DNA of 64,000 nt, from the NCBI GenBank assembly GCA_017557435.1, contig JAFYYR010000016.1:62001-126000 (forward strand). Direction: 5' to 3'. Shown here in pieces: positions 1-64,000 of this stretch (position 1 is its first letter; each line of letters opens with the position of its first letter). Source of the stretch: Pseudobutyrivibrio sp. GTDB taxonomy: Bacteria > Bacillota > Clostridia > Lachnospirales > Lachnospiraceae. The translations under genes were made by a program, and so were the position numbers. The notes beneath the pieces were generated by a model. It made no database searches and was not told the origin of the DNA. It saw nothing but the letters and a program-made list of their open reading frames with translations.

Positions 1-44
1 ACTGTTTTCGCATCATCAAATAAAATCTCTGACTTGTTCCCCAT
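1..44 (-). CDS. hemL: Glutamate-1-semialdehyde 2,1-aminomutase, N-terminal fragment
   Basis: Only the first 14 codons are inside the window (MGNKSEILFDDAKT), starting at an ATG two bases after the hemB stop. The pattern KSExLFxxAK is the usual N-terminus of HemL, the PLP enzyme that turns glutamate-1-semialdehyde into 5-aminolevulinate. The call rests on this short match plus its position directly after hemA and hemB, which supply and consume its substrate and product. The rest of the gene lies outside the left edge. Confidence 0.7.
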   Translation of the reverse strand, partial: MGNKSEILFDDAKT

Positions 45-46
45 TA

Positions 47-1015
47 TTAATCCTCTTCTTCCAAAAACTTAGCCACATCAAGAGCGTGGTAAGTGATAAT
101 CCTATCTGCTCCTGCTCTTTTCATAGCTATCATATTTTCAAGCACGATTCTCTTTTCATCAATCCAGCCATTTGCTGCTGCAGCCTTAACCATAGAGTAT
201 TCCCCACTTACATTGTAGGTGATAAAAGGAACATCAAAACACTCTCTTGCCTCTTTCATAATATCAAGATAAGCAAGAGCAGGCTTTACGATAATCATAT
301 CTGCTCCTTCTTCCAAATCATCCTCTATCTCACGCATAGCCTCACGACCATTTGCTGGATCCATCTGATATGATTTTCTATCTCCAAAATGAGGTGCAGA
401 ACCTGCTGCATCTCTAAATGGTCCATAATAACCTGATGCAAATTTAGCACTATAGCTAAGAATAGGTGTGTTGATAAATGAAGCCTCATCAAGAGCCTCT
501 CTAATGGCAGCTACTCGTCCGTCCATCATATCAGATGGGGCTACAATATCAGCACCAGCCTTTGCCATAGATACAGCCATCTTCGCAAGTAGTGGAAGTG
601 TCTCGTCATTTAAAATATGACCCTCGCATACAAGTCCGCAATGACCATGTGAAGTATATTCACAAAGACATACATCCGCAATTACGATTAATGTAGGATA
701 CTTTTCCTTAATGTGTCTAATGCATCTTTGAGTGATACCATTGTCATCATAGGCACCTGTTCCCTTTTCGTCCTTGTGCTCTGGAATACCAAAAAGTAAA
801 ACTGCTGGAATTTTAGCAGCCTGTACTCTATCTAGCTCCTCATCAATTCTATCTAGGGAATACTGATAAATTCCTGGCATAGAAGGAACCTCATTTTTAA
901 TATCATCTCCCTCTGCCACAAACATTGGATAAATTAAGTCCTTAACGCTTACCTCGTGTTCTCTAACGAAGCTTCTCATTTCTTTTGTCTGTCTTAATCT
1001 TCTAAATCGTCTCAT
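47..1015 (-). CDS. hemB: Delta-aminolevulinic acid dehydratase (porphobilinogen synthase)
   Basis: Condenses two 5-aminolevulinate molecules to porphobilinogen in the cytoplasm, the first common step to heme, siroheme and corrinoids. The 322-residue length is normal. The two Schiff-base lysines are visible: K191 in SAKFASGYYGPFR and K244 in IIVKPALAYL. The segment DVCLCEYTSHGHCG (C116, C118, C126) is the cysteine triad of zinc-dependent enzymes rather than the Asp-rich magnesium form. The start overlaps the end of hemA by 14 bases, so translation is probably coupled in a hemA-hemB-hemL operon. Confidence 0.97.
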   Translation of the reverse strand: MRRFRRLRQTKEMRSFVREHEVSVKDLIYPMFVAEGDDIKNEVPSMPGIYQYSLDRIDEELDRVQAAKIPAVLLFGIPEHKDEKGTGAYDDNGITQRCIRHIKEKYPTLIVIADVCLCEYTSHGHCGLVCEGHILNDETLPLLAKMAVSMAKAGADIVAPSDMMDGRVAAIREALDEASFINTPILSYSAKFASGYYGPFRDAAGSAPHFGDRKSYQMDPANGREAMREIEDDLEEGADMIIVKPALAYLDIMKEARECFDVPFITYNVSGEYSMVKAAAANGWIDEKRIVLENMIAMKRAGADRIITYHALDVAKFLEEED

Positions 1016-2126
1016 TTTCCACTTCCTGCATCTTATTTAAAACATTTATAAAACTCTCAAATTCCTCGGATGAAGCCACATCTCTAAACTTGTAAACAAA
1101 GTGCTCAAAGTCTTCCTTGCGAGATTGTTTCATTGTCTCAAAAGCCTCTCTATTTTTGTGAAAGGTAAGTTCCTTAAGTAGACAGTCCATCTCATCTTCT
1201 ATGATGGCCTCTCCACTTTCTTTTTCCTTGGATTTAAGTCTGTTGTTCTCTTTTGCTATAGCTGTAAAATCATCAATGGATATAAGCTCGGCACCATTTA
1301 TATTTACAACATCCTCATCTATGTCTCTTGGCACAGCCAAATCTATAAAAAGTCTCTTTTTCTCACCAAGTCCCAGATTCTTAAGCGCACCATAGGTAAT
1401 GGTATAGTGTGGTCCTCTAGTAGCTGACACTATCACATCCATATCATTTACATAACCATATCTATCAGAATAAGGAATAGACTTGGCATTAGAATTGCTA
1501 ATATGCTGAATATGCTTAGTGGCATATATCTCACAATCTCCGTAAGATAACAGATTCAAAAGGACCTTATTGCCTGTATCCCCTGTAGCTCCCATAATCA
1601 TGACCTTCTTCTTGCCACGCTTATAGTTATGTATTTTAGTTGCAGCAAGTGATGCTATAGATACGGAAGTCTTAGAAAGCTTAGTCTTAGTCTTGATTTT
1701 CTTAGCACAGCTGATAGCCGCCTGAAAAATAGTGTTCAGCTCGTAATTGGTATATCCCATATCCTTAGAAAAAGAATAGGCTGTCTTAATCTGACCAAGT
1801 ATCTCATCCTCACCAAGAACCATTGAATCAAATCCGGCTGTCACATGGAAAAGATGAGAAACCGCTCCATTGCCATCGAAAAACAAAAGCTGTTCCTTTA
1901 ACTCATCTATATCAACACCAGCCATATCTGCCCAAACAGATATAACTTTCGATGCCTTGCCCACACCGTATATCTCACATCTATTACAGGTGTTAAGATA
2001 CACAATCTGCTGAAATCCTATTTCCTTAAGTCGCTGTAAAAGCTCTATTCTCTTGTCATCATCAAAAGAAAGCTTCTCCCTAAATTCAGCCATAGCCTTC
2101 TTATGATTTAACGAAACTACAAACAT
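1002..2126 (-). CDS. hemA: Glutamyl-tRNA reductase
   Basis: Reduces glutamyl-tRNA to glutamate-1-semialdehyde, the committed step of C5 tetrapyrrole synthesis. The start MFVVSLNHKK is chosen because AGAGGA lies 8 bases upstream; a longer reading from 2153 would include that ribosome site. The catalytic Cys47 sits in YLNTCNRCEIY (family STCNRxEIY), followed by GEDEILGQIK and a Rossmann segment MIMGATGDTGNKV. At 374 residues it is somewhat shorter than many HemA proteins, mainly in the C-terminal dimerisation part. The promoter just upstream carries the ACCTAT-N7-RTAGGY dyad shared with sulfur genes in this window, which suggests that the pathway is tuned to sulfur supply, perhaps for siroheme. 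Confidence 0.95.
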   Translation of the reverse strand: MFVVSLNHKKAMAEFREKLSFDDDKRIELLQRLKEIGFQQIVYLNTCNRCEIYGVGKASKVISVWADMAGVDIDELKEQLLFFDGNGAVSHLFHVTAGFDSMVLGEDEILGQIKTAYSFSKDMGYTNYELNTIFQAAISCAKKIKTKTKLSKTSVSIASLAATKIHNYKRGKKKVMIMGATGDTGNKVLLNLLSYGDCEIYATKHIQHISNSNAKSIPYSDRYGYVNDMDVIVSATRGPHYTITYGALKNLGLGEKKRLFIDLAVPRDIDEDVVNINGAELISIDDFTAIAKENNRLKSKEKESGEAIIEDEMDCLLKELTFHKNREAFETMKQSRKEDFEHFVYKFRDVASSEEFESFINVLNKMQEVENETI

Positions 2127-2181
2127 AACATTTTCCTCTAAACACAAAAACAAACCTTACCTGATGATAAAGTTTGTTTTT

Positions 2182-2215
2182 ACTATAATTATAATTACCT
2201 ACGTGGTCAATAGGA
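2182..2215 (-). promoter_or_regulatory. hemA promoter overlapped by sulfur-type dyad operator
   Basis: On the minus strand TTGACC (2205-2210) and TATAGT (2182-2187) are separated by 17 bases. A 19-bp dyad TCCTAT-N7-GTAGGT (2197-2215) covers the -35 box. The same arrangement occurs before the yezD and SGNH-hydrolase operons, so a common repressor is likely. The aguB stop codon lies only five bases beyond the dyad, with no terminator visible between the two operons. Confidence 0.7.
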
Positions 2216-2220
2216 TTTAT

Positions 2221-3096
2221 CTATTTAGTTATCTTGCCGTAGCACTCTGGGCGACGGTCTCTAAAGATGCCCCAGCTTAATCTGTTAGTTTCGATTTCAT
2301 CTAAATTGTAGGTGTGGATAAGAATTTCTTCCTTGTCGCGTGATGCATCCTCCACAATATCTCCTGTCTCATCTGTCATAAATGAGCTGCCGTAGAAATT
2401 AAGGCTAGATGACTGTCCGCCATTTTCCTTTGATGGCTCTACTGTTTCAAGGCCAATTCTATTGGCTGCAATTACAGGCATAAGATTACTGCCTGAGTGT
2501 CCCTGCATGCATCTTCTCCAATGAGGCATACTGTCGCACTCTATAATAGGCTCACTTCCAATTGCTGTTGGATAAAATAGAAGCTCTGCTCCATCAAGTG
2601 CCATACAGCGGGCTGTCTCTGGGAACCACTGATCCCAGCAAATGCCTACACCGATTTTGGCATACTTTGTATCCCACACCTTAAAGCCTGTATTGCCTGG
2701 TGTGAAATAGAACTTTTCCTGATAAAAATGGTCATCTGGAATATGAGTCTTTCTGTATACTCCAAGGACAGTGCCATCAGCATCAATGATAGCTACGCTA
2801 TTGTAAAGGACAGTGCCATCCTTCTCATAGAAGCTAACAGGAATAACTACTGAAAGTTCCTTAGCCACAGCCATAAAATGCTTAACAGCGTCATTATCTT
2901 CCACTGACTTAGCAAAGTCATAGTATTCGTACTGTCGCTCCTGACAGAAGTACTGTCGCTCAAAAAGCTCTGGAAGTAAAATGATTTGAGCTCCTTCCTG
3001 TGCTGCCTTTCTTACCATGGCATCAGCTTTTTCAATATTCTCTTTCACCACTTTGGTGCAGCTCATCTGAACTGCTGCTACAGTTATCTTTCTCAT
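2221..3096 (-). CDS. aguB: N-carbamoylputrescine amidase
   Basis: Hydrolyses N-carbamoylputrescine to putrescine, CO2 and ammonia. It is a nitrilase-superfamily enzyme with the complete triad E43 (LLPELFE), K116 (YRKTHIP) and C153 (GICWDQWFPE). The start MRKITVAAVQ follows a GGAG six bases upstream; four codons further upstream would begin inside that site. The length of 291 residues is typical. It is the last gene of the polyamine operon and directly follows aguA, which makes its substrate from agmatine. Confidence 0.95.
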   Translation of the reverse strand: MRKITVAAVQMSCTKVVKENIEKADAMVRKAAQEGAQIILLPELFERQYFCQERQYEYYDFAKSVEDNDAVKHFMAVAKELSVVIPVSFYEKDGTVLYNSVAIIDADGTVLGVYRKTHIPDDHFYQEKFYFTPGNTGFKVWDTKYAKIGVGICWDQWFPETARCMALDGAELLFYPTAIGSEPIIECDSMPHWRRCMQGHSGSNLMPVIAANRIGLETVEPSKENGGQSSSLNFYGSSFMTDETGDIVEDASRDKEEILIHTYNLDEIETNRLSWGIFRDRRPECYGKITK

Positions 3097-3116
3097 AATT
3101 AACTCCAAATCTACAG

Positions 3117-4217
3117 TTAACAGTTATCTGGTACCTGTTGTGTAATGCAGTGAATATTACCACCACCAACAATTATCGCTCTAGCATAAATAGGATATAG
3201 CTTTCTAGTAGGGAAAAGTTCACCTAAAATATTAAGTGCCACTTTATCATTCTCATCTCCAAACTGAGGAACTATCACTCCTCCATTTGAAATATAAAAA
3301 TTAACATAGGATGCTGCAAGTCTCTCTCCTACCTCACGGACATCCTCCCCTTCTTCAAATTCATATCCCTGTAATTCTTCCTCAGTGATACAAACATGAC
3401 TCTTTGGAATAGGAAGCTTGTGAACTATAAAGCGTCTTCCCTTAGCATCAACCTCTTGCTCTAATACATCAAGACAGGCCTTACTCATCTGATACTGAGG
3501 ATCTGACTTATCATCAGTCCATGCAAGCACAACCTCAGCAGGACCTGTAAAAGCACAGACATTATCCACATGCTCATTAGTCTCGTCATTATATATTCCA
3601 CTTGGAAGCCAAATAACTTTTGTGGCACCTAGGTATTCACATAGTTTCTCTGTGATTTCTTCTTTTGTCATCTTAGGATTGCGCCCCTTGCTAAGAAGAC
3701 ATGCCTCTGTAACAAGGATAGTGCCCTCACCATCTGAGTGTATGCTGCCTCCCTCTAATACAAAAGGATGAGCATCATAAACATCCACATTAAGAGCCTG
3801 ACAAATAGCACTTGCAGCTCTGTCATCTCTCTCCCAGCTGGCATAGAGGCCATCGAAATCGCCGCCCCAGGCATTAAACTGCCAGTCAATGCCGCGAATA
3901 GAACTTCCATCCACAACAAATGTAGGTCCCACATCTCTAGCCCAGGCATCATCTGTTGGAATCTGAAGTGGTATCACATTGTTATTATCTGAAAATGCTT
4001 CCTCCACCTCATGAATATGCTCCTCGTCAGCAAGCATCCATAGCTTTTCACTTTCTGATATGGCTGTAGCCACCTCAGTGAAAACCTTTTTTGCCTCTCT
4101 GCCTTCATAAGGCCAAGAGCCAGGTCGCACCGGCCATATCATTATGCAGCCCCTGTGAGAATCATACTCTGCTGGCATATGAAATTTATCATTTCTAGGT
4201 GTTGTCTCTAATTTCAT
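3117..4217 (-). CDS. aguA: Agmatine deiminase
   Basis: Converts agmatine to N-carbamoylputrescine with release of ammonia. The protein has the pentein-fold hallmarks of the family: [22 protein letters not shown] at the N-terminus, [10 protein letters not shown]-type substrate loop ([13 protein letters not shown]), [13 protein letters not shown], and the nucleophile C357 in [13 protein letters not shown] at the C-terminus. The 366-residue length is normal. It sits between the carboxynorspermidine decarboxylase and aguB, and SpeA at the operon head would provide agmatine. Confidence 0.96.
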
Positions 4218-4226
4218 AATCCGTAT

Positions 4227-5372
4227 TTACGATAATCGATTTTTAAAATCCTCGTATCCAAACTTCTTTATTAATTCTAAACTGCCATCTGCCTTTAGAA
4301 GATAAATGCTAGGCAATGGAATTCCATTAAATGTATTATTCTTAACCATTGAATAGATAGCCATATCCTCAAATACAAGTCTATCTCCTACTTTAATCTC
4401 ATGGTCAAAAGAATAATCTCCTATAATGTCTCCAGCAAGGCAAGTGTATGAGCTAAGTCTATACTCATAGGGCTTTTCTCCCCACTCGCCTGAATCCTTA
4501 AGAGGTGGCCTATAAGGCATCTCTAAAACATCAGGCATATGGCAGGCTGCTGAGCCATCCAAAATAAGAGTCTTTATATCATTGTCTACAATATCTAAAA
4601 CCTCTGTGACAAAATAACCAGCGTTAAGAGCAATAGCCTCTCCCGGCTCCAAATAAACCTGCAAGCCATAGGTACTCTTCACACGGTTAATCAGTGAAAT
4701 CAATTTAGTCACATCATAGTCCTCTCGACTAATATGATGTCCTCCGCCCATATTAAGCCACTTCATCTGATTTAGGTATTTGCCAAACTTCTCTTCAAAG
4801 GCTGTAAGAGTTGTAGCTAAATCATCTGAATTCTGCTCACAAAGAGTGTGAAAATGAAGTCCAGTAACTCCATCTAAAACAGTAGAATCAGTCTCAATTG
4901 CCTTACCTAGATTAGCAGCTGTAACACCAAGCCTTGAGCCCTTAGAGCATGGGTCATAAATGGCATGATCCTTTTGAGTGGACATTTCCGGATTCACGCG
5001 AAGTCCAATTTCCACTCCATTCTCAAGACACAATGCCTTATATTTCATTAACTGAGCTACGGAATTGAAGATAATATGGTCGCAAATCTGCACCAGTTCT
5101 CTCATGTCCGCCTCCTTATAGGCAGGGGCAAAGACATGGTTTTCCTTACCCATTTCCTCCTTGCCAAGGCGAGCCTCAAATATTCCACTTGCAGTAGTTC
5201 CTGCAAGATATTTACCAATCAAAGGGTACAAAGCAAAGTTAGAAAAAGCCTTTTGGGCAAGTAAAATCTTGCACCCAGTCTCAGTCTGAACCTGCTCTAG
5301 CACCTTAAGATTTTCAATTATTTTCTTCTCATCTATAACATAAGATGGTGATTCTACTTGGGAAAGAAACAT
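4227..5372 (-). CDS. nspC: Carboxynorspermidine/carboxyspermidine decarboxylase
   Basis: PLP-dependent alanine-racemase-fold decarboxylase that removes CO2 from carboxyspermidine or carboxynorspermidine. The PLP lysine is K41 in ILLAQKAFSNF; LHFHTLCEQ, LNMGGGHHISREDYD and the EPGEAIALNAGY motif are as in NspC/CASDC. The start MFLSQVESPSYVIDE has GAGG five bases upstream. It follows the matching dehydrogenase, so the two genes together form the aspartate-semialdehyde-dependent route to spermidine. Whether the triamine made is spermidine or norspermidine cannot be read from sequence; putrescine from AguB favours spermidine. Confidence 0.93.
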   Translation of the reverse strand: MFLSQVESPSYVIDEKKIIENLKVLEQVQTETGCKILLAQKAFSNFALYPLIGKYLAGTTASGIFEARLGKEEMGKENHVFAPAYKEADMRELVQICDHIIFNSVAQLMKYKALCLENGVEIGLRVNPEMSTQKDHAIYDPCSKGSRLGVTAANLGKAIETDSTVLDGVTGLHFHTLCEQNSDDLATTLTAFEEKFGKYLNQMKWLNMGGGHHISREDYDVTKLISLINRVKSTYGLQVYLEPGEAIALNAGYFVTEVLDIVDNDIKTLILDGSAACHMPDVLEMPYRPPLKDSGEWGEKPYEYRLSSYTCLAGDIIGDYSFDHEIKVGDRLVFEDMAIYSMVKNNTFNGIPLPSIYLLKADGSLELIKKFGYEDFKNRLS

Positions 5373-5391
5373 TTTTACCTCAGTCAAATAA

Positions 5392-6651
5392 TTAATCAAC
5401 AAGTACAGGATTCTCTACTACCTGCCATGGCAATCCCCACTTATTAAGAGCTTCCATGTATGGATCTGGATCAAATTCATCAGTTGTAAACACACCTGGA
5501 TTCTTCCACTGTCCTGTAACAACCATCATAGCTCCAATCATAGCTGGAACACCTGTTGTGTAAGAGATTGCCTGTGAACCAACCTCTTTATAGCACTCCT
5601 GATGGTCACATACATTATAAATGTATATAGAACGCTCCTTGCCATCCTTGATACCTGTAAAGATACAACCAATATTAGTCTTACCTACAGTTCTTGGTCC
5701 AAGTGATGCAGGATCAGGAAGAAGTGCCTTTAAAAACTGAATTGGGACGATTTCCTGTCCGTTGAAATTAATTGGTGTAGTAGAAAGCATACCAACATTT
5801 TCAAGACAGTTCATATGTGTAAGGTAGCTCTGTCCAAATGTCATAAAGAAACGAATCCTCTTAACCTCAGGCATATTGCGTCCAAGAGCCTCAATCTCCT
5901 CATGGTGAAGAAGATACATATCCTTTTTGCCAACTCCATCAAAATCATATTCTCTCTTAATGCTCATGGCTGGAATCTCAACCCATTTACCATTTTCCAT
6001 ATATGAACCTGGAGCTGAAACCTCACGAAGATTAATCTCTGGGTTAAAGTTTGTGGCAAATGGATAACCATGGTCACCACCATTGCAATCGAGAATATCG
6101 ATTGTATGAATCTCATCAAAATAATGCTTCTTAGCATAGGCTGCAAATACTGATGTAACACCAGGGTCAAAACCTGTTCCTAAAAGTGCAGTAAGTCCTG
6201 CATTTTTAAACTTATCTTCGTATGCCCACTGCCAGCTATAATCGAAATATGCTGAAAATCCTAAATCCTTGCATCTCTTCTCATAGATAGCTCTCCACTG
6301 AGGGTCATCTGTATCCTCAGGCTCGTAGTTTGCAGTGTCAATATAGTCAACACCTGCCTCAAGACATGCATCCATAATTGTAAGATCCTGATATGGAAGT
6401 GCTACGTTAAGCACTGCATCTGGAGCATAATCCTTAATAAGCTTTGTAAGAGCCTCAACATCATCCGCATCAATCTGAGCTGTCTTAATAACTGTCTTTG
6501 TAGTGCCCTGAAGCTTCTCTTTCATTGCCTCACACTTAGAAACAGTTCTGCTTGCTATCATAATCTCCTGAAATACATCACTGTTCTGACAGCACTTTGA
6601 AATTGCAACTTGAGCAACTCCACCACATCCGATAATTAATAATCTTGCCAT
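5392..6651 (-). CDS. Carboxynorspermidine/carboxyspermidine synthase (saccharopine-dehydrogenase family)
   Basis: NADPH-dependent enzyme that joins a diamine with aspartate beta-semialdehyde to give carboxyspermidine. The N-terminal Rossmann motif IIGCGGVAQVAISKC is clear and is followed by the saccharopine-dehydrogenase pattern NVALPYQDLTIMDACLEAGVDY and GTGFDPGVTSVFAAYA. The 419-residue length matches the CANSDH/CASDH branch rather than lysine-pathway enzymes, and the next gene is the cognate decarboxylase. GGAG lies upstream of the ATG. Diamine specificity is inferred from the operon. Confidence 0.92.
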   Translation of the reverse strand: MARLLIIGCGGVAQVAISKCCQNSDVFQEIMIASRTVSKCEAMKEKLQGTTKTVIKTAQIDADDVEALTKLIKDYAPDAVLNVALPYQDLTIMDACLEAGVDYIDTANYEPEDTDDPQWRAIYEKRCKDLGFSAYFDYSWQWAYEDKFKNAGLTALLGTGFDPGVTSVFAAYAKKHYFDEIHTIDILDCNGGDHGYPFATNFNPEINLREVSAPGSYMENGKWVEIPAMSIKREYDFDGVGKKDMYLLHHEEIEALGRNMPEVKRIRFFMTFGQSYLTHMNCLENVGMLSTTPINFNGQEIVPIQFLKALLPDPASLGPRTVGKTNIGCIFTGIKDGKERSIYIYNVCDHQECYKEVGSQAISYTTGVPAMIGAMMVVTGQWKNPGVFTTDEFDPDPYMEALNKWGLPWQVVENPVLVD

Positions 6652-6666
6652 TTTATACTCTCCTAT

Positions 6667-7542
6667 CTATATTTCTTTCTTAGCAGCTTTTTCTTCCTCA
6701 ACAAGCAAATCCTCAACATACTTTGGAAGCATAAAGGCTCCCTTATGAAGATTTGTTGTGTAGTACCAAGTCTTTATATCTCTGGTCTTCCATCTTTTGG
6801 CATTCAAATCCTTAAGAGGATGATACTTCTTAGAGGCAAAACCAAACATCCAATAGCCTGATGGGCAAGTTGGAATATGGGCCTGGTAAACTCTATTAAT
6901 TGGAAAACTCTTATAAGCCTTGCGATGCATGGCTCTGAAGGCCTCCTCGTCCTCGTCGTAGAATGGGCTACCATGCTGGTAAACCATAATGCCATCCTCC
7001 TTCAAGGCTCTATAACAACTACCATAAAATTCCCTTGTAAAAAGTCCTTCCGCATATCCGAATGGGTCGGTTGTATCATTTATAATAAGGTCATATTTAT
7101 CAGTGCAGCGACGAAGGAATCTCAGACCATCCATATGAGAAACTGTAACCCTATCGTCGTCAAAGCCCTTAGCAGTCTCAGGGAAAAATTGCTTGCTGAT
7201 TTCAAGGAACATCTCATCCTGCTCTACCACATCAATATGCTCTATCTCAGGATACTCTGTGAGAACTCTAGCCACTCCACCGTCGCCTCCGCCAATGATA
7301 AGCACATTCTTTACATTTGGATGAACAGCCATAGGTACGTGGACAATCATCTCATTATAGATGAACTCATCTGCATCTGAAAAAATGATTTCGCCGTCAA
7401 GGACAATCATCTTTCCCAGCTCCTTTGTCTCGAAAACATCTATACGCTGATATTCGCTTTGAGCGCTATAGAGCTGCTTGTTGACGCGAATGCTAGTCTT
7501 AACATCCTCAGTCTCTAATTGTGAAAACCAAAAATCCATCAT
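6667..7542 (-). CDS. speE: Spermidine synthase (polyamine aminopropyltransferase)
   Basis: Transfers an aminopropyl group from decarboxylated SAM to a diamine, releasing methylthioadenosine. The nucleotide-binding motif VLIIGGGDGGVARVL, HIDVVEQDEMFLEISKQFFP and the gatekeeper segment DLIINDTTDPFG are all present; DTTDP is the variant of the usual DSTDP. ATG overlaps the speA stop (ATGATGA-type junction). No SAM decarboxylase (speD) is seen in the window, although a second aminopropyl-type route is encoded by the next two genes. Its by-product would be a substrate for the nucleosidase at 15.1 kb. Confidence 0.93.
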   Translation of the reverse strand: MMDFWFSQLETEDVKTSIRVNKQLYSAQSEYQRIDVFETKELGKMIVLDGEIIFSDADEFIYNEMIVHVPMAVHPNVKNVLIIGGGDGGVARVLTEYPEIEHIDVVEQDEMFLEISKQFFPETAKGFDDDRVTVSHMDGLRFLRRCTDKYDLIINDTTDPFGYAEGLFTREFYGSCYRALKEDGIMVYQHGSPFYDEDEEAFRAMHRKAYKSFPINRVYQAHIPTCPSGYWMFGFASKKYHPLKDLNAKRWKTRDIKTWYYTTNLHKGAFMLPKYVEDLLVEEEKAAKKEI

Positions 7543-8987
7543 TTAATCACACTTATGAGCTCAACTGTAGGGTCTTTGGTTCCCTGTAAGCTACAGCCCT
7601 TCTCCTTTGCAAATTCAATATAATCAATAATTTCCCTAGTGATTCTCTCTCCAGGAGTAAGAATTGGTATTCCTGGTGGATAACACATAACAAGCTCTGC
7701 GCAGATTTTGCCGTCAGTCTGCTCAAGAGGGAGCTGTACTTTATCTGCGTAAAATGCCTGCTGAGGAGTCATCACGTTCTCCGGTTGAATAAATTCTCCG
7801 CAATATAAATTGCTAGAATCCTTCTCATAGAGACGCTTGATATCCTCAAGCGCTCCTACAAGTCGCTCAATATCCTGAATTCTATCTCCAATTGAAATAT
7901 AAGCTAGAATATTTCCAATATCTCCAAATTCAATTTGAATATCATATTCATCTCTAAGGAGATCATAGACCTCAATTCCAGTAAGTCCTATTCCCTGGGT
8001 ATAGATGGAAAGCTTTGTTACATCAAAATCGTATACGCTGTCTCCATCTATCAATTCCTTACCATATGCATAAAATCCACCGATTTCATTTATCTCATTT
8101 CTGGCATACTCAGCCATATGAGCCACCTTTTCAAATGACTCTTTTCCTCTAAGTGCCAGATTTCTTCTAGACAAATCAAGGCTTGATAAAAGTAGATAAG
8201 AAGCACTTGTTGTTTGAGTTAAATTGATAATCTGACGTACATATTCTGCATCCATATCTGGTCCGCAAAGTAAGATGGAACTCTGAGTCAGAGAGCCGCC
8301 TGACTTATGCATTGAAACTGCAGCCATATCCGCACCTGCAGCCATACCAGAAATTGGCAGGTTATCGCTGAAATAAAGATGGGTTCCATGGGCCTCATCT
8401 GCAAGTACCTTCATGCCTCGCTCATGGGCAAGCTTTACAATCTCAGTAAGGTTAGAGCATATGCCATAGTAGGTTGGATTATTAATAAATATAGCCTTGG
8501 CATCAGGATTTAAATCCATAACACGTCTGACCTCATCAACCTCCACACCAAGAGCAATACCAATCTCTGGATTAACTTTTACCTCCACATATACTGGCAC
8601 CGCACCACACAGCACTAATGCATTGATTACACTCTTATGGACATTTCTTGGTATAAGAATCTTATCTCCAGCCTTGCAGACAGAAAGAATCATAGTCTGA
8701 ACTGAGCTGGTGGTTCCATTAACCATAAGAAATGCATGGGCAGCCCCAAAGGCATCTGCTGTAAGCTCCTCTGCTTCCTTAATAACAGAAATAGGGTGTC
8801 CCAAATTGTCCAGAGGCTTCATAGAATTAACATCAAGGCCAACACACTGTTTGCCAAGTAATTCTACAAGCTCCGGGTTACCACGACCACGCTTGTGACC
8901 GGGTACGTCAAATGGGACCACCCTTCTTCTTTTAAATCGCTCCAATGCTTCGCATATTGGAGCTGCTTTTTGTTCATATTTTTTCAC
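7539..8987 (-). CDS. speA: Arginine decarboxylase, fold-type I Orn/Lys/Arg decarboxylase family
   Basis: PLP enzyme likely to form agmatine from arginine. FDVPGHKRGRG near the N-terminus, DEAHGTHLYFS and the PLP lysine in AVSMHKSGGSLTQSS are diagnostic of this family, and the size of about 482 residues matches the Bacillus SpeA type rather than the large inducible enterobacterial enzymes. A GTG start at 8987 is chosen because AAGGGG lies eight bases upstream. Arginine rather than lysine or ornithine is inferred from aguA and aguB in the same operon. A near-consensus promoter precedes it. Confidence 0.9.
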   Translation of the reverse strand: MKKYEQKAAPICEALERFKRRRVVPFDVPGHKRGRGNPELVELLGKQCVGLDVNSMKPLDNLGHPISVIKEAEELTADAFGAAHAFLMVNGTTSSVQTMILSVCKAGDKILIPRNVHKSVINALVLCGAVPVYVEVKVNPEIGIALGVEVDEVRRVMDLNPDAKAIFINNPTYYGICSNLTEIVKLAHERGMKVLADEAHGTHLYFSDNLPISGMAAGADMAAVSMHKSGGSLTQSSILLCGPDMDAEYVRQIINLTQTTSASYLLLSSLDLSRRNLALRGKESFEKVAHMAEYARNEINEIGGFYAYGKELIDGDSVYDFDVTKLSIYTQGIGLTGIEVYDLLRDEYDIQIEFGDIGNILAYISIGDRIQDIERLVGALEDIKRLYEKDSSNLYCGEFIQPENVMTPQQAFYADKVQLPLEQTDGKICAELVMCYPPGIPILTPGERITREIIDYIEFAKEKGCSLQGTKDPTVELISVIK

Positions 8988-9025
8988 TAAATTGACCCCT
9001 TTTAACACTAAAAAATGCAAGTAAA

Positions 9026-9054
9026 AGTATACTTTGCACGGGGTTTCATGTCAA
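9026..9054 (-). promoter_or_regulatory. Promoter of the polyamine operon
   Basis: The minus strand reads TTGACA, 17 bases, TATACT, almost the full sigma-A consensus. It sits about 40 bases upstream of the speA GTG and just downstream of the last gene of the sulfur supercluster. It separates the two transcription units, and no terminator is visible between them. Confidence 0.8.
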
Positions 9055-9066
9055 TTGTTATCCCTG

Positions 9067-9831
9067 CTATCTTACTCCAAATCTGTATAAGAATTTCTTA
9101 CCTAAAAATCTAAGAAGCTTATCTGCCAATAAACCGATTAATCCAAGAGTGAAAATACCTGCAAAAATCCAATCAGTTCTATAAAATAGTCGTGATGTAT
9201 AAATCAAGTATCCCAAGCCTTCTGAAGCTGCAAGCATTTCAGCTGCCACTATACAGATAATGGCACTACTAAGTCCAAGGCGTACTCCTGTAAAAATATT
9301 TGGAATGGCCGATGGAAAAACAACTGTAAAAAATGTTTTTCTCTTGCTAGCCCCCATGGATTCAGCTGCTTCAATCAGTGAATGATCAACGCTTCGCACT
9401 CCTGCAATTGTATTTACCATAACAGGAAATATTACCGCATAAAAAATAAGTGCAACTTTAGATTTCTCCTCTACGCCAAACCAAAGCAAAAATAATGTTA
9501 TAAAACCAATGGCTGGAACAAATCTAAAGAAATTCAAAAATGGTTCAAATACATAACTTGCCCATTTGAAATTGCCAACACAAAGTCCAACGGGAATTGC
9601 AAATAATAGTCCAGCTGTCCAGCCCTTTAATACACGACCCATACTTACATAAATATCAGTCCATAACTTACCACTTGTAATAAGTGTTTTAGCCCCATCT
9701 AATGTAATGATAGGATTCGGTAAAAAATCAGGTGTATAAAAGGATGAACCAATTGACCAAATTGCAAGTAATAATATCCACGTAATTAATCCACTTTTTA
9801 ATACTTTATTAATTGTCTTATTGTTTTCCAT
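9067..9831 (-). CDS. ABC transporter permease, sulfonate/nitrate/taurine (SsuC/TauC) family
   Basis: Inner-membrane component of an importer, about 254 residues with roughly six hydrophobic segments. The EAA loop that contacts the ATPase is visible as EAAESMGASKRKTFFTVVFP. AGAGG lies upstream of the ATG at 9831; a GTG three codons earlier is less likely. It is the third gene of an SBP-ATPase-permease set and ends the long sulfur-linked transcription unit. The family carries sulfonates, nitrate, taurine, pyrimidines and other small organics, so the substrate cannot be named from sequence. Confidence 0.88.
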   Translation of the reverse strand: MENNKTINKVLKSGLITWILLLAIWSIGSSFYTPDFLPNPIITLDGAKTLITSGKLWTDIYVSMGRVLKGWTAGLLFAIPVGLCVGNFKWASYVFEPFLNFFRFVPAIGFITLFLLWFGVEEKSKVALIFYAVIFPVMVNTIAGVRSVDHSLIEAAESMGASKRKTFFTVVFPSAIPNIFTGVRLGLSSAIICIVAAEMLAASEGLGYLIYTSRLFYRTDWIFAGIFTLGLIGLLADKLLRFLGKKFLYRFGVR

Positions 9832-9842
9832 AGCAGTCACCT

Positions 9843-10913
9843 CTAAATATAGTACATCTCAGGATTGTCTTTAAGAATTTCATTGATTAAGGTATATGCG
9901 TTATCCTCATCAAAGGCATATAATCTTGTTACTTTAAAGAGAATGTCATCCCCTTTTTTAGCGGGGAAATCATCAATCTGATGAGCGGCCTTTAATTCTA
10001 TACCCTCATATTCAATAGTAAGTTCCATACTATTGCCTCTAAATTCTGTATGTACAATCTTTCCAGGCATATATGCACTTGACTGTTCCTTGTTGCCACT
10101 GCTATGAACCACATTTACAAACTCAGGTCTAATAGCTGCTTTAGGAGCTCCATCCTGTCTTGTAAAGCCCTTTAGCTTTTCATACTCATATTCCTCAAGA
10201 ATCACAGAATCTCCAATAAACTGTGCCACAAAAGGTGTTTTTGGATTTCTATAAATATCAACAGGAGTACCAATCTGCTCAACTTTTCCCTCATTAGTAA
10301 TTATTAATTCATCAGCAACCTCTACAGCCTCATCTTGGTCATGGGTAACAAAAATACTGGTAATTCCAAGTTTTTCTATCATATCCTTTAGCCATCTACG
10401 AAGTTCTTTTCTAACCTTTGCATCAATTGCTGCAAATGGCTCATCCAAAAGAAGCACTTGTGGTTCTGTAGCAAGAGCTCTGGCAAAGGCAACTCTTTGC
10501 CTTTGCCCTCCTGACAACTGGTCAGGGAATCTTTTGCCAAGACCTGTAAGGCCAACTAATTCCAGTAATTCCTCAACTTTACTATCTATTTCAGCCTTGC
10601 TCTTTTTACGAATTTTCATTCCATAAGCAATATTGTCATAAACAGTTAAATAAGGGAAAAGCGCATAACTTTGAAATACAAATCCAATTCCTCTATCTTG
10701 AACTGGAATTCCATTTACAAGTTTTCCATCTATATAAATATCTCCAGAATCCTGATGTTCAAGACCTGCTAGCATCCTTAAGATTGTTGTCTTACCACTT
10801 CCACTAGGTCCTAAAAGTGCAACAAGCTTTCCCTTTTCAATCTCAATATTCACATTATTTGATGCTTTAAAATTTCCAAAATTCTTATTTATGTTCTCTA
10901 ATTTAATATACAT
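9843..10913 (-). CDS. ABC transporter ATPase with C-terminal TOBE-like domain
   Basis: Energises the adjoining permease. Walker A GPSGSGKTT, Q-loop, signature LSGGQRQRVAFARALA, Walker B VLLLDEPFAAID and switch histidine VTHDQDEA are all intact. The 356 residues exceed the roughly 250 of SsuB/TauB; the extra part after residue 240 looks like the regulatory TOBE region of CysA/PotA-type ATPases. This contrasts with the short ATPase of the second importer at 14.3 kb, so the two systems are not simple duplicates. Confidence 0.92.
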   Translation of the reverse strand: MYIKLENINKNFGNFKASNNVNIEIEKGKLVALLGPSGSGKTTILRMLAGLEHQDSGDIYIDGKLVNGIPVQDRGIGFVFQSYALFPYLTVYDNIAYGMKIRKKSKAEIDSKVEELLELVGLTGLGKRFPDQLSGGQRQRVAFARALATEPQVLLLDEPFAAIDAKVRKELRRWLKDMIEKLGITSIFVTHDQDEAVEVADELIITNEGKVEQIGTPVDIYRNPKTPFVAQFIGDSVILEEYEYEKLKGFTRQDGAPKAAIRPEFVNVVHSSGNKEQSSAYMPGKIVHTEFRGNSMELTIEYEGIELKAAHQIDDFPAKKGDDILFKVTRLYAFDEDNAYTLINEILKDNPEMYYI

Positions 10914-10965
10914 ATGCCAGCCCTATTACACCAAATTCTCGTGCTGTAATTCTGATGTCTTCCTT

Positions 10966-12012
10966 TTATTTTTCTGTTGCTTCCCAGCTAACTCTGTCAG
11001 GGAAAGCTTCTGCCAAAGCATCTGTGTTAATGTACTTTTCTATCTGGTAGTTTGTGTCAAATCTGCCATTCTCATAGCACCAATTTTTAATCTTTACCAA
11101 ATCATCATATGCTTCTTGCTCAAATGAATAGTAATGACGTCTTGCATTCCACTCTGCTTTGAATATTTCCTTATCTAGACCAGTGTCTGCTGAAACCCAA
11201 TCAGCAAACTGGTCAATATTCTCATCTATATAAGCAAATCCTTCTTCGCTAACCTTTAAATATTTTGCCACTTCGTGCTGATGTGCCTGCAAATAAGATT
11301 CATCTGCAACAAGGAATGTGTACATGTAAATTCCTAAATCATCGATACCAATAACTGGCTTCCATCCCTTTTCCTCAAACATTTTATAGTTTGCTGAGCC
11401 TGTCCAATAGGCATCTCCACCACTATTTGCAGCAAGTGCAAGGGCTTCCTGAACACTGCCAACATTTGTAATAGTTACATCCTTTGGATCAATACCATAC
11501 TGATTAAACAATTCTCCATAATAATATTCGAATACTACTCCTGCCTGAGAAACACCAATGTGACCAACCAAATCCTCTGGCTTTTTCACAGTATTAGGAT
11601 TAGCATAAAGCTTGTAATTTGAAGACTTATCAATCATAGCAAATGCTCTAAGTTCACTATCAGATAAAGTATTTCCAATTCTATTAACACCGGCGTATGT
11701 TGCAAATAATCCAATATCAACTGTATCAGTTGTAATTGCATCAATTGTATTGATTCCTGCAGAAAACTCTGTGGTCTCTAATGTAATGCCCTTGTCTTTT
11801 AGAAAATCAGTGTGATTATCTAAAATCTTAAGCAAGAAATTGTTATCCAAAGAATTAACGCCTATACGAATTGTAAATTCATCTGGATTATCAGTAACAG
11901 CACCATCATTTGCTTTTGCTGAAACACTACTAGCATTGTTGCCGCAGCCTGTAACTGAAAGTGTCAAAGAAAATGCTAAAAACAGGCTTACTATCAATTT
12001 ATATATTTTCAT
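10966..12012 (-). CDS. ABC substrate-binding lipoprotein, NMT1/TauA-like
   Basis: Extracytoplasmic binding protein with a lipoprotein signal: charged start, hydrophobic stretch and lipobox SVTGC, giving Cys at about residue 23. The mature part has the SsuA/TauA-like pattern of IGVNSLDNNFLLKIL at the start, VDIGLFATYAGVNRI and AGVVFEYYYGELFNQYGID. An AGGAGG site precedes the ATG. It follows a radical SAM gene and precedes its own ATPase and permease. The ligand is unknown; sulfonates or another sulfur organic would suit the neighbours. Confidence 0.88.
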   Translation of the reverse strand: MKIYKLIVSLFLAFSLTLSVTGCGNNASSVSAKANDGAVTDNPDEFTIRIGVNSLDNNFLLKILDNHTDFLKDKGITLETTEFSAGINTIDAITTDTVDIGLFATYAGVNRIGNTLSDSELRAFAMIDKSSNYKLYANPNTVKKPEDLVGHIGVSQAGVVFEYYYGELFNQYGIDPKDVTITNVGSVQEALALAANSGGDAYWTGSANYKMFEEKGWKPVIGIDDLGIYMYTFLVADESYLQAHQHEVAKYLKVSEEGFAYIDENIDQFADWVSADTGLDKEIFKAEWNARRHYYSFEQEAYDDLVKIKNWCYENGRFDTNYQIEKYINTDALAEAFPDRVSWEATEK

Positions 12013-12024
12013 CTAATCGTCCTC

Positions 12025-13296
12025 CTATGCTGTCTTTTCTGCTGCAGCAGAGCCATCGTCTTTGCTTGCAACTGAATCTTCACCTACAAAATGAACTCTA
12101 TCTGCCTCATGTCTAAGAATATCAAGGTGATCTCCATCAAGATCATAGAAGTAATCAAAGATTGAATTTTCTACATTTGCAGAGTGATATAAATCCTTAT
12201 GTGTTAAACCGTTTTGTCTAAGTAAACTATATGTTTTCTGATACAAATCAAAATACCATTCTGGTGATGGAGCTCTATGTCCTTCTAGCTCAGAACCAGG
12301 GTTAGGTGTCCAGTGAAGTGGTATTGCCACAACTCCAAGTTCTGTAAGGTACTGAATACCCTCTAAGAGAGTTGACTTAGGCTCAATACCAGCTACAAAG
12401 AACGAACGAACATTACCTTTTCCAAATACCTCTACCTCTTTTTTAAGAGCATCAATCCAATTTTGTCTTCCGCCGCAAATCTTTTCTTTTCCAGGGCAGA
12501 TTGTCTTAAAGAAATTTGCATCCCAAATCTCAAGGTTTGTTGAAATGGCTCTATAACCTGCTTCCTTGTATTTTTCAATAACAGACAAATCACTTGGAGC
12601 ACCTACACATGCAGTGCCACCGAAATCTGTAAGTCCTGTAATATCCTGAATAGCTTCAGCCACGTCGATGTAGTACTCTACCTCGCGTCGCTCAGGAACG
12701 AATCCGCCTGTAATTGTAATAGACTCATATCCCTCTTCTCTTGCCTTAGCATAAGTCTCAGCTATCTGATATGGTGTCTTCCAAGAAATACCTTGAATGT
12801 CGGCAAAGCGACTCTTTGTAGCATTTATATTACAGAACTTGCAATCAAGACCCTTGTCCTTAAGTGCACACTCATTACTATATGCAACTGTAACTTTTGT
12901 CTTACCTACTTCATTTGCAATAGTCTTCATATTGACACCATCAGATGTCTTAAAGTTATAAAATGCTGGCTTTTCAACAAATGTTATTTCACTAATCTGA
13001 TTTCCTTTTTCTGTAAGATAATACTTACCATTGTCATTCTCTACAGAAAATGGAGCATCATGTTTGTAGGAAAATCTGATTCTATAATTACTATCAAGTC
13101 TTATGGCTGTAGGAAGCTTTGACTTTAAATAAGTCTCATGATTCATATCAAAACATGTTTGCATCTGCTCCTGAACCTTATTTTCAAAATCGATTGTAGA
13201 TACTACCTCTGGGCTAATATAAACACCCTCATTAGTAATCCTGTTATCCAGTTCCAACTGCTTGTAAAGCTCTTCTCTTGTAATTGCTCGTGACAT
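12025..13296 (-). CDS. Radical SAM protein with atypical cluster motif (copy 1)
   Basis: The 423-residue protein has a TIM-barrel radical SAM appearance, but the three likely cluster cysteines are C143, C152 and C155 (ECALKDKGLDCKFCN), a CX8CX2C spacing instead of CX3CX2C. Further shared marks are ITGGFVPERREVEYYIDVAEAIQ and a second Cys pair in ICPGKEKICGGRQNW. The paralogue at 16.6 kb has the same features. AGGAGG precedes the ATG. It lies downstream of a leader peptide and terminator and is followed by an importer. It may modify the imported compound or build a cofactor for the nitrogenase-like enzyme; neither is shown. Confidence 0.8.
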   Translation of the reverse strand: MSRAITREELYKQLELDNRITNEGVYISPEVVSTIDFENKVQEQMQTCFDMNHETYLKSKLPTAIRLDSNYRIRFSYKHDAPFSVENDNGKYYLTEKGNQISEITFVEKPAFYNFKTSDGVNMKTIANEVGKTKVTVAYSNECALKDKGLDCKFCNINATKSRFADIQGISWKTPYQIAETYAKAREEGYESITITGGFVPERREVEYYIDVAEAIQDITGLTDFGGTACVGAPSDLSVIEKYKEAGYRAISTNLEIWDANFFKTICPGKEKICGGRQNWIDALKKEVEVFGKGNVRSFFVAGIEPKSTLLEGIQYLTELGVVAIPLHWTPNPGSELEGHRAPSPEWYFDLYQKTYSLLRQNGLTHKDLYHSANVENSIFDYFYDLDGDHLDILRHEADRVHFVGEDSVASKDDGSAAAEKTA

Positions 13297-13354
13297 TTCT
13301 CTCCTCCTTATACATTCACATTTAAATATTAAGTTTTACAAACCAATTATTTAC

Positions 13355-13418
13355 AAAAAACCAGAGGCCTAAGGCTGGGATTTCTCCCAGACCTTAAACC
13401 TCTAGTTGTCTAGTCAGT
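13355..13418 (-). terminator. Conserved-motif terminator, element 1 (leader of radical SAM gene 1)
   Basis: On the minus strand the exact 20-mer ACTGACTAGACAACTAGAGG (13399-13418) runs into a hairpin (AGAGG..TAAGG..CTGGG / CCCAG..CCTTA..CCTCT) followed by a T tract. It lies between the leader peptide stop and the radical SAM start, so it should act as an attenuator. The identical 20-mer is found at three other sites in this cluster, while the inner stem and loop differ. Confidence 0.75.
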
Positions 13419-13457
13419 ATACTCGTGTGGCCTATTGCCTATTCTTTTTTAATATAC

Positions 13458-13553
13458 CTACAACAAAGGGCTTGCCAACGATCTGATAGTGCTGTTAATA
13501 AAGGGACAACACCGGCTTATACCCCCACAGGATAGCTTCAAATAATTTCTCAT
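13458..13553 (-). CDS. Putative cysteine leader peptide, 31 residues
   Basis: A short ORF with a good GGGAG site six bases upstream of ATG encodes MRNYLKLSCGGISRCC, then a Ser/Leu-rich tail of 15 residues. Tandem Cys codons (TGT TGT at residues 15-16) and a third at residue 9 are notable in so short a frame. It sits between two conserved-motif terminators and ends about 40 bases before element 1. By analogy with amino-acid leader peptides, ribosome stalling at Cys codons could control read-through into the radical SAM and importer genes. No homologue is known to me. Confidence 0.5.
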   Translation of the reverse strand: MRNYLKLSCGGISRCCPFINSTIRSLASPLL

Positions 13554-13577
13554 ATATCTCTCCCTATCTATATAAAT

Positions 13578-13625
13578 AAAAAAACAACTAGATGCCTTAC
13601 GTAGGCCTCTAGTTGTCTAGTCAGT
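13578..13625 (-). terminator. Conserved-motif terminator, element 2
   Basis: The same 20-mer ACTGACTAGACAACTAGAGG (13606-13625) forms the 5' part of a near-perfect hairpin, CAACTAGAGGCCTAC / GTAAGGCATCTAGTTG, followed by seven T. It lies about 75 bases after the stop of the oxidase-fold gene and just before the leader peptide. It is the strongest stand-alone terminator of the four, and seems to separate the upstream operon from a new leader. Confidence 0.8.
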
Positions 13626-13698
13626 CGTTTTATTTATTGATTTCTAATAATCAATTATTCACTTTTCGTCCTATTATTTTTCTAATTACTTATCGTTC

Positions 13699-14130
13699 CT
13701 ATGCCAGTTCACTTGCTGGAAATACAACTTGCTTATCTTCCTTAGAAAAGTCAAGAACCTTTACAGATTTGCTTTCAACTCTATAAATAATATTGGCCTC
13801 TGGAGTATATCTAAGCTGAGGTCTTCTCTTTTTGATAAGCTCTACAGCCACTGCTGTCTCTTTCTCATCAAGCTTTCTTGCCTTACCATAAAGAGTAATA
13901 TTTTTAGGTGCCTCCTGCCCCTCATGTTGGAAAAGAAGAGCCACATTATTGTTGTTAGCAATTTCTCTTGTCTTATCAGTATCCTTACCTGTTGAAAAGA
14001 GGATGTCTTTTCCATCAATTGTGTATCCACCTATGTGACGAATCTGAGGATTGCCTGCCTCATCAACCGTTGCTAATACTAAGCTTTTGTTCTCGTAAAT
14101 ATAATCTTTAATCTCTCCTAACGCTGCCAT
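13699..14130 (-). CDS. Pyridoxamine 5'-phosphate oxidase-family (split-barrel flavin-binding) protein
   Basis: The 143-residue protein begins LATVDEAGNPQIRHIGGYTIDGKDILFSTGKDTDKTREI, the typical start of the FMN-binding split-barrel fold, and continues with VALLFQHEGQEAPKNITLYGKARKL. The start MAALGEIKDY is preceded by AGGAG; longer reading frames from 14184 lack a site. Family members bind FMN, F420 or heme, so true PdxH activity is unlikely. It is flanked on both sides by the conserved-motif terminators, making it a separately gated cistron in the sulfur cluster. Confidence 0.85.
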   Translation of the reverse strand: MAALGEIKDYIYENKSLVLATVDEAGNPQIRHIGGYTIDGKDILFSTGKDTDKTREIANNNNVALLFQHEGQEAPKNITLYGKARKLDEKETAVAVELIKKRRPQLRYTPEANIIYRVESKSVKVLDFSKEDKQVVFPASELA

Positions 14131-14191
14131 AATTATCTCCTTTCTCATATCTGACATTTTCAATTTTTTCTTATTTATATTCACTATTTAT

Positions 14192-14256
14192 AAAAAACTA
14201 GAGACCTAAGACCAGGATTTCACCCCAAGTCTTAAACCTCTAGTTGTCTAGTCAGT
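14192..14256 (-). terminator. Conserved-motif terminator, element 3
   Basis: The 20-mer ACTGACTAGACAACTAGAGG (14237-14256) is followed by TTTAAGACTTGGGG / TCCTGGTCTTAGG and CTCTAG with a T tract, closing a long stem. TATTATTATACT just upstream could be a -10 box. It lies 26 bases after the ATPase stop and upstream of the split-barrel gene, so transcription from the upstream operon would have to pass it. Confidence 0.75.
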
Positions 14257-14282
14257 ATAATAATAGCCTGTTATAAATAAAA

Positions 14283-15071
14283 CTATATTATATATTCGAT
14301 TTCATAATCTACATCTGAGTCTTCAAAGAAGTAATCGTAAATCTTTTTCTTATACTCAGCAAATTTAGCGCTACCACGCTTTTTTGATTCCACAGGATCT
14401 GTCTCTATTATTTCCTTGATTTCTCCAGGACGTGCAGACATTACCACGATTCTGTCACCAAGGTAAATTGCTTCATCAATATCATGTGTAACCATTACCA
14501 TGGTAGTCTTCTCTTTTTCTTGTATATCAAGAATCTCCTTTTGCATCTGAATTCTAGTAAGAGCATCTAATGCACCAAATGGTTCATCAAGAAGTAAAAT
14601 TGCGGGATTATTGGCAAGTCCTCTGGCTATGGCTGCCCTTTGACTCATTCCTCCAGACAGCTGTGCCGGATAACTATTCTCAAAACCCTCTAAGCCAACC
14701 ATTTTAAGATGGCTAAGGACATTTTTTTCCTTTTCTTCTTTAGAAAGGTCTTTTAAACCAAAACCAACGTTATCCTTGATTTTAAGCCATGGAAGAAGTC
14801 TATGATCCTGAAATACCATGCCACAATTAGGGCCAGGACCGTCTACTGGATGGCCGTTTCTTTCAACAGTTCCATCTTCATAATCTACTAGTCCACACAT
14901 AATTTTAAGCAAGGTGCTCTTTCCACAACCCGAATGACCTACAATAGTAATGAATTCACCTTCTTTGATTTCAAGGTTAATATCATTCAATACTCTTATT
15001 GGATTTTTATCAACAACAAATTCCTTATTCAGATTATGTATTTTTATAATGTTATTATCCTTAATGCCCAT
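14283..15071 (-). CDS. ABC transporter ATPase, SsuB/TauB family
   Basis: ATP-hydrolysing subunit of the second importer, 262 residues. Walker A GHSGCGKST, signature QLSGGMSQRAAIARGLA, Walker B ILLLDEPFGALDA and VTHDIDEAIYLGDRI are intact, and no TOBE domain follows. A GAGGAG site is seven bases upstream of the ATG. It is separated from its permease by the nucleosidase gene. The long, acidic C-terminal tail is ordinary for this family. Confidence 0.92.
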   Translation of the reverse strand: MGIKDNNIIKIHNLNKEFVVDKNPIRVLNDINLEIKEGEFITIVGHSGCGKSTLLKIMCGLVDYEDGTVERNGHPVDGPGPNCGMVFQDHRLLPWLKIKDNVGFGLKDLSKEEKEKNVLSHLKMVGLEGFENSYPAQLSGGMSQRAAIARGLANNPAILLLDEPFGALDALTRIQMQKEILDIQEKEKTTMVMVTHDIDEAIYLGDRIVVMSARPGEIKEIIETDPVESKKRGSAKFAEYKKKIYDYFFEDSDVDYEIEYII

Positions 15072-15115
15072 GGCTGTTCTCCTCTAATTTCTAGTAGACT
15101 ATCCCTACCATTTTA

Positions 15116-15823
15116 TCAGCCAATTTCTTCTAAAAAAGGAACAAGCAGTTCTGTAGGTCTAATTTTTAATTTCTTGTCTATTTCTTTTTCTTTATCATCG
15201 ATATTATTTGCCTTTTTATTTTCAATGATTTCTATAGACTCATCATTAGCCAAATCAGAAAAAATTCGCAAGGCGGCAAACTCCACATTTTTTGCGGTAG
15301 CCACTTGAGCTATAGCTGCTGTTTCCATATCAAAGGAAACTGGATTATATGTCTCGATAATATTTTTTCTTTCTGTTTCATCACTTAAAAAGAAATCCCC
15401 TGTTGCAAGCTTTCCTGTGATGTAATCAAAATTATTTTCTTCAGCAGATTTCTCAAGTCCATCTATTATCCAATCTTCTGTATCTTTAATCTTTGGATAG
15501 TTATCATCAATGTAAGGATGGAAATCAGTCTGAACATAGCTCTTTCCAATGGCTACTGTACCTCTTTTTGCGTTAGGTGCAAGTCCACCAGAAACACCAA
15601 TATTTACAATGAAATCCGGATTGAATTCACTGATAACATCTGCTGTATTATATGCTGCATTTACTTTTCCCACTCCAAGGACTTTTACATACAAATCAAT
15701 ATCTTTTTTGTCATGTCTGTATAAATTCTCTCTAGTCCTTGACCAACCTTCTCTTTTATCAAGATACTCATGGATGTACTCAGTTTCCTCATCCATTGCA
15801 CTTACTATTGCTACTCTTTTCAT
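15116..15823 (-). CDS. mtnN: 5'-methylthioadenosine/S-adenosylhomocysteine nucleosidase
   Basis: Cleaves adenine from MTA, SAH or 5'-deoxyadenosine. VNIGVSGGLAPNAKRGTVAIG and the catalytic/base-binding block SFDMETAAIAQVATAKNV followed by LRIFSDLAND match the MTAN fold; the usual acidic residue is the D of SDLAN. The 235 residues fit. Its ATG overlaps the permease stop by four bases, tying it to the importer operon. It would serve both SpeE (MTA) and the two radical SAM proteins (5'-deoxyadenosine), so its place here is functionally sensible. Confidence 0.92.
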   Translation of the reverse strand: MKRVAIVSAMDEETEYIHEYLDKREGWSRTRENLYRHDKKDIDLYVKVLGVGKVNAAYNTADVISEFNPDFIVNIGVSGGLAPNAKRGTVAIGKSYVQTDFHPYIDDNYPKIKDTEDWIIDGLEKSAEENNFDYITGKLATGDFFLSDETERKNIIETYNPVSFDMETAAIAQVATAKNVEFAALRIFSDLANDESIEIIENKKANNIDDKEKEIDKKLKIRPTELLVPFLEEIG

Positions 15824-16581
15824 TTATTGTTCTCCCATGGTGTAATCTTTTTAAAGATTTTTGATAGAATCCAATCAGTTCCAATACCTATAACTCCAAT
15901 TAAAATAATGCAAAGAATCACCTGATCTGACTTAAGCATACTTCTCGCATCATTTAATCGGTATCCAATTCCTGATGAAGCACCTAACATTTCGGCAGCC
16001 ACTACAGCCATCCAAGAAGCTCCCATTCCAAGCTTTAAGCCCACTAAAATTGATGGAAGTGCATTTGGTAAATACACCTTAACAAAAGTCTCCCACTTTC
16101 CAAGCTTGTAAAGGTTTGCCACTTCAAGGAGCAAATCGGATGTAGAAGCAACACCGCTCATGGTGTTAATCATTATTGGAAATGTTGCGGCGATAACTAT
16201 AATAACGACCTTTGACACTTCACCTATTCCACACCAGAGAATAATAAGCGGAATCCAAGCAATAATAGGAACCTGTCTAATGGCTGTTGCAGCCGGCAAT
16301 ATAAGCTTTCTCACAAATGGAATCATACCAGCTAAAGCTCCTAATGCTATTCCAAGTAATGAAGCTAACAGATATCCTTGAATAACTCTTAAAAGACTTG
16401 CAATAAGATCCTGCTGCAGTTGCCCATTTTGAGTTAGGTTTTTAAAGGCTTCAAATACATCACTAATCTTTGGAAGAATAGCACCTGACACATTGTTAAT
16501 TGTCGTGGCATAGAACCATGCCACAACAATCAAAAGCGGAATTATGATACTTATATTAGCGTCCTTAAGTTTGTTACTCAT
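15820..16581 (-). CDS. ABC transporter permease, SsuC/TauC family (second system)
   Basis: About 253 residues with six predicted membrane segments, including a long first helix (IIIPLLIVVAWFYATTI). The ATPase-contact loop is LLEVANLYKLGKWETFVKVYLP, with NALPSILVGLKLGMGASW after it. AGGAGG precedes the ATG. It belongs with the binding protein at 17.85 kb and the ATPase at 14.28 kb, from which it is separated by the radical SAM and nucleosidase genes respectively. Confidence 0.88.
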   Translation of the reverse strand: MSNKLKDANISIIIPLLIVVAWFYATTINNVSGAILPKISDVFEAFKNLTQNGQLQQDLIASLLRVIQGYLLASLLGIALGALAGMIPFVRKLILPAATAIRQVPIIAWIPLIILWCGIGEVSKVVIIVIAATFPIMINTMSGVASTSDLLLEVANLYKLGKWETFVKVYLPNALPSILVGLKLGMGASWMAVVAAEMLGASSGIGYRLNDARSMLKSDQVILCIILIGVIGIGTDWILSKIFKKITPWENNK

Positions 16582-16591
16582 AATTATCCTC

Positions 16592-17821
16592 CTAAACAGC
16601 TAAAGCAGACTTATTCTCCTTCTCACTTTCGATACCTTCCTCCTTGAAGATAGGTAATCTTTCCTCTTCGATTCTGTAGAAATCTAATACTAAGAAATCT
16701 GGAGATGGAGAAACATCTAAATACTGCTCGTATGTAATACCAGCCTGCTTATGTAAAAGATAAGTCTTCTGGGCCATATCATAGTGCCACTCATAAGTAG
16801 GTGTTCTGTGTCCCTCAAGCTTTGAGCCTGGATTTGGGCACCAAGCATTTGTTAAGCAGATAACACCTTTCTTGGTAAGAATTTCTACACCCTCAAGAGT
16901 TCTTTCCTTTGGCTCAATTCCAGCTACAAATCCTGTTCTAACACGACCCTTGCCAAAGACAGATACAGCCTTATCAAGTGCAGCAATCCAATTTTCTCTA
17001 CCACCACACTCTTTTTCCTTTCCTGGGCAAATTACTCTAAAGTAGTTTTCATCCCAAACTTCCAGCTGAATAGCAAGTGTTCTAAAACCTGCCTCCTTGT
17101 ATTTTTCAATAACAGATAAATCTGCAGGTGCACCAATAACAGCTGTTCCGTTAAAATCTTCAAGGCCAGTCTCATCCTGAATAGCCTCAGCAACATCAAT
17201 GTAGTAATCTACCTCTCTACGCTCTGGAACAAATCCACCAGTAAGATTTACATGTTTTCCTTCACCAAGTCTAAATGCCTCAGCAACTGTCTCACCAATT
17301 TGTTTAGGATTCTTCCACTGAATGTTTTCCTTTTCAGCATAAGTATCCTTTGTAGCATTTGCGTTGCAGAATAAGCAATCTAAGCCTTTTTCCTTAAGGG
17401 AGCATTCATTACTATATGCAATACTTACTACACCATTTGAAAAAGTAGCTACATGTGACATTTCTGTTCCATCAGATGTCTTTTTACTATAGTACTCAGG
17501 TCTCTGGTCGAATTCGATTGGGAACTTCTCAACACCGTTATCAAATAAAACAAACTGACCATCAATATACTTAATCTCTACACTTGATCTAGGATCCCAT
17601 GCAAAAGAGTACCGAAGACCGCTTGGAGATGTAAAATTGCAAGGGAATAAAACTTCAGGATGAGCCACATGATCCATTTCAAATAAAGCATGAATCTGCT
17701 CCTGATATTTTCCTCCCAAATCAAGATTCTTAAAAATCTTTGGGTCTACTTTAATTCCATCAACATTTACTTTAGCTTTAAATTTTAACTCGCTATATAA
17801 TTTATCTTTTATAGTGCTCAT
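16592..17821 (-). CDS. Radical SAM protein with atypical cluster motif (copy 2)
   Basis: A 409-residue paralogue of the protein at 12.0 kb. The cluster cysteines are C140, C149 and C152 (ECSLKEKGLDCLFCN), again CX8CX2C, and the second pair is in ICPGKEKECGGRENW. LTGGFVPERREVDYYIDVAEAIQDETG is nearly identical to copy 1, while the N-terminal 120 residues are more divergent. It is the only gene between the second binding protein and its permease. The two copies appear dedicated to the two importers, or to two steps around the nitrogenase-like enzyme. Confidence 0.8.
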   Translation of the reverse strand: MSTIKDKLYSELKFKAKVNVDGIKVDPKIFKNLDLGGKYQEQIHALFEMDHVAHPEVLFPCNFTSPSGLRYSFAWDPRSSVEIKYIDGQFVLFDNGVEKFPIEFDQRPEYYSKKTSDGTEMSHVATFSNGVVSIAYSNECSLKEKGLDCLFCNANATKDTYAEKENIQWKNPKQIGETVAEAFRLGEGKHVNLTGGFVPERREVDYYIDVAEAIQDETGLEDFNGTAVIGAPADLSVIEKYKEAGFRTLAIQLEVWDENYFRVICPGKEKECGGRENWIAALDKAVSVFGKGRVRTGFVAGIEPKERTLEGVEILTKKGVICLTNAWCPNPGSKLEGHRTPTYEWHYDMAQKTYLLHKQAGITYEQYLDVSPSPDFLVLDFYRIEEERLPIFKEEGIESEKENKSALAV

Positions 17822-17849
17822 TATTCTCTATTATCTCCTATCTATATTT

Positions 17850-18914
17850 TTACTTGCCACTTTCAAGCTCTGTTTTAGCCTTTTCGAAATATGAAAGATC
17901 ATACCAAGAATCAACGTCAAAATCCCCATCTGACAAATCATTTTCCTGAAGGAATGATAATGTCTTTTTAGCATTTGCTATAACATCATCTGTTGCATCG
18001 AGTTCTGAATAATTATCGTGTAGTGGATACGCATAATCATAACTTTCAGCTGCATATCCAACTGCAACCCACTGATCCTTCAAAGCATTTTCATTTGCTT
18101 CAATATACTCATTAGCTCTAAGAACTGCTTTCAAATATGCTACTGCCACATCTGGATTTGAATTTAAATACTCAGTTCTGATTTCTGTAATTGAACCAGC
18201 TGCCCATCCTTCATGGTCATTGCTAAATAATATTTCTTTAAAACCATTTTCCTTTGCAAGTCTGTAACTTACATCATTAGGCTGTACAACTGCTGCATCG
18301 ATACTCTTTGTCTCTAATGCTGCCAATGCATCCTGTGAAGTCATTGGAACGAATTCAATATCATCTATAGTGAGTCCTTCCTCTTCAAGTGCATATAAAA
18401 GTAATCTGTGCATAAATGCACCCTTTTGAGTAGCAACCTTTTTGCCTTTTAAATCCTTTACTGAATCAATTCCTGAATCTGGATTTGCAGAAATAACAAT
18501 ATAGTTATTCAAACCATTAAATGCGATTACTGTTGTGTCAATTCCGTTAGCCTTACCATTAACAGCAGGTACATCTCCTAAAATACCGATATCAAGGCTT
18601 CCAGATGCTAATGCCTCATTGATTGCTGGGCCGGCACCTGACATAGGAATAAGATTAACCTTTACACCTATCTTTTCAAATTCCTCTTCAAAATATCCGT
18701 TATCTCTTGCAATTCCTTCACTTCCTAAAAGAATATTGGAACCTGAAGTATCAACAAATCCAATATTTACCTCTCTGGTAAGACCGGTTGCTGCCTCTAT
18801 ATTTTCCTCTTTATTTGCAAGTCCATTATCAGAAGTGCCACCGCAGCCTGTAAAAGCTGATAAAACAAATGTACCAACTAAAGCTGCCAGCACGGTCTTT
18901 TTCAATTTCTTCAT
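17850..18914 (-). CDS. ABC substrate-binding lipoprotein, SsuA/TauA-like (second system)
   Basis: 354 residues with a lipoprotein signal (KKLKKTVLAALVGTFVLSAFTGCGG; lipobox FTGC). The mature part has VNIGFVDTSGSNILLGSEGIARDNGYFEEEF, SGAGPAINEALASGSLDIGILGDVPAVNG and IDSVKDLKGKKVATQKGAF, the canonical pattern of aliphatic-sulfonate/nitrate binding proteins. AGGAGG precedes the ATG. It directly follows the K-like nitrogenase subunit gene, linking substrate uptake with that enzyme. The ligand is not known. Confidence 0.9.
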   Translation of the reverse strand: MKKLKKTVLAALVGTFVLSAFTGCGGTSDNGLANKEENIEAATGLTREVNIGFVDTSGSNILLGSEGIARDNGYFEEEFEKIGVKVNLIPMSGAGPAINEALASGSLDIGILGDVPAVNGKANGIDTTVIAFNGLNNYIVISANPDSGIDSVKDLKGKKVATQKGAFMHRLLLYALEEEGLTIDDIEFVPMTSQDALAALETKSIDAAVVQPNDVSYRLAKENGFKEILFSNDHEGWAAGSITEIRTEYLNSNPDVAVAYLKAVLRANEYIEANENALKDQWVAVGYAAESYDYAYPLHDNYSELDATDDVIANAKKTLSFLQENDLSDGDFDVDSWYDLSYFEKAKTELESGK

Positions 18915-18933
18915 TATTAGTCCTCCTAATTAC

Positions 18934-20367
18934 CTAAATAGATTCTCTTGATGCCAGTTCTGAAATTAAATTTAATTGTTTTACATGGCTCTTTTTAGAA
19001 GAATGGTCCTGCCAAGTCTTCTGTCCCTTTAACTGCTTTAAATAATTATAAAGCTCTTCTGATTTTTCCTTTTCTGCCTGTTTTATTGTTGTGAGATAAT
19101 CACTTACAAATTCCACAGAACCTCGTATTCCAGCTGTAGATTGATTAAGAATACTTTTGTGATAAACAGGATATGAGGCTTCTATCAATGGAATTCCAAC
19201 CTTATTAGCTATATTCACCTCAAGAGAGCTTCCTATCACAAGTTCAGCCTTAGACTGTCTGATAATATCATCAATATCTTTCTGGTCAGATGTCTTGTAT
19301 ACATTGGTTGTTACCTGTGCAAAAAGATCATCATTGTTCAATTCATGCTCTTCATCCTTTTTCAAAGAATCAGTAAGAACTGCAGCAACAATTTTTGCTC
19401 CAAATACATCCTTCGCTATTCTTCCCAATCTTATTACCTGCTCTTCATCGCCAACAATAGCTACAGATTTACCAATGGCATACTCAATCACTTCATCACG
19501 AATTCTTGAGTAGTAGTTGCTTTCATATGCTAGTTCCTTATTTAAGAAAACATCTACCGCATCTTGATCTACGGAAATCACTTTACCAATTTCATCTATT
19601 AACTCTTTTTCCTCTAAAGCATTCACTGGAAGTGCTGCTTTTTGAATTACTGGTATATCAAATTTTTCATTAAGGACCTTTGCAGGTAATTCTCCCCAGC
19701 GACCAAACACAATTGAAAGAGATGCGTTCTTTGCATTATCAATATCTTCTACGCCTCCACTTACTCCAAAGAATACATTGGCCTCAATTCCTACACCCTT
19801 TAAAATTCTCTTAATCTCTTCTAAATTTCCTTGCCAATATGGATCCTTATCAGGAATAATTCCAAAGATATTTACAAGTTTTGAATTCTTATTAGACTCA
19901 GAAGGTTTTACATCATAAACAGATTTAAATACGTCAGCCAATACGTGCTCATAACCAAAGTGTGCGCCACCATTGAAACCTGCAATAAGTGTATCTACCA
20001 CTGGCTCATTCTGTTCCACTATTTCCCTAGTCATAGCATCAACATCATCTCCTACCATAGCTGATTCACAGCTATTAAGGATCACATAAAGAGCTCCATC
20101 AACTACCTTAATAGTGTTTTTAATCTGTTCTCTCAGTCTTGATGCTCCACCAAAAATAACATGTCTCTCTTGAGCCGCTGTTCCTGGAATAGAGTATCCT
20201 GAATATCTAGCTGAACCTCCTGTAGTTTTTGAATTTGCAAGATAATTAATAACTCCACATCCTGCGTTAGCATGTACAATTGGTACTACACTGTTTATTT
20301 CCTGAACTGTCTGTAAAGCACCATGAAGGGCACATCCATTTCTAGGATTTTTGATAATATCTGCCAT
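18934..20367 (-). CDS. Nitrogenase-like component 1, K-like subunit
   Basis: 477 residues of the nitrogenase component-1 family (NifK/BchB/CfbD-like). Exactly three cysteines occur in the whole protein, at the positions of P-cluster ligands: C12 (NGCALHGA), C37 (NAGCGVINY) and C100 (NSCESAMVGDD). It would pair with the D-like subunit to hold a bridging iron-sulfur cluster. ATG follows the D-like stop without a gap (TAAATG) and AGGAGG is upstream. This is not an N2-fixing locus: no NifB, NifE or NifN is present. The closest known analogies are the DPOR, CfbCD and methylthio-alkane reductase branches; substrate unknown. Confidence 0.82.
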   Translation of the reverse strand: MADIIKNPRNGCALHGALQTVQEINSVVPIVHANAGCGVINYLANSKTTGGSARYSGYSIPGTAAQERHVIFGGASRLREQIKNTIKVVDGALYVILNSCESAMVGDDVDAMTREIVEQNEPVVDTLIAGFNGGAHFGYEHVLADVFKSVYDVKPSESNKNSKLVNIFGIIPDKDPYWQGNLEEIKRILKGVGIEANVFFGVSGGVEDIDNAKNASLSIVFGRWGELPAKVLNEKFDIPVIQKAALPVNALEEKELIDEIGKVISVDQDAVDVFLNKELAYESNYYSRIRDEVIEYAIGKSVAIVGDEEQVIRLGRIAKDVFGAKIVAAVLTDSLKKDEEHELNNDDLFAQVTTNVYKTSDQKDIDDIIRQSKAELVIGSSLEVNIANKVGIPLIEASYPVYHKSILNQSTAGIRGSVEFVSDYLTTIKQAEKEKSEELYNYLKQLKGQKTWQDHSSKKSHVKQLNLISELASRESI

Positions 20368-21762
20368 TTAACTTACCTCCTGCTTTACATACCAGTTTCC
20401 GCTACGCTTCTTGAAACTTTCTCTGTAGCTACTTGTCTGTCTGTACTTTTCCTGGAATTCGTCCACCTTTTTTATAGCATTTGCAATAACTTCCACGCCT
20501 TTAAAGCCGTAAGTAACCTTATACTTTGTGGAAATCACAACTGCTCCCTCATGGGTAGCAAAAGAACTTCCGGATTTTTCACTAAAATAGATATCTATTT
20601 CGTTCTTAGATAGCTCATTTGCCTTTTCAAATTGCTGTCCATTTCCAATAATTGCTATAGTAGTCTTTGGCAAGAAATCTAATTTTTTCAGCTGCTTTCT
20701 ATTATCCAAATCTACAAAGGAAGAAGAAAAGCCAACAACTTCTCCACCTAAATTTGTAAACAATCTCGCATAAGCAGGAACTCGACTAAGAGCTACATCA
20801 ACAAAAATTTTCTTATCCTTTAACACATCCTTTATTACTACCTGTGATAACTCTGCTTCTGCTTTATCGATGTATTCAACCACTTCATCCTCGATATTCA
20901 AAAATGCTGCAAGCTTTAAAAGAAAATTCTTAGTTCCTCTAAATCCCACTGGTACATCAGTCTCTATGTAAGGGACATCAAAAACCTCCTCAAGCTCTTT
21001 AGCTAGATACTCACCCTCTTCTGGGTTAAGCACTATTGATGCTCTTGCCTTTGATGCTCTTCTGATTTCATCCACATTTGAGAATCTTGGAAGTATCTGG
21101 AATTTGATATCAAGCTCGTTAAAAATATCAGCTATAACTGCTACGTCCTCAATATCTTCTGAATAAGAAATGATATTTATAAAATCTTCCTTAATATCCA
21201 CATTTTTTGAAACAAGATACTTTAGAATACTATGTGTAACAATGTCATATCCTGTAACAGGTGTTTTTGTTTTAAAACCATCTGTGTAAATGCTGATAAT
21301 TGGAATACCTATCTCATCCTCAAGCTCCAATATAACCGAATTAATGTCATCATTATTGATAGCTACAACAGGTGTCCCCAGGATAAAAATTGCCTTTGGA
21401 TGCTTTTCTTCATAGGCTCTAAGAATTGCCTCGGAAAGTTTATCATCTCCACCTAAAATAGTGTCTCTTTCCACAAGATTTGTTGAATACCAGCTAAAGT
21501 TTTCAAAATCATTTTGTGCTATTCCTATGGCTCCACATCCTATGGAGCCATTTACTATAATTGCCGCATCTTCAATTGTTGAAAGAACATCAAATGCATA
21601 AATAGTTTCATCATCATGTATTTGGGAGAAGGTTCGAATTCTCTGCTTTATCTCCTCACCTGATGTTTCATCGATTAGAGCTTCCAAATTACCATGAAAA
21701 TGGCTAAGGGAACTTAAGCGTTTTTCTCTTGTTAACGCTTTTCTTTCATCTAAAAAACTCAT
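20368..21762 (-). CDS. Nitrogenase-like component 1, D-like subunit
   Basis: 464 residues, lying between the H- and K-like genes as nifD does. Recognisable are IVNGSIGCGAIG and FILGTPVVAINNDDI, the latter in place of the usual CxxxxIGDD block. Only one cysteine, C76, exists in the entire chain, so two of the three usual P-cluster cysteines and the Cys/His ligands of an iron-molybdenum-type cofactor are absent. With three Cys from the K-like partner this gives a four-Cys site, as for a [4Fe-4S] cluster. The active site probably binds an organic substrate directly or an as yet unknown cofactor. Confidence 0.8.
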   Translation of the reverse strand: MSFLDERKALTREKRLSSLSHFHGNLEALIDETSGEEIKQRIRTFSQIHDDETIYAFDVLSTIEDAAIIVNGSIGCGAIGIAQNDFENFSWYSTNLVERDTILGGDDKLSEAILRAYEEKHPKAIFILGTPVVAINNDDINSVILELEDEIGIPIISIYTDGFKTKTPVTGYDIVTHSILKYLVSKNVDIKEDFINIISYSEDIEDVAVIADIFNELDIKFQILPRFSNVDEIRRASKARASIVLNPEEGEYLAKELEEVFDVPYIETDVPVGFRGTKNFLLKLAAFLNIEDEVVEYIDKAEAELSQVVIKDVLKDKKIFVDVALSRVPAYARLFTNLGGEVVGFSSSFVDLDNRKQLKKLDFLPKTTIAIIGNGQQFEKANELSKNEIDIYFSEKSGSSFATHEGAVVISTKYKVTYGFKGVEVIANAIKKVDEFQEKYRQTSSYRESFKKRSGNWYVKQEVS

Positions 21763-21789
21763 CTCTTTAGGTTCTCCTTTCCCATAGCA

Positions 21790-22665
21790 TTAGATTGCCT
21801 CAGCAACTCCTACTACGCCACTTTCGATATCGTATATACGGTCTCCCCAATTTCTAGCCCAATCTCTAAGCTCTGATGAACCAAGTGGATTTGGAACTAC
21901 AAGGTTTTCATTTTCAGCGATATATTTAGCCAAATTTCTATAAATATCAGCCTGGGCACTGTTTGGCTTAGCCTCGATAACTGTCTTACCATAAAGCTCT
22001 GACTGCTGTACATCGATTGACCGATTTACATAACCTGCAATGCTTGTACCAGTCTTTGCTACAAAGTCCTCAACAATTTTTCTGTGATATCCTGGCTTCA
22101 TGCTGTTTGCAATAACACCACCAAGCTTTGCTCCACCTGTTGGCGCATATTTGTTAATGGCTTTAAAAAGATTGTTAGCCGCATATAAAGCCATGAAATC
22201 AGAAGATGATACAACATAAGCTCTGTCTGTAATTCCATCACGGATTGGAACAGCAAAACCACCACAAACAACGTCACCAAGTACGTCATAAAGTACGTAA
22301 TCAGGCTTGAACTCTTCGAAAAGATTAAGCTCCTGAAGAAGGTTAACAGCTGCGTTGATACCACGACCTGCGCATCCAACACCTGGTACTGGACCACCTG
22401 ATTCAATACAAAGTACTCCACCAAATCCCTTTACTGAAATATCATCAAGGTGAATCTTGTTACCTTCTCTTAAACTATCAAGTACTGTTGGAAGATAGTT
22501 GTTTCCTCGAAGTGTATTTGTAGAATCACTCTTTGGATCACAACCAATCTGAATTACTCTATATCCTGCCTCTGCAAGTGCTGCACTAATATTTGATGTG
22601 GTTGTTGATTTTCCGATTCCACCTTTTCCATATATAGCTATATGCTTACCAATTTTCTCTGCCAT
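21790..22665 (-). CDS. Nitrogenase iron protein-like ATPase (NifH/BchL/CfbC family)
   Basis: 291-residue electron donor that would pass electrons to the D/K complex with ATP hydrolysis. The P-loop [15 protein letters not shown], the switch region and the two cysteines that ligate the inter-subunit [4Fe-4S] cluster, C98 (PGVGCAGRG) and C134 (GDVVCGGFA), are all conserved. NifH-like features extend to [10 protein letters not shown] and [15 protein letters not shown]. Directly downstream of metK and upstream of the D-like gene. It alone cannot tell the enzyme's substrate, since all group IV reductases share this partner. Confidence 0.93.
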
Positions 22666-22681
22666 TTTCTCTTACCTTTCC

Positions 22682-23926
22682 TTATACTGTTGTAGCTTCC
22701 TTAGCTTCTGAAATAATCTGAACTGCGATGTCTACTTTGATGTCTTCAATATTCTTCTTGATCTCATCAACCTTATCTAAATGCTCCCAAGGAAGGTCGA
22801 TATCTGTCCTGCCGAAATGTCCATAAGCTGCAGTCTGCTTGTAGATTGGCCTACGTAAATCAAGGGCATCAATGATTGCTGCTGGTCTGAGATCAAATAC
22901 TTTTTCAATAATATCAACAATCTTCTCATCATCTATTACTCCTGTGCCAAATGTATCTACTGCAATAGATACTGGCTTTGCTACACCAATGGCATATGCA
23001 AGTTCAACCTCAAGTCTCTTCGCCACACCTGCTGCTACCAAATTCTTCGCTACCCAACGAGCTGCATAGGCTGCAGAACGGTCAACCTTTGTTGGATCCT
23101 TTCCTGAGAAGGCACCGCCGCCGTGACGACCTGTTCCACCATAGGTATCCACGATGATCTTACGTCCTGTCAGTCCTGCATCACCCTGAGGACCACCGAT
23201 AACAAATCTACCTGTTGGATTTACGTAGTAGATTGTATCCTCGTCCAATAACTCTGCTGGAATTACCGGCTTGATAACATGCTCGATAATATCAGCTCTT
23301 ATCTGTTCAAGAGTTACATCCTCTGCATGCTGTGTTGAAATAACAATGGTATGTACTCTCTTTACAGTCTGTCCATCTTCTGCAAATTCTACTGTTACCT
23401 GTGACTTTCCATCTGGTCTAAGGTATGGAAGTGTTCCATTCTTTCGAACTTCTGTAAGCCTTCTAGTAAGGCGATGAGCAAATGAAATAGCCGGTGGTAA
23501 ATACTCTTCTGTTTCATCTGTTGCATATCCGAAGATAATTCCTTGATCACCTGCGCCTGTTCCAAAATCCTCTGTCGCTCCTTCCTGCTTTGACTCGAAT
23601 GCCTTATCAACTCCAAGTGCAATATCAGCTGACTGCTCATCAATTGATGTAAGCACTGCGATTGAGTCTGCATTGTATCCATCTACATTATTTACGTAAC
23701 CAATCTCTCTGATTGTGTCTTTTGCAACCTTTGCGATATCCACATATGCCTTTGTAGTGATTTCACCAACTACAAGAGCAAGTCCTGTTGCTACTGTTGT
23801 CTCAGCAGCTACTCTTGAATATGGATCCTGAGCAAGTAGCTCATCAAGGATTGCATCAGAGATCTGATCTGCGATTTTGTCTGGATGTCCTTCTGTTACT
23901 GATTCTGATGTGAATAACTTTCCCAT
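22682..23926 (-). CDS. metK: S-adenosylmethionine synthetase
   Basis: Forms SAM from methionine and [31 protein letters not shown], the hexapeptide [15 protein letters not shown], and the phosphate-binding [19 protein letters not shown] are all characteristic. At 414 residues it is slightly longer than most bacterial MetK (about 380-400). GGAG precedes the ATG. A conserved-motif terminator, not an S-box, stands in its leader. As a SAM source it fits beside two radical SAM genes and a nucleosidase. Confidence 0.97.
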
Positions 23927-23974
23927 ATTTTTTATCTCCTTTTCTTTATTAATATAGTTTGGGATTTTTTATAG

Positions 23975-24040
23975 AAAAAAAGAGGCATTAAACCACAGCT
24001 AATGGAACCGTGGTTTAAAACCTCTAGTTGTCTAGTCAGT
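23975..24040 (-). terminator. Conserved-motif terminator, element 4 (metK leader)
   Basis: The 20-mer ACTGACTAGACAACTAGAGG (24021-24040) starts three bases after the yezD stop. It is followed by an AAACCACGG / CTGTGGTTT stem and then GCCTCTTTTTTT, completing a terminator about 50 bases upstream of metK. Location and layout suggest regulated read-through from yezD into metK and the nitrogenase-like genes. Confidence 0.75.
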
Positions 24041-24042
24041 TT

Positions 24043-24186
24043 TTATAACCTTATCTTTTCACTTTTATCTATTTGAACTATCTTACCATCCTGTATGATG
24101 ATGTTGACCGAGCCATATTTTATTGACTCTATGTAATCTTTAATTGTTGCCAGTTGATTTTCGCTTACTACTTTTACTTCAGCCAT
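24043..24186 (-). CDS. yezD: YezD-family small protein (DUF2292)
   Basis: A 47-residue protein (MAEVKVVSENQLATIKDYIE..., then YGSVNIIIQDGKIVQIDKSEKIR) typical of DUF2292/YezD. The family is known mainly from sulfur-metabolism loci in Firmicutes, where the part I-Y-G-x-V-x-I-x-I-x-(D/N)-G-K-I-x-Q is constant; the biochemical role is not established. GGAG precedes the ATG; a longer frame from 24234 would run into the tRNA-like structure. It is the first clear structural gene after the operator and leader region. Confidence 0.85.
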   Translation of the reverse strand: MAEVKVVSENQLATIKDYIESIKYGSVNIIIQDGKIVQIDKSEKIRL

Positions 24187-24207
24187 TTCTTCTCCTTTCA
24201 CTTTTGA

Positions 24208-24278
24208 TGGTGCTAGCTGGATTCGAACCAGCAACTTCAGCGATGCCTCGCCTATGCCCTTCCAGCGGCTATAGCACC
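24208..24278 (-). ncRNA. tRNA-like structure in the yezD leader
   Basis: 71 nt fold with a perfect 7-bp acceptor stem (GGTGCTA / TAGCACC plus A), U8-A9, a 3-bp D stem (GCC/GGC) with GG in the loop, and a perfect T arm GCTGG-TTCGAAT-CCAGC. The region where the anticodon arm belongs has normal length but does not form a 5-bp/7-nt hairpin: instead GGCGA/TCGCT encloses four bases, and position 33 is not U. CCA is not encoded. The 5' end abuts a terminator T tract and the 3' end lies 21 bases before the yezD ATG. Either a decayed tRNA or a tRNA mimic with a regulatory role. Confidence 0.5.
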
Positions 24279-24313
24279 AAAAAAGCCACCGCTTAATCTC
24301 TTAAGCAGTGGCT
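24279..24313 (-). terminator. Intrinsic terminator between the Cys-rich ORF and yezD
   Basis: On the minus strand AGCCACTGCTTAA-GAGA-TTAAGCGGTGGCT is followed by six T. It lies 30 bases after the stop of the 38-codon ORF and immediately before the tRNA-like structure. Because the only good promoter for yezD is upstream of the ORF, this must be a partial terminator or an attenuator. Confidence 0.85.
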
Positions 24314-24342
24314 CACATAATTCGTATATACGAATTTAGTCA

Positions 24343-24459
24343 TCATGGTGCAAGACGACAGGCCATGCACCCTTTAGCTCTCACTGCTTGGGAGTATAGC
24401 ATTTTACACATACACATATCCATACAACAACAAACTTTTGAATCGATATTCTGTCTCAT
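24343..24459 (-). CDS. Cys/Met-rich 38-residue ORF, possible leader peptide or metal-binding peptide
   Basis: AGGAG lies seven bases upstream of an ATG that opens MRQNIDSKVCCCMDMCMCKM, followed by an 18-residue tail containing GCMAC. Seven Cys and six Met in 38 residues is extreme. Three Cys codons are consecutive (TGT TGT TGT). Promoter with sulfur dyad upstream and terminator downstream are exactly what a Cys/Met leader peptide would need; a small thiol/metal-binding protein is the alternative. Too short for standard gene calling. I know no named family for it. Confidence 0.6.
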   Translation of the reverse strand: MRQNIDSKVCCCMDMCMCKMLYSQAVRAKGCMACRLAP

Positions 24460-24499
24460 CGTCTTGCTCCTTTCTTGTTATTTCTGATTCGTTGTTGAT

Positions 24500-24533
24500 A
24501 CTATAACTTTAATTACCTATCGAGTCAATAGGT
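24500..24533 (-). promoter_or_regulatory. Promoter and sulfur-type dyad of the yezD-metK-nitrogenase-like cluster
   Basis: Minus strand TTGACT (24523-24528), 17 bases, TATAGT (24500-24505). The perfect dyad ACCTAT-N7-ATAGGT at 24515-24533 covers the -35 box. It is the most symmetrical of the four complete dyads in the window, and about 40 bases upstream of the Cys/Met-rich ORF. Confidence 0.75.
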
Positions 24534-24552
24534 GTAATAATAGTCAAAAATA

Positions 24553-24587
24553 ATAGCTAGCTATAAATCTGATTTATAGCTAGCTAT
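24553..24587 (-). terminator. Terminator of the sugar importer/oxidoreductase operon
   Basis: ATAGCTAGCTATAAAT / ATTTATAGCTAGCTAT forms a 16-bp perfect stem followed on the minus strand by TATTTTT, six bases after the stop of the last Gfo/Idh/MocA gene. It insulates the sulfur operon downstream. Confidence 0.85.
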
Positions 24588-24593
24588 ATATAT

Positions 24594-25787
24594 CTACCAC
24601 TTAACCAACCATCTATCTGAATACTTACCGTAGTTACTGTTATCACACAAGGGTTCTATGTGTTTGTTTTCATTGCTACTTTTTTTACTTTGGAGAGAGA
24701 GTAAGTATTCATCTGGATTTAGTGGTAAATTAACAACTTCATTTTTCCACCATGATAAATAGGCGGCGTTGGCAATAGTAAGGCCAAATATGCCCTCTTC
24801 ACCAGGTGCTATAAGAGGCTCCCCCTTTCTAATTGCATTTGAAAAATTCTGCAGTATTCCAAGGTGGGCGCTTTCCGGTTCACTCTGAACAATCACTGTC
24901 TCATCTATGGCAATTTTGGGCATATACTCGGAAGAATTTCTGGTGAACTCCTTTAGGTCGGTGTCAAGTAAGCTAAGGGTCAGCTTTCCATTTTCTATGA
25001 CAGCTTTTCCCTTTGTGGCTGAAATTTCCAGTCGATTTGTACCTGGATATTCTCCTGTTGAGGTCTGGAAATATCCTCTGGCACCATTTTCATATTCCAC
25101 TATTATCTCGGCTGCATCCTCCACCTGAATTGGATGAAATGCCCCCTGATGACAATAGGCTCGTACCCTAATTGGCATGCCAGTAATCCACTGCCATATA
25201 TCTAGATTGTGAGGACATTGATTCATCAATATGCCACCACCTTCTCCATCCCAGGTAGCTCTCCAATTGCCAGAAGCATAGTAGGCATCTGTGCGATACC
25301 AGTTGTTAACTATCCAATTGAATCTAATGAGCTCACCTAGAGTGCCACTTTTAAATAACTCACGAAGCTTTATAAACAAAGGATTGGTTCTTTGATTGTA
25401 CATAATGGCAAAAACTACGCCACTTTCCTTTGCCACCTCATTCATATGAAGAACAGATTTCACATCAATGCCTGCTGGTTTTTCCGTTAACACATGGATG
25501 CCACTTTTGCAGGCCTTTTCTACTATCACAGGATGTAATGGATGTGGAGTTGCAACTACCAGTGCCTCAACCTTATGACTATCTATCAGCTGATTATAGT
25601 CATTAAAACACTGGACATCTTTCAATTCTTTTTTTGCCCATTCCAGTCTTTTTTCATCGATATCACATACCGCAACAAGTTCAAAACCCTCTATCTCTTT
25701 TTTATAGAGACTCATTGCATGAGCAGAACCCATACTGCCAATTCCCACAACTCCAACTCTAATTAACTGCTCCATTTTATTTTTCAT
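24594..25787 (-). CDS. Gfo/Idh/MocA-family oxidoreductase (third of three)
   Basis: 397-residue NAD(P)-dependent sugar or cyclitol dehydrogenase-like protein. The N-terminal Rossmann motif VGVVGIGSMGSAHAMSL and the HVLTEKPAGIDVKSV motif (EKP) are conserved, and the putative catalytic region WDGEGGGILMNQCPHNLDIWQWITGMP carries the usual H-x-x-D. It ends the operon that starts with the permease at 31.5 kb. The substrate is presumably the sugar imported by that system; family members act on many sugars. Confidence 0.9.
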   Translation of the reverse strand: MKNKMEQLIRVGVVGIGSMGSAHAMSLYKKEIEGFELVAVCDIDEKRLEWAKKELKDVQCFNDYNQLIDSHKVEALVVATPHPLHPVIVEKACKSGIHVLTEKPAGIDVKSVLHMNEVAKESGVVFAIMYNQRTNPLFIKLRELFKSGTLGELIRFNWIVNNWYRTDAYYASGNWRATWDGEGGGILMNQCPHNLDIWQWITGMPIRVRAYCHQGAFHPIQVEDAAEIIVEYENGARGYFQTSTGEYPGTNRLEISATKGKAVIENGKLTLSLLDTDLKEFTRNSSEYMPKIAIDETVIVQSEPESAHLGILQNFSNAIRKGEPLIAPGEEGIFGLTIANAAYLSWWKNEVVNLPLNPDEYLLSLQSKKSSNENKHIEPLCDNSNYGKYSDRWLVKW

Positions 25788-25791
25788 CCCC

Positions 25792-26952
25792 TTAGATACT
25801 ATTAATTTTTATTTCCTCTTCTGATAATTCTTCTGCAGAAATCTTTTTCTCATAAAAATGTATAGCGTATTTTTCTATTCCACCTGTGCGGTAAAATTCG
25901 TCATCCTCTTTGATTGGCAAAGATACAATAGCTTTGGTAAAGCCAGACTTATAAATTGCGGTAATAAGCTCAAGAGTCTTCTTACCATCAACACCTGTAA
26001 TAAGTGGTCGTCCGCCCTTTTCTAGAGCTGTAAGCACATCATCAATCTCACCGATATGACCCTCGTACTTTAAATCTGGTATGGAATCAACATACTTATT
26101 TAGCTCATCCAAAAGCTTTTTATTTTTTTCTTCCTTTGGGAAGCCATTGTCCATAGATACCTCAGCCTTAGGGTCCCAAGGGGCAGAAAGTTTAGCATCA
26201 GCACACTGAACAATTACACTTTGCTCCTCACCATGATGTACAACAGAGGCTGTTACATCTGCCAGGTTACCATTGTCATAAATCATAATAGACTTGGAAA
26301 TATCCTCCACTTCCGAGTTGTCATGCATTACATTTGAAAGAATGCAGCTTACCTGCTCTGGAAGTCCTCCCTCAAGCCAGTTGAGTAAGTCAATATGGTG
26401 GACTGCATGATTTAATGTAGGTCCACCGCACTCCTTTTCCCAAGTGCCTCTCCACCATAAATCATAGTAGCTGTGACCTCTCCACCAGTTTGAGTTGATT
26501 TGAACTGAACAGATTTTGCCAGCTTTTTTACTATCAAGTACCTTCTTTAGCTTCCAATATGGATTTGTAAATCTATTCTGAGCAATCTGTCCTAGGATAA
26601 CTCCATTTCTTTTTTCTGCTTCTAGCATGGCATCGCACTCCTCAAGGGATGATGCCATTGGCTTTTCGCAAAGCACATTACAACCTGCATTCATAGCGTT
26701 AATTGAAATCTCAGCATGTGAAAATGGTGGTGTTGCAACATGCACCAAATCAATCTTAATTCCAGAAGCAAGCATCTTCTCATGATCATCAAACACAGGA
26801 CAATCAATACCATACTGCAGCTTTATTTTTTCAGCTTTTTCAGGCTTAATATCGCAAAGGGCTACTATTTTACAACGGTCGGGAAATGTAAGTAATCCCT
26901 TAATATGCGCGTGACTTATGCCCCCTGTTCCAACTATAGCGACTCTAATCAT
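25792..26952 (-). CDS. Gfo/Idh/MocA-family oxidoreductase (second of three)
   Basis: Start MIRVAIVGTGGISHAHIKGL follows GGAG that overlaps the end of the previous gene. The 386-residue chain has NVLCEKPMASSLEECDAM and the C-terminal domain block WEKECGGPTLNHAVHHIDLLNWLEGGLP with the H-x-x-D pair. It lies four bases upstream of the third paralogue. The three genes are clearly divergent, so they probably act on successive intermediates rather than being recent duplicates. Confidence 0.9.
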   Translation of the reverse strand: MIRVAIVGTGGISHAHIKGLLTFPDRCKIVALCDIKPEKAEKIKLQYGIDCPVFDDHEKMLASGIKIDLVHVATPPFSHAEISINAMNAGCNVLCEKPMASSLEECDAMLEAEKRNGVILGQIAQNRFTNPYWKLKKVLDSKKAGKICSVQINSNWWRGHSYYDLWWRGTWEKECGGPTLNHAVHHIDLLNWLEGGLPEQVSCILSNVMHDNSEVEDISKSIMIYDNGNLADVTASVVHHGEEQSVIVQCADAKLSAPWDPKAEVSMDNGFPKEEKNKKLLDELNKYVDSIPDLKYEGHIGEIDDVLTALEKGGRPLITGVDGKKTLELITAIYKSGFTKAIVSLPIKEDDEFYRTGGIEKYAIHFYEKKISAEELSEEEIKINSI

Positions 26953-26953
26953 T

Positions 26954-28042
26954 TTATTTCTCCAATCCGTATACTCTCTCAGCTTGTAACTCCGCCTTAA
27001 CACACAACTCTGCTGCCTTAAAACAATGGGCCTGAGTCATGGCAATCTCAGTTCGATTAATGCAATCTAATATCAATTCACCAAAGAATGGATATCCAAC
27101 TTTTCCCTCAAGTTCAAAATGCTGTTCACCATCTTTATTTACTAAAAATAGATGGTCACCTGATTTATCTGTTGCCACATTAACGTATTTACGAAGTTCA
27201 ATATACCCTTCTGTTCCAATAATAAATGTCCTGCCATCACCCCAGGTTGATAGGCCATCTGGTGTAAACCAATCAACTCTAAAATGCTGTGTGGTGCCAT
27301 TGTCTCCAAGAAGTGTAGCCTCTCCCAAATCCTCCAGCTCTGGCTGGTTTGGATGATTATAGTTACCTACTTGGCTATACTGAACTGTGGCATCCTTGCA
27401 ATCGCAGTAATATAGAAACTGCTCTATTTGGTGGCTTCCGATATCACAAAGGATTCCACCATAGTATTCCTTTTTAAAGAACCAGTCGGGACGACCTTTG
27501 ATGTCACCTACTCTATGAGGTCCAAATCCATCTACATGGATAGGCTTTCCAATAGCTCCCTGTTTAATTAATTGGCCAGCAAATACAGCTGATTCCACAT
27601 GGAGTCTTTCACCGTAGTAGCACATGTATTTTCTGCCAGTTTTTTCCACCATCTCTTTAGCCTGGGCCAGCTGTTCTAGAGATGTAAGAGGTGCCTTATC
27701 TGTAAAATAATCCTTGCCTGCCGCCATTACTCTAAGGCCTAGGGCACAACGCATACTTGTAACTGCTGCACCGCAAACAAGCTTTACCTCTGGGTCAGAT
27801 AAAATCTCCTCCTCGCTTTTTGCCGCCTTCACACCTTTATATGCCTTACAGAAGTCTTCCACCTTTTTAGGATCTTTATCGTACACCCATTTAAGAGTTG
27901 CACCTGCTTCCACAAGGCCATTGCACATTCCATATATGTGGCCATGGTCCAGTGCAATTGCAGCAATAACAAATTCCCCTTCCTTAACAACTGGCTTGGG
28001 TTTTCCCACTGGAGCGTAGTTCATTCCGTCTTTCCTATCCAT
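26954..28042 (-). CDS. Gfo/Idh/MocA-family oxidoreductase (first of three)
   Basis: 362 residues. The Rossmann region is less standard (FVIAAIALDHGHIYGMCNGL), while FTDKAPLTSLEQL replaces the usual EKP with DKAP. The C-terminal part FFKKEYYGGILCDIGSHQIEQFLYYCD has the conserved GSHQIEQ. Two starts are possible, ATG at 28042 (GAGAGGG upstream) and ATG at 28024 (AGGAAA upstream). Stop overlaps the ribosome site of the next gene. The substrate is unknown. Confidence 0.87.
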   Translation of the reverse strand: MDRKDGMNYAPVGKPKPVVKEGEFVIAAIALDHGHIYGMCNGLVEAGATLKWVYDKDPKKVEDFCKAYKGVKAAKSEEEILSDPEVKLVCGAAVTSMRCALGLRVMAAGKDYFTDKAPLTSLEQLAQAKEMVEKTGRKYMCYYGERLHVESAVFAGQLIKQGAIGKPIHVDGFGPHRVGDIKGRPDWFFKKEYYGGILCDIGSHQIEQFLYYCDCKDATVQYSQVGNYNHPNQPELEDLGEATLLGDNGTTQHFRVDWFTPDGLSTWGDGRTFIIGTEGYIELRKYVNVATDKSGDHLFLVNKDGEQHFELEGKVGYPFFGELILDCINRTEIAMTQAHCFKAAELCVKAELQAERVYGLEK

Positions 28043-28076
28043 TAGTCATCCCTCTCATTCTTTTTATATTTGAGTT

Positions 28077-29681
28077 CTACTCACTTACTCCGTAGAATTC
28101 CATTCTCTCTTCAAGTACAGTTTTGATACCAGAATCCTCTAGCTTACTCATATACTCATCAAATGTCTTATCAAACTCACTAGGAGATGCTGTAATACAC
28201 TTAACCTGATATTCATCCTGAACAAGCTTTAAATCAGTAATGTACTCAGATGTTGATGGTGCTGTGTAATAACTATCTGGAAGAACATTTCCCTTAAGAG
28301 CATTCTCATAGTTATTAATTACATAGTCCTCATATCCTGGGCATTCCTTTGATGTACATGCGTTGAAAGCATCAACAGTATCAAAATATCCCTGATTTCC
28401 TGTAAGGAATATATCTGTACGAATCCAATCCTTGTCCTTTGCGTTGTAATCAGAATCCTTTACAACAGGAACACCATCAACTAAGTCGTAGTGCTCACCT
28501 TCGAATCCATGATAAAGAACAAATCCGCCGTCCTTTGAGCACATCCAGTCAAGATATGTCATACAAGCCTCAACCTTTTCAGCTGATGCTGTCTTTGGGC
28601 AGAATGCAATGAGTCCTCCAGTAGCATAGGCTGCACTATTCTGCTCACCTGTGTTTACATTTTTAAATGGCTCAATTGATACAATATCTGCATTTGGATC
28701 ATTCTCCTTAAGAGTCTGGAGCAATCCACCTCTAAGTACATCAACATTTCCATTTACGTTGTACTCACAGAATCCAATAGCACCTGAACAGAAAAGACTC
28801 TTAAACATATCTTCATCTGTTGCCATTGTGTAGTATTCCTTGTGAAGTAGACCCTCGTTGTAAAGAGTGTTCATGTACTTGTAAAACTCTCTCATACCTT
28901 CCTGGTCATAGTAGTCCATAATGCAATCTTCTGTAGCTGCTACCTGCCACTGATTCTCATCTGTAGTTTTTGTTGAAAATGCAGCTCGCATATTCCACAT
29001 CTGAACTAAATGGGCAGCAACAACATCTTTTCTTCCATCTGGATTTTCCTTTGCAAATGCTGTAAGTACTGCATGCAATTCCTCTGGTGTTGTTGGCACT
29101 TCCATTCCAAGTGCATCAAGCCAATCTTTTCTAATAAAGAAATTTGTCTTTGCAGTTGTAGCACGACGGGCTACAATACCATAGAGCTGACCATCACCAT
29201 TTCTTCCGATATCAAGGCAATCTTTTCCGATATATGCCTTTAGATTTTTGGCCTGATCTTCACCGTCTATAAACTCTGATAAATCCCATGTTCCGCCTAG
29301 ATTAAAGTAATCCTCAGCGTATGGATATGTGTAAGTGATTGTAATATCTGGTGCTGTCTGAGAACCAACCATTGTCTGCATCTTTGTCACCTCATCACTT
29401 CGAGGGACAGTAACAAACTCAACATTGATACCTACCTTATTCATTTCCTGATTTACATAATTGGTCCACTTATTATCTGTAATTGTGGAACCTTCTGGTG
29501 CATTACTTCTATCAAACAACTCAACTGTGATTGTCACATCATCAAATTGCTTGTCTCCATATGTAGTTTTATAATCGCCACCGCCTTCATTGCTAGCTGT
29601 TGCAGTTCCTCCTCCGCATCCAGCAAAAGTAGACATGCACATAACAGCAGTCGCTGCCAATGCTAAAAATCTTTTTTTCAT
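28077..29681 (-). CDS. Extracellular sugar-binding lipoprotein, LplA/YtcQ type
   Basis: About 534 residues with signal MKKRFLALAATAVMCMSTFAGCGG; the lipid-anchored Cys is in FAGC. The start is fixed by GGAGGG directly upstream. The sequence YKTTYGDKQFDDVTITVELFDRSNAPEG, and aromatic-rich segments further on, resemble the large oligosaccharide-binding proteins that work with LplB/LplC permeases. It is followed by the three dehydrogenases and preceded by both permeases. The sugar is not identifiable. Confidence 0.87.
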   Translation of the reverse strand: MKKRFLALAATAVMCMSTFAGCGGGTATASNEGGGDYKTTYGDKQFDDVTITVELFDRSNAPEGSTITDNKWTNYVNQEMNKVGINVEFVTVPRSDEVTKMQTMVGSQTAPDITITYTYPYAEDYFNLGGTWDLSEFIDGEDQAKNLKAYIGKDCLDIGRNGDGQLYGIVARRATTAKTNFFIRKDWLDALGMEVPTTPEELHAVLTAFAKENPDGRKDVVAAHLVQMWNMRAAFSTKTTDENQWQVAATEDCIMDYYDQEGMREFYKYMNTLYNEGLLHKEYYTMATDEDMFKSLFCSGAIGFCEYNVNGNVDVLRGGLLQTLKENDPNADIVSIEPFKNVNTGEQNSAAYATGGLIAFCPKTASAEKVEACMTYLDWMCSKDGGFVLYHGFEGEHYDLVDGVPVVKDSDYNAKDKDWIRTDIFLTGNQGYFDTVDAFNACTSKECPGYEDYVINNYENALKGNVLPDSYYTAPSTSEYITDLKLVQDEYQVKCITASPSEFDKTFDEYMSKLEDSGIKTVLEERMEFYGVSE

Positions 29682-29744
29682 ATTACCCTCCATGTTTCTT
29701 TACATACATATATAATTCTTTACCGGCCAGTAAATAATTCCTAA

Positions 29745-30608
29745 TTATCCCTTAACAGAACCTACCATTACACCCTTGACGAAATACTTTTGAAGCCAAG
29801 GATAAACCACAAGAATAGGAAGTGTTGACACTGCCACAGTTGCCATCTTAAGGGACTGGGATAGCACCATGCTGCCGCCTCCTTCTAGGTTTGCAGTACT
29901 ATTAAGTTCTCCACCAAAAAGCAAAGATCTAAGTCTAAGCTGTAATGTATATTTCTCTGGTGTTGTTATATATAAGAGTGCGTTGAAGTATGAGTTCCAG
30001 TATTCAACTGCGTAAAACAATCCAATTGTGGCTATGATTGGAAGTGATAAAGGCAGTATTATCTTAAGAAGTACTTGGATGTAGGATGCCCCATCAATTC
30101 TCGCTGCTTCCTCCAGTGAAGGTGGTAAGCTCTTAAAAAATGTTCTCATAACAATAAAGTTGAACACATTAATTGCATTTGGTATAAACAATGCTCCAAG
30201 TGAATCGTAAAGTCCCACGTTTTTTACTACCAAAAAGGTTGGAAGCAATCCTCCACCAAAATACATGGTAAAAAGAATCAGGCCTGTCACAAATTTTCTA
30301 CCTACCAAATCCTTTCTAGAAAGTGTGTAGGCTGCAAATATGGTAAGCAACATGCTGACAGTTGTTCCTACCACTGTTACAAAAACTGTAGTTTTCATGG
30401 CCTGCCATATTTGCTTTTTTGCAAGAATGTCTCTATATGCATCCAAGCAAAAATCCTTTGGCAAAACCGTAACATTTCCTGTCAAAACTGCATTGTATCC
30501 ACTTAATGAATAAGCTATTACATTTAAAAATGGATAAAGACATACAAACGTAAGAACAACTAGTAAAACTCCATTTATAACCCGTCCAATACTTAATTTA
30601 TTTTTCAT
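29745..30608 (-). CDS. Sugar ABC permease, LplC/YtcP type (MalG family)
   Basis: 287 residues with six membrane segments. The EAA motif is EEAARIDGASYIQVLLKIILPLSLP, and the C-terminus LQKYFVKGVMVGSVKG is characteristic of the LplC/YtcP subgroup. It follows the partner permease with a 16-base gap. No ATPase gene is found in the operon, as is usual for these systems, which share a common MsmX-type ATPase encoded elsewhere. Confidence 0.9.
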   Translation of the reverse strand: MKNKLSIGRVINGVLLVVLTFVCLYPFLNVIAYSLSGYNAVLTGNVTVLPKDFCLDAYRDILAKKQIWQAMKTTVFVTVVGTTVSMLLTIFAAYTLSRKDLVGRKFVTGLILFTMYFGGGLLPTFLVVKNVGLYDSLGALFIPNAINVFNFIVMRTFFKSLPPSLEEAARIDGASYIQVLLKIILPLSLPIIATIGLFYAVEYWNSYFNALLYITTPEKYTLQLRLRSLLFGGELNSTANLEGGGSMVLSQSLKMATVAVSTLPILVVYPWLQKYFVKGVMVGSVKG

Positions 30609-30624
30609 GTAAAATACCCTCGCC

Positions 30625-31530
30625 TTATAAAATACCTTCTTCTCCTATAAGCTTCGCAAACTTATCTGCCAAAAATAGAATCACAATATTTACCACTGAC
30701 TGGAACAGTCCAATTGCTGTTGATTCACTATATTTGGCCTGCTCAATACCCATTCGATATGTATAGGTACTGATAACTTCTGATACCTCCATTACCTTTT
30801 TATTTCCTACTAAAAGTGGCGCATCAAGACCGATGGTCATCATCTTTGAAATCTGAAGAATAAGCATTACCACTATTACGGATTTGATTGCTGGAAGTGT
30901 AATGTATATCAGTCGCTGAAACTTGCTTGCCCCATCCAAATAAGAAGCCTCATAAAGTGTTTCATCCACCCCAGTTAATGCTGCAAGATAAATAATGGTA
31001 CCCCATCCGATTTCCTTCCAAACATTGCTGATTACGTATGTAAAAACCCACCAGCCATTGTTGGATAAAAATGGTATAGAGGATAAACCCATCTTTGATA
31101 AAAACAAATTAATTGTTCCTCCGTTTTGAGAAAACAGATTTACAACTATACTTGCTACTACTACCCATGAAATAAAGTGTGGTAGATATAAAATCGACTG
31201 AATCACTTTTTTAAACTTTCCACTGACCACTTCATTAAGCATAAGTGCCACGATGATGGTAAAAGGAAAGCTAATTGCTAAAGTCAAAAGATTCAAAAGA
31301 AAAGTATTTCTTATACTGTTCCAGAAATTTTGATTGGAAAAGATTTTCCTAAAGATGTCAAACCCAACCCACTGACTTCCAGATATTCCTTTAAAAACGT
31401 TGTAGTCCTTAAAGGCCATTACAAGACCGTACATTGGAATGTACTTAAAGATTACAAAATATAAAACTACAGGTACTAACATTATGTATAACCATTTGTA
31501 ATTCCATAATTTATGCATAGTTTTAGCCAT
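30625..31530 (-). CDS. Sugar ABC permease, LplB/YteP type
   Basis: 301 residues from MAKTMHKLWNYKWLYIMLVP; this start is preferred because GGGGG lies upstream and the longer frame (from 31590) begins in the promoter region. The motif DETLYEASYLDGASKFQRLIYITLPAIK is the EAA loop. It is the first gene of the importer/dehydrogenase operon and is divergent from an AraC regulator, which probably controls it. Confidence 0.88.
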   Translation of the reverse strand: MAKTMHKLWNYKWLYIMLVPVVLYFVIFKYIPMYGLVMAFKDYNVFKGISGSQWVGFDIFRKIFSNQNFWNSIRNTFLLNLLTLAISFPFTIIVALMLNEVVSGKFKKVIQSILYLPHFISWVVVASIVVNLFSQNGGTINLFLSKMGLSSIPFLSNNGWWVFTYVISNVWKEIGWGTIIYLAALTGVDETLYEASYLDGASKFQRLIYITLPAIKSVIVVMLILQISKMMTIGLDAPLLVGNKKVMEVSEVISTYTYRMGIEQAKYSESTAIGLFQSVVNIVILFLADKFAKLIGEEGIL

Positions 31531-31701
31531 GTGTTGCTTATTCCCCCTTTGTCTATTATCTATTGTGTATCTTGATAATAGCACGTTCATCTATGCACAA
31601 ATACATTTATTAATGCCAAAATTATTGCGTTTTTAAACCTAGGTAAATATAATGATATTATCAGGTAAAAAATTAACTACTGCTCATATATGGGAGGTCC
31701 T

Positions 31702-32583
31702 ATGAAAAAAGAGATGCCAAATTACCAAAAAATAATGGAGACTCATGAAAATGATTTTATCTGTGCTTACAAGAATTCTCCCATTACAGAGACAGGTATT
31801 TACCACAGCCATGACGGATATGAAATATATTTATTTCTCCATGGAGATACCAAAATACTATTGGAAAATGACGGTAAAATAATGGAGCCAGGAGACTTAG
31901 TTCTCTTCCCTCCTTATGTATTTCACCATGCCTGCCCTATGGGAACTGGGGATTATGGCAGAGTTGTCATCAATATAAAAGAAGAATATTTTGAGAATAA
32001 GGGGGATGAATATAAGCATTTTACAGATTGCTTTAAGCAGGAGGATATGACAAAGCTCAATATCATCCACCTAAATCAAGAGCAAGTAGATACCTTTGTT
32101 AGCTATACGGATATTCTCGAAAAAACCATTAATGAAAAAGGTCAGGAGTTTGGCTCTACCGTTCTGGCAGAATCAATTCTTAATATTATTCTCATATCTA
32201 TCAATAGACTTGCAAATACAAAAAAGACACCTACTTACGTAGATGTCCTTCCGAAAACTATTACTGATGCATTTAATTATATCAATCTACACCTAGCAGA
32301 TTCCGTATCTGCCAGCAGTGTAGCTGAGAATTTACATCTCCACCCTGTATATCTCAATCGCATTTTCAAGGCAAATACAGGCACCTCAATTCAGCAATAC
32401 ATAATTGAGAAAAGACTTGCCCTTGCCAAAAAGCTACTTAGAGAGGGAACTGCTCCAATAGATGTATGCTTTCAATCTGGATTCAACAACTATTCCAACT
32501 TCTCCAGGACATTCTCTAATCACACTGGTACCTCACCAAAGCAATATCAGATGTCCGTCAGGAGCCCATTTGTAGTGCACTAA
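31702..32583 (+). CDS. AraC-family transcriptional regulator with cupin sensor domain
   Basis: 293 residues from MKKEMPNYQKIMETHEND; GGGAGG is four bases before this ATG. The N-terminal half (GIYHSHDGYEIYLFLHGDTKILLENDGKIMEPGDLVLFPPYVFH) is a cupin sugar-sensing domain. The C-terminal half has two helix-turn-helix units, ending with the AraC signature CFQSGFNNYSNFSRTFSNHTGTSPKQYQ. It is divergent from the sugar importer operon with a 170-bp shared promoter region, so it is likely its activator. Confidence 0.92.
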   Translation: MKKEMPNYQKIMETHENDFICAYKNSPITETGIYHSHDGYEIYLFLHGDTKILLENDGKIMEPGDLVLFPPYVFHHACPMGTGDYGRVVINIKEEYFENKGDEYKHFTDCFKQEDMTKLNIIHLNQEQVDTFVSYTDILEKTINEKGQEFGSTVLAESILNIILISINRLANTKKTPTYVDVLPKTITDAFNYINLHLADSVSASSVAENLHLHPVYLNRIFKANTGTSIQQYIIEKRLALAKKLLREGTAPIDVCFQSGFNNYSNFSRTFSNHTGTSPKQYQMSVRSPFVVH

Positions 32584-32585
32584 TC

Positions 32586-33158
32586 CTAGGCCTTTGCAGC
32601 GCCCTCAAGCATAGCAACTATAGAGTCCTCGTCCATATTAGCTGAATTGATAATCAAATCAAAGTATTCTGGAGAGCCCCATTTACCACCAGAATGAGAG
32701 GTAAAGAATTTCTCACGCTTCTTATCGAACTTCTTCATTACCTCATCAGCTTTATCAGATGGATTGTTCTCTACATTAATTGATCTATCCAGTCTATAAC
32801 CATCATCGGCAGTGATAAATACCTTAAGGCATTTTTTATCCTTAAGAATCTCACTGGCGCAACGACCTACAAATACACATCCAGGTTCCTTAGCTGCCTC
32901 TTTTATAATGTCTGCTTCTGTATTGTATATCTTCTCCGCTAAGGTAGTGTAGTCAATGCCCGGTGTTTTAAAGATAGGCTTAATAGGTGTCTGCTCATCC
33001 ATATTGGCAACTTCCTCATAAGATAACCCCATTTTCTTACAAGTCTGTTCCACAACACCACGGTCATATAGACGATAACCAAGCTTCTTTGCAAGCTTTT
33101 TTGCGATTTCATGACCACCACTGCCATATTTACGCTCTATGGTAATATAATCGTACAT
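32586..33158 (-). CDS. Cytidylate kinase-like family protein
   Basis: 190 residues from MYDYITIERKYGSGGHEIAKKLAKKLG, with GAGGAGGG upstream of this ATG. The pattern ITIeRxyGSGGxxIAxxLA is that of the cytidylate-kinase-like family (AAA/P-loop relatives in clostridia), whose substrate is mostly undetermined; VFVGRCASEILKD and FITADDGYRLDRS are also shared. It is convergent with the AraC gene and has its own extended -10 promoter (TGGTATAAT around 33190). True CMP kinase is usually longer and differs in the core. Confidence 0.85.
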   Translation of the reverse strand: MYDYITIERKYGSGGHEIAKKLAKKLGYRLYDRGVVEQTCKKMGLSYEEVANMDEQTPIKPIFKTPGIDYTTLAEKIYNTEADIIKEAAKEPGCVFVGRCASEILKDKKCLKVFITADDGYRLDRSINVENNPSDKADEVMKKFDKKREKFFTSHSGGKWGSPEYFDLIINSANMDEDSIVAMLEGAAKA

Positions 33159-33238
33159 AAAAACCCTCCTCTCAATACAAATTATTATACCATATTGAAA
33201 AAATGAGTACATATAATACAAAAAAGCTACACATTTTT

Positions 33239-33976
33239 TTATTCGTAAGCGAATGTCTTAAGGAACTTCTTAGCTCGCTCTGTCTTAGGCTCATTGAAGA
33301 ATTCTTTTACATCTCTTGTCTCTTCTACAATATCACCCTTGTCTATGAAGATAATTCTATCTGCAATGGCCTTAGCAAATGCCATCTCGTGGGTAACAAT
33401 AAGCATAGTCGAGCCAGACTTAGCAAGAGCTATCATGGTCTCTAATACCTCGTGAACCATCTCAGGGTCAAGAGCAGCTGTTACCTCATCAAATAGAATC
33501 ACCTCTGGGTGCATTAACAAAGCCCGTACAATTGCTACTCTTTGCTTTTGACCACCAGAGAGCTGTCTTGGATAATAGTCCTTCTTATCCACAAGCCCAA
33601 CCTTATCAAGAAGTGCTATAGCTTCCTTGGTAGCCTCTTCCTTATCCCGTTTTTGCACCTTGGTAGGTGCTAGAATAATATTCTCAAGAACGGTCTTGTG
33701 AGGGAACAGCTCATAGGACTGGAAAACCATTCCAATCTTTTGACGAAGCTTTGTTATATCCCTTTTTCCTGCCTCAACAGGAAGTCCTGATATGGTAATC
33801 ACGCCTCCCTGAATTTCCTCAAGACCATTTAAACATCTGAGAAATGTGCTCTTTCCACAACCCGATGGTCCTATTATTACTACTACTTCCCCCTTTTCCA
33901 CAGACAGATTAATATCATTTAAAACAGTATTCTGCCCGAATTCCTTGTGTAAGTGTGTTACTTTTAATAATTCCAT
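33239..33976 (-). CDS. Polar amino-acid ABC transporter ATPase (GlnQ/TcyC type)
   Basis: 245 residues with Walker A GPSGCGKST, signature LSGGQKQRVAIVRALL, Walker B VILFDEVTAALDPE and VTHEMAFAKAIADRI. The EVTAALDPE variant (usually EPTSALDPE) is a small oddity. It ends the operon that starts with the SGNH hydrolase. The sulfur-type operator before that operon makes cystine or another sulfur amino acid a reasonable substrate. Confidence 0.92.
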   Translation of the reverse strand: MELLKVTHLHKEFGQNTVLNDINLSVEKGEVVVIIGPSGCGKSTFLRCLNGLEEIQGGVITISGLPVEAGKRDITKLRQKIGMVFQSYELFPHKTVLENIILAPTKVQKRDKEEATKEAIALLDKVGLVDKKDYYPRQLSGGQKQRVAIVRALLMHPEVILFDEVTAALDPEMVHEVLETMIALAKSGSTMLIVTHEMAFAKAIADRIIFIDKGDIVEETRDVKEFFNEPKTERAKKFLKTFAYE

Positions 33977-34651
33977 TTACTCCCACCTTTTCTCTAAGTA
34001 TGTTGCAAGCCTGCTAATAGGCCAGCAAACAATAAAATATAGTAAAAATACAACTGCAAATACGCCAAATGCTGCATTAGGCGATGAATTTCTATTGGCC
34101 TCTATAATCTGCTGAGCTACTTTCAGCACCTCAACAATTCCAATCATAAGTACAAGAGATGTAGTCTTAATCATTCTTGTAATAAGATTTATAGATAGCG
34201 GAATCAGTCTTCTGATGGTCTGTGGGAAAATGATGTAGAAATAAGTCTGCATCTTGTTTAATCCCAATGCCCAAGCTGATTCAAACTGGATTACTGGAAT
34301 ACTCTTAATTGAGCCTCTCACCAGATCTCCCATCTCTGCAGTTCCCCAAAACGTAAATACGATAATCGCAGATGCTTCCGCTGAAACATCCCAACCAAAA
34401 ACTCTAGTAGTTCCAAAATATACGATAAACAAAAGTACCATCTGAGGCATGATTCTTACAATCTCAAGATATACTTTAAGAATTGCCTTTAAAAATGGGT
34501 TGTTTAAAGTCATAAGCATTCCCACAACAAGTCCTAGGATTATGCTTAAAACAACTGCAATCAAGCTGATTTCAATTGATACCCATAGTCCCTGAAGGAG
34601 TCTAAGGAAATTTGTGCCTTTAAATAAAACATCAATCCCCAAATTGGCCAT
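33977..34651 (-). CDS. Polar amino-acid ABC permease (second of pair)
   Basis: 224 residues of the His/Glu/Gln/Arg/opine permease family with about five membrane helices. FLRLLQGLWVSIEISLIAVVLSIILG opens the domain and ESAWALGLNKMQTYFYIIFPQTIRRLIP is the EAA loop. Overlaps the preceding permease gene by 20 bases and directly adjoins the ATPase ATG, so the heteromeric transporter is translated from one transcript. Confidence 0.92.
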   Translation of the reverse strand: MANLGIDVLFKGTNFLRLLQGLWVSIEISLIAVVLSIILGLVVGMLMTLNNPFLKAILKVYLEIVRIMPQMVLLFIVYFGTTRVFGWDVSAEASAIIVFTFWGTAEMGDLVRGSIKSIPVIQFESAWALGLNKMQTYFYIIFPQTIRRLIPLSINLITRMIKTTSLVLMIGIVEVLKVAQQIIEANRNSSPNAAFGVFAVVFLLYFIVCWPISRLATYLEKRWE

Positions 34652-35291
34652 ATCGCACCCTCCTTTCTACAATTGCACCTATTATAGAAATAGGAAGAAG
34701 CATAACCAGGTAGAATACAACCAAAAGGAATAAGCTTTCTATTGTCTTTGCATACATACCTATCAAATCCTTCGCTGTAAACATCAAATCCATCAAGCTG
34801 ATTGTTGAAAAAACTGATGTCTCCTTTAGAAGGAAAATAACATTTGCAAGAATTCCTGGTACACTGATAGAAATTGCCTGTGGCAAAATAACATGCCATA
34901 GAGTCTGAAAATCACTCATTCCAAGGCTAAGTGCACTCTCTGTCTGAATAACTGGAACTGCTTCTAGACCACTTCGAAATGTCTCAATCATATATGCTCC
35001 GCCTAAAAGCCCCAGTCCAAGGACACCACAGGTCTGTGCTGTTATTTGAATTCCCACCTTTGGAAGGGCAAAATAAATAAAAAATAGCTGCACCAAAAGT
35101 GGTGTATTTCTAAATAATTCAATGTATATTCCCACAATCCTCTTAAGCACTGGTGTCTTAAAATGAATAATGGCAGAGCCAATTAAGCCTATTACAAAAG
35201 CCAAAATAATGCCCTGCCATCCAATTTTAAGTGTTAAAAATAGTGCGTCCTTATAGAGTGGGAAATATTCAATAAGAATATCCTTATCCAT
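34632..35291 (-). CDS. Polar amino-acid ABC permease (first of pair)
   Basis: 219 residues; FRNTPLLVQLFFIYFALPKVGI and ESALSLGMSDFQTLWHVILPQAISISVPG are the conserved permease and EAA segments. It follows the binding protein with a short gap. The two permeases differ enough to form a heterodimer. Substrate specificity as for the whole operon is inferred only from the operator and SBP. Confidence 0.92.
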   Translation of the reverse strand: MDKDILIEYFPLYKDALFLTLKIGWQGIILAFVIGLIGSAIIHFKTPVLKRIVGIYIELFRNTPLLVQLFFIYFALPKVGIQITAQTCGVLGLGLLGGAYMIETFRSGLEAVPVIQTESALSLGMSDFQTLWHVILPQAISISVPGILANVIFLLKETSVFSTISLMDLMFTAKDLIGMYAKTIESLFLLVVFYLVMLLPISIIGAIVERRVRYGQFGD

Positions 35292-35326
35292 TACTATAGG
35301 TTACAAATCCTTTCGTATAATACTTC

Positions 35327-36217
35327 CTACTTGCTAGGCTCTACTACAAGCTCATCCTCGTAATCAGCACCGTATGTATCAAGAAGTGTTGCCTCATAAT
35401 CTCCGTGGAAGAAATTCTCGCTTCCAAGTGATACAAGCTCATCATTTAACCATGTTAAAAGTGTCTCATTACCCTTTGTAACAGCTGGAGCGATTGTATC
35501 CTGATCACCAAGTGAAGGAATTCCTACTGTATAGCCCTCGTTCTCGATTGCAAATGCAATAACCTCTGTATTGTCATTAGCCCATGCTACACCGTTGCCA
35601 TTCTCAAATGCTGTCTTAGCCTCTGCGTATGCATCATACTTCTGAAGCTTGATATCTGGGTAATTCTTAGCAAGGTATGTCTCAGCTGTTGTACCTGAAA
35701 TTACGATAACTTCATCATCAGCACCTAAGTCATCAAGGCTCTCAATTACTGCTCCATCAGGTGAAACAACACCAAGTGCTACGTTCATATAAGGTAAAGC
35801 GAAATCAACTTCCTGTGCACGCTCTTCTGTAACTGTAAAGTTAGCAAGGATAATATCTACCTTTCCTGTCTGAAGGTACTCAATTCTGTTAGCTGCCTCT
35901 GTAGATACATAGTTAATATCAACCCCAAGATCCTCACCAAGCTTCTCTGCAAGATATACATCATATCCAGCATATTCACCATTTTCATCTACGTAGCCAA
36001 ATGGGCTCTTGTCTGAAAATACACCGATATTGATTACGCCGCTGTCTTTAATTTCATCAAGTGTTCTGTAACCTGCTGCCTTAGAGCCAGCCTCTGTAGC
36101 GCCACCCTCAGCACTGCCATCTGCCTTGTCTGATGAACCGCAACCTGTAAGAGAAGCTGCCAAAAGTCCTGTTACTAATAATCCACTTGTTAATGTCTTT
36201 AATAAATTCTTTCTCAT
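35327..36217 (-). CDS. Amino-acid-binding lipoprotein, SBP family 3
   Basis: 296 residues with lipobox LTGCGSS after MRKNLLKTLTSGLLVTGLLAASLTGC. The mature part DEIKDSGVINIGVFSDKSPFGYVDENGEYAGYDVYLAEKLGEDLG is the standard amino-acid-binding start; YINYVSTEAANRIEYLQTGKVDIILANFTVTEERAQEVDFALPY follows, matching the cystine/glutamine-binding group. It is downstream of the SGNH hydrolase. Cystine is the best guess because of the sulfur-type operator. Confidence 0.9.
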   Translation of the reverse strand: MRKNLLKTLTSGLLVTGLLAASLTGCGSSDKADGSAEGGATEAGSKAAGYRTLDEIKDSGVINIGVFSDKSPFGYVDENGEYAGYDVYLAEKLGEDLGVDINYVSTEAANRIEYLQTGKVDIILANFTVTEERAQEVDFALPYMNVALGVVSPDGAVIESLDDLGADDEVIVISGTTAETYLAKNYPDIKLQKYDAYAEAKTAFENGNGVAWANDNTEVIAFAIENEGYTVGIPSLGDQDTIAPAVTKGNETLLTWLNDELVSLGSENFFHGDYEATLLDTYGADYEDELVVEPSK

Positions 36218-36241
36218 GATAATTAACCTCTTTTCTATTAA

Positions 36242-36862
36242 TTAAGCTGCAATGAGCTTTTTGTATATTGCATTTGCCAGAGCAAGATGTCCCTTAGCAT
36301 CTAAATGCTCCTGATCTGTTTCTGATGGCTTCGCCACATCAGATGCTGCCAAAAACATACAATCAAACTCCTCTGCAAGCTTAGCAAACACTGCCTTCAG
36401 TTCCTTAGAAGTGAGAACTGATTTCTCATCAAACTCAGGATCATACTCTTCTTTCCAAACAGTCTCTCCTAAGTGGATTGGGGAAAGCAGTAGGATTTTG
36501 GCTGCGCTATTGTTGTCTCTAATCTGTCTAAGTAAAATCTCAGCGCCTCTGGCTATAAGCTTTGGTGAAGCATTATAAACAGCCTTACAATCATTGGTTC
36601 CAAGCATAACAACTACTGTGTCGACAGGTCCGTGGCTTTCAAGAAGAATTGGAAGTAGTTTAGAGCCATTTCTTCCCAGTCTAGTGCTGTCCTCAAAAAC
36701 TGTAGTCCGTCCTACCAGTCCTTCCTCTATCACTTCATAATCCTGGTGACCAAGCATCTCAGAGAGCACCCCGGTCCATCTTTCAGTTTTTTCAAATCTG
36801 CCACTACCGTCTGGCTTTAATCCATATGTGTTTGAATCGCCAAAGCAAAGTACACTCTTCAT
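36242..36862 (-). CDS. SGNH/GDSL-family hydrolase (arylesterase/lysophospholipase-like)
   Basis: 206 residues with block I VLCFGDSNTYGLKPDGSGRF, block III VVMLGTNDCK and block V DQEHLDAKGHLALANAIYK, giving the Ser-Asp-His set. It acts on esters, possibly deacetylating a small molecule. No signal peptide, so cytoplasmic. It is the first gene of the amino-acid importer operon and lies right behind the sulfur-type operator. A role in removing acetyl from O- or N-acetylated cysteine derivatives would fit but is only inference. Confidence 0.85.
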   Translation of the reverse strand: MKSVLCFGDSNTYGLKPDGSGRFEKTERWTGVLSEMLGHQDYEVIEEGLVGRTTVFEDSTRLGRNGSKLLPILLESHGPVDTVVVMLGTNDCKAVYNASPKLIARGAEILLRQIRDNNSAAKILLLSPIHLGETVWKEEYDPEFDEKSVLTSKELKAVFAKLAEEFDCMFLAASDVAKPSETDQEHLDAKGHLALANAIYKKLIAA

Positions 36863-36913
36863 CTTGGTCTCCTTTCTGTGCCCCTTTTATGGGCTTCTGT
36901 CTTGCATGTTCGT

Positions 36914-36947
36914 ATATTAAACCTACTTGCCTACTGAGTCAATAGGT
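36914..36947 (-). promoter_or_regulatory. Promoter and sulfur-type dyad of the SGNH/amino-acid importer operon
   Basis: Minus strand TTGACT (36937-36942), 17 bases, TAATAT (36914-36919). The dyad ACCTAT-N7-GTAGGC (36929-36947) overlaps the -35. Extra half-sites GTAGGT and GCCTAT flank it, suggesting cooperative binding by more than one dimer. Confidence 0.7.
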
Positions 36948-36969
36948 TTAATAATAGGCAAAAATTATA

Positions 36970-36998
36970 GGTTGCTATCAATTCCATTAATAGCAACC
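36970..36998 (-). terminator. Terminator of the chemoreceptor gene
   Basis: GGTTGCTATTAAT / ATTGATAGCAACC with a short loop, followed by TATAATTTTT on the minus strand, about 50 bases after the chemoreceptor stop. Confidence 0.75.
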
Positions 36999-37048
36999 CA
37001 CAATTCATTTTAACTCATTAAATATCACTACAAATGAGCTTATTATTC

Positions 37049-39130
37049 TTATTTTTCAGATTCATTTACTTCATCAGTATCATCCTTGAAGAATGAAATC
37101 TCCTGATTAAGTTTAATCGCTATATCCTTCAAATCATCTGCTGAATTAGCAAGACTTGAAACTGTAGCAGACAACTCTTCTACAGATGCACCTGTTGTCT
37201 CAGAAGATGCTGCATTCTCCTGTGATATAGCAGAAAGTGATGACATTGCATCTGATACCACATCATTAGAAGATACACAAGTACTAGCCCCACCCGAAAC
37301 TTCTCTTACACCAACAACTGTGCCATCGATATCTTCAAGCATTCCATTTACAGAATTAAGTGTTCCTCCAATAGCCTCTTGCTGCTCTAAGTTACCCTGT
37401 TTTACAAGATTTGCAGCGGCAACAGCTGCTTCTGACTGTTTAAGTAGAACATCCATCTGCTCTCTAATATCCTGGGCCATGCTATCTGAATCATCAGCTA
37501 GCTTTCTAATTTCCTCAGCAACTACAGCAAATCCCTTGCCGGCCTCACCTGCACGTGCAGCCTCAATAGAAGCATTAAGTGAAAGAAGATTTGTCTGTGA
37601 AGCAATTCCAGAAATACCTTCTACACTATCATTAATACTTGTAACCGCATCCTTTGTAGCTGATATAGTTCTTGCAATTTCCTCAATCTTTTTAGTCATA
37701 TCACTGCTAGAGTTCTGAAGATTCTGAAGTGACTGACTAGATGTCTCTGATGCCTGTTTCATTTTGCCTGCTAGAGTTTCCATGTTGCCAGTTGAGTTCT
37801 GTACAACTGCAACAGCATCTGTGATTTTACCAACATTCTCTGCTGCTTCCTGGATTTCTTCTGCCTGCTGAACTGCTCCTGTAGCTATTTCTTGTACAGC
37901 ATTTGCAACTGTATCTGTTGTAGCTGCAATCTGGTTTGCCATATCTGCAAGATCCTCAGAGGAAATGGTAACTGTAGATGCAGAATGCTTAATAGATGCA
38001 ACTATACCACCTAATCTATCAATAACGGAGTTTGTACTTCTAACTATTTCGCCAAATTCGTCTTTACGTTTTGAGTAACCATTAATCTTCTTAAATCTAC
38101 CATCAGCAAGCTGAGTAATTGAACCAGTAACCGCAATAATTGGCTTTGTAAAGCTCGTTGCCATAAGAAGTGAAATAACAACTGCTACTGCAAGCAAAAT
38201 CACTCCAATAATAACAATGAGCATAGCGGATTTAATTGCAGCTGACATTATTTCTTTTTCTTGCTTTGATACAGCTACATAATATCCACTTGTTGGCTCT
38301 TTAGTCCATGCCATATATGTAAGATTTCCATCGAATACATTAGTAATTACTCCGCTAGAATCAGAAGAGGTCATGAATTCGTAACTGCTTAAGTCATACT
38401 CATCCTCTGGACTAATCTCAAATTGTGCATGAGCAACCATCATGCCTGAAGGATCTACAATAAAACCATCTGAAACATTTTCTGCTAAAAATTTATGTAG
38501 ATTATTTAAATCGTAGCTTCTTTGAATTGTTCCAATAACTTTTGTATGGTCCGCATCATATATAGGCACGCAAATAATAGTAATACGATTTCCTGCTTGT
38601 TTACTTACAACAGCGTTAGATATTGCAAGCTCTCCAGTTGAGACTGCCTGCTGGAAGTATGGTCTATCAGAAATATTTGTATTTTCCTTTCTATCTGTTC
38701 TAAGCATCTGCTGACCAGAAGCAAGGGTTAAGATAACACTCTTATTACCATCACCGATAAATTCATTGATAGCATCCATATGAGCAAGCATAACCTCATC
38801 TGGAATAGGAGGATTCTCCATACCATAGGTATCAATATAATTTATGGTACTTGGTGCTGTAGCAAAAGTTTGCAAAGCCGCAGTATTTTCCAATATAATA
38901 TCGGAAAATTCAATTTCAACCATCTTAGATGTAGAACTCAACAGTTCAAGGGCATCCTCTTTTGCCTTTGTAGTTGAGCTGTGGTAGCTAATTAAAATTG
39001 AAACTACAAGTGGCACAGCCACAACCAAAGCCATAATTAATATAAGCTTTGTCTTTATACTGTCTAGTACTCCAATTTTCCCCTTATTGGATCCTTTTGG
39101 GTTCTGAGTTTGTTTTTCTTTTTTTCCCAT
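37049..39130 (-). CDS. Methyl-accepting chemotaxis protein with extracellular double-Cache-like sensor
   Basis: About 693 residues from [14 protein letters not shown] (AAGGAG upstream). Order of parts: cytoplasmic tail, first membrane helix ([23 protein letters not shown]), an extracellular sensor of about 260 residues with [20 protein letters not shown] typical of dCache_1, second helix ([19 protein letters not shown]), HAMP domain, and the signalling hairpin with [44 protein letters not shown]. Ligand unknown. It shows that the organism is motile and chemotactic. It is single-gene, between two sulfur-operator loci. Confidence 0.93.
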
Positions 39131-39279
39131 AGTAAAACTCCTTATATAACCAAAAACCACCCTTAGCGAAATAATCCTACCGTTGATTATATTAAAAAAA
39201 TTTGTATAAACCGTTAACACCGTTGGATTAAATTATGAATTATAAAATCAACAGCAATTGAATTAAGAACAATTTACAA

Positions 39280-39308
39280 TTGAATTACCTATTAACCTAT
39301 CGTATAAT
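39280..39308 (+). promoter_or_regulatory. Promoter of the Rrf2 regulator with operator half-sites
   Basis: TTGAAT (39280-39285), 17 bases, TATAAT (39303-39308). Two direct ACCTAT half-sites (39287-39292 and 39295-39300) lie within the spacer. They match one arm of the dyad seen at the other sulfur promoters, but the right arm is missing, so autoregulation may be weaker or use a different register. Confidence 0.6.
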
Positions 39309-39358
39309 AGTATAAAATTAGCGATTGATTTTTATAATTAAAAAGTGGAGGATTATTT

Positions 39359-39760
39359 ATGTTTAGTACAAAAGGTCGATATGCACTGCGTGTAATGATA
39401 GACTTAGCTCAACAACATAGTGACGAATACATTCCCCTAAAAGACATCGCAGAGCGTCAGGATATTTCCAAGAAATATCTTGAGATCATTGTTAAAGAAT
39501 TAGTTCACGGCGGTTTTGTTAAGGGTGTCAGCGGTAAGGGCGGCGGTTACATGCTTACTCGTTCTCCTGAGGAATACTCTATCGGAGAGATTATCGAGCT
39601 CATGGAAGGAAGCCTTGCCCCAGTTGCTTGTCTCGCAGATGGCGCTGAGGATTGTCCTAGAGAGGGCGTCTGTAAGACACTTCCTATGTGGACTGAGTTT
39701 TATATGTTAGAGAGAGATTTCTTCTATGGCAAGAAGCTTAGTGACATTGTAAATTCATAG
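39359..39760 (+). CDS. Rrf2-family transcriptional regulator (CymR/IscR-like)
   Basis: 133 residues: winged helix MFSTKGRYALRVMIDLAQ, PLKDIAERQDISKKYLEIIVKELVHGGFVKGVSGKGGGYML, and a dimerisation helix. Three cysteines, C91, C99 and C105 (VACLADGAEDCPREGVCKTLPMW), stand where IscR binds its [2Fe-2S] cluster, unlike Bacillus CymR which lacks them. It might sense Fe-S status or cysteine level. Its promoter contains the same half-sites as the sulfur operons here, which makes it the best candidate for binding the ACCTAT-N7-RTAGGY dyads. Confidence 0.92.
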   Translation: MFSTKGRYALRVMIDLAQQHSDEYIPLKDIAERQDISKKYLEIIVKELVHGGFVKGVSGKGGGYMLTRSPEEYSIGEIIELMEGSLAPVACLADGAEDCPREGVCKTLPMWTEFYMLERDFFYGKKLSDIVNS

Positions 39761-39775
39761 AATTAGTCACCTGAG

Positions 39776-39803
39776 ACAGTCATCTTTTGATGGCTGTTTT
39801 TTT
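39776..39803 (+). terminator. Terminator after the Rrf2 gene
   Basis: ACAGTCATC-TTTT-GATGGCTGT followed by seven T, 16 bases after the stop codon. Confidence 0.85.
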
Positions 39804-39906
39804 GTTATCGCCAGCAATTCCACAAAAAAATTTAATAGTTGACGAATCTGTATATTAGTGTTATAACTGTACTAGAACTTGTAACACAGTATTAAGGAGA
39901 TTATTT

Positions 39907-40494
39907 ATGAAAAGAAGATTATTAGTTTTTTCGACAGCGGCTATTTTTGCATTAAGCCTTCTGGCATGTACCTCTCAGGTATCAAACGAGGACATTCCAG
40001 AAGATCAAGTAGCTTGCGAGCCACCAGCTGATTACTGCGGAGGCTGTGGTACATCTATTGAAAACATTGAGACTTTAGAGACAAAAGATAAAATTGCTCA
40101 GACTACTGTAGAATATGACGGCGTTAGCTTTTCTTTATTCGGTGATGCATCTGAAATTCTTGATAAGCTAGGCGAGCCAACTGAGACATGTGAGTTTGAT
40201 AATTGCTACTACAATACATATGAGAACTGTGTTCTCGAATACGAATCAACTAATGATGACCCAACTGTTGATTATGTATTAGTTCAGTCTGATGAGTTTA
40301 CATCAAACGGTATTAAAATCGGTTCTACAGAAGAAGAAGTTAAAAAAGCATTTGGTGAACCATCAAGCGAATATGATTGTGAAGACCAGCACTTCTATGA
40401 CTACTACTATGAGGAGTTCTCACAGTACTTCACTTTCAAAGATGGTAAACTCGTAGAGTTTTCTTTCACAGCTAACTGCAATGATGCAGCCTAA
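39907..40494 (+). CDS. Secreted lipoprotein of unknown function with two SmpA-like repeats
   Basis: 195 residues. Lipobox LLACTSQ follows a hydrophobic stretch. The mature part has a Cys-rich start (CEPPADYCGGCG) and two similar units, each with FGDASEILDKLGEPTE or IGSTEEEVKKAFGEPSSEYD, the sequence shape of SmpA/BLIP-type alpha/beta repeats found in secreted proteins. AAGGAG lies upstream of the ATG, and TTGACG-N17-TTATAA-type promoter near 39840. Function not known. It is a single-gene unit between two terminators. Confidence 0.75.
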   Translation: MKRRLLVFSTAAIFALSLLACTSQVSNEDIPEDQVACEPPADYCGGCGTSIENIETLETKDKIAQTTVEYDGVSFSLFGDASEILDKLGEPTETCEFDNCYYNTYENCVLEYESTNDDPTVDYVLVQSDEFTSNGIKIGSTEEEVKKAFGEPSSEYDCEDQHFYDYYYEEFSQYFTFKDGKLVEFSFTANCNDAA

Positions 40495-40539
40495 CAATTG
40501 ACACCCAACCCTACCCCTAATTAAATATATAAAATAAAC

Positions 40540-40559
40540 GGGAGGCCATCTGGCCTCCC
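40540..40559. terminator. Bidirectional terminator
   Basis: GGGAGGCC-ATCT-GGCCTCCC followed by AATTATTTT on the plus strand and GTTTATTTT on the minus strand. It stands between the lipoprotein gene and the convergent small membrane gene at 40579. Confidence 0.75.
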
Positions 40560-40578
40560 AATTATTTTGCTATTTTTA

Positions 40579-40884
40579 TTATTTAGTAATTGATTTTCTA
40601 ACAACACCCTTTGGATCTTTTACTAAAAGGTATACAACCCAAATAATAAGTGCAAATGCGATTACTGATAAGCCAAGGAAGCTATCATTAATCATATCCT
40701 CTACTGCAGGATTGAAATACTCTGCACCAAGCTCAATGTACTCTGCAATAGCATCTACGAACCACATAAGTGATGCGCCCCAGAACATGTACATTAAAAC
40801 ATGAAGCTTCATGTTGTCATTTTCTCTGTTGTACCATTTAACTGTTGTGATAATAGCAGCGAAAACTGTAAGTAATAATGTCAT
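40579..40884 (-). CDS. Small membrane protein, 101 residues, unknown function
   Basis: Three hydrophobic stretches (MTLLLTVFAAIITTV, VLMYMFWGASLMWFVDAIAEYI, FLGLSVIAFALIIWVVYLL) with a short Lys/Arg tail. It is 10 bases downstream of another small membrane gene with which it probably forms a complex. The pair lies beside a LysR-type regulator. I do not recognise a named family, though similar pairs are common in clostridia. No enzymatic residues stand out. Confidence 0.7.
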   Translation of the reverse strand: MTLLLTVFAAIITTVKWYNRENDNMKLHVLMYMFWGASLMWFVDAIAEYIELGAEYFNPAVEDMINDSFLGLSVIAFALIIWVVYLLVKDPKGVVRKSITK

Positions 40885-40894
40885 CTTCTACCTC

Positions 40895-41278
40895 CTATTT
40901 TGCAGCCTCTGTAGTTGAAACAGGACGCTTAACAATAACATCTGCAGCAACACAAATACCAATCCAAACTACAGTAACAAGTACTGCCATGCCAACACCT
41001 ACTGTACCCATCTCGTGAAGCATCTCAGCCTTGTCCTCTGGATTCTCCATAGCTGTTAAAAATGGGAAGAAAGGCTTAACCTCACCATGCCATACGTGCT
41101 CATATGCTAAAAGCACTGCACCGCCCCAAAGTAAGTTTGTTAACCACTTTAACTTACGAGAAAATGGAATACCTGTTGATTCTGCAACCTTTTCATTTCC
41201 CTTATTCTTCTTTTCAATACTCTTTTTAACTATAGTTGAAACTATAGCCTCTCCCGCTGGAACTGTAAAACAAGCCAT
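40895..41278 (-). CDS. Small membrane protein, 127 residues, unknown function
   Basis: MACFTVPAGEAIVSTIVKKSIEKKN starts a cytoplasmic segment, then WLTNLLWGGAVLLAYEHVWHGE and VGVGMAVLVTVVWIGICVAADVIV are two membrane helices. His residues in YEHVWHGEVKPFFPF lie next to the first helix and might bind heme or metal, which is speculative. AAGGAGG precedes the ATG. Probably co-transcribed with the 101-residue protein. Confidence 0.7.
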   Translation of the reverse strand: MACFTVPAGEAIVSTIVKKSIEKKNKGNEKVAESTGIPFSRKLKWLTNLLWGGAVLLAYEHVWHGEVKPFFPFLTAMENPEDKAEMLHEMGTVGVGMAVLVTVVWIGICVAADVIVKRPVSTTEAAK

Positions 41279-41417
41279 AATAGACCTCCTTATTAATCAT
41301 AAATTCGATAGAAATTATAACAATATTATAGATAAATATGAACGTATTTAAGAGCTTGCCGCTATTCTATTTCCACAATAACCCATTCCTAACAGGAATA
41401 TCTCTATCTCATCAGGC

Positions 41418-42317
41418 CTATGAAGTATATTTTTCCAACATCTCAATATAGTTTTTTGTCATCTGGGACTTTGGAACACTGCCTGGAAGAATGTAGCCTA
41501 TCTCCATATAATCATCCACCTTAAGGGGCTTTGCTATGATATTGGCACCGTTAAGCTCCTCGCTGATAACACCGCTACAGATGGTATATCCATTAAGACC
41601 AATCAGCAGGTTAAAAAGAGTTGCTCTATCTCTTACAATTATCTCCTTGTCACTATCGATTGTACTTAGAATCTCCTCTGAAAAATAAAAGGAATTGTGA
41701 CTTCCCTGCTCATATGAAAGTCGAGGATAATCCTTTAGATCATCAAGAGTAAGGGATTTCTTTTGTGCTAAAGGGCTGTTTATGCCTACAAAAACATGGG
41801 GCTTTGCCTTAAATAAAAGATGAAAAATAAGTCCATTATCCCGCAGAGTCTTTTTAATAACTGTCTCGTTAAACTTATTAATATAGAGAATTCCAATCTC
41901 ACTTCTAAGCTTAGCCACGTCCTCTATAATGTCATAGGTCTGAGTCTCCCTCATATGAAACTCATACTTATCTCCACCATACTTTTTCAAAAGCTCAACA
42001 AAGGCCTCCACTACAAATGAGTAGTGCTGAGCAGATACACAAAATCTCTGCTTGATATGGCTGATACCGGTATATTTTTCCTCTATCAAATTGGCCTGCT
42101 CTAATACCTGTCTTGCGTAGCCTAAGAATTCATCCCCCTCAGGTGTAATCTCTATTCCCTTGTTAGAGCGCATAAAAATAGTAATATTGTATTCATTTTC
42201 AAGCTCTCGAATTGCAGAGGTCAGACTTGGCTGGGCGATAAAAAGCTTTTTAGCCGCCTCAGTAATATTGCCTGTCTCTGCCACTTCTACCACATATCTA
42301 AGTTGTTTTAGTGTCAT
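41418..42317 (-). CDS. LysR-family transcriptional regulator
   Basis: 299 residues. MTLKQLRYVVEVAETGNITEAAKKLFIAQPSLTSAIRELENEY is a complete LysR helix-turn-helix; the rest is the periplasmic-binding-like effector domain. Its nearest divergent gene is the MetE-like protein and the downstream genes are the two small membrane proteins, so control of either is possible. The 240-base divergent region contains the dyad and promoter of the metE-like gene. Confidence 0.9.
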   Translation of the reverse strand: MTLKQLRYVVEVAETGNITEAAKKLFIAQPSLTSAIRELENEYNITIFMRSNKGIEITPEGDEFLGYARQVLEQANLIEEKYTGISHIKQRFCVSAQHYSFVVEAFVELLKKYGGDKYEFHMRETQTYDIIEDVAKLRSEIGILYINKFNETVIKKTLRDNGLIFHLLFKAKPHVFVGINSPLAQKKSLTLDDLKDYPRLSYEQGSHNSFYFSEEILSTIDSDKEIIVRDRATLFNLLIGLNGYTICSGVISEELNGANIIAKPLKVDDYMEIGYILPGSVPKSQMTKNYIEMLEKYTS

Positions 42318-42457
42318 CTTCTCTCCTTTATTCTTCTAAAATCCCCATGTACAGCTAGTTAACAAGTTTATATGATTTAATACCATAAAATAGATTTGTA
42401 ATCAATTATACCTTTTGTCATAGATTTTTTCTATGAATCAATTATCATTTTTTATAT

Positions 42458-42486
42458 TTTACCTATCTAGTCACTAGGCATATAAT
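42458..42486 (+). promoter_or_regulatory. Promoter and sulfur-type dyad of the metE-like gene
   Basis: TTTACC, 17 bases, TATAAT at 42481-42486. The dyad ACCTAT-N7-CTAGGC (42461-42479) lies between the boxes and one base before the -10. The arms match the other operators, with one change in the right arm. Confidence 0.65.
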
Positions 42487-42557
42487 CCTCATGATAAAGA
42501 AAATGTAAAAAAAGGACGCATTGACTGCCCGTAAAATAAGCAAAAAAGGAGAATAAA

Positions 42558-43676
42558 ATGAGCAAAATACAAACACCTTACAGATATGATTTTGTAGGAA
42601 GTTTCCTTAGACCACAGGCTCTTAAGGATGCTAAAGCAGCTTTCCAGGCTGGTAAAATCAGCGAAGCTGAGTTTAATAAAGTTGTTGATGAGGAAGTAAC
42701 AAAGGTTGTTGCTAAGCAAAAGGAACTTGGATATCACGTCATCACAGACGGTGAATTCAGAAGAACATTCTGGCACCTTGACTTCATGTGGGGTCTTGAA
42801 GGCGTAGACCACGAAAATAATGGTGGCGGAGTTAGCTTCAATGGGGAGCTTGCACTTCTTGATGACACATTTCTCGTAGGTAAAATCAAGGCAAAGGCTC
42901 ATCCATTTGTTGAGTATTTCAAGTTCTTAAAGCAATTTGAGGATGAGAATACTGTTGCAAAGTATACTATTCCAGCACCTGCTCAGACATTCCAGCAGAT
43001 GATTGTTCCTGCTAACTTTGAAAATACAAGAAAGTTCTATCCTACAAATGAGGAATTAATCCAGGATATTGGACTTGCATACCAGGATGTTATTAAGCAG
43101 TTCTATGAGGCAGGTTGCCGCAATCTCCAGTTTGATGATTGTACATGGGGCGCTATCGTAGGCGATGCTGCTAAGCAGAGATACGCAAGCCTTGGAATTG
43201 ACCTTGAGGATGTTAAGAAGCAGCTTCTTGCTGTAAATAACTTAGCTCTTGAGAACAAGCCAGCAGACATGGTTATCACATCACATATATGCCGTGGAAA
43301 CTATCACTCTACATTCTTTACAAGCGGCCCATACGATTCAGTTGCTGACTACGTATTTGCCAAGGAAAATGTAGATGCTCTCTTCCTTGAGTATGATGAT
43401 GCACGCTCTGGTGGATTTGCACCACTTGCTAAGGTATCTCCTGATAAGAAGGTAGTTCTCGGTCTTATTACAACAAAGACACCACAGCTTGAGAACAAAG
43501 AGACAATCATCAAGAGAATCAAGGATGCTTCAAAATATATTCCACTTGATAGACTTTACTTAAGTCCACAGTGCGGATTTGCCTCATGCGAAATCGGTAA
43601 CAAACTTACTGAAGATGAGCAGTGGGCAAAGCTTAAATTAGTAAAAGAAATCGCTGAAGAGGTTTGGGGTAAATAA
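42558..43676 (+). CDS. Cobalamin-independent methionine synthase II family protein (YxjG/YxjH-like)
   Basis: 372 residues corresponding to the catalytic C-terminal half of MetE. Zn ligands are visible as H and C in ITSHICRGNYH and C in LSPQCGFASC. SFLRPQALKDA, TDGEFRRTFWHLDFMWGLEG and GCRNLQFDDCTWGA support the call. Such short proteins are believed to make methionine from homocysteine with an unusual methyl donor. GGAG precedes the ATG. A sulfur-type dyad overlaps its promoter. It supplies the methionine that MetK would use. Confidence 0.9.
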   Translation: MSKIQTPYRYDFVGSFLRPQALKDAKAAFQAGKISEAEFNKVVDEEVTKVVAKQKELGYHVITDGEFRRTFWHLDFMWGLEGVDHENNGGGVSFNGELALLDDTFLVGKIKAKAHPFVEYFKFLKQFEDENTVAKYTIPAPAQTFQQMIVPANFENTRKFYPTNEELIQDIGLAYQDVIKQFYEAGCRNLQFDDCTWGAIVGDAAKQRYASLGIDLEDVKKQLLAVNNLALENKPADMVITSHICRGNYHSTFFTSGPYDSVADYVFAKENVDALFLEYDDARSGGFAPLAKVSPDKKVVLGLITTKTPQLENKETIIKRIKDASKYIPLDRLYLSPQCGFASCEIGNKLTEDEQWAKLKLVKEIAEEVWGK

Positions 43677-43690
43677 TCCATACATAAAAA

Positions 43691-43713
43691 GGCAGATGCT
43701 TAATGCATCTGCC
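43691..43713. terminator. Bidirectional terminator between metE-like gene and alcohol dehydrogenase
   Basis: GGCAGATGC-TTAAT-GCATCTGCC, followed by TTTTATT on the plus strand and TTTTTATG on the minus strand, between convergent genes. Confidence 0.85.
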
Positions 43714-43721
43714 TTTTATTA

Positions 43722-44897
43722 TTAAACCATCATCTTATAAATCTTTGTGCAATCCTCTTCATTAAGCTTTATGAAGCCTTCGATTGTACCATCTCTTCCA
43801 TCGCCACGGCAAAGGACATTAACAAGCTTTGGAATATCCTCTTCCTTAGCTCCAAGCTCCTCAAAATTAGAAGGCATTCCAATTGAGATAAGGAACTTCT
43901 GAAGTGCATTGATTCCAGCAAGAGCTGTAACCTCTGGATGCTCGAAATCCATCTGGCAGCCCCATACTCTAACGGCCACCTGCGCGAATCTCATTACATT
44001 ATGAGACATCTCGTATTTAAATACTGCAGGCATTGTAACCGCAAGACCAGCACCATGTGCACAGTCATAGAGAGCTGAAAGCTCATGCTCTACAGAGTGG
44101 CTAATCCAGTCTTGGCTACGACCTACACCGCACATATTATTGTGAGCAAGTGTACCAGCCCACATGATATTAGCTCTAGCCTCATAGTTGTTAGGATCTG
44201 CAATAACTCTAGGTCCCTCATGAACCATTGTAAGAAGAAGTGCTTCTATAAGTCTGTCAGTAACCTCAACCTCTTTTGTATTTGTAAGATATCTCTCATA
44301 AAGATGAGCCATAATATCTGTAATACCAGCTGCGCTCTGGAATGGTGGCAATGTCTGAGTAAGTGCTGGATTTAAGATACTAAACTTTGGACGGATAGCA
44401 TCTCCGCTGGCACCTCTTTTGAACATGCCCTCTTCCTTTGTAATTACAGAATCTGGGCTACCCTCACTACCTGCTGCAGCAATTGTAAGGACCGTTCCTA
44501 CACTAAGAGCCTTTTCGATTCTCTTGCCCTGATAGAAATCCCAGAAATCCCCATCATATACAGTTCCTGCTGCAATAGCCTTTGAAGAGTCAATAACGCT
44601 TCCACCGCCTACTGCAAGGATAAAGTCCACATTTTCCTTCTTACATAAGTCAATACCCTCATATACAAGTCCACTTCTTGGATTTGGCTTAACACCGCCC
44701 AATTCAACGTAAGAAATGCCCTCTGTATCAAGAGACTTTTTAACTCTATCTAACAATCCTGAGCGAACAACACTACCTCCACCATAGTGGATAAGTACCT
44801 TAGTTCCGCCAAAACGCTTTACACATTCTCCTGCCTGGCTCTCTGTGTCCTTGCCAAAAACAAAACAAGTTGGTGAGTAAAATTGAAAATTATTCAT
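43722..44897 (-). CDS. Iron-containing alcohol dehydrogenase (BdhA/YqhD-like)
   Basis: 391 residues. The NAD(P)-binding block ILAVGGGSVIDSSKAIAAG and the metal-binding pattern DIMAHLYERYLT ... SVEHELSALYDCAHGAGLAVTMPA are those of butanol dehydrogenase-type enzymes. Family members reduce short-chain aldehydes with NAD(P)H. It is a single-gene unit; the 380-base upstream region contains the inverted-repeat element at 45.0-45.2 kb. Substrate not determined. Confidence 0.92.
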   Translation of the reverse strand: MNNFQFYSPTCFVFGKDTESQAGECVKRFGGTKVLIHYGGGSVVRSGLLDRVKKSLDTEGISYVELGGVKPNPRSGLVYEGIDLCKKENVDFILAVGGGSVIDSSKAIAAGTVYDGDFWDFYQGKRIEKALSVGTVLTIAAAGSEGSPDSVITKEEGMFKRGASGDAIRPKFSILNPALTQTLPPFQSAAGITDIMAHLYERYLTNTKEVEVTDRLIEALLLTMVHEGPRVIADPNNYEARANIMWAGTLAHNNMCGVGRSQDWISHSVEHELSALYDCAHGAGLAVTMPAVFKYEMSHNVMRFAQVAVRVWGCQMDFEHPEVTALAGINALQKFLISIGMPSNFEELGAKEEDIPKLVNVLCRGDGRDGTIEGFIKLNEEDCTKIYKMMV

Positions 44898-45007
44898 TAA
44901 TATCCCCTTTCCCCATTAAAATATACTAGATAAAAAAAGTATATTTTTTATCACTTTTTATTTCTCATTAAATATTGACTATGCCTTTATCAATTTTTGA
45001 CATAAAA

Positions 45008-45200
45008 GTTACTATTCACAGTTATAAATATTTAAAGATTAATTCTTGTCAAGCTTGCTTGTAAGAGAATTATCTTTAAATATTTATAAACTGGAATCAG
45101 TGACTCCACCCACATGAATAATGTTAAGTGCTTTAGCACTGGGAAAGAAGTCTGAAAGACTTCCATTATGAATGAGGGGGGAGGAACTGTGAATAGTAAC
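45008..45200. mobile_element. 193-bp MITE-like element with 16-bp terminal inverted repeats
   Basis: The ends are GTTACTATTCACAGTT (45008-45023) and its exact reverse complement (45185-45200). Inside are a perfect 16-bp inner inverted repeat ATAAATATTTAAAGAT (45024-45039 with 45072-45087), and two small perfect hairpins (AAGTGC-TTTA-GCACT-type and GAAGTCT-TTC-AGACTTC read on minus). CTCCACCC and GGGGGGAG can also pair, giving a branched fold. No ORF is credible. Copy 2 lies at 58266-58348. A non-autonomous transposable element, or a mobile structured RNA. Confidence 0.7.
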
Positions 45201-45307
45201 GTCATAGCAAAAATTAATAAAGAGCAAATCAAATATTAAGAAGAATTTGATTCCTTTGTATTTGTATAATCAGATTAATGTTTGAATTTTCTAAGGAGGC
45301 AATATAT

Positions 45308-46234
45308 ATGAAAATGTTAGATGTAGTAAATGGCCCTAAAAATGCGTCGCGAATCATCCTTGGCTGCATGCGTATGCCTGCACTAAATGTAGATGAAGCA
45401 GCGAAAATCATTTCTACCGCAGCTGAAAATGGCATCAATTTCTTTGACCACGCCACCTGCTACGGTGATGGTGAGGCTGAAACAAGATTTGGCGATGCTT
45501 TCCCTCTTACAGGCCTAAAGCGAGAGGATGTTATTATCCAGAGTAAATGTGGTCTACACTTTGATACAAAAGAATTCAACTGGTCTAAGGAGGATATCCT
45601 TAAGAGTGCTGATGAGATTTTATCTCGCTTAAAAATAGACTACCTTGACGCTCTCCTTTTACATCGTCCTGATTTGCTTTTTGACCCTGAGGAAGTTGCC
45701 GAGGCTTTTGATGCGCTCTACACCTCAGGCAAGGTAAAGCATTTTGGTGTAAGCAACGTAACACCTGGTCAGTTAGAGTTATTAAAGAAATATGTTAAGC
45801 AGCCACTAGTATTTAATCAGCTTCAGTTCTCACTTGACCAGTCACAGCTTATTGATGCTGCACTTTATTTAAATAATCTCACCACCGACCGCTCTACTAA
45901 CAGAGACAATGGTGTACTTGATTATTGCCGCCTTAATGACATAACTATTCAGGCCTGGTCTCCACTTCAGATTGGAATGTTCCAGGGCTGCTTCATTGAT
46001 CACCCTGATTATAAGGAGCTCAATGATGTGCTTGCAGAAATAGGTGCAAAATACGGTGTATCTAAAACTGCTATTGCTATCGCGTGGATTCTCAGACATC
46101 CTGCTAAGATGCAGGCTATTGCAGGCACAATGAATCCTGCTCATCTAAAAGAATTCTGTGATGCCGCAAAGGTAGATTTAACCCACAAGGAGTGGTACGA
46201 CCTATACTTAGCATCTGGTAAATTCCTACCTTAA
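45308..46234 (+). CDS. Aldo/keto reductase family oxidoreductase
   Basis: About 308 residues from MKMLDVVNGPKNASRIILGCMRMP, with AAGGAGG nine bases upstream. GINFFDHATCYGDGEAETRFGDAF holds the catalytic Asp and Tyr; the Lys is in VIIQSKCGLH and the His in LLHRPDLLFD. Belongs to the YdhF-like group with the C-terminal AIAIAWILRHPAKMQAIAGTM. It reduces carbonyl compounds with NADPH. It stands alone after the MITE-like element; the first 60 bases of its leader contain no special signal. Confidence 0.9.
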   Translation: MKMLDVVNGPKNASRIILGCMRMPALNVDEAAKIISTAAENGINFFDHATCYGDGEAETRFGDAFPLTGLKREDVIIQSKCGLHFDTKEFNWSKEDILKSADEILSRLKIDYLDALLLHRPDLLFDPEEVAEAFDALYTSGKVKHFGVSNVTPGQLELLKKYVKQPLVFNQLQFSLDQSQLIDAALYLNNLTTDRSTNRDNGVLDYCRLNDITIQAWSPLQIGMFQGCFIDHPDYKELNDVLAEIGAKYGVSKTAIAIAWILRHPAKMQAIAGTMNPAHLKEFCDAAKVDLTHKEWYDLYLASGKFLP

Positions 46235-46249
46235 TATATTACTGTGAAA

Positions 46250-46280
46250 AACCACTATCTCCCCCTAAGAGATAGTGGTT
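46250..46280. terminator. Bidirectional terminator between the aldo/keto reductase and GH8 genes
   Basis: AACCACTATCTC / GAGATAGTGGTT, 12-bp perfect stem with a seven-base loop. It is followed by TTTTTC on the minus strand, and by a weaker TCTTCTG on the plus strand. Confidence 0.8.
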
Positions 46281-46310
46281 CTTCTGTGTTATGGATAAAT
46301 ATAGAAATAT

Positions 46311-47444
46311 TTATTCCCAAATCTTATAATTTCCGCTTAAAGCCATAAAGGCAAATAGATACAGACAGTTGTCATAATATCTTCTATCGCCAGTTCTAAG
46401 AGGTGTATTATAAAAATCCTCCACTGCCTTAAGTGAATATTCATTATCTGATGCCAAAGAAGCCTGAGCTATAGTTGCTGTAAGTCCAACTGGATGCAGA
46501 GCTTTTCCTTCTACAATAGTTCCATCTATTTCATAGATTCCTCTAGAGTCTTTTTCTGGAAGGGAATAGAAAAATCTCTGAAGATTATTGGCAGTCTCCC
46601 TGGACCATTTTCCAAATTCGCTATCCTTATCAAACCATTCGTAGTTTAATGCGATATTTGCAATTGTTCTATATGCATCGCTATAGAACCAATCATGTCT
46701 TCCACCAAATGTGCCTGGTTCAACTATATGAGGGGTGCCGTCATAGTTTCCGTATTCTGGAGACAATCCTGTTTTTGGATGACAAGACTTTTTCAGATAC
46801 TCTCTACTAGCCTGGGCTGCCTTAAGCCAAAAGCTTCTATCCTCCTTATAGCAATTATCTGCAAAAAGAGTATAAAAATGAGGGAGATGATATGATGGGT
46901 CTGTAAAATCAAGACCTGGGACAAATTTAATAAGTCCATCATCAGTCCACATATTATGACCGCCATACAGCTCTTCATGATGTATGCATACTTTTAACAA
47001 CTCCTTAGCCATATGGCTGTAGTTGTAAATGCCTTGACCATCACCCCATCTGTGACTGGCAAAAATAAGTGCCATAGCAAAAAATTCTTCTCCATCTGGA
47101 GCTGGACCATCTGAATTTTTTCTGCCGCTTGGGTCTACTGACCAGGCAAAATATCCCTTATTCTCGCCATAGTCCATGTACATATTTGTCATGGCCCAGT
47201 TCCAAAGCTGGTCAAATTCCTTTTTCTTATCAAGCTGTACAGACATCATCATTCCATAAGAAATGCCTTCTGTTCTAGTGTCCACATTTCCTGTGTCCAC
47301 CAAATAGCCCATTTTCCCATCCGCTGTTGTCTCGTAAAACTTGTCTGGTCCATAAAATATTTCTTCAAAAATATCGTATAGACGTTTTTCTATTTCCTCT
47401 TGGCTTTTTCCAATTTCCAAAAAGACATTTCTATAATTTCTCAT
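46311..47444 (-). CDS. Reducing-end xylose-releasing exo-oligoxylanase, glycoside hydrolase family 8
   Basis: About 377 residues from MRNYRNVFLEIGKS (GGAG upstream). DTGNVDTRTEGISYGMMMSVQLDKK contains the catalytic Glu of GH8, and the SPEYGNYDG and SDAYRTIANIALNYEWF blocks are typical of the oligoxylanase group. No signal peptide, so it splits xylo-oligosaccharides in the cytoplasm after import. It ends the operon of the importer, sensor pair and YesL-type protein. Confidence 0.9.
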   Translation of the reverse strand: MRNYRNVFLEIGKSQEEIEKRLYDIFEEIFYGPDKFYETTADGKMGYLVDTGNVDTRTEGISYGMMMSVQLDKKKEFDQLWNWAMTNMYMDYGENKGYFAWSVDPSGRKNSDGPAPDGEEFFAMALIFASHRWGDGQGIYNYSHMAKELLKVCIHHEELYGGHNMWTDDGLIKFVPGLDFTDPSYHLPHFYTLFADNCYKEDRSFWLKAAQASREYLKKSCHPKTGLSPEYGNYDGTPHIVEPGTFGGRHDWFYSDAYRTIANIALNYEWFDKDSEFGKWSRETANNLQRFFYSLPEKDSRGIYEIDGTIVEGKALHPVGLTATIAQASLASDNEYSLKAVEDFYNTPLRTGDRRYYDNCLYLFAFMALSGNYKIWE

Positions 47445-47451
47445 AAAATAA

Positions 47452-48351
47452 TTACTCCTTAACACCACCAAGGGTAAGTCCTGTTACAAAGTATTTCTGT
47501 AAAAATGGATAAATACAAACTATAGGAAGCATTGTAACAATAGTTGCTGCTGCTCTAATAGATGTAGGTGTAATTGAACCTTCCGAATTTTTCATAGCCT
47601 CAGCTGAGGAGCTTTGATTTGAAACTGAAGAAAGCAGCTTCATCAATTCGTACTGCAATGTTGTGTACTGTGTAGACATTCTGTTATAAAGCATTGCATC
47701 AAACCACGAATTCCACTGCCCAACAGCTACGAAGAGCGCCACAGTTGCATAAACCGGTTTGCAAAGCGGTGATATTATTTTTAGGAAGATTGTTGTGTAA
47801 CCTGCACCGTCCAACTGAGCAGACTCTTCCAAGCTATCAGGTATGCCCCTCATGTAAGTCCTTATTACAAGCATGTTAAAAGCAGATATCATTCCTGGAA
47901 TTACATATACAGCAAAACTATTTGTAAGACCTAAAGATTTATAGAGGAGAAAGGTCGGAATTAATCCACCATTAACATACATAGTTATAACCCAAAATAA
48001 CGATACAGATTTTGAGAAAATAAAATTCTTTCTACTTACAATAAACGCTAAAATCGCATTTGTCACTAGTGCAAGTAGTGTTCCAATTATAGTACGTAAA
48101 ACCGTAATATATGCACCTGTAATCAAATTATCCTTCTGCAAAACAGTAGTATAATTTTTGGTTGTAAATACTCTAGGCCATAAATAAATTCCGCCTCTAA
48201 GAGCGTCTGTTCCTTCGTTAAAAGAAATAGCAAGTGTGTTTAAAACCGGATATAAAGTAATTATTACAAAGGCAATCATAAATATGCCATTGCATATTCT
48301 AAATGCTAAATCAGCGCCGGAAATTTTCTTATGTCTTCTCTTTTGTTCCAT
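47452..48351 (-). CDS. Oligosaccharide ABC permease, LplC type
   Basis: 299 residues, six membrane segments, EAA loop EESAQLDGAGYTTIFLKIISPLCKP, and the C-terminal LQKYFVTGLTLGGVKE characteristic of this subgroup. Its stop is followed after seven bases by the GH8 start, so it shares the transcript. The neighbouring hydrolase suggests xylo-oligosaccharides as cargo. Confidence 0.9.
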   Translation of the reverse strand: MEQKRRHKKISGADLAFRICNGIFMIAFVIITLYPVLNTLAISFNEGTDALRGGIYLWPRVFTTKNYTTVLQKDNLITGAYITVLRTIIGTLLALVTNAILAFIVSRKNFIFSKSVSLFWVITMYVNGGLIPTFLLYKSLGLTNSFAVYVIPGMISAFNMLVIRTYMRGIPDSLEESAQLDGAGYTTIFLKIISPLCKPVYATVALFVAVGQWNSWFDAMLYNRMSTQYTTLQYELMKLLSSVSNQSSSAEAMKNSEGSITPTSIRAAATIVTMLPIVCIYPFLQKYFVTGLTLGGVKE

Positions 48352-48363
48352 TCCTTCGCCCCC

Positions 48364-49281
48364 TTAGAATAATCTTTCTTCGCCATGTCTTTTAGCGATA
48401 TTGTTAAATACTAAAATCAAACCAATACTTACCACGCTCTTGAAAATACCTGCGGCGGTACCAAGGGAATAGTCGGCCTGACTAATACCCCATTTAAGTA
48501 CGTAGATATCAATTGTCTGTGATACCTTTTGTACAAGTCCATTACCCAGCAAGTACTGAATCTCAAAACCTGCATTTAAGATATTTCCTACATTCATAAG
48601 AAGTAGAATCATTATAGTTGGCTTGATTCCTGGAAGTGTAACATGCCTAATTTTTGCCCATCTTCCAGCTCCATCTATAGCAGCAGCCTCATAAAGTGAT
48701 GGATCAATAGATGTAATGGCTGCTAAATATATAATTGCATTCCAACCAGTTTCCTTCCATACATTTGCAAAGGCAACAATTGGCCAGAAGTATCCTTCGT
48801 GTGCAAAAAAATCAATAGGTTTGCTTATAATATGAAAATTCATTAACAATTCATTAATTATTCCCGAACCCGAAAGTGCATCATGTAAAATACCAGTAAC
48901 GATAATCCATGATAAGAAATGTGGTAAATAAGATATTGTCTGAACAACCTTCTTGCTACCTCGAGTTTTAATTTCATTTAAAAGAATCGCAAATAGGATT
49001 GCCATAACAAAGGTACATACCAAGTTAATAACCCCCATTGCAAATGTATTTCTAATTACACGAATAAAGCTTTCGTCTTCAAATAATAATTTAAACTTGC
49101 CAAGTCCAATAAACTCTGACTTAAAAACTCCAAGTACAGGCTTATAATTCTGAAATGCCATTAACCATCCAACAAGTGGTACATAGTAGAAAACAAATCC
49201 GTATAAACAGATAATGGCAGCCCATATAATTAGAACTCTTTGATGCTTGAATTCAATTTTGCTTAATTTTTTGGTCTTCAT
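48364..49281 (-). CDS. Oligosaccharide ABC permease, LplB type
   Basis: 305 residues with KHQRVLIIWAAIICLYGFVFYYVPLVGWLMAFQNYKP at the N-terminus, as in YteP/LplB, and the EAA loop DPSLYEAAAIDGAGRWAKIRHVTLPGIKP. The two permeases form a heterodimer with an ATPase encoded elsewhere. The gap of 115 bases from the binding-protein gene contains a stable hairpin. Confidence 0.9.
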   Translation of the reverse strand: MKTKKLSKIEFKHQRVLIIWAAIICLYGFVFYYVPLVGWLMAFQNYKPVLGVFKSEFIGLGKFKLLFEDESFIRVIRNTFAMGVINLVCTFVMAILFAILLNEIKTRGSKKVVQTISYLPHFLSWIIVTGILHDALSGSGIINELLMNFHIISKPIDFFAHEGYFWPIVAFANVWKETGWNAIIYLAAITSIDPSLYEAAAIDGAGRWAKIRHVTLPGIKPTIMILLLMNVGNILNAGFEIQYLLGNGLVQKVSQTIDIYVLKWGISQADYSLGTAAGIFKSVVSIGLILVFNNIAKRHGEERLF

Positions 49282-49341
49282 GTTTTACTCCCATCTTTTA
49301 TAGCTAAATACCCTGTCTAAAGCCTATAAATAGGTATAATA

Positions 49342-49372
49342 ATGGCGGGCACAAAAGGATTATGCCCGCCAT
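49342..49372 (-). terminator. Hairpin between the binding-protein and permease genes
   Basis: ATGGCGGGCA / TGCCCGCCAT with a loop of about 11 bases, followed on the minus strand by only TATTAT. It is probably a partial terminator or mRNA-stabilising structure that raises binding-protein levels over the permeases, a common arrangement. Confidence 0.6.
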
Positions 49373-49396
49373 GGGTTTTTAAACCTATTACACCTT

Positions 49397-51067
49397 TTAT
49401 TGATATTTAGCTGCCATTTCTACTCTTCGCTCAAGCTCTGTCTGCATTTCTGAGAGGAAGTCCTCAGGCTTACACTCGTTATAAACCTTCATATAGTCTT
49501 CCCAGCCTGCTTCGAAGTTCTCAGCCATAACTACCTTTGGAAGGTACTCATGCTTAACCTCACCAATCTTGTTCCAAGCTACACCACCTGGAGTTGATGT
49601 TGTAAGTGTCTGAGAGTATGAATACATTGGATACCATGGACCTGGTGCTGGAGATGTACCAAGCATCTCAACATAAGTCTTAACACCATATGCATCGAAG
49701 CACTTCTTCAAATTATCTGAAAGTCCATCATAGAACTCATTCTCCTGGTTCTCAGGCTTCATTGCATTCTTTCCATCCTGGCTTGTACCATTAAACTGTG
49801 GGAAGTATGAATAGAAGCAAAGGTGAGCAGCCTTGTATGAAGAATCTGCACAATTTACTCTCATATCAGGTGTTCTGTAATATAAACCATCATCGCCTAC
49901 TTCGTAATCAACGCCTTCAACGCCCCAGAATCTAAGGTCGTGAACGTCCTGAGCAAGCAAATCATTTACGAACTGTAAAGCACCCTCAACATCAGGACAG
50001 CTTGTTGTAATTGCAAGACCTGAAGAAGCATTGAATGCTCCGCCTGAGTTATGCCACTGGTTTGTCATGCCCTCTTCAATAGTGATTGGAAGTGGAACAT
50101 ACTCACAACCCTGCTTATCAAGACCTGCTGACTTGATAGCATCGCCTGCTGTATTATAGAAATCCCACCACTGATCAATCATACCAAGTACACGACCAGT
50201 AGAAAGCTTTGCAATATACTCATCATATGTCTGAGTAAATGACTCCTGATCTACGATACCCTTCTTGTACTCCTCATTAAGCTTCTGGAAATACTTCTTA
50301 GCTGTTGGAGTTGTGTTGTAATCAATAACTGTAAGTGTTTCAGGATCAACAATTACTGAACCATCATTTGGATATCCATCCAAGAACTGTGGAGCATTCT
50401 CTAAGCAGAAATATCTCCAGTCATCACAGAGGATTGTATATGGGATATTTGCTGTACCATCCTCCATTGTTGGATTTGCCTCATTGTATGACTCAATCAA
50501 ATCAAAATACTGATCCATTGTATGAACTTCTGGATAGCCTGCCCACTCTAGTACTCTAGTCTGAATCCAGAAAGCCTCGTCATTGTGCTGACAAACTCTT
50601 TCCTCGCCATTGATCTTAGAGAACTGTGGAATCCAGTAGATATGTCCATCGCTCTGACGAAGCATATCCCATTCCTGATCTGTAAAATAATTTCTGATGT
50701 TTGGATAATTATCATAGTACTCATCAATTGGAATAAGTGCACCAGCCTCATAAAGCTGAACTGAACTATTTCCACCATCGATGAAATCTGGATACTCGCC
50801 ACCGGCAATAAATGTACCAACAGCTTCCTCAGCAGACTGACCTGTAAGCCATGATTCCTTTACTTTGCAGCCTGTCTTCTCTGCAATAAGATCTTGAATC
50901 TCATTGTCATTATTAATCTCATTTCCTGGAACGGCAAAAAAGGCTGTAAACTCCTTGATACCATCTGCATTGACTGCACCACCGCCACCTGCTGATTTGC
51001 CACAACCAGCAATCATAGATGAAAGCATGCCAGTGATTAATAAAGCACTAACTAATTTTTTCTTCAT
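49397..51067 (-). CDS. Oligosaccharide-binding lipoprotein (LplA/YtcQ type)
   Basis: About 556 residues from MKKKLVSALLITGMLSSMIAGCGKS; GAGGAGGG upstream of this ATG fixes the start, and the long N-terminal extension of the open frame is not coding. Lipobox IAGC. Many Trp and Tyr in the mature protein suggest sugar stacking. With the permeases and the cytoplasmic GH8 enzyme it is likely to bind xylo-oligosaccharides. Confidence 0.9.
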   Translation of the reverse strand: MKKKLVSALLITGMLSSMIAGCGKSAGGGGAVNADGIKEFTAFFAVPGNEINNDNEIQDLIAEKTGCKVKESWLTGQSAEEAVGTFIAGGEYPDFIDGGNSSVQLYEAGALIPIDEYYDNYPNIRNYFTDQEWDMLRQSDGHIYWIPQFSKINGEERVCQHNDEAFWIQTRVLEWAGYPEVHTMDQYFDLIESYNEANPTMEDGTANIPYTILCDDWRYFCLENAPQFLDGYPNDGSVIVDPETLTVIDYNTTPTAKKYFQKLNEEYKKGIVDQESFTQTYDEYIAKLSTGRVLGMIDQWWDFYNTAGDAIKSAGLDKQGCEYVPLPITIEEGMTNQWHNSGGAFNASSGLAITTSCPDVEGALQFVNDLLAQDVHDLRFWGVEGVDYEVGDDGLYYRTPDMRVNCADSSYKAAHLCFYSYFPQFNGTSQDGKNAMKPENQENEFYDGLSDNLKKCFDAYGVKTYVEMLGTSPAPGPWYPMYSYSQTLTTSTPGGVAWNKIGEVKHEYLPKVVMAENFEAGWEDYMKVYNECKPEDFLSEMQTELERRVEMAAKYQ

Positions 51068-51168
51068 ACAAAACCCTCCTCGTAATATTCGGGAGCCCTC
51101 TCCCTTACCTATGTCAATATTGTATTTTTTATCCTGTGACAAAACATCCGATAAACTATAGAAAAAAA

Positions 51169-51194
51169 GGGGAGAAATTTTATATTTTCTCCCC
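51169..51194 (-). terminator. Terminator of the response-regulator gene
   Basis: GGGGAGAAAAT / TTTCTCCCC stem followed by seven T on the minus strand, directly after the AraC-type response regulator. It separates the sensor unit from the importer operon. Confidence 0.8.
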
Positions 51195-51206
51195 GAATTT
51201 TTTAAT

Positions 51207-52790
51207 CTATCCAATATTTTTCTTGTATTTTGTAGGCGTACAGCCCTTTGCCTCTATAAATTTATTTACAAAGTAATCTGCGTCCTTATAACCTACTGAT
51301 TCTGCAATCTCATATACTTTCATGTCAGTTTTTCTAAGCAATTTTGCAGCTGCCTCAATTCGGGTTCGATTTAAATAGTCTTTAAAAGAACAGCCACATT
51401 TTTTTCTAAATAACTGACCTAGATAAGCAGAATTAACATAGTATTTTTCGCTTAAATCTTTAAGTGTTAAGTTAGAAGAATAATTCTTTTTTATCTCATC
51501 CTCTATTTTTACCAGTACACTGCAGGATACGTTTTTACGAAGCTGGCTTAAATACTCACTATAGGCGTATGCCATTCTGCAAAGATGAGTTTTACTGCTT
51601 CGGCTAATATCTTCTTCAGTGGTGTTTTCAGAAATAATTCTAAGAATCTCCTCCTGATTTACTTCACTATCCAGCTCGCTGGCCAGATGAATAAGCTGAA
51701 ACAAAAGATAGTTAACATTTAAATCGATGGTAGAGCCTGTCACTCCCATCTTTTGCATTTCCGCGTAAAATTCATCTACGCATTTACGAATATTAACATG
51801 CTCTCCTGTCTCAATTGCATTTATCAACATATCAAGCTGCTTTTTACATATAACAAGTCCAGCTTCATTTACCTTATATTCTTCCTCGTAAAAATAAATG
51901 TCTTTTTTAGCTCTAAATCCCTGGAGGGAGCGAAGCATATTTGCGGTGCCATAGGATTTGGAAATATTTCTGATTCCAGACACCATTTTTCCTACCAGCA
52001 TGGTAATGGATAAATTGGTGTTAGACACTATATATTTATAAAAATCTCTCAGGTAATCCTCTCTGGTAGACTTAAGCTTTTGCGACATGAAACTGCTGTA
52101 CACAAAACCAATATCATATATCTGACTATTATCAGACACGTCTCGTATGCAATACATGGAATCCTGCTTCAGATAGTCCATTACTGCCTGATATATCTTA
52201 TCCAGTCGCATTCTCTTATCCTCGTCGGAACACTCCTCCAGATTGCCATTATCATCTAGCTGAATTTCCACGTAGCATTTCTCATCATCCACTAGTACCT
52301 TATCTTCTATATACTCCATGTCATTTACGTCATATTTGCCGCTGAGAAGATGCATCAATGTACGCTCCATCAGTGCCTTTTCCCGCTTGATACCATTTTT
52401 CTCCTTGGATGTTTTCTGCTGAGCCAAATCTGTAATTTTCTTTAGCAGTAGTTTCAGTTGATCCTTTTCAACAGGCTTTAAAATATAGTCTGTGCAATGG
52501 TAATGAAGGGCCTGTCTAGCGTACTCAAACTCTGCATACCCACTTAAAATAATAAAATAGGTATCTAAGTTTAATTCCTCTCGTATCTTTTTTAGAAGTT
52601 CAATCCCTGTCATTACCGGCATTTTAATATCAGCAATAATCAAATCAACAGGATTTGACTTTAGATACTCGTATGCTTCCTCACCATTTGAGGCAGTATG
52701 AACTTCAAATCCAGCCTTATCCCAATCAATAAGAAGCTGTAGCCCCTGCAAAATAAAAGGCTCGTCATCTACTAACAATGCTTTTAACAA
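51207..52790 (-). CDS. Two-component response regulator with AraC output domain (YesN type)
   Basis: About 527 residues. The receiver domain LKALLVDDEPFILQGLQLLIDWDKAGFE has the phospho-Asp in DLIIADIKMPVMTG; the C-terminal 100 residues are two HTH units (LTLKDLSEKYYVNSAYLGQLFRKKCGCSFKDYL and EIAESVGYKDADYFVNKFIEAKGCTPTKYKK). A TTG start at 52790 is preferred (GGGGG upstream), since the longer frame overlaps the sensor gene further. Pairs with the sensor kinase and should activate the sugar importer. Confidence 0.9.
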   Translation of the reverse strand: MLKALLVDDEPFILQGLQLLIDWDKAGFEVHTASNGEEAYEYLKSNPVDLIIADIKMPVMTGIELLKKIREELNLDTYFIILSGYAEFEYARQALHYHCTDYILKPVEKDQLKLLLKKITDLAQQKTSKEKNGIKREKALMERTLMHLLSGKYDVNDMEYIEDKVLVDDEKCYVEIQLDDNGNLEECSDEDKRMRLDKIYQAVMDYLKQDSMYCIRDVSDNSQIYDIGFVYSSFMSQKLKSTREDYLRDFYKYIVSNTNLSITMLVGKMVSGIRNISKSYGTANMLRSLQGFRAKKDIYFYEEEYKVNEAGLVICKKQLDMLINAIETGEHVNIRKCVDEFYAEMQKMGVTGSTIDLNVNYLLFQLIHLASELDSEVNQEEILRIISENTTEEDISRSSKTHLCRMAYAYSEYLSQLRKNVSCSVLVKIEDEIKKNYSSNLTLKDLSEKYYVNSAYLGQLFRKKCGCSFKDYLNRTRIEAAAKLLRKTDMKVYEIAESVGYKDADYFVNKFIEAKGCTPTKYKKNIG

Positions 52791-54396
52791 CCCGATTCCC
52801 CCTTGATTTAACATACTTAACTGGAATACAAATCTGTACTAGGGTTCCAGTACCTACCTCCGAATCTAAATCAAATAACACCTCATCATCTGAAATCATT
52901 TTTAGTCTAAGACAGGCATTTACAATCCCCACTCTGCCTGAATCTTTTAAGGTACCAATGCTAGATGAGCGCATTTTATTTAGAATGTCTAACCTAGTGT
53001 TCTCTGGGATACCATTTCCTGTATCCTCCACCTCCATGATAAGTGAATCCCCATCAATATAACTTCTGACAAATATCCATCCAGGATTTATCTTGCTTTC
53101 TATACCATGAACACATGCATTTTCCACAAATGTTACTAGTGATAGTTTTGGTATAAACAGATTTTTACATTCATCAGCTATATCAATTTCAAATGAAAGT
53201 CTATCCCCAAATCTGTATTTCTGTAATCGTAAATACGAATCAACAAACTCTATTTCTCTCTCAATCGTAATGCTGTCCTCGCTCCACTCAGTATACTGAC
53301 GCTGAAGCTTTGCCAAGTGCCCCACCATTTCTGATGTCTCATTTTCCTGCTTAATAAGAGCGTGCATCCTAATACTCTCTAGAGCATTGAACAAGAAATG
53401 TGGATTAATCTGGCTATGAAGTGCAAGCAACTCGGCATTTTTCTTTGCCATGACATTTTCCTGTTCTTTTAGCTTGGCCTGGTAAGCAGCATATATTATT
53501 CCTGCAACGAAAAGCGGCAAAATAATATTTACCACAGCAAGAAGTAAAAACTGATACCATCTTGCCTTCATTACACTGATAATGTCCTTATTGTTGTTAA
53601 CAATTTCTATGTAGAGAGTCTGGCCATACACTTCCACCTGGTCCACATAGGATGGATTAAGTCCTGCCTTTAATCCATATTTCTTGTTGACATTACTGTA
53701 TTTTCCATTTGTCAAAAGAATTCTCTCATCATCGCATATATATGCAGGATTTCCGTAGTTCAGATTGGCAATATCATTATTACATTTACTGTAATCGATT
53801 GTGATAACAACAAAATTATCAGGATTAGTTCCGTAGTAATTTAACCTTTGATAATAATAAATTCTTCTTTGATCATTTCCCTCTGGTGTCATATAGCTTC
53901 CAAAAACAAGGCCCTTATTTAGCTCTGTCTTTTTCATCCACTTGTACCAGTCCATGTCATAAGCCTGATTAATTTTCTGAAACTCAGCGCCATTTGTAAT
54001 GGTGTCATTGTCTATATAGAAAGTAAATGTAAGACCAGACTGACTCTCCACCATCTGTAAAAGGGTGTTGTCGAAAAAGCTTTTTCTGGAATTATAAAAA
54101 TCTAGATTTGACTCATATTGCTTATTCAAAAAATTGTCCACATACATGCTGGTGTATATGGCATTTCCAAGCTTCGCCGCCTGATCAACCTGATTGAAAA
54201 AAGTATAGTGAATGGCGTTGGCTTGATTTTCAAGTAGGTGGTCTTGAGCTGTCTTCTCATACCTGTAGGCGCTAGATACAAACATGCCGTCCACTAAAAA
54301 CATTGGCAGAATAATAAATATTGCGTAAAAAACGAACAATCTTCTCGTGCTGGCTCGACTTATAATTTTCCCGAAAAAAGAACTGATTTTATTCAT
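52765..54396 (-). CDS. Sensor histidine kinase, YesM type
   Basis: 543 residues: membrane helix (LFVFYAIFIILPMFLVDGMF), extracellular sensor of about 250 residues, second helix (FLLLAVVNIILPLFVAGIIYAAY), then LHSQINPHFLFNALESIRM with the phospho-His of the His_kinase family, and the ATP-binding block LSLVTFVENACVHGIES, VEDTGNGIP. Overlaps the response-regulator gene by 25 bases, so the two are co-translated. The signal is presumably an extracellular xylo-oligosaccharide. Confidence 0.93.
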   Translation of the reverse strand: MNKISSFFGKIISRASTRRLFVFYAIFIILPMFLVDGMFVSSAYRYEKTAQDHLLENQANAIHYTFFNQVDQAAKLGNAIYTSMYVDNFLNKQYESNLDFYNSRKSFFDNTLLQMVESQSGLTFTFYIDNDTITNGAEFQKINQAYDMDWYKWMKKTELNKGLVFGSYMTPEGNDQRRIYYYQRLNYYGTNPDNFVVITIDYSKCNNDIANLNYGNPAYICDDERILLTNGKYSNVNKKYGLKAGLNPSYVDQVEVYGQTLYIEIVNNNKDIISVMKARWYQFLLLAVVNIILPLFVAGIIYAAYQAKLKEQENVMAKKNAELLALHSQINPHFLFNALESIRMHALIKQENETSEMVGHLAKLQRQYTEWSEDSITIEREIEFVDSYLRLQKYRFGDRLSFEIDIADECKNLFIPKLSLVTFVENACVHGIESKINPGWIFVRSYIDGDSLIMEVEDTGNGIPENTRLDILNKMRSSSIGTLKDSGRVGIVNACLRLKMISDDEVLFDLDSEVGTGTLVQICIPVKYVKSRGNRVVKSIVSR

Positions 54397-55016
54397 TGTT
54401 CATTGTCCTTATATAACATTTCCAATTGGCCGTTAAATTCTTTGCTTATGTAGTATAAGGTCACTGTTGTTGCAAAAAGCCATATTGCAAGTCCCCACTG
54501 GATATACCACGCACAAATTAAATATGGCAAAAACACGCAAATAAAAATCAAAACCATTCTAGGAAGATTCACAAGGGCCATCAAAATAGATGCCTTAAAA
54601 AGTTCCTTTAATGTCACCTTAAATCTTGCCTCAAACACAAACATGCAATAGCAACTAGACCAGACAACAAAGCTAAGTATGGCAAGTACCACCTTTAGGG
54701 CAAATGGCATGCTCTGTCCCCGGCCATAAAGCACGTTGTACCAGTCAAAGGCTAGAATTGCACCTATTGTTAAGAAAACCAACCAGCCTGCTGTAACCTG
54801 CGCAAAGTTTTCCTTAAATGACTTGAAATAACTTTTTACTGCGCTTGGCTCCTCTCCTCTGGCAATTTTCATTGATGTATAAAATTTTGCAGTATGGGCT
54901 GCCCCCATTGTGATTATAGGTATAGATAAAAATAGAGTAAGCAGATTGATGATTATATAATCAGTAACCTTCCCCAAAAACTCCATTAACTCACTATCTG
55001 GACTAAATATCTCCAT
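54393..55016 (-). CDS. YesL-family membrane protein (DUF624)
   Basis: 207 residues with about five hydrophobic segments. FLGKVTDYIIINLLTLFLSIPIITMGAAHTAKFYTSMKIARGEEPSAVKSYFKSFKENF is the hallmark of DUF624. Such genes are constant neighbours of YesM/YesN and LplABC sugar systems; the role is unknown. It is the first gene of the sensor unit, overlapping the kinase ATG by four bases. Confidence 0.88.
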   Translation of the reverse strand: MEIFSPDSELMEFLGKVTDYIIINLLTLFLSIPIITMGAAHTAKFYTSMKIARGEEPSAVKSYFKSFKENFAQVTAGWLVFLTIGAILAFDWYNVLYGRGQSMPFALKVVLAILSFVVWSSCYCMFVFEARFKVTLKELFKASILMALVNLPRMVLIFICVFLPYLICAWYIQWGLAIWLFATTVTLYYISKEFNGQLEMLYKDNEQ

Positions 55017-55133
55017 AGCATACTACCTCCCACTTTATCCTTAGGATAAAAAAAATCCCCTCTCATATCTACCGACAAAATTTAAATATTTGCAGGAAAA
55101 AATATGGCATCTTTCATAGCTCATTTGTGAAAA

Positions 55134-55168
55134 TTTGTATCTTGGTATGCATTATTTGCATCTTGGTA
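55134..55168 (+). promoter_or_regulatory. Paired direct repeat, likely LytTR binding site
   Basis: TTTGTATCTTGGTA (55134-55147) and TTTGCATCTTGGTA (55155-55168) are direct repeats with a 21-base period, the spacing of LytTR-type regulator sites (two turns of the helix). It lies about 85 bases before the CPBP-LytTR-DUF3021 operon, so autoregulation is likely. Confidence 0.6.
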
Positions 55169-55249
55169 CTAAAGCTATTGCTGATATATTTTTCCTATGA
55201 TAACTTCGAGAAAACAGACATTCAAATCACATGAAACGAGGTAAATAAA

Positions 55250-56137
55250 ATGAACCACAAAACACTTAAAAACCCCTTAATTATGGTATTTACTATTTAC
55301 ATTTTTTATTATCTTTTACACCTGCTTGAATATTTTGTTCTAAGAACCGACCAAACCTGGGTTGGTGAAGCTATCATTCACAAGCTGCTAGGCATTTTTA
55401 TACTGACCCTCGTCGCCTGCAGACTTAAGATTTCAAAAGATGAAATCGGATTTAAATCCGGTAAACATTTACTATACATTTTACTCGGTTTAGCATTTGG
55501 GTTGGGCGTATTTTTTATCGCATATGGGGCTGAAATTTTACTTTCGTTAAATAGTGGGAATTTTAATTCCCTGCAACTATATGTAAGTGCCTATGCAATT
55601 GACTCAAACATCGGAAATAGAACGCAGCTTATTTTCTTTATCATTTGCATCATTGGAAATGTGGTCAATGTAATTATGGAGGAGGGAAATTTCAGAGGAC
55701 TTTTCCTTAGAATTCTTGAGACTAAATATTCATTTGCTAAATCCACTGCTATCTCCGCTATTTTATTTGGATTTTGGCATGTTGCAGGGCCTATTAGAAA
55801 CTATGTTGATGGGGAGCAAAGCTTAGGCGGCACCATTTTCACCGCAGTATTTATGCTTGTGGTAAGTGCACTGGTTGGTTTAAAATTTACTATGTTGACA
55901 AGGATTACTGGAAGCCTGTATATGTCTATGAGCGACCATTTTGTCAACAATACCATAGTTAATATTTTACATGTTGTTTCAAATACCGGTGCCGATGAGT
56001 TGATGACAGTTAGAGTTTCTATAGCGCAGACTATTTCCTTCTTGTTGGTACTTATCTGGTATTTCAGGTGGAGCCGACAAAATGCATCTTACATTGAAAA
56101 ACAGACAGGATATAGAGAATCCTGCAGTTACAATTGA
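55250..56137 (+). CDS. CPBP-family intramembrane metalloprotease
   Basis: 295 residues with about eight membrane segments. The abortive-infection/CAAX-protease motifs are visible: NVIMEEGNFRGLFLR (EE...R), FGFWHVAGP and SMSDHFVNNTIVN. In bacteria these proteins often process peptides or protect against bacteriocins. ATG is preceded by ACGAGG. The end overlaps the LytTR gene by 56 bases in another frame, an unusually long overlap that links their expression. Confidence 0.87.
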   Translation: MNHKTLKNPLIMVFTIYIFYYLLHLLEYFVLRTDQTWVGEAIIHKLLGIFILTLVACRLKISKDEIGFKSGKHLLYILLGLAFGLGVFFIAYGAEILLSLNSGNFNSLQLYVSAYAIDSNIGNRTQLIFFIICIIGNVVNVIMEEGNFRGLFLRILETKYSFAKSTAISAILFGFWHVAGPIRNYVDGEQSLGGTIFTAVFMLVVSALVGLKFTMLTRITGSLYMSMSDHFVNNTIVNILHVVSNTGADELMTVRVSIAQTISFLLVLIWYFRWSRQNASYIEKQTGYRESCSYN

Positions 56138-56528
56138 GTACCGTGAACTAACAGAAAATGTTAAAAGAGTCTGTGACTTTGTTAGAGGAATAGACAAGAC
56201 AATCCTCTGCAAAAGGGATGGACAGTCCTACTCTATTTCTGCAAGTGACATTTACTACATAGAAAGTGTGGATAAGAAGACATTTATCTATGACAAATCT
56301 GAAGTATATCAGACCAATCTTCGTCTAATCGAATTGGAAGAAATGCTTTCTAATGTTGGGTTTGTAAGAGTTAGCAAATCAACCATCCTTAATGTAGAAA
56401 CACTTTCTAGCGTTAAGAATCTAGCCAACTCCAAACTCGAGGTAGTGCTTACAAATGGCGAAGGAATCTGCGTAAGCAGAAAGTATCTTAAGGACATTAG
56501 AGAAGTGCTTATAAGGAGGAACAGATAA
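56082..56528 (+). CDS. LytTR DNA-binding domain protein
   Basis: 148 residues. The C-terminal 100 residues are a LytTR domain (CKRDGQSYSISASDIYYIESVDKKTFIYDKSEVYQTNLRLIELEEML, then FVRVSKSTILNVE and CVSRKYLKDIRE). No receiver domain; such small regulators work with DUF3021 membrane partners. It probably binds the direct repeats upstream of the operon. Start within the CPBP gene. Confidence 0.92.
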   Translation: MHLTLKNRQDIENPAVTIEYRELTENVKRVCDFVRGIDKTILCKRDGQSYSISASDIYYIESVDKKTFIYDKSEVYQTNLRLIELEEMLSNVGFVRVSKSTILNVETLSSVKNLANSKLEVVLTNGEGICVSRKYLKDIREVLIRRNR

Positions 56529-56911
56529 TGCGTAAAAATATTTTAAATATATTTGCAATGACAGGCATTACACTTGTGATTCTTTCTCTTGTAGCCTTAT
56601 ACTACAACGCCACTTTCCTATGCCTTGATACAGTATTTCAGGCACTAGGGGTTAATGCACTTATTTATTTTGGAATTTTCCTTATAAGCAAATTGGATTT
56701 TTCATATTTTCTTTTGGAGACAGGAATCAAGTTAATATATTCAATAGGACTTATCCTGATATTTGGAATGATATTCGGCTGGTATGAAAGTCTTTCCGTT
56801 ACAGTGTTAACCATCATGTCACTGGCCATACTTTTTATATGCGCACTGCTTGATACCATAAGCATCAATGGAGAGATAAAAGAGATAAACCAATTGATAC
56901 AAGATAAATAG
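56528..56911 (+). CDS. DUF3021-family membrane protein
   Basis: 127 residues with four hydrophobic segments. Its ATG shares a base with the LytTR stop (TAATG). DUF3021 proteins are standard partners of LytTR regulators and may hold them at the membrane or sense signals, but the mechanism is not established. Confidence 0.85.
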   Translation: MRKNILNIFAMTGITLVILSLVALYYNATFLCLDTVFQALGVNALIYFGIFLISKLDFSYFLLETGIKLIYSIGLILIFGMIFGWYESLSVTVLTIMSLAILFICALLDTISINGEIKEINQLIQDK

Positions 56912-56923
56912 CTTTAATAGATT

Positions 56924-56951
56924 GAGAAGCTTCTAAGGCTTCTCTTTTTTT
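56924..56951 (+). terminator. Terminator of the CPBP-LytTR operon
   Basis: GAGAAGC-TTCTAAG-GCTTCTC followed by seven T. Confidence 0.85.
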
Positions 56952-56962
56952 GCAAAAAAATT

Positions 56963-56988
56963 CCTCCAGGCACTGGCATACCTGGAGG
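56963..56988 (-). terminator. Terminator after flavodoxin gene
   Basis: CCTCCAGG / CCTGGAGG with a ten-base loop, followed on the minus strand by AATTTTTTT. Confidence 0.8.
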
Positions 56989-57057
56989 CTGTAAAAGGAG
57001 TCTAATAACTTCCCTAAGAAACCCGGTTAGAAACTCAGGGAAAGGAAATAAGCTTTA

Positions 57058-57489
57058 TTAAATTGCAGCTAATGCTCTACCAAGCTCTTTGCAAGCTTCC
57101 TCAGCTGCTCCATCTGGAGCTTCCTGGCAGATAACGCCCTCGCCGCCAACTACTGTTGCACCTGCTGTTGTCATACGATCAACCCAGTCGCGCATCCACT
57201 GTCCGTCTCCCCAACCATAAGAGCCGAAAAGACCGATTGTTTTTCCTGAAACAAAGCCTTCCAAATCTGTTACGAAAGGCTCCATCTCACCTTCTTCAAG
57301 AACCTCAGCTCCCATTGCTGGGCAACCAAGTGCGAATGCCTTTGCATTCTTTAACTCATCTATTGAAGCATCGCCAACGTTTACAACATTTGCCTCTCCA
57401 CCAGCTGCTGTAACACCAGCACCTACTGCATTGGCCATGCTCTCTGTATTACCTGACTGTGACCAAAAAACTACATTTACTTTACTCAT
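57058..57489 (-). CDS. Flavodoxin
   Basis: 143 residues. The FMN-phosphate loop WSQSGNTESMANAV and the isoalloxazine-binding FGSYGWGDGQWM are present. It is a low-potential one-electron carrier that replaces ferredoxin when iron is scarce and could supply electrons to the nitrogenase-like reductase or radical SAM proteins. Transcribed with the DUF3793 gene upstream. Confidence 0.95.
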   Translation of the reverse strand: MSKVNVVFWSQSGNTESMANAVGAGVTAAGGEANVVNVGDASIDELKNAKAFALGCPAMGAEVLEEGEMEPFVTDLEGFVSGKTIGLFGSYGWGDGQWMRDWVDRMTTAGATVVGGEGVICQEAPDGAAEEACKELGRALAAI

Positions 57490-57513
57490 GACATGTTTCT
57501 CCTTTGTCTTTGT

Positions 57514-58122
57514 TTAGCTTGCTAATGATGCATGGGACTGCTCACTAATAATCTGATTTAATGAATATCCCTTTGAAAGCATGCAAACCATATCATCTTT
57601 TCTTTCGTCGAAAAGTTCAAACAGCTGTTTTGTCTTATTAGCATCCCCGTATACCTTCCAGTAGCCAGCTATTATAAACCCATCGCCTTCATTTTCGATG
57701 AAGCCCCTAACATCACACATTGGGTAGCCTAAAAATGCGCCCATCTCGTGCGGAAAGTTTTTTCTACTTTTTACGAAATCCTCATATCTCTTCTGGAATG
57801 TCTTAAGACAAGATCCAAAACAATCAATGTCATACTCATAATCAGCAAGAAAACTTTTGACCTCATCTGATTTCAAGTAGCTTATAAGCCTGTCCCTTTT
57901 GAATACAAGGAACACAACTCTGTGCCTATCATACACTAACCGATACCCCACTAAACCGGTGTGTCGTAGTATCACTCTAGCCTGCTCCTCTAAATCCTTT
58001 GGGAGAATAAGAAGATTCGAAGTCTTAAGCCCCGCTAGTGTAGGTGCACACTGTAGTACAATCTGAAGTTCAACTTTGCGCCTATCCATGGAACAAACTA
58101 TCTCAAATACTTCTTCGCTCAT
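57514..58122 (-). CDS. DUF3793-family protein
   Basis: 202 residues with IVLQCAPTLAGLKTSNLLIL at the N-terminus and EMGAFLGYPMCDVRGFIENEG in the middle, the hallmarks of DUF3793. The family is usually found beside flavodoxin and iron-transport genes in clostridia, which suggests an iron-related role, but no activity is known. Nine Cys is not high. Start supported by GAG six bases upstream. Confidence 0.85.
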   Translation of the reverse strand: MSEEVFEIVCSMDRRKVELQIVLQCAPTLAGLKTSNLLILPKDLEEQARVILRHTGLVGYRLVYDRHRVVFLVFKRDRLISYLKSDEVKSFLADYEYDIDCFGSCLKTFQKRYEDFVKSRKNFPHEMGAFLGYPMCDVRGFIENEGDGFIIAGYWKVYGDANKTKQLFELFDERKDDMVCMLSKGYSLNQIISEQSHASLAS

Positions 58123-58265
58123 AATCTACTCTCGTCTTTTTTGTTCCGTTAGCTCTTACTAACTGCTGTTATGATAACCTAACATTGGTTGCAAGTCAAC
58201 AACTTTTTTCTTTTGATAAATCATATCAACAAGCCCTCTTGTATTTACTTTATTGATTATCAATT

Positions 58266-58348
58266 GTTACTATTCACAGCTCCTCCCCCCACATTCATAA
58301 TGGAAGTCTTTCAGACTTCTTTCTCAGTGCTAAAGCACTTAACATTAT
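58266..58348 (+). mobile_element. Truncated second copy of the MITE-like element
   Basis: 83 bp matching one end of the 45.0-kb element with three differences: GTTACTATTCACAG, the poly-C block, GAAGTCT-TTC-AGACTTC and AGTGCTAAAGCACT hairpins. It lacks the inner 16-bp inverted repeat and the other terminus. It lies in the intergenic region between DUF3793 and the methyltransferase and contacts the latter's terminator. Confidence 0.7.
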
Positions 58349-58349
58349 C

Positions 58350-58380
58350 AAAAAAGAGTTACCGCATATGCGATAACTCT
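58350..58380 (-). terminator. Terminator of the methyltransferase gene
   Basis: AGAGTTA / TAACTCT with a 12-base inner part that itself can pair (CGCATATGCG), followed by TTTTTT on the minus strand. Confidence 0.8.
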
Positions 58381-58398
58381 TGGATAATTCTTATTCTG

Positions 58399-59193
58399 TT
58401 ATTGCTTTTTCACTTGTAATTCTGCATAGGAAATATAATGCTTAACATCAAATTTCTCAGGCGCATTATTTTGAAGCATTTCCATATGTTCCTTATCCCA
58501 AAGCTTCAGATTATTCTCATCCATAGATGCTCCAACACCACGGCAAGCTCTCATTCTTCCATGCCAGCCTTCCCTTGTAAATGGCACATCAACTCTGAAT
58601 TCTTCTCTTTTAACTATATCAAAATATAAATTCAATTCCTCAGGAACAAAAACAGGTTGCACCTTATCACCACAGCCTGTCCATGCAGGATTATATTTTA
58701 AAATTATCTCTTCACTTTTACCTGCTATCTCATCCTCGTATGGAAGCCAACCCATGTACAAAATCAGCAGCTTACCACCTGGCTTTAGCATCTTGGAAAA
58801 ATTCTTAGGAAACACTTTTGCATTTAGATACCATATACACTGGCACACCGTAATCACATCAAATGTCCCATCTGGATAGTCCACCTCTTCTGCAGGACAT
58901 GCGTAAAAATCAATATCCATTCCCTGCTCTGCTGCAAGCTTTTTTGCCTGCTCTATTTGATTTTCAGAAATATCTGTCCCTGTCCATTTGGCACCGAATC
59001 CATACATATTCCTAGGCAGAACTCCTGTACCAGTACCTATATCAAGCACACGCTGCCCATCCTTGCACAATCCCAAATCTAATATGCACTTATAAAACTC
59101 CTCAGGATAAATATCTCTGTACTTGGCATAATCCTTTGATGCCTTCCCCCAATCAAAAGGTCGCCCCTCATCAATATCATTGAGTTTGATCAT
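58399..59193 (-). CDS. Class I SAM-dependent methyltransferase
   Basis: 264 residues. Motif I VLDIGTGTGVLPRNM, motif II TGTDISENQIEQAKKLAAEQ, and VITVCQCIWYLNAKVFPKNFSKMLKPGGKLLIL are all typical of Methyltransf_11. Substrate unknown. GGTGAAG precedes the ATG. It lies with several small housekeeping genes in the same direction without an obvious functional theme. Confidence 0.9.
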   Translation of the reverse strand: MIKLNDIDEGRPFDWGKASKDYAKYRDIYPEEFYKCILDLGLCKDGQRVLDIGTGTGVLPRNMYGFGAKWTGTDISENQIEQAKKLAAEQGMDIDFYACPAEEVDYPDGTFDVITVCQCIWYLNAKVFPKNFSKMLKPGGKLLILYMGWLPYEDEIAGKSEEIILKYNPAWTGCGDKVQPVFVPEELNLYFDIVKREEFRVDVPFTREGWHGRMRACRGVGASMDENNLKLWDKEHMEMLQNNAPEKFDVKHYISYAELQVKKQ

Positions 59194-59231
59194 TCTTCAC
59201 CTCATACTTGTGTGTTTCTGCTGCACAGACC

Positions 59232-59615
59232 CTAAACTGTAATCTCTATTTGATTTCCTTCAATACCTACGATGCAGCTTTCATAGTAGCCATCTCCGGT
59301 GGTTCTTGGGCCGCTTACCACTTCATATCCATCTTCCTTGAAGCGTGCTGTAAGACTATCCACTGCCTCGGCACTTCCCAATGAAAATGCAATATGAATA
59401 TAGCCTGTTCTATTTAGAGTTTTCTCTGCTTCTTCCATCTGAGGTTTCTGCATAATCTCAAGTCTAGCCCCATCATCAAAACTAATAAAAAATGATTTGA
59501 AGTCAGTGTTCTTGTTATGATAGCCATCATTTGATTTGCCATCCAAATACTTTACAAAAAAATCTCTCGCACCTTCTAAGTCATTTACGTACATTGCTAT
59601 GTGTTCAATCTTCAT
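59232..59615 (-). CDS. VOC-family (glyoxalase/bleomycin resistance) protein
   Basis: 127 residues with KIEHIAMYVNDLEGARDFFVKYL and GYIHIAFSLGSAEAVDSL, plus EGNQIEITV at the C-terminus; the His and Glu that hold a metal are present (H5, E124 approx.). Substrate not predictable. AGGG lies upstream. Confidence 0.87.
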   Translation of the reverse strand: MKIEHIAMYVNDLEGARDFFVKYLDGKSNDGYHNKNTDFKSFFISFDDGARLEIMQKPQMEEAEKTLNRTGYIHIAFSLGSAEAVDSLTARFKEDGYEVVSGPRTTGDGYYESCIVGIEGNQIEITV

Positions 59616-59646
59616 ATTCTACCCTCTCATTTTAAGAATTAGCTCT

Positions 59647-59832
59647 TTAATCTAAATCATCTGGCCATTTATCGCCCACATCTAGCCCATGTTCCACAAG
59701 CCACTGATCCTCTACTGTTACATAGGTTTCATCGCCTGCCTCATCTACCAGTGTTACTGATACTGTTGGCTTATTTGTGGTACTTTCTTCACAACCAAAA
59801 TCCCCGTCGAAAATATGCTTTATTACTTTCAT
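59647..59832 (-). CDS. Small conserved protein, 61 residues, unknown function
   Basis: MKVIKHIFDGDFGCEES starts with a GAGG-containing leader upstream, and the C-terminal part VTLVDEAGDETYVTVEDQWLVEHGLDVGDKWP is strongly acidic. Similar short proteins are widespread in clostridia. No function can be assigned. The start at residue 7 of the open frame is favoured by ribosome-site position. Confidence 0.65.
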   Translation of the reverse strand: MKVIKHIFDGDFGCEESTTNKPTVSVTLVDEAGDETYVTVEDQWLVEHGLDVGDKWPDDLD

Positions 59833-59850
59833 CTTATAACCTCTTTGCAT

Positions 59851-60399
59851 TTAAATATTGCTTCCAAGCCATATTCTGCTTATAAGATCTATAAAAAACA
59901 ATACCGTAATTACGATAAAGCATATATTATGAATTTTAGCGTTTCTATACCTATTTTGCATTTTAATTATCGCTGGCTGAAGCAGACAAATAGCCGCCCA
60001 AATCATCAATCCGAACATTAAATCTGGAACCAAGGCAATTCGTCCTTGAAAATTCATAAAATATCCTGTGTAATCCCACATAGGAGTCCCGATTGTAGCA
60101 TCAATAATATAGCTTGCCACAAGCTCAGCCACCGTGGCTACAACGGTACCTACTATAAATACCCAAAGAGGCTTCTTCACTCTAAGAATCTTGAATATTC
60201 CAAGTATTATAAAAAATCCAAATCCATATATTGGAAGCCATGGCCCAAAGAGAAATCCTCTATTAATAAATCCTCTATGATGGTATATCATGCAGCACCA
60301 CACTGATTCATATACCCATCCTAAAATACAATATATGAGAAAATACTCCATATAGTCATGAAATACATTCCATATTTTTATTTTCATCTCATTATTCAT
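59851..60399 (-). CDS. Putative ABC-transporter-permease-like membrane protein (CmpB family)
   Basis: 182 residues, about five membrane segments. IYCILGWVYESVWCC, FINRGFLFGPWLPIYGFG and VATVAELVASYIIDATIGTPMWDYTGYFMNFQGRI match the PF06541 family, annotated as putative ABC permeases but of unknown role. No ATPase gene nearby. Start supported by GGGGAG ten bases upstream. Confidence 0.8.
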   Translation of the reverse strand: MNNEMKIKIWNVFHDYMEYFLIYCILGWVYESVWCCMIYHHRGFINRGFLFGPWLPIYGFGFFIILGIFKILRVKKPLWVFIVGTVVATVAELVASYIIDATIGTPMWDYTGYFMNFQGRIALVPDLMFGLMIWAAICLLQPAIIKMQNRYRNAKIHNICFIVITVLFFIDLISRIWLGSNI

Positions 60400-60457
60400 T
60401 GGTCTCCCCTATCCCTGCAATATCATTGTTGGATTGCAGCATTTTTTATTTAACTCA

Positions 60458-60919
60458 CTAGTTTAGTCCTAGTTCTTTACACAGATTAGCATATCTTACC
60501 TGTTCTTTTTCTTTCACAGGCTTAGATGAATCTTTAAAGCAATGGTCGATAACATCTGCATCTTTTAGCAGCTCATCCATCGGAGAATCAATCACTAATT
60601 TGTCATCGTGATGATATATGGCAGAGCATATTATATCTGTCTCATCCTCAGTTGTGAGGCCAAGCTCTTTTAAAATACCTCGCGCTAGCTCTGCACCCAA
60701 ATGCGCATGATCATCATAAGAACCACTTTTATATGCATGCATGTCATGAAGCATCCCTGCCATAGCTGCAAGCTCTTCATTAAGCCCTCGCTTCTTCGCT
60801 AAAATGGTAGCTGCAAGAGACACACCGTAAAGATGTGCAGTTGCGCTAATCTGCTTATCATCATCTAGCATCAAAAGCTCATTATCCACGTACTCTCTTA
60901 ATGTTTTTAATCTACTCAT
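60458..60919 (-). CDS. HD-domain phosphohydrolase-like protein
   Basis: About 153 residues from MSRLKTLREYVDNELL; GAGG is three bases upstream, short but the best available, and the longer frame overlaps the next gene. TAHLYGVSLAATILAKKRGL, MAGMLHDMHAY (HD) and DDHAHLGAELARGIL are the HD motifs. Likely a metal-dependent phosphohydrolase of a small substrate. Confidence 0.82.
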   Translation of the reverse strand: MSRLKTLREYVDNELLMLDDDKQISATAHLYGVSLAATILAKKRGLNEELAAMAGMLHDMHAYKSGSYDDHAHLGAELARGILKELGLTTEDETDIICSAIYHHDDKLVIDSPMDELLKDADVIDHCFKDSSKPVKEKEQVRYANLCKELGLN

Positions 60920-60939
60920 AGTCCTCACCCATCTCTGCT

Positions 60940-61380
60940 TTATTCCACAAGTCCCCCATGGAAAATGCACTCATAAATCTCTGTGCCCTTATAAGAAATA
61001 GTTTCTCGTCCATTAAACCACTTATAATCTCCATCTATTTTGCAATCATAAGTGTAATCACCATTGGTATATTTCTCTGGTCCTCTAAAAGGCTTATCTT
61101 CCGGAACTAGAAGCAGCGCCTCCTTCAAAAAATCTCCACTAAATTTATCCCCAGTTACTCTTCCAATATAGTTCATGCTCCAATATGGAGTATCCTTAAT
61201 CCAAAGTGCCTCCTCACCAGCAAATTTTCCTGTGCCAAGATATGTATCATAATACATATAGTCACCATCTCTATAAATCAAATCATGTGATTTCTCTCGA
61301 GATGAACTTGTCTCAGCACCCTTGCCGGCATATGTAGCCTTCTTCGCCTTAATTAAAAACTCCACCAACTGCTTGTCCAT
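60940..61380 (-). CDS. DUF5680-domain protein
   Basis: 146 residues with LVEFLIKAKKATYAGKGAETSSSREKSHDLIYRDGDYMYYDTYLG and FAGEEALWIKDTPYWSMNYIGRV, the typical pattern of DUF5680, sometimes seen fused to transcription regulators as a ligand domain. It stands alone here. GGAGG precedes the ATG. Function unknown. Confidence 0.8.
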   Translation of the reverse strand: MDKQLVEFLIKAKKATYAGKGAETSSSREKSHDLIYRDGDYMYYDTYLGTGKFAGEEALWIKDTPYWSMNYIGRVTGDKFSGDFLKEALLLVPEDKPFRGPEKYTNGDYTYDCKIDGDYKWFNGRETISYKGTEIYECIFHGGLVE

Positions 61381-61434
61381 TTTTGCCTCCTCCTTGTTGC
61401 ATAATATTTACTTATAATTATTATAAATCACTTA

Positions 61435-62244
61435 CTAAATCTCAATTACAATTGATTCTCCCGTAGAGCAATCCCCATTAAGCCATTGCCATTTTTCATG
61501 GAGTTCTAGTCTTCCATTTTCATTAAAAGTCGGCACACTGTGACATCTACCTGCTCGAATTTCATTATCCAAATTTAAATGCTCATAATAAAAATCAAGT
61601 TCTCCTGATTGATCAACTTTTCCAACCATATATCCAGTTTTGATTTCCCCACCTGAATATTCGGCAGAAAAATCGAAACCATTTTGACGATAATGAAAAA
61701 TTGTATTACCATCTACTTCTCCATTTTCCGAATTAACCAATGGAGTAAAACGTCTGCCATCATAATCAATTCTTGTACTATTCTGAGACAATACCTTTTC
61801 CATTACTTCGTATACAAGGATTACTCCATTTTCAACTGTGTATTTGCAATGCTCAACAGTTTTATATCCTCTTTTCTCATACAAATGACTTGCCGGCAAC
61901 GATGCATCTAAGGCAGCTTTGAAATAGTTCTCCGAGATGTACTTTTCCAAGCAATCCATAATGTAAGAGCCATATCCCTTACCCTGATATTCTGGCTTAA
62001 CATACACTCTAGTAATATGATTATCCTTGTAACATCCGGTGCCAACTCTTATTCCATCAACTATCAGAATTCCAACTAGCCCGTCCTCAATATCTTTTAA
62101 GATATTTTCACTGCTGTGTAAATCACTAAAAAAACCCACAACTTCCCTAGGATAATATTTAGGATAAATTTCTTTAATGGAAGACTGCACTATGCCAAAT
62201 ACCGCATCTAAGTCCTCTGCTGTAGCGGATATGTATTCTTTCAT
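61435..62244 (-). CDS. GNAT acetyltransferase fused to a lipocalin-like domain
   Basis: About 269 residues from MKEYISATAEDLDAVF (GAGGAG upstream). Residues 1-145 are a GNAT domain with RVYVKPEYQGKGYGSYIMD (acetyl-CoA loop) and SHLYEKRGYK. After a short linker, residues 160-269 form a beta-rich domain (TIFHYRQNGFDFSAEYSGGEIKTGYMVG, HEKWQWLNGD) like that of N-acetylglutamate synthase-type proteins. This fusion is uncommon. Confidence 0.82.
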   Translation of the reverse strand: MKEYISATAEDLDAVFGIVQSSIKEIYPKYYPREVVGFFSDLHSSENILKDIEDGLVGILIVDGIRVGTGCYKDNHITRVYVKPEYQGKGYGSYIMDCLEKYISENYFKAALDASLPASHLYEKRGYKTVEHCKYTVENGVILVYEVMEKVLSQNSTRIDYDGRRFTPLVNSENGEVDGNTIFHYRQNGFDFSAEYSGGEIKTGYMVGKVDQSGELDFYYEHLNLDNEIRAGRCHSVPTFNENGRLELHEKWQWLNGDCSTGESIVIEI

Positions 62245-62274
62245 AAGTCTATTCTCCTCAAGCCACAAGTTATT

Positions 62275-63120
62275 TTATTTCGACTGCTGAACCAAATTTT
62301 CACTTAGCTTATACAATCTCTTTGCAAGCTCCATATCCTTAGATTTTTTAGAAGATGAAGCAATCTTACATTTATAGAAATATTCTCCCGAAATATTTTT
62401 GACAGAATCATCTGTTGCAAGAAAAATTGCTGTACGAGCTCCTTCTGCAGGTGTTTGAAAAAATGGTTTTAGTAAACTTGTAATAGTTTTTCCAAATCCA
62501 GTTTTTCTATCTATTCCGATATTAGTCGCAACCGCACCGGGATGGCAGCAATTCACTGTGATTCCCCTGTCTCTCAAACGTCTTGCCTGCTCCCTTGTAA
62601 AAAGTACATTTGCAAGCTTGCTTTGAGAATATGCCTTTATAACGTTGTACCCTTTTTCCAAATTGATATCTTCAAAATGAATATTTCCAACCTTGTGCGC
62701 ACCTGATGCAACATTGACAATTCTTGCCCCTTCATACATTAAATCAATTAACTTAGTAGTAAGCAAAAAATGCCCTAAATGATTGATGCCGAATTGCTTT
62801 TCAAATCCTTCTTTTGTTGTCTGCCTATCTAATGAAATAAATCCTGCGTTATTTACCAAAATATCTATTTTCTCGTATTTTGATTTCACAGATGCTACAA
62901 ATGCGTTAATTGAAGAAAAATCCTCTAAATCACACAACATAAGCTCTATCTTTCGCTCTGGCCTTGACATCAATTTTTCATATGCCTCTTGTCCACGCTT
63001 TTCATTTCTGCAAAGCATAATAACTGTTGCACCCATATCACTTAATGCTTCAACTGTAGCCATTCCCATTCCTGAATTTGCACCAGTTACTATAGCTATT
63101 TTACTATCTAATTTTTCCAT
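62275..63120 (-). CDS. Short-chain dehydrogenase/reductase (retinol dehydrogenase-like)
   Basis: 281 residues. The NAD(P) loop VTGANSGMGMATVEAL, NNAGF, GHFLLTTKL, and the catalytic S...YxxxK as NVASG and AYSQSKLANVLFTREQA. Long SDR of the retinol-dehydrogenase-like type, NADP-dependent by the RN after strand two. Substrate unknown. No operon theme. Confidence 0.9.
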   Translation of the reverse strand: MEKLDSKIAIVTGANSGMGMATVEALSDMGATVIMLCRNEKRGQEAYEKLMSRPERKIELMLCDLEDFSSINAFVASVKSKYEKIDILVNNAGFISLDRQTTKEGFEKQFGINHLGHFLLTTKLIDLMYEGARIVNVASGAHKVGNIHFEDINLEKGYNVIKAYSQSKLANVLFTREQARRLRDRGITVNCCHPGAVATNIGIDRKTGFGKTITSLLKPFFQTPAEGARTAIFLATDDSVKNISGEYFYKCKIASSSKKSKDMELAKRLYKLSENLVQQSK

Positions 63121-63138
63121 TTTATTCCCATAAAAAGC

Positions 63139-63309
63139 TTATACAATAAAATATTGCATTAGCTCATACTTCAGATTTGTTCCCTCTTCTATATCAGCTG
63201 GAAGAAGTGCCCTAGCTACAAGTTTCAACTCATCTGAATCAATATCTGTTCTTTTTAAATTTGCATAATCTCCGTCAATAGATACGACAGTGTAGTACCA
63301 AGTTTCCAT
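63139..63309 (-). CDS. Small conserved protein, 56 residues (not in standard calls)
   Basis: AAGGAGAAGAAT precedes an ATG that encodes METWYYTVVSIDGDYANLKR and ends LKYELMQYFIV. The compact, acidic composition and good ribosome site suggest a true gene of the kind used as SH3-like beta-barrel, where the pattern VVSIDGDYAxL also occurs in DUF3006-type proteins. The family match is tentative. Confidence 0.6.
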   Translation of the reverse strand: METWYYTVVSIDGDYANLKRTDIDSDELKLVARALLPADIEEGTNLKYELMQYFIV

Positions 63310-63362
63310 ATTCTTCTCCTTTTAACTGTTTCAATATGCTTTCTAAAAATTACCATTTACAA

Positions 63363-63812
63363 TTATTTTTCTAGATATACAAAGACTAATTCATCATCAA
63401 TCTTCTTTTCTTCAAATTCCTTATATCCCAGTTTCTTGTAAAGCCTGATATTATTAATGCTTCTTGTGCTGGTAAATAACTCGTATCTACTATCAGGAAA
63501 ACTTTTTTCTATTTCCGATAATAATTTACTACCATAACCACAACACTGATAGTCTGGATGAACCATTAGTTTTCCAATATATGCAGTGTCTTCCTCTTTT
63601 CTAGCTCGAACAGAGCCTACAATAACATTATCATCTGTGTGCATCTTCAAGATTATGCCATTGTTATATTCTTCCTGAACCTCTTCAATAGTCTGCTTTA
63701 ATGGAGGAATATCATTTGTTCCAAACAATGCGGCCTCGCTCTGATATGCTAGGTACTGCAACTTTAGTATCTCTTCCAAATCTTGTTTTTCTGCTCTACT
63801 TATTTGCATCAT
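63363..63812 (-). CDS. GNAT-family N-acetyltransferase
   Basis: About 149 residues starting MMQISRAEKQDLEEILKLQ. AYIGKLMVHPDYQCCGYGSKLLSEIEKSF carries the acetyl-CoA-binding Q-x-x-G-x-G/A loop, and IRLYKKLGYKEFEEK closes the fold. The longer open frame to 63845 overlaps the ASCH gene and is rejected. Ribosome site is weak, so coupled translation with the upstream gene is likely. Substrate unknown. Confidence 0.85.
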   Translation of the reverse strand: MMQISRAEKQDLEEILKLQYLAYQSEAALFGTNDIPPLKQTIEEVQEEYNNGIILKMHTDDNVIVGSVRARKEEDTAYIGKLMVHPDYQCCGYGSKLLSEIEKSFPDSRYELFTSTRSINNIRLYKKLGYKEFEEKKIDDELVFVYLEK

Positions 63813-63831
63813 TCTTCGTGTAACCCCACAT

Positions 63832-64000
63832 TTATTTATAAACAACTTTAAACTCTTCGCATATTACCTTAGTGTTTTCATTAAAAGTCTGCTGTATGGA
63901 CTCTAATTCATTAGTCAAAAAATCAATATGCACTTCCCGCCAATACTCCAAGGATCTATCGCCTTCCCCTTCTTTATAAGCGTGTTCTTTTGTTACTTGA
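63832..64000 (-). CDS. ASCH-domain protein, C-terminal fragment
   Basis: The last 55 residues are in the window: HAYKEGEGDRSLEYWREVHIDF, then ELESIQQTF and VICEEFKVVYK. The block EGEGDRSLxYWRxVHxxFF and CExFxxVY is diagnostic of ASCH-domain proteins of the YqfB-distant, cytidine-deaminase/amidohydrolase-like group. The start lies beyond the right edge. Confidence 0.8.
   Translation of the reverse strand, partial: QVTKEHAYKEGEGDRSLEYWREVHIDFLTNELESIQQTFNENTKVICEEFKVVYK

Follow-up and report, generated by a model that had tools for sequence, protein, structure and literature searches.

This study has placed a nitrogenase-like gene cluster of Pseudobutyrivibrio, a bacterium of the rumen, beside a published route of sulfonate breakdown. 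Its gene content and metal-ligand pattern suggest that the cluster is probably an Isr-type (isethionate-reductase-like) system, which would desulfonate imported sulfonates for sulfur assimilation. Judged from sequence, the kind itself is not new, for IsrBHDK of Rhodobacter capsulatus, already described, matches it in parts and in metal-ligand fingerprint; there a nitrogenase-like HDK and a radical SAM protein free sulfite from an imported sulfonate (PMC11423573). What is new here is the organisation of cassettes around a constant HDK, beyond Isr as published.

In the proposed scheme, two SsuABC-type importers would bring sulfonates in, while the H dimer and DK would pass on ATP-gated, low-potential electrons, probably via one Fe-S cluster, predicted to be a [4Fe-4S], between Cys76 of D and Cys12, Cys37 and Cys100 of K. 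HDK and an importer-matched radical SAM protein would cleave the C-S bond and release sulfite, a product carried over by analogy from Isr genetics; this would pass to sulfite-reductase-type and O-acetylhomoserine-sulfhydrylase-type (OAH) enzymes encoded approximately 12 kb left of the window (the whole stretch of 64,000 nucleotides analysed). SAM would be supplied by metK and 5'-deoxyadenosine removed by the nucleosidase. Both the cluster type and the part of the radical SAM protein as substrate-specific component are what we infer here.

Gene content and sulfur setting

The open reading frame (ORF) list and profile matches locate the H, D and K genes on the minus strand (Table 1), and the PF00142 and PF00148 matches bear out the initial annotation, which had read them as a nitrogenase-like reductase. 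The only PF00148 matches found in the genome are the D and K of the window. Their position directly after metK and yezD was confirmed by the ORFs and by the PF00142, PF00148, TIGR01034 and PF10055 matches, as was the presence downstream, on the same strand, of two radical SAM genes and an MTA/SAH nucleosidase gene that passed NF045502 and TIGR01704. The importers are also present, the second spanning 9067-12012; their description as 'sulfonate-type' is a matter of family resemblance, because neither SsuA-like protein of the window (154.9 and 47.5) passes the SsuA-family cut-off of 163.5. Binding proteins of the related cassettes L069 and L071 do pass the sulfonate SsuA cut-off. Further downstream, at 2221-9020, lie genes read as polyamine genes.

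Table 1. Features of the nitrogenase-like locus, in window coordinates
Feature	Position	Strand	Evidence
H, Fe-protein (ATPase/reductase component)	21790..22665	-	PF00142 318 bits; Cys98 and Cys134 among four Cys
D, catalytic subunit, one Cys (C76)	20368..21762	-	PF00148 199 bits, cut-off 28.6; Asn246 at FeMo-co Cys column
K, catalytic subunit, Cys12/37/100	18934..20367	-	PF00148 213 bits, cut-off 28.6
metK, second genome copy	22682..23926	-	TIGR01034 582 bits, cut-off 309
YezD/DUF2292 peptide	24043..24186	-	PF10055 67.7 bits
Cys-rich 38-aa leader ORF	24343..24459	-	ORF
Terminator-like hairpin and T run, after leader ORF	24279..24313	-	-18.9 kcal/mol
Operator CCTATTGACTCGATAGG, upstream of yezD-metK	24516..24532	-	Motif search
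Importer 1 binding protein, SsuA-like	17850..18914	-	TIGR01728 154.9, below cut-off 163.5
Radical SAM protein 1	16592..17821	-	NF045502 456.8 bits, cut-off 125
Importer 1 permease	15820..16581	-	ORF; reading of sequence; tblastn homologues in relatives
MTA/SAH nucleosidase	15116..15823	-	TIGR01704 77.2, cut-off 73.8
Importer 1 ATPase	14283..15071	-	PF00005 119 bits
PPOX (split-barrel flavoprotein-like) protein	13699..14184	-	PF01243 58 bits
Radical SAM protein 2	12025..13296	-	NF045502 448 bits; 45-47% identical to protein 1
Importer 2 binding protein, NMT1-like	10966..12012	-	PF09084 51 bits
Importer 2 ATPase	9843..10913	-	ORF; reading of sequence
Importer 2 permease	9067..9840	-	ORF; reading of sequence

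The genome holds two copies of metK, and the window copy, together with the nucleosidase, fits a heavy use of SAM. MTA/SAH nucleosidase can also clear the 5'-deoxyadenosine of radical SAM turnover, so that its presence can be explained without MTA salvage. The genome's only PF01077 gene lies some 12 kb to the left of the window, alongside genes for OAH sulfhydrylase, CysD and AprA; the sulfite reductase and the OAH enzyme score below equivalog or subfamily cut-offs.

The nearly palindromic operator CCTATTGACTCGATAGG at 24516 has near-copies at 36930 and 42462, giving five strand-wise matches at three sites against 0.16 expected. The copy at 42462 adjoins a B12-independent methionine synthase gene, while that at 36930 precedes genes for a hydrolase and for an amino-acid importer, possibly for cystine, whose model match is to lysine/arginine/ornithine and below cut-off. 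Among relatives, the motif (up to four mismatches) occurred in 7 of 24 upstream regions, compared with 18 of 500 random pieces, and it was absent from the sulfate-assimilation region to the left of the window. An operator shared with sulfur genes, as first proposed, is therefore supported for the window and patchily in relatives. In a search across the window for a SAM riboswitch on metK, nothing reached the Rfam gathering score.

Ligands and placement of the HDK core

The published Isr pattern comprises one P-cluster Cys in D, Pro or Ser at the Cys154 column, K Cys near positions 12, 37 and 99, and no FeMo-co Cys/His ligand (PMC11423573); the window agrees with it in D, K and H. Window D has a single Cys, C76, two of the three P-cluster Cys being gone. 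C76 and Pro131 (Cys154 column) are invariant in 24 of 24 aligned D rows, seven of which carry further Cys elsewhere (two to four rather than one). All 24 rows have Asn or Asp at the FeMo-co Cys column (Asn246 in the window), both FeMo-co ligands are absent from window D, and the MarD His is without counterpart in the alignment. In K, Cys12/37/100 are kept in 24 of 25 aligned rows, the remaining row being a truncated ORF. A difference appears at the Cys62 column, where IsrD has Arg (PMC11423573) and the present alignment has an invariant Asp51, in a stretch that is ambiguous and with IsrD itself outside the alignment.

The window was set beside Isr by published description, with Isr component B taken as the NF045502 radical SAM protein. 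On this footing it shares the B, H, D and K genes, a sulfonate-type SsuABC importer and a sulfur setting, and differs by the addition of metK, the nucleosidase and PPOX. When an Isr reference was sought among plasmids, the matches listed were Mar-like and nif loci and, for the radical SAM query, MSMEG_0568-type radical SAM genes.

The initial annotation had suggested a phylogeny and a possible 'distinct reductase'. The H tree is weak, and placement is taken from D and K, whose trees set the window outside the Mar-like and nif clades. Window D falls in its own clade (support 100/100), which adjoins Mar-like rows (81/80), as described for IsrD (PMC11423573); K likewise forms its own clade (100/99), apart from Mar-like and nif. 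Scores lie below cut-off for nitrogenase (nifD 84 versus 654 for D, nifK 67 versus 427 for K), for DPOR (BchN/BchB/BchL: D 62 versus 324 with PRK02842.1, K 108 versus 490, H 234 versus 345) and for CfbCD (D 30 and K 24 versus 268, H 333 versus 402), and a K subunit is present, unlike in CfbCD. Membership of nitrogenase, Mar, DPOR and CfbCD was rejected on model scores, ligand columns and trees. 'Distinct' thus holds relative to the Mar-like and nif clades and the CfbD and DPOR cut-offs, but, at the level of kind, not relative to IsrBHDK, with its same parts and ligand fingerprint.

Radical SAM-importer cassettes and the alternatives

Across 27 related loci, HDK is the constant core and the radical SAM genes sit in cassettes, each with its own importer. 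Radical SAM type and binding-protein (importer) type correspond almost one-to-one (adjusted Rand 0.99), a pairing partly expected from physical linkage. Radical SAM type tracks the importer over D (partial rank correlation 0.59 versus 0.24), its link to D being weak. A single HDK can serve two types, which are 44-58% identical in four same-locus pairs. Often there are at least two cassettes per HDK, a further difference from Isr. Radical SAM and importer ATPase identities correlate weakly (0.26-0.27), in part because the 'nearest ATPase' rule gave one gene to both cassettes. A sequence search of the PDB with the radical SAM profile gave no relatives at E 0.001.

What the radical SAM partner does has been called unclear in both Isr and Mar (PMC11423573). 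It is quite possible, if somewhat short of an even chance, that HDK alone recognises the substrate and cleaves the C-S bond as an Isr-type reductase, with the radical SAM proteins as maturases or activators that are multiple by chance inheritance of cassettes. Against this stand the service of types at that level of identity by one HDK, the tracking of importer rather than D, and metK and the nucleosidase, which hint at a higher demand for SAM than a maturase would have. We tentatively entertain a modular machine, in which a shared HDK would be the ATP-driven electron source and each sulfonate would have its own importer and its own substrate-specific radical SAM enzyme, using SAM stoichiometrically to open the C-S bond and therefore calling for metK and the nucleosidase. 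That HDK acts as reductant of a radical SAM reaction is our proposal; no such partnership was found in the literature searched.

The genomes with a D match are also those with a strong radical SAM match, both within the genus (16 of 29 genomes) and within the family (3 of 200); the searches scored only some first-look candidates per genome (four to eight for D), and the D counts are lower bounds. One genome (G207), where D and K lie beside the radical SAM gene, was missed for lack of scored candidates. Around distant radical SAM relatives, H, D and K were sought in ten stretches and none was found in nine; in G147 a three-Cys HDK lies 13-18 kb away. Distant cassettes with no HDK nearby argue against strict HDK dependence. 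Of 19 genomes searched, three had HGD-D in the neighbourhood of the radical SAM gene (G147, G426 and G329, the last with a distant radical SAM relative); the window's own genome gave no HGD-D match. Some cassettes add a BadF/HgdC ATPase and a double-cubane-type reductase. Replacement of HDK by HGD-D/BadF as a rule was rejected, because L069, L071 and G426 carry both and the G147 HDK lies at the distance given.

The initial annotation had also allowed for a salvaged compound. If MTA or some other internal thioether were being salvaged, the importers would be neighbours without a functional link. This reading could draw on the nucleosidase and metK within the cluster and on the genes read as polyamine genes downstream, but it is improbable: all 33 full-length radical SAM genes lie within 4.5 kb of a gene for a binding protein. 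That sulfur is freed from an imported compound is judged probable.

Mar shares nitrogenase-like C-S cleavage with the proposed scheme; it carries a complete P-cluster as well as an [Fe8S9C] cluster whose synthesis involves a NifB-like protein (PMC12552129). That the window encodes Mar or a close relative releasing methanethiol from thioethers is very unlikely: by sequence, D and K alike match MarDK (9d9u/9fmg) best among PDB entries, and in the D tree no group is nearer than the Mar-like rows, but the clades are separate in both trees, the set of six P-cluster Cys is incomplete here (two of the three in D are gone), the MarD cluster ligands Cys270 and His429 have no counterpart in the alignment, and a search of the genome for nifB, as a counterpart of the NifB-like MarB, gave no match. 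A structure model of D reached pLDDT 76.

Implications for sulfonate use by anaerobes

The Isr-type scheme resembles IslAB, the glycyl-radical isethionate lyase, in offering an oxygen-independent radical route from sulfonate to sulfite; it differs in that no glycyl radical enzyme was seen among the window genes and a nitrogenase-like reductase is present instead. Pseudobutyrivibrio provides a natural experiment, in which one HDK is accompanied by several importer-matched radical SAM types, which allows the two roles considered for the radical SAM protein, maturase or substrate-specific half of the enzyme, to be tested against each other. Such an arrangement would point to a means, other than glycyl-radical lyases, by which anaerobes of the rumen and gut obtain sulfur from several sulfonates.

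Gene cluster and comparison with isethionate reductase

The cluster lies on the minus strand and starts in the order yezD-metK-H-D-K (an Fe-protein, H, and two catalytic subunits, D and K). These are followed by genes for an SsuA-like binding protein, a radical SAM protein, a permease, a nucleosidase and an ATPase, and then by those for a PPOX protein, a second radical SAM protein and a second importer. The initial annotation had placed H, D and K after metK and yezD and ahead of sulfonate-type importers, two radical SAM genes and a nucleosidase, and all of these are seen. No PF00148 match other than D and K was found in the 2.84-Mb genome, in which nifB had no match (completeness 96.2%). Window D is 94% identical to that of P. 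xylanivorans MZ8, and the nearest named genomes are Pseudobutyrivibrio.

The closest published system is the isethionate reductase IsrBHDK (Isr) of Rhodobacter capsulatus, where mutants lacking isrB, isrH or isrDK no longer grow anaerobically when isethionate is the only source of sulfur, the ssuCAB importer is also required, and a lyase that releases sulfite restores growth of the DK mutant; R. sphaeroides given isrBHDK and ssuCAB grows on isethionate (PMC11423573). IsrD has a single P-cluster Cys, the other two columns being Arg and Pro/Ser, while IsrK has three (12, 37 and 99), IsrH has Cys99 and Cys135, and the Cys and His ligands of FeMo-co are both missing (PMC11423573). Likewise, window D contains one Cys in total (C76), window K three (12, 37 and 100) and window H four, including Cys98 and Cys134. 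In an alignment of 24 D proteins, every row has C76, Asp51 and Pro131, with Asn (19) or Asp (5) in the FeMo-co Cys column; 17 have a single Cys and the rest carry two to four. The K Cys columns are conserved in 24 of 25 aligned rows, the exception being a truncated ORF. The Cys62 column holds Asp in the aligned D proteins but Arg in IsrD, in a stretch where the alignment is ambiguous. IsrBHDK profiles were applied to mouse gut genomes in another study (PMC12330013), and a search of open PMC papers found none on importer-matched IsrB proteins or on the window locus.

Phylogenetic placement

In a D tree of 32 rows, the window clade (support 100/100) adjoins Mar-like rows (methylthio-alkane reductase; 81/80) and stands apart from two groups, one Mar/NifB-linked (100/99) and one nif (99/99). 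The K tree is concordant (window clade 100/99); a distant relative added to it, at most 34% identical (L155, genome G207), joined at just 87/80 and neighbours an NF045502 radical SAM gene, a cysteine synthase gene and importer genes. The R. capsulatus Isr proteins are absent from the D, K and H trees. The distinct reductase proposed initially, for which a phylogeny was to decide, is supported in part, in that D and K stand apart from Mar-like and nif proteins; the Bch position is unsure because the Bch rows are very long branches, and the H tree, weakly supported, was left out of the placement.

Two plasmid-borne nitrogenase-like clusters, of Treponema saccharophilum (L085) and Chlorohelix (L086), group with MarD in the D tree and hold NifB- or radical SAM, NifX- and NifH-type genes, together with ABC importers and O-acetylhomoserine sulfhydrylase genes.

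Radical SAM genes, importers and HDK

H, D and K are contiguous and on one strand in all 27 named loci of relatives (28 of 28 counting the window). Since several loci are cut, the other counts are lower bounds: metK occurs in at least 26 of the 27, a radical SAM gene in at least 25, the nucleosidase in at least 17, PPOX in at least 12, and two or more full-length radical SAM genes in at least seven. A binding-protein gene lies within 4.5 kb of every full-length radical SAM gene (33/33, window included). When radical SAM proteins were grouped at 70% identity and binding proteins at 45%, the two groupings agreed with an adjusted Rand index of 0.99 (maximum in 2000 shuffles, 0.35), the sole exception being L082, whose binding protein grouped with those of L071 and L073. 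Compared across 520 between-locus pairs, radical SAM identity had a rank correlation of 0.60 with binding-protein identity and of 0.28 with D identity (partial correlations, 0.59 and 0.24). Two radical SAM proteins sharing one HDK were 44-58% identical in the four same-locus pairs compared; L060 and L061 have two copies of a single type. Physical linkage contributes to the pairing, yet HDK is likewise linked; because the radical SAM protein follows its importer more than it follows HDK, we favour a substrate-dedicated radical SAM protein.

The binding proteins of L069 and L071 exceed the sulfonate SsuA cut-off of 163.5 (191 and 199), while the window's two (155 and 47) and that of L187 (61) fall below it. 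One radical SAM type has a short-chain dehydrogenase gene on its 5' side (Table), and another has a MATE exporter gene 3' (L069, L071, L073); these neighbours may hint at substrate or product.

By raw counts, uncorrected for relatedness, D matches of at least 50% identity occur in three of 200 family genomes (any D match, 43) and radical SAM matches of at least 44% in the identical three, with weaker ones (25-33%) in 11 others. D is found in 16 of 29 genus genomes and strong radical SAM matches (best E <1e-120) in exactly those 16; a further three have weak radical SAM matches alone (27-34%). At the level of the phylum, 17 of 398 genomes have a match to the radical SAM profile. Among ten surroundings of distant radical SAM genes, D and K were adjacent in one (G207), and H, D and K were not found in the other nine. 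Wider stretches (G147, G192, G174, G367, G211; G285 on one side) added solely a three-Cys HDK, 13-18 kb off, in G147. These stretches count against strict coupling to HDK: distant family members can do without a neighbouring HDK, consistent also with a radical SAM protein having chemistry of its own. Within 13 kb, G192 holds three family radical SAM genes along with metK, PPOX and importer genes, and H, D and K were not found in the stretches fetched around the three.

Four radical SAM cassettes contain a BadF-type ATPase fused to HGD-D, that of L069 being similar to double-cubane reductases and under the model cut-off (232 vs 350). These cassettes lie beside or within reach of nitrogenase-like HDK, so that a single sulfur cluster has ATP-driven reductases of two kinds.

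Coordinates of individual features in the window and in loci of relatives
Feature	Location	Strand	Context
38-aa leader ORF (7 Cys, 5 Met), then terminator-like hairpin	window 24279-24459	minus	upstream of yezD-metK-HDK
tRNA-like element	window 24208-24278	minus	between terminator and yezD
Rrf2-family regulator gene	window 39359-39760		in stretch with operator near-copies
BadF-type ATPase fused to HGD-D	L069:18940-21391		radical SAM cassette
BadF-type ATPase fused to HGD-D	L071:19291-21387		radical SAM cassette
BadF-type ATPase fused to HGD-D	L161:4763-7985 (G147)		radical SAM cassette
BadF-type ATPase fused to HGD-D	L187:2245-5181 (G426)		radical SAM cassette
Short-chain dehydrogenase gene	L071:5625-6317		5' of radical SAM gene
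Short-chain dehydrogenase gene	L073:5620-6312		5' of radical SAM gene
Three radical SAM genes, metK, PPOX, importer genes	L160:3613-16447 (G192)		

Regulation and sulfur assimilation

The near-palindromic operator upstream of yezD-metK is enriched in the window and lies 5' of metK in seven of 24 relatives. Our guess is that the Rrf2-family regulator binds it; this protein may respond to sulfur or Fe-S status. In 11 of 25 regions, counting the window, metK is preceded by a leader ORF rich in Cys (6 or more, and a content of 15% or more) and, after the leader, a terminator-like hairpin; the leaders differ in sequence. The background was 22 of 1000 draws, with certain draws close to metK skipped and scored as misses; some loci are near-copies. 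Exceeding this background, leader and hairpin together suggest attenuation by cysteine supply. The tRNA-like element scores 38.7 bits with the Rfam tRNA model, its D-arm/anticodon region misfits the model, and ARAGORN reported no tRNA there.

PF01077 is matched by only one gene of the genome, which lies about 12 kb to the left of the window and about 30 kb from HDK and is of the sulfite reductase type (165 vs cut-off 324). Near it are an OAH-sulfhydrylase-type gene (433 vs 495), CysD and AprA, both above their cut-offs, and, on our reading of the ORFs, siroheme and sulfate-importer genes. This gene set makes it probable that the cell also assimilates sulfate, beside which sulfonates would be an added sulfur source.
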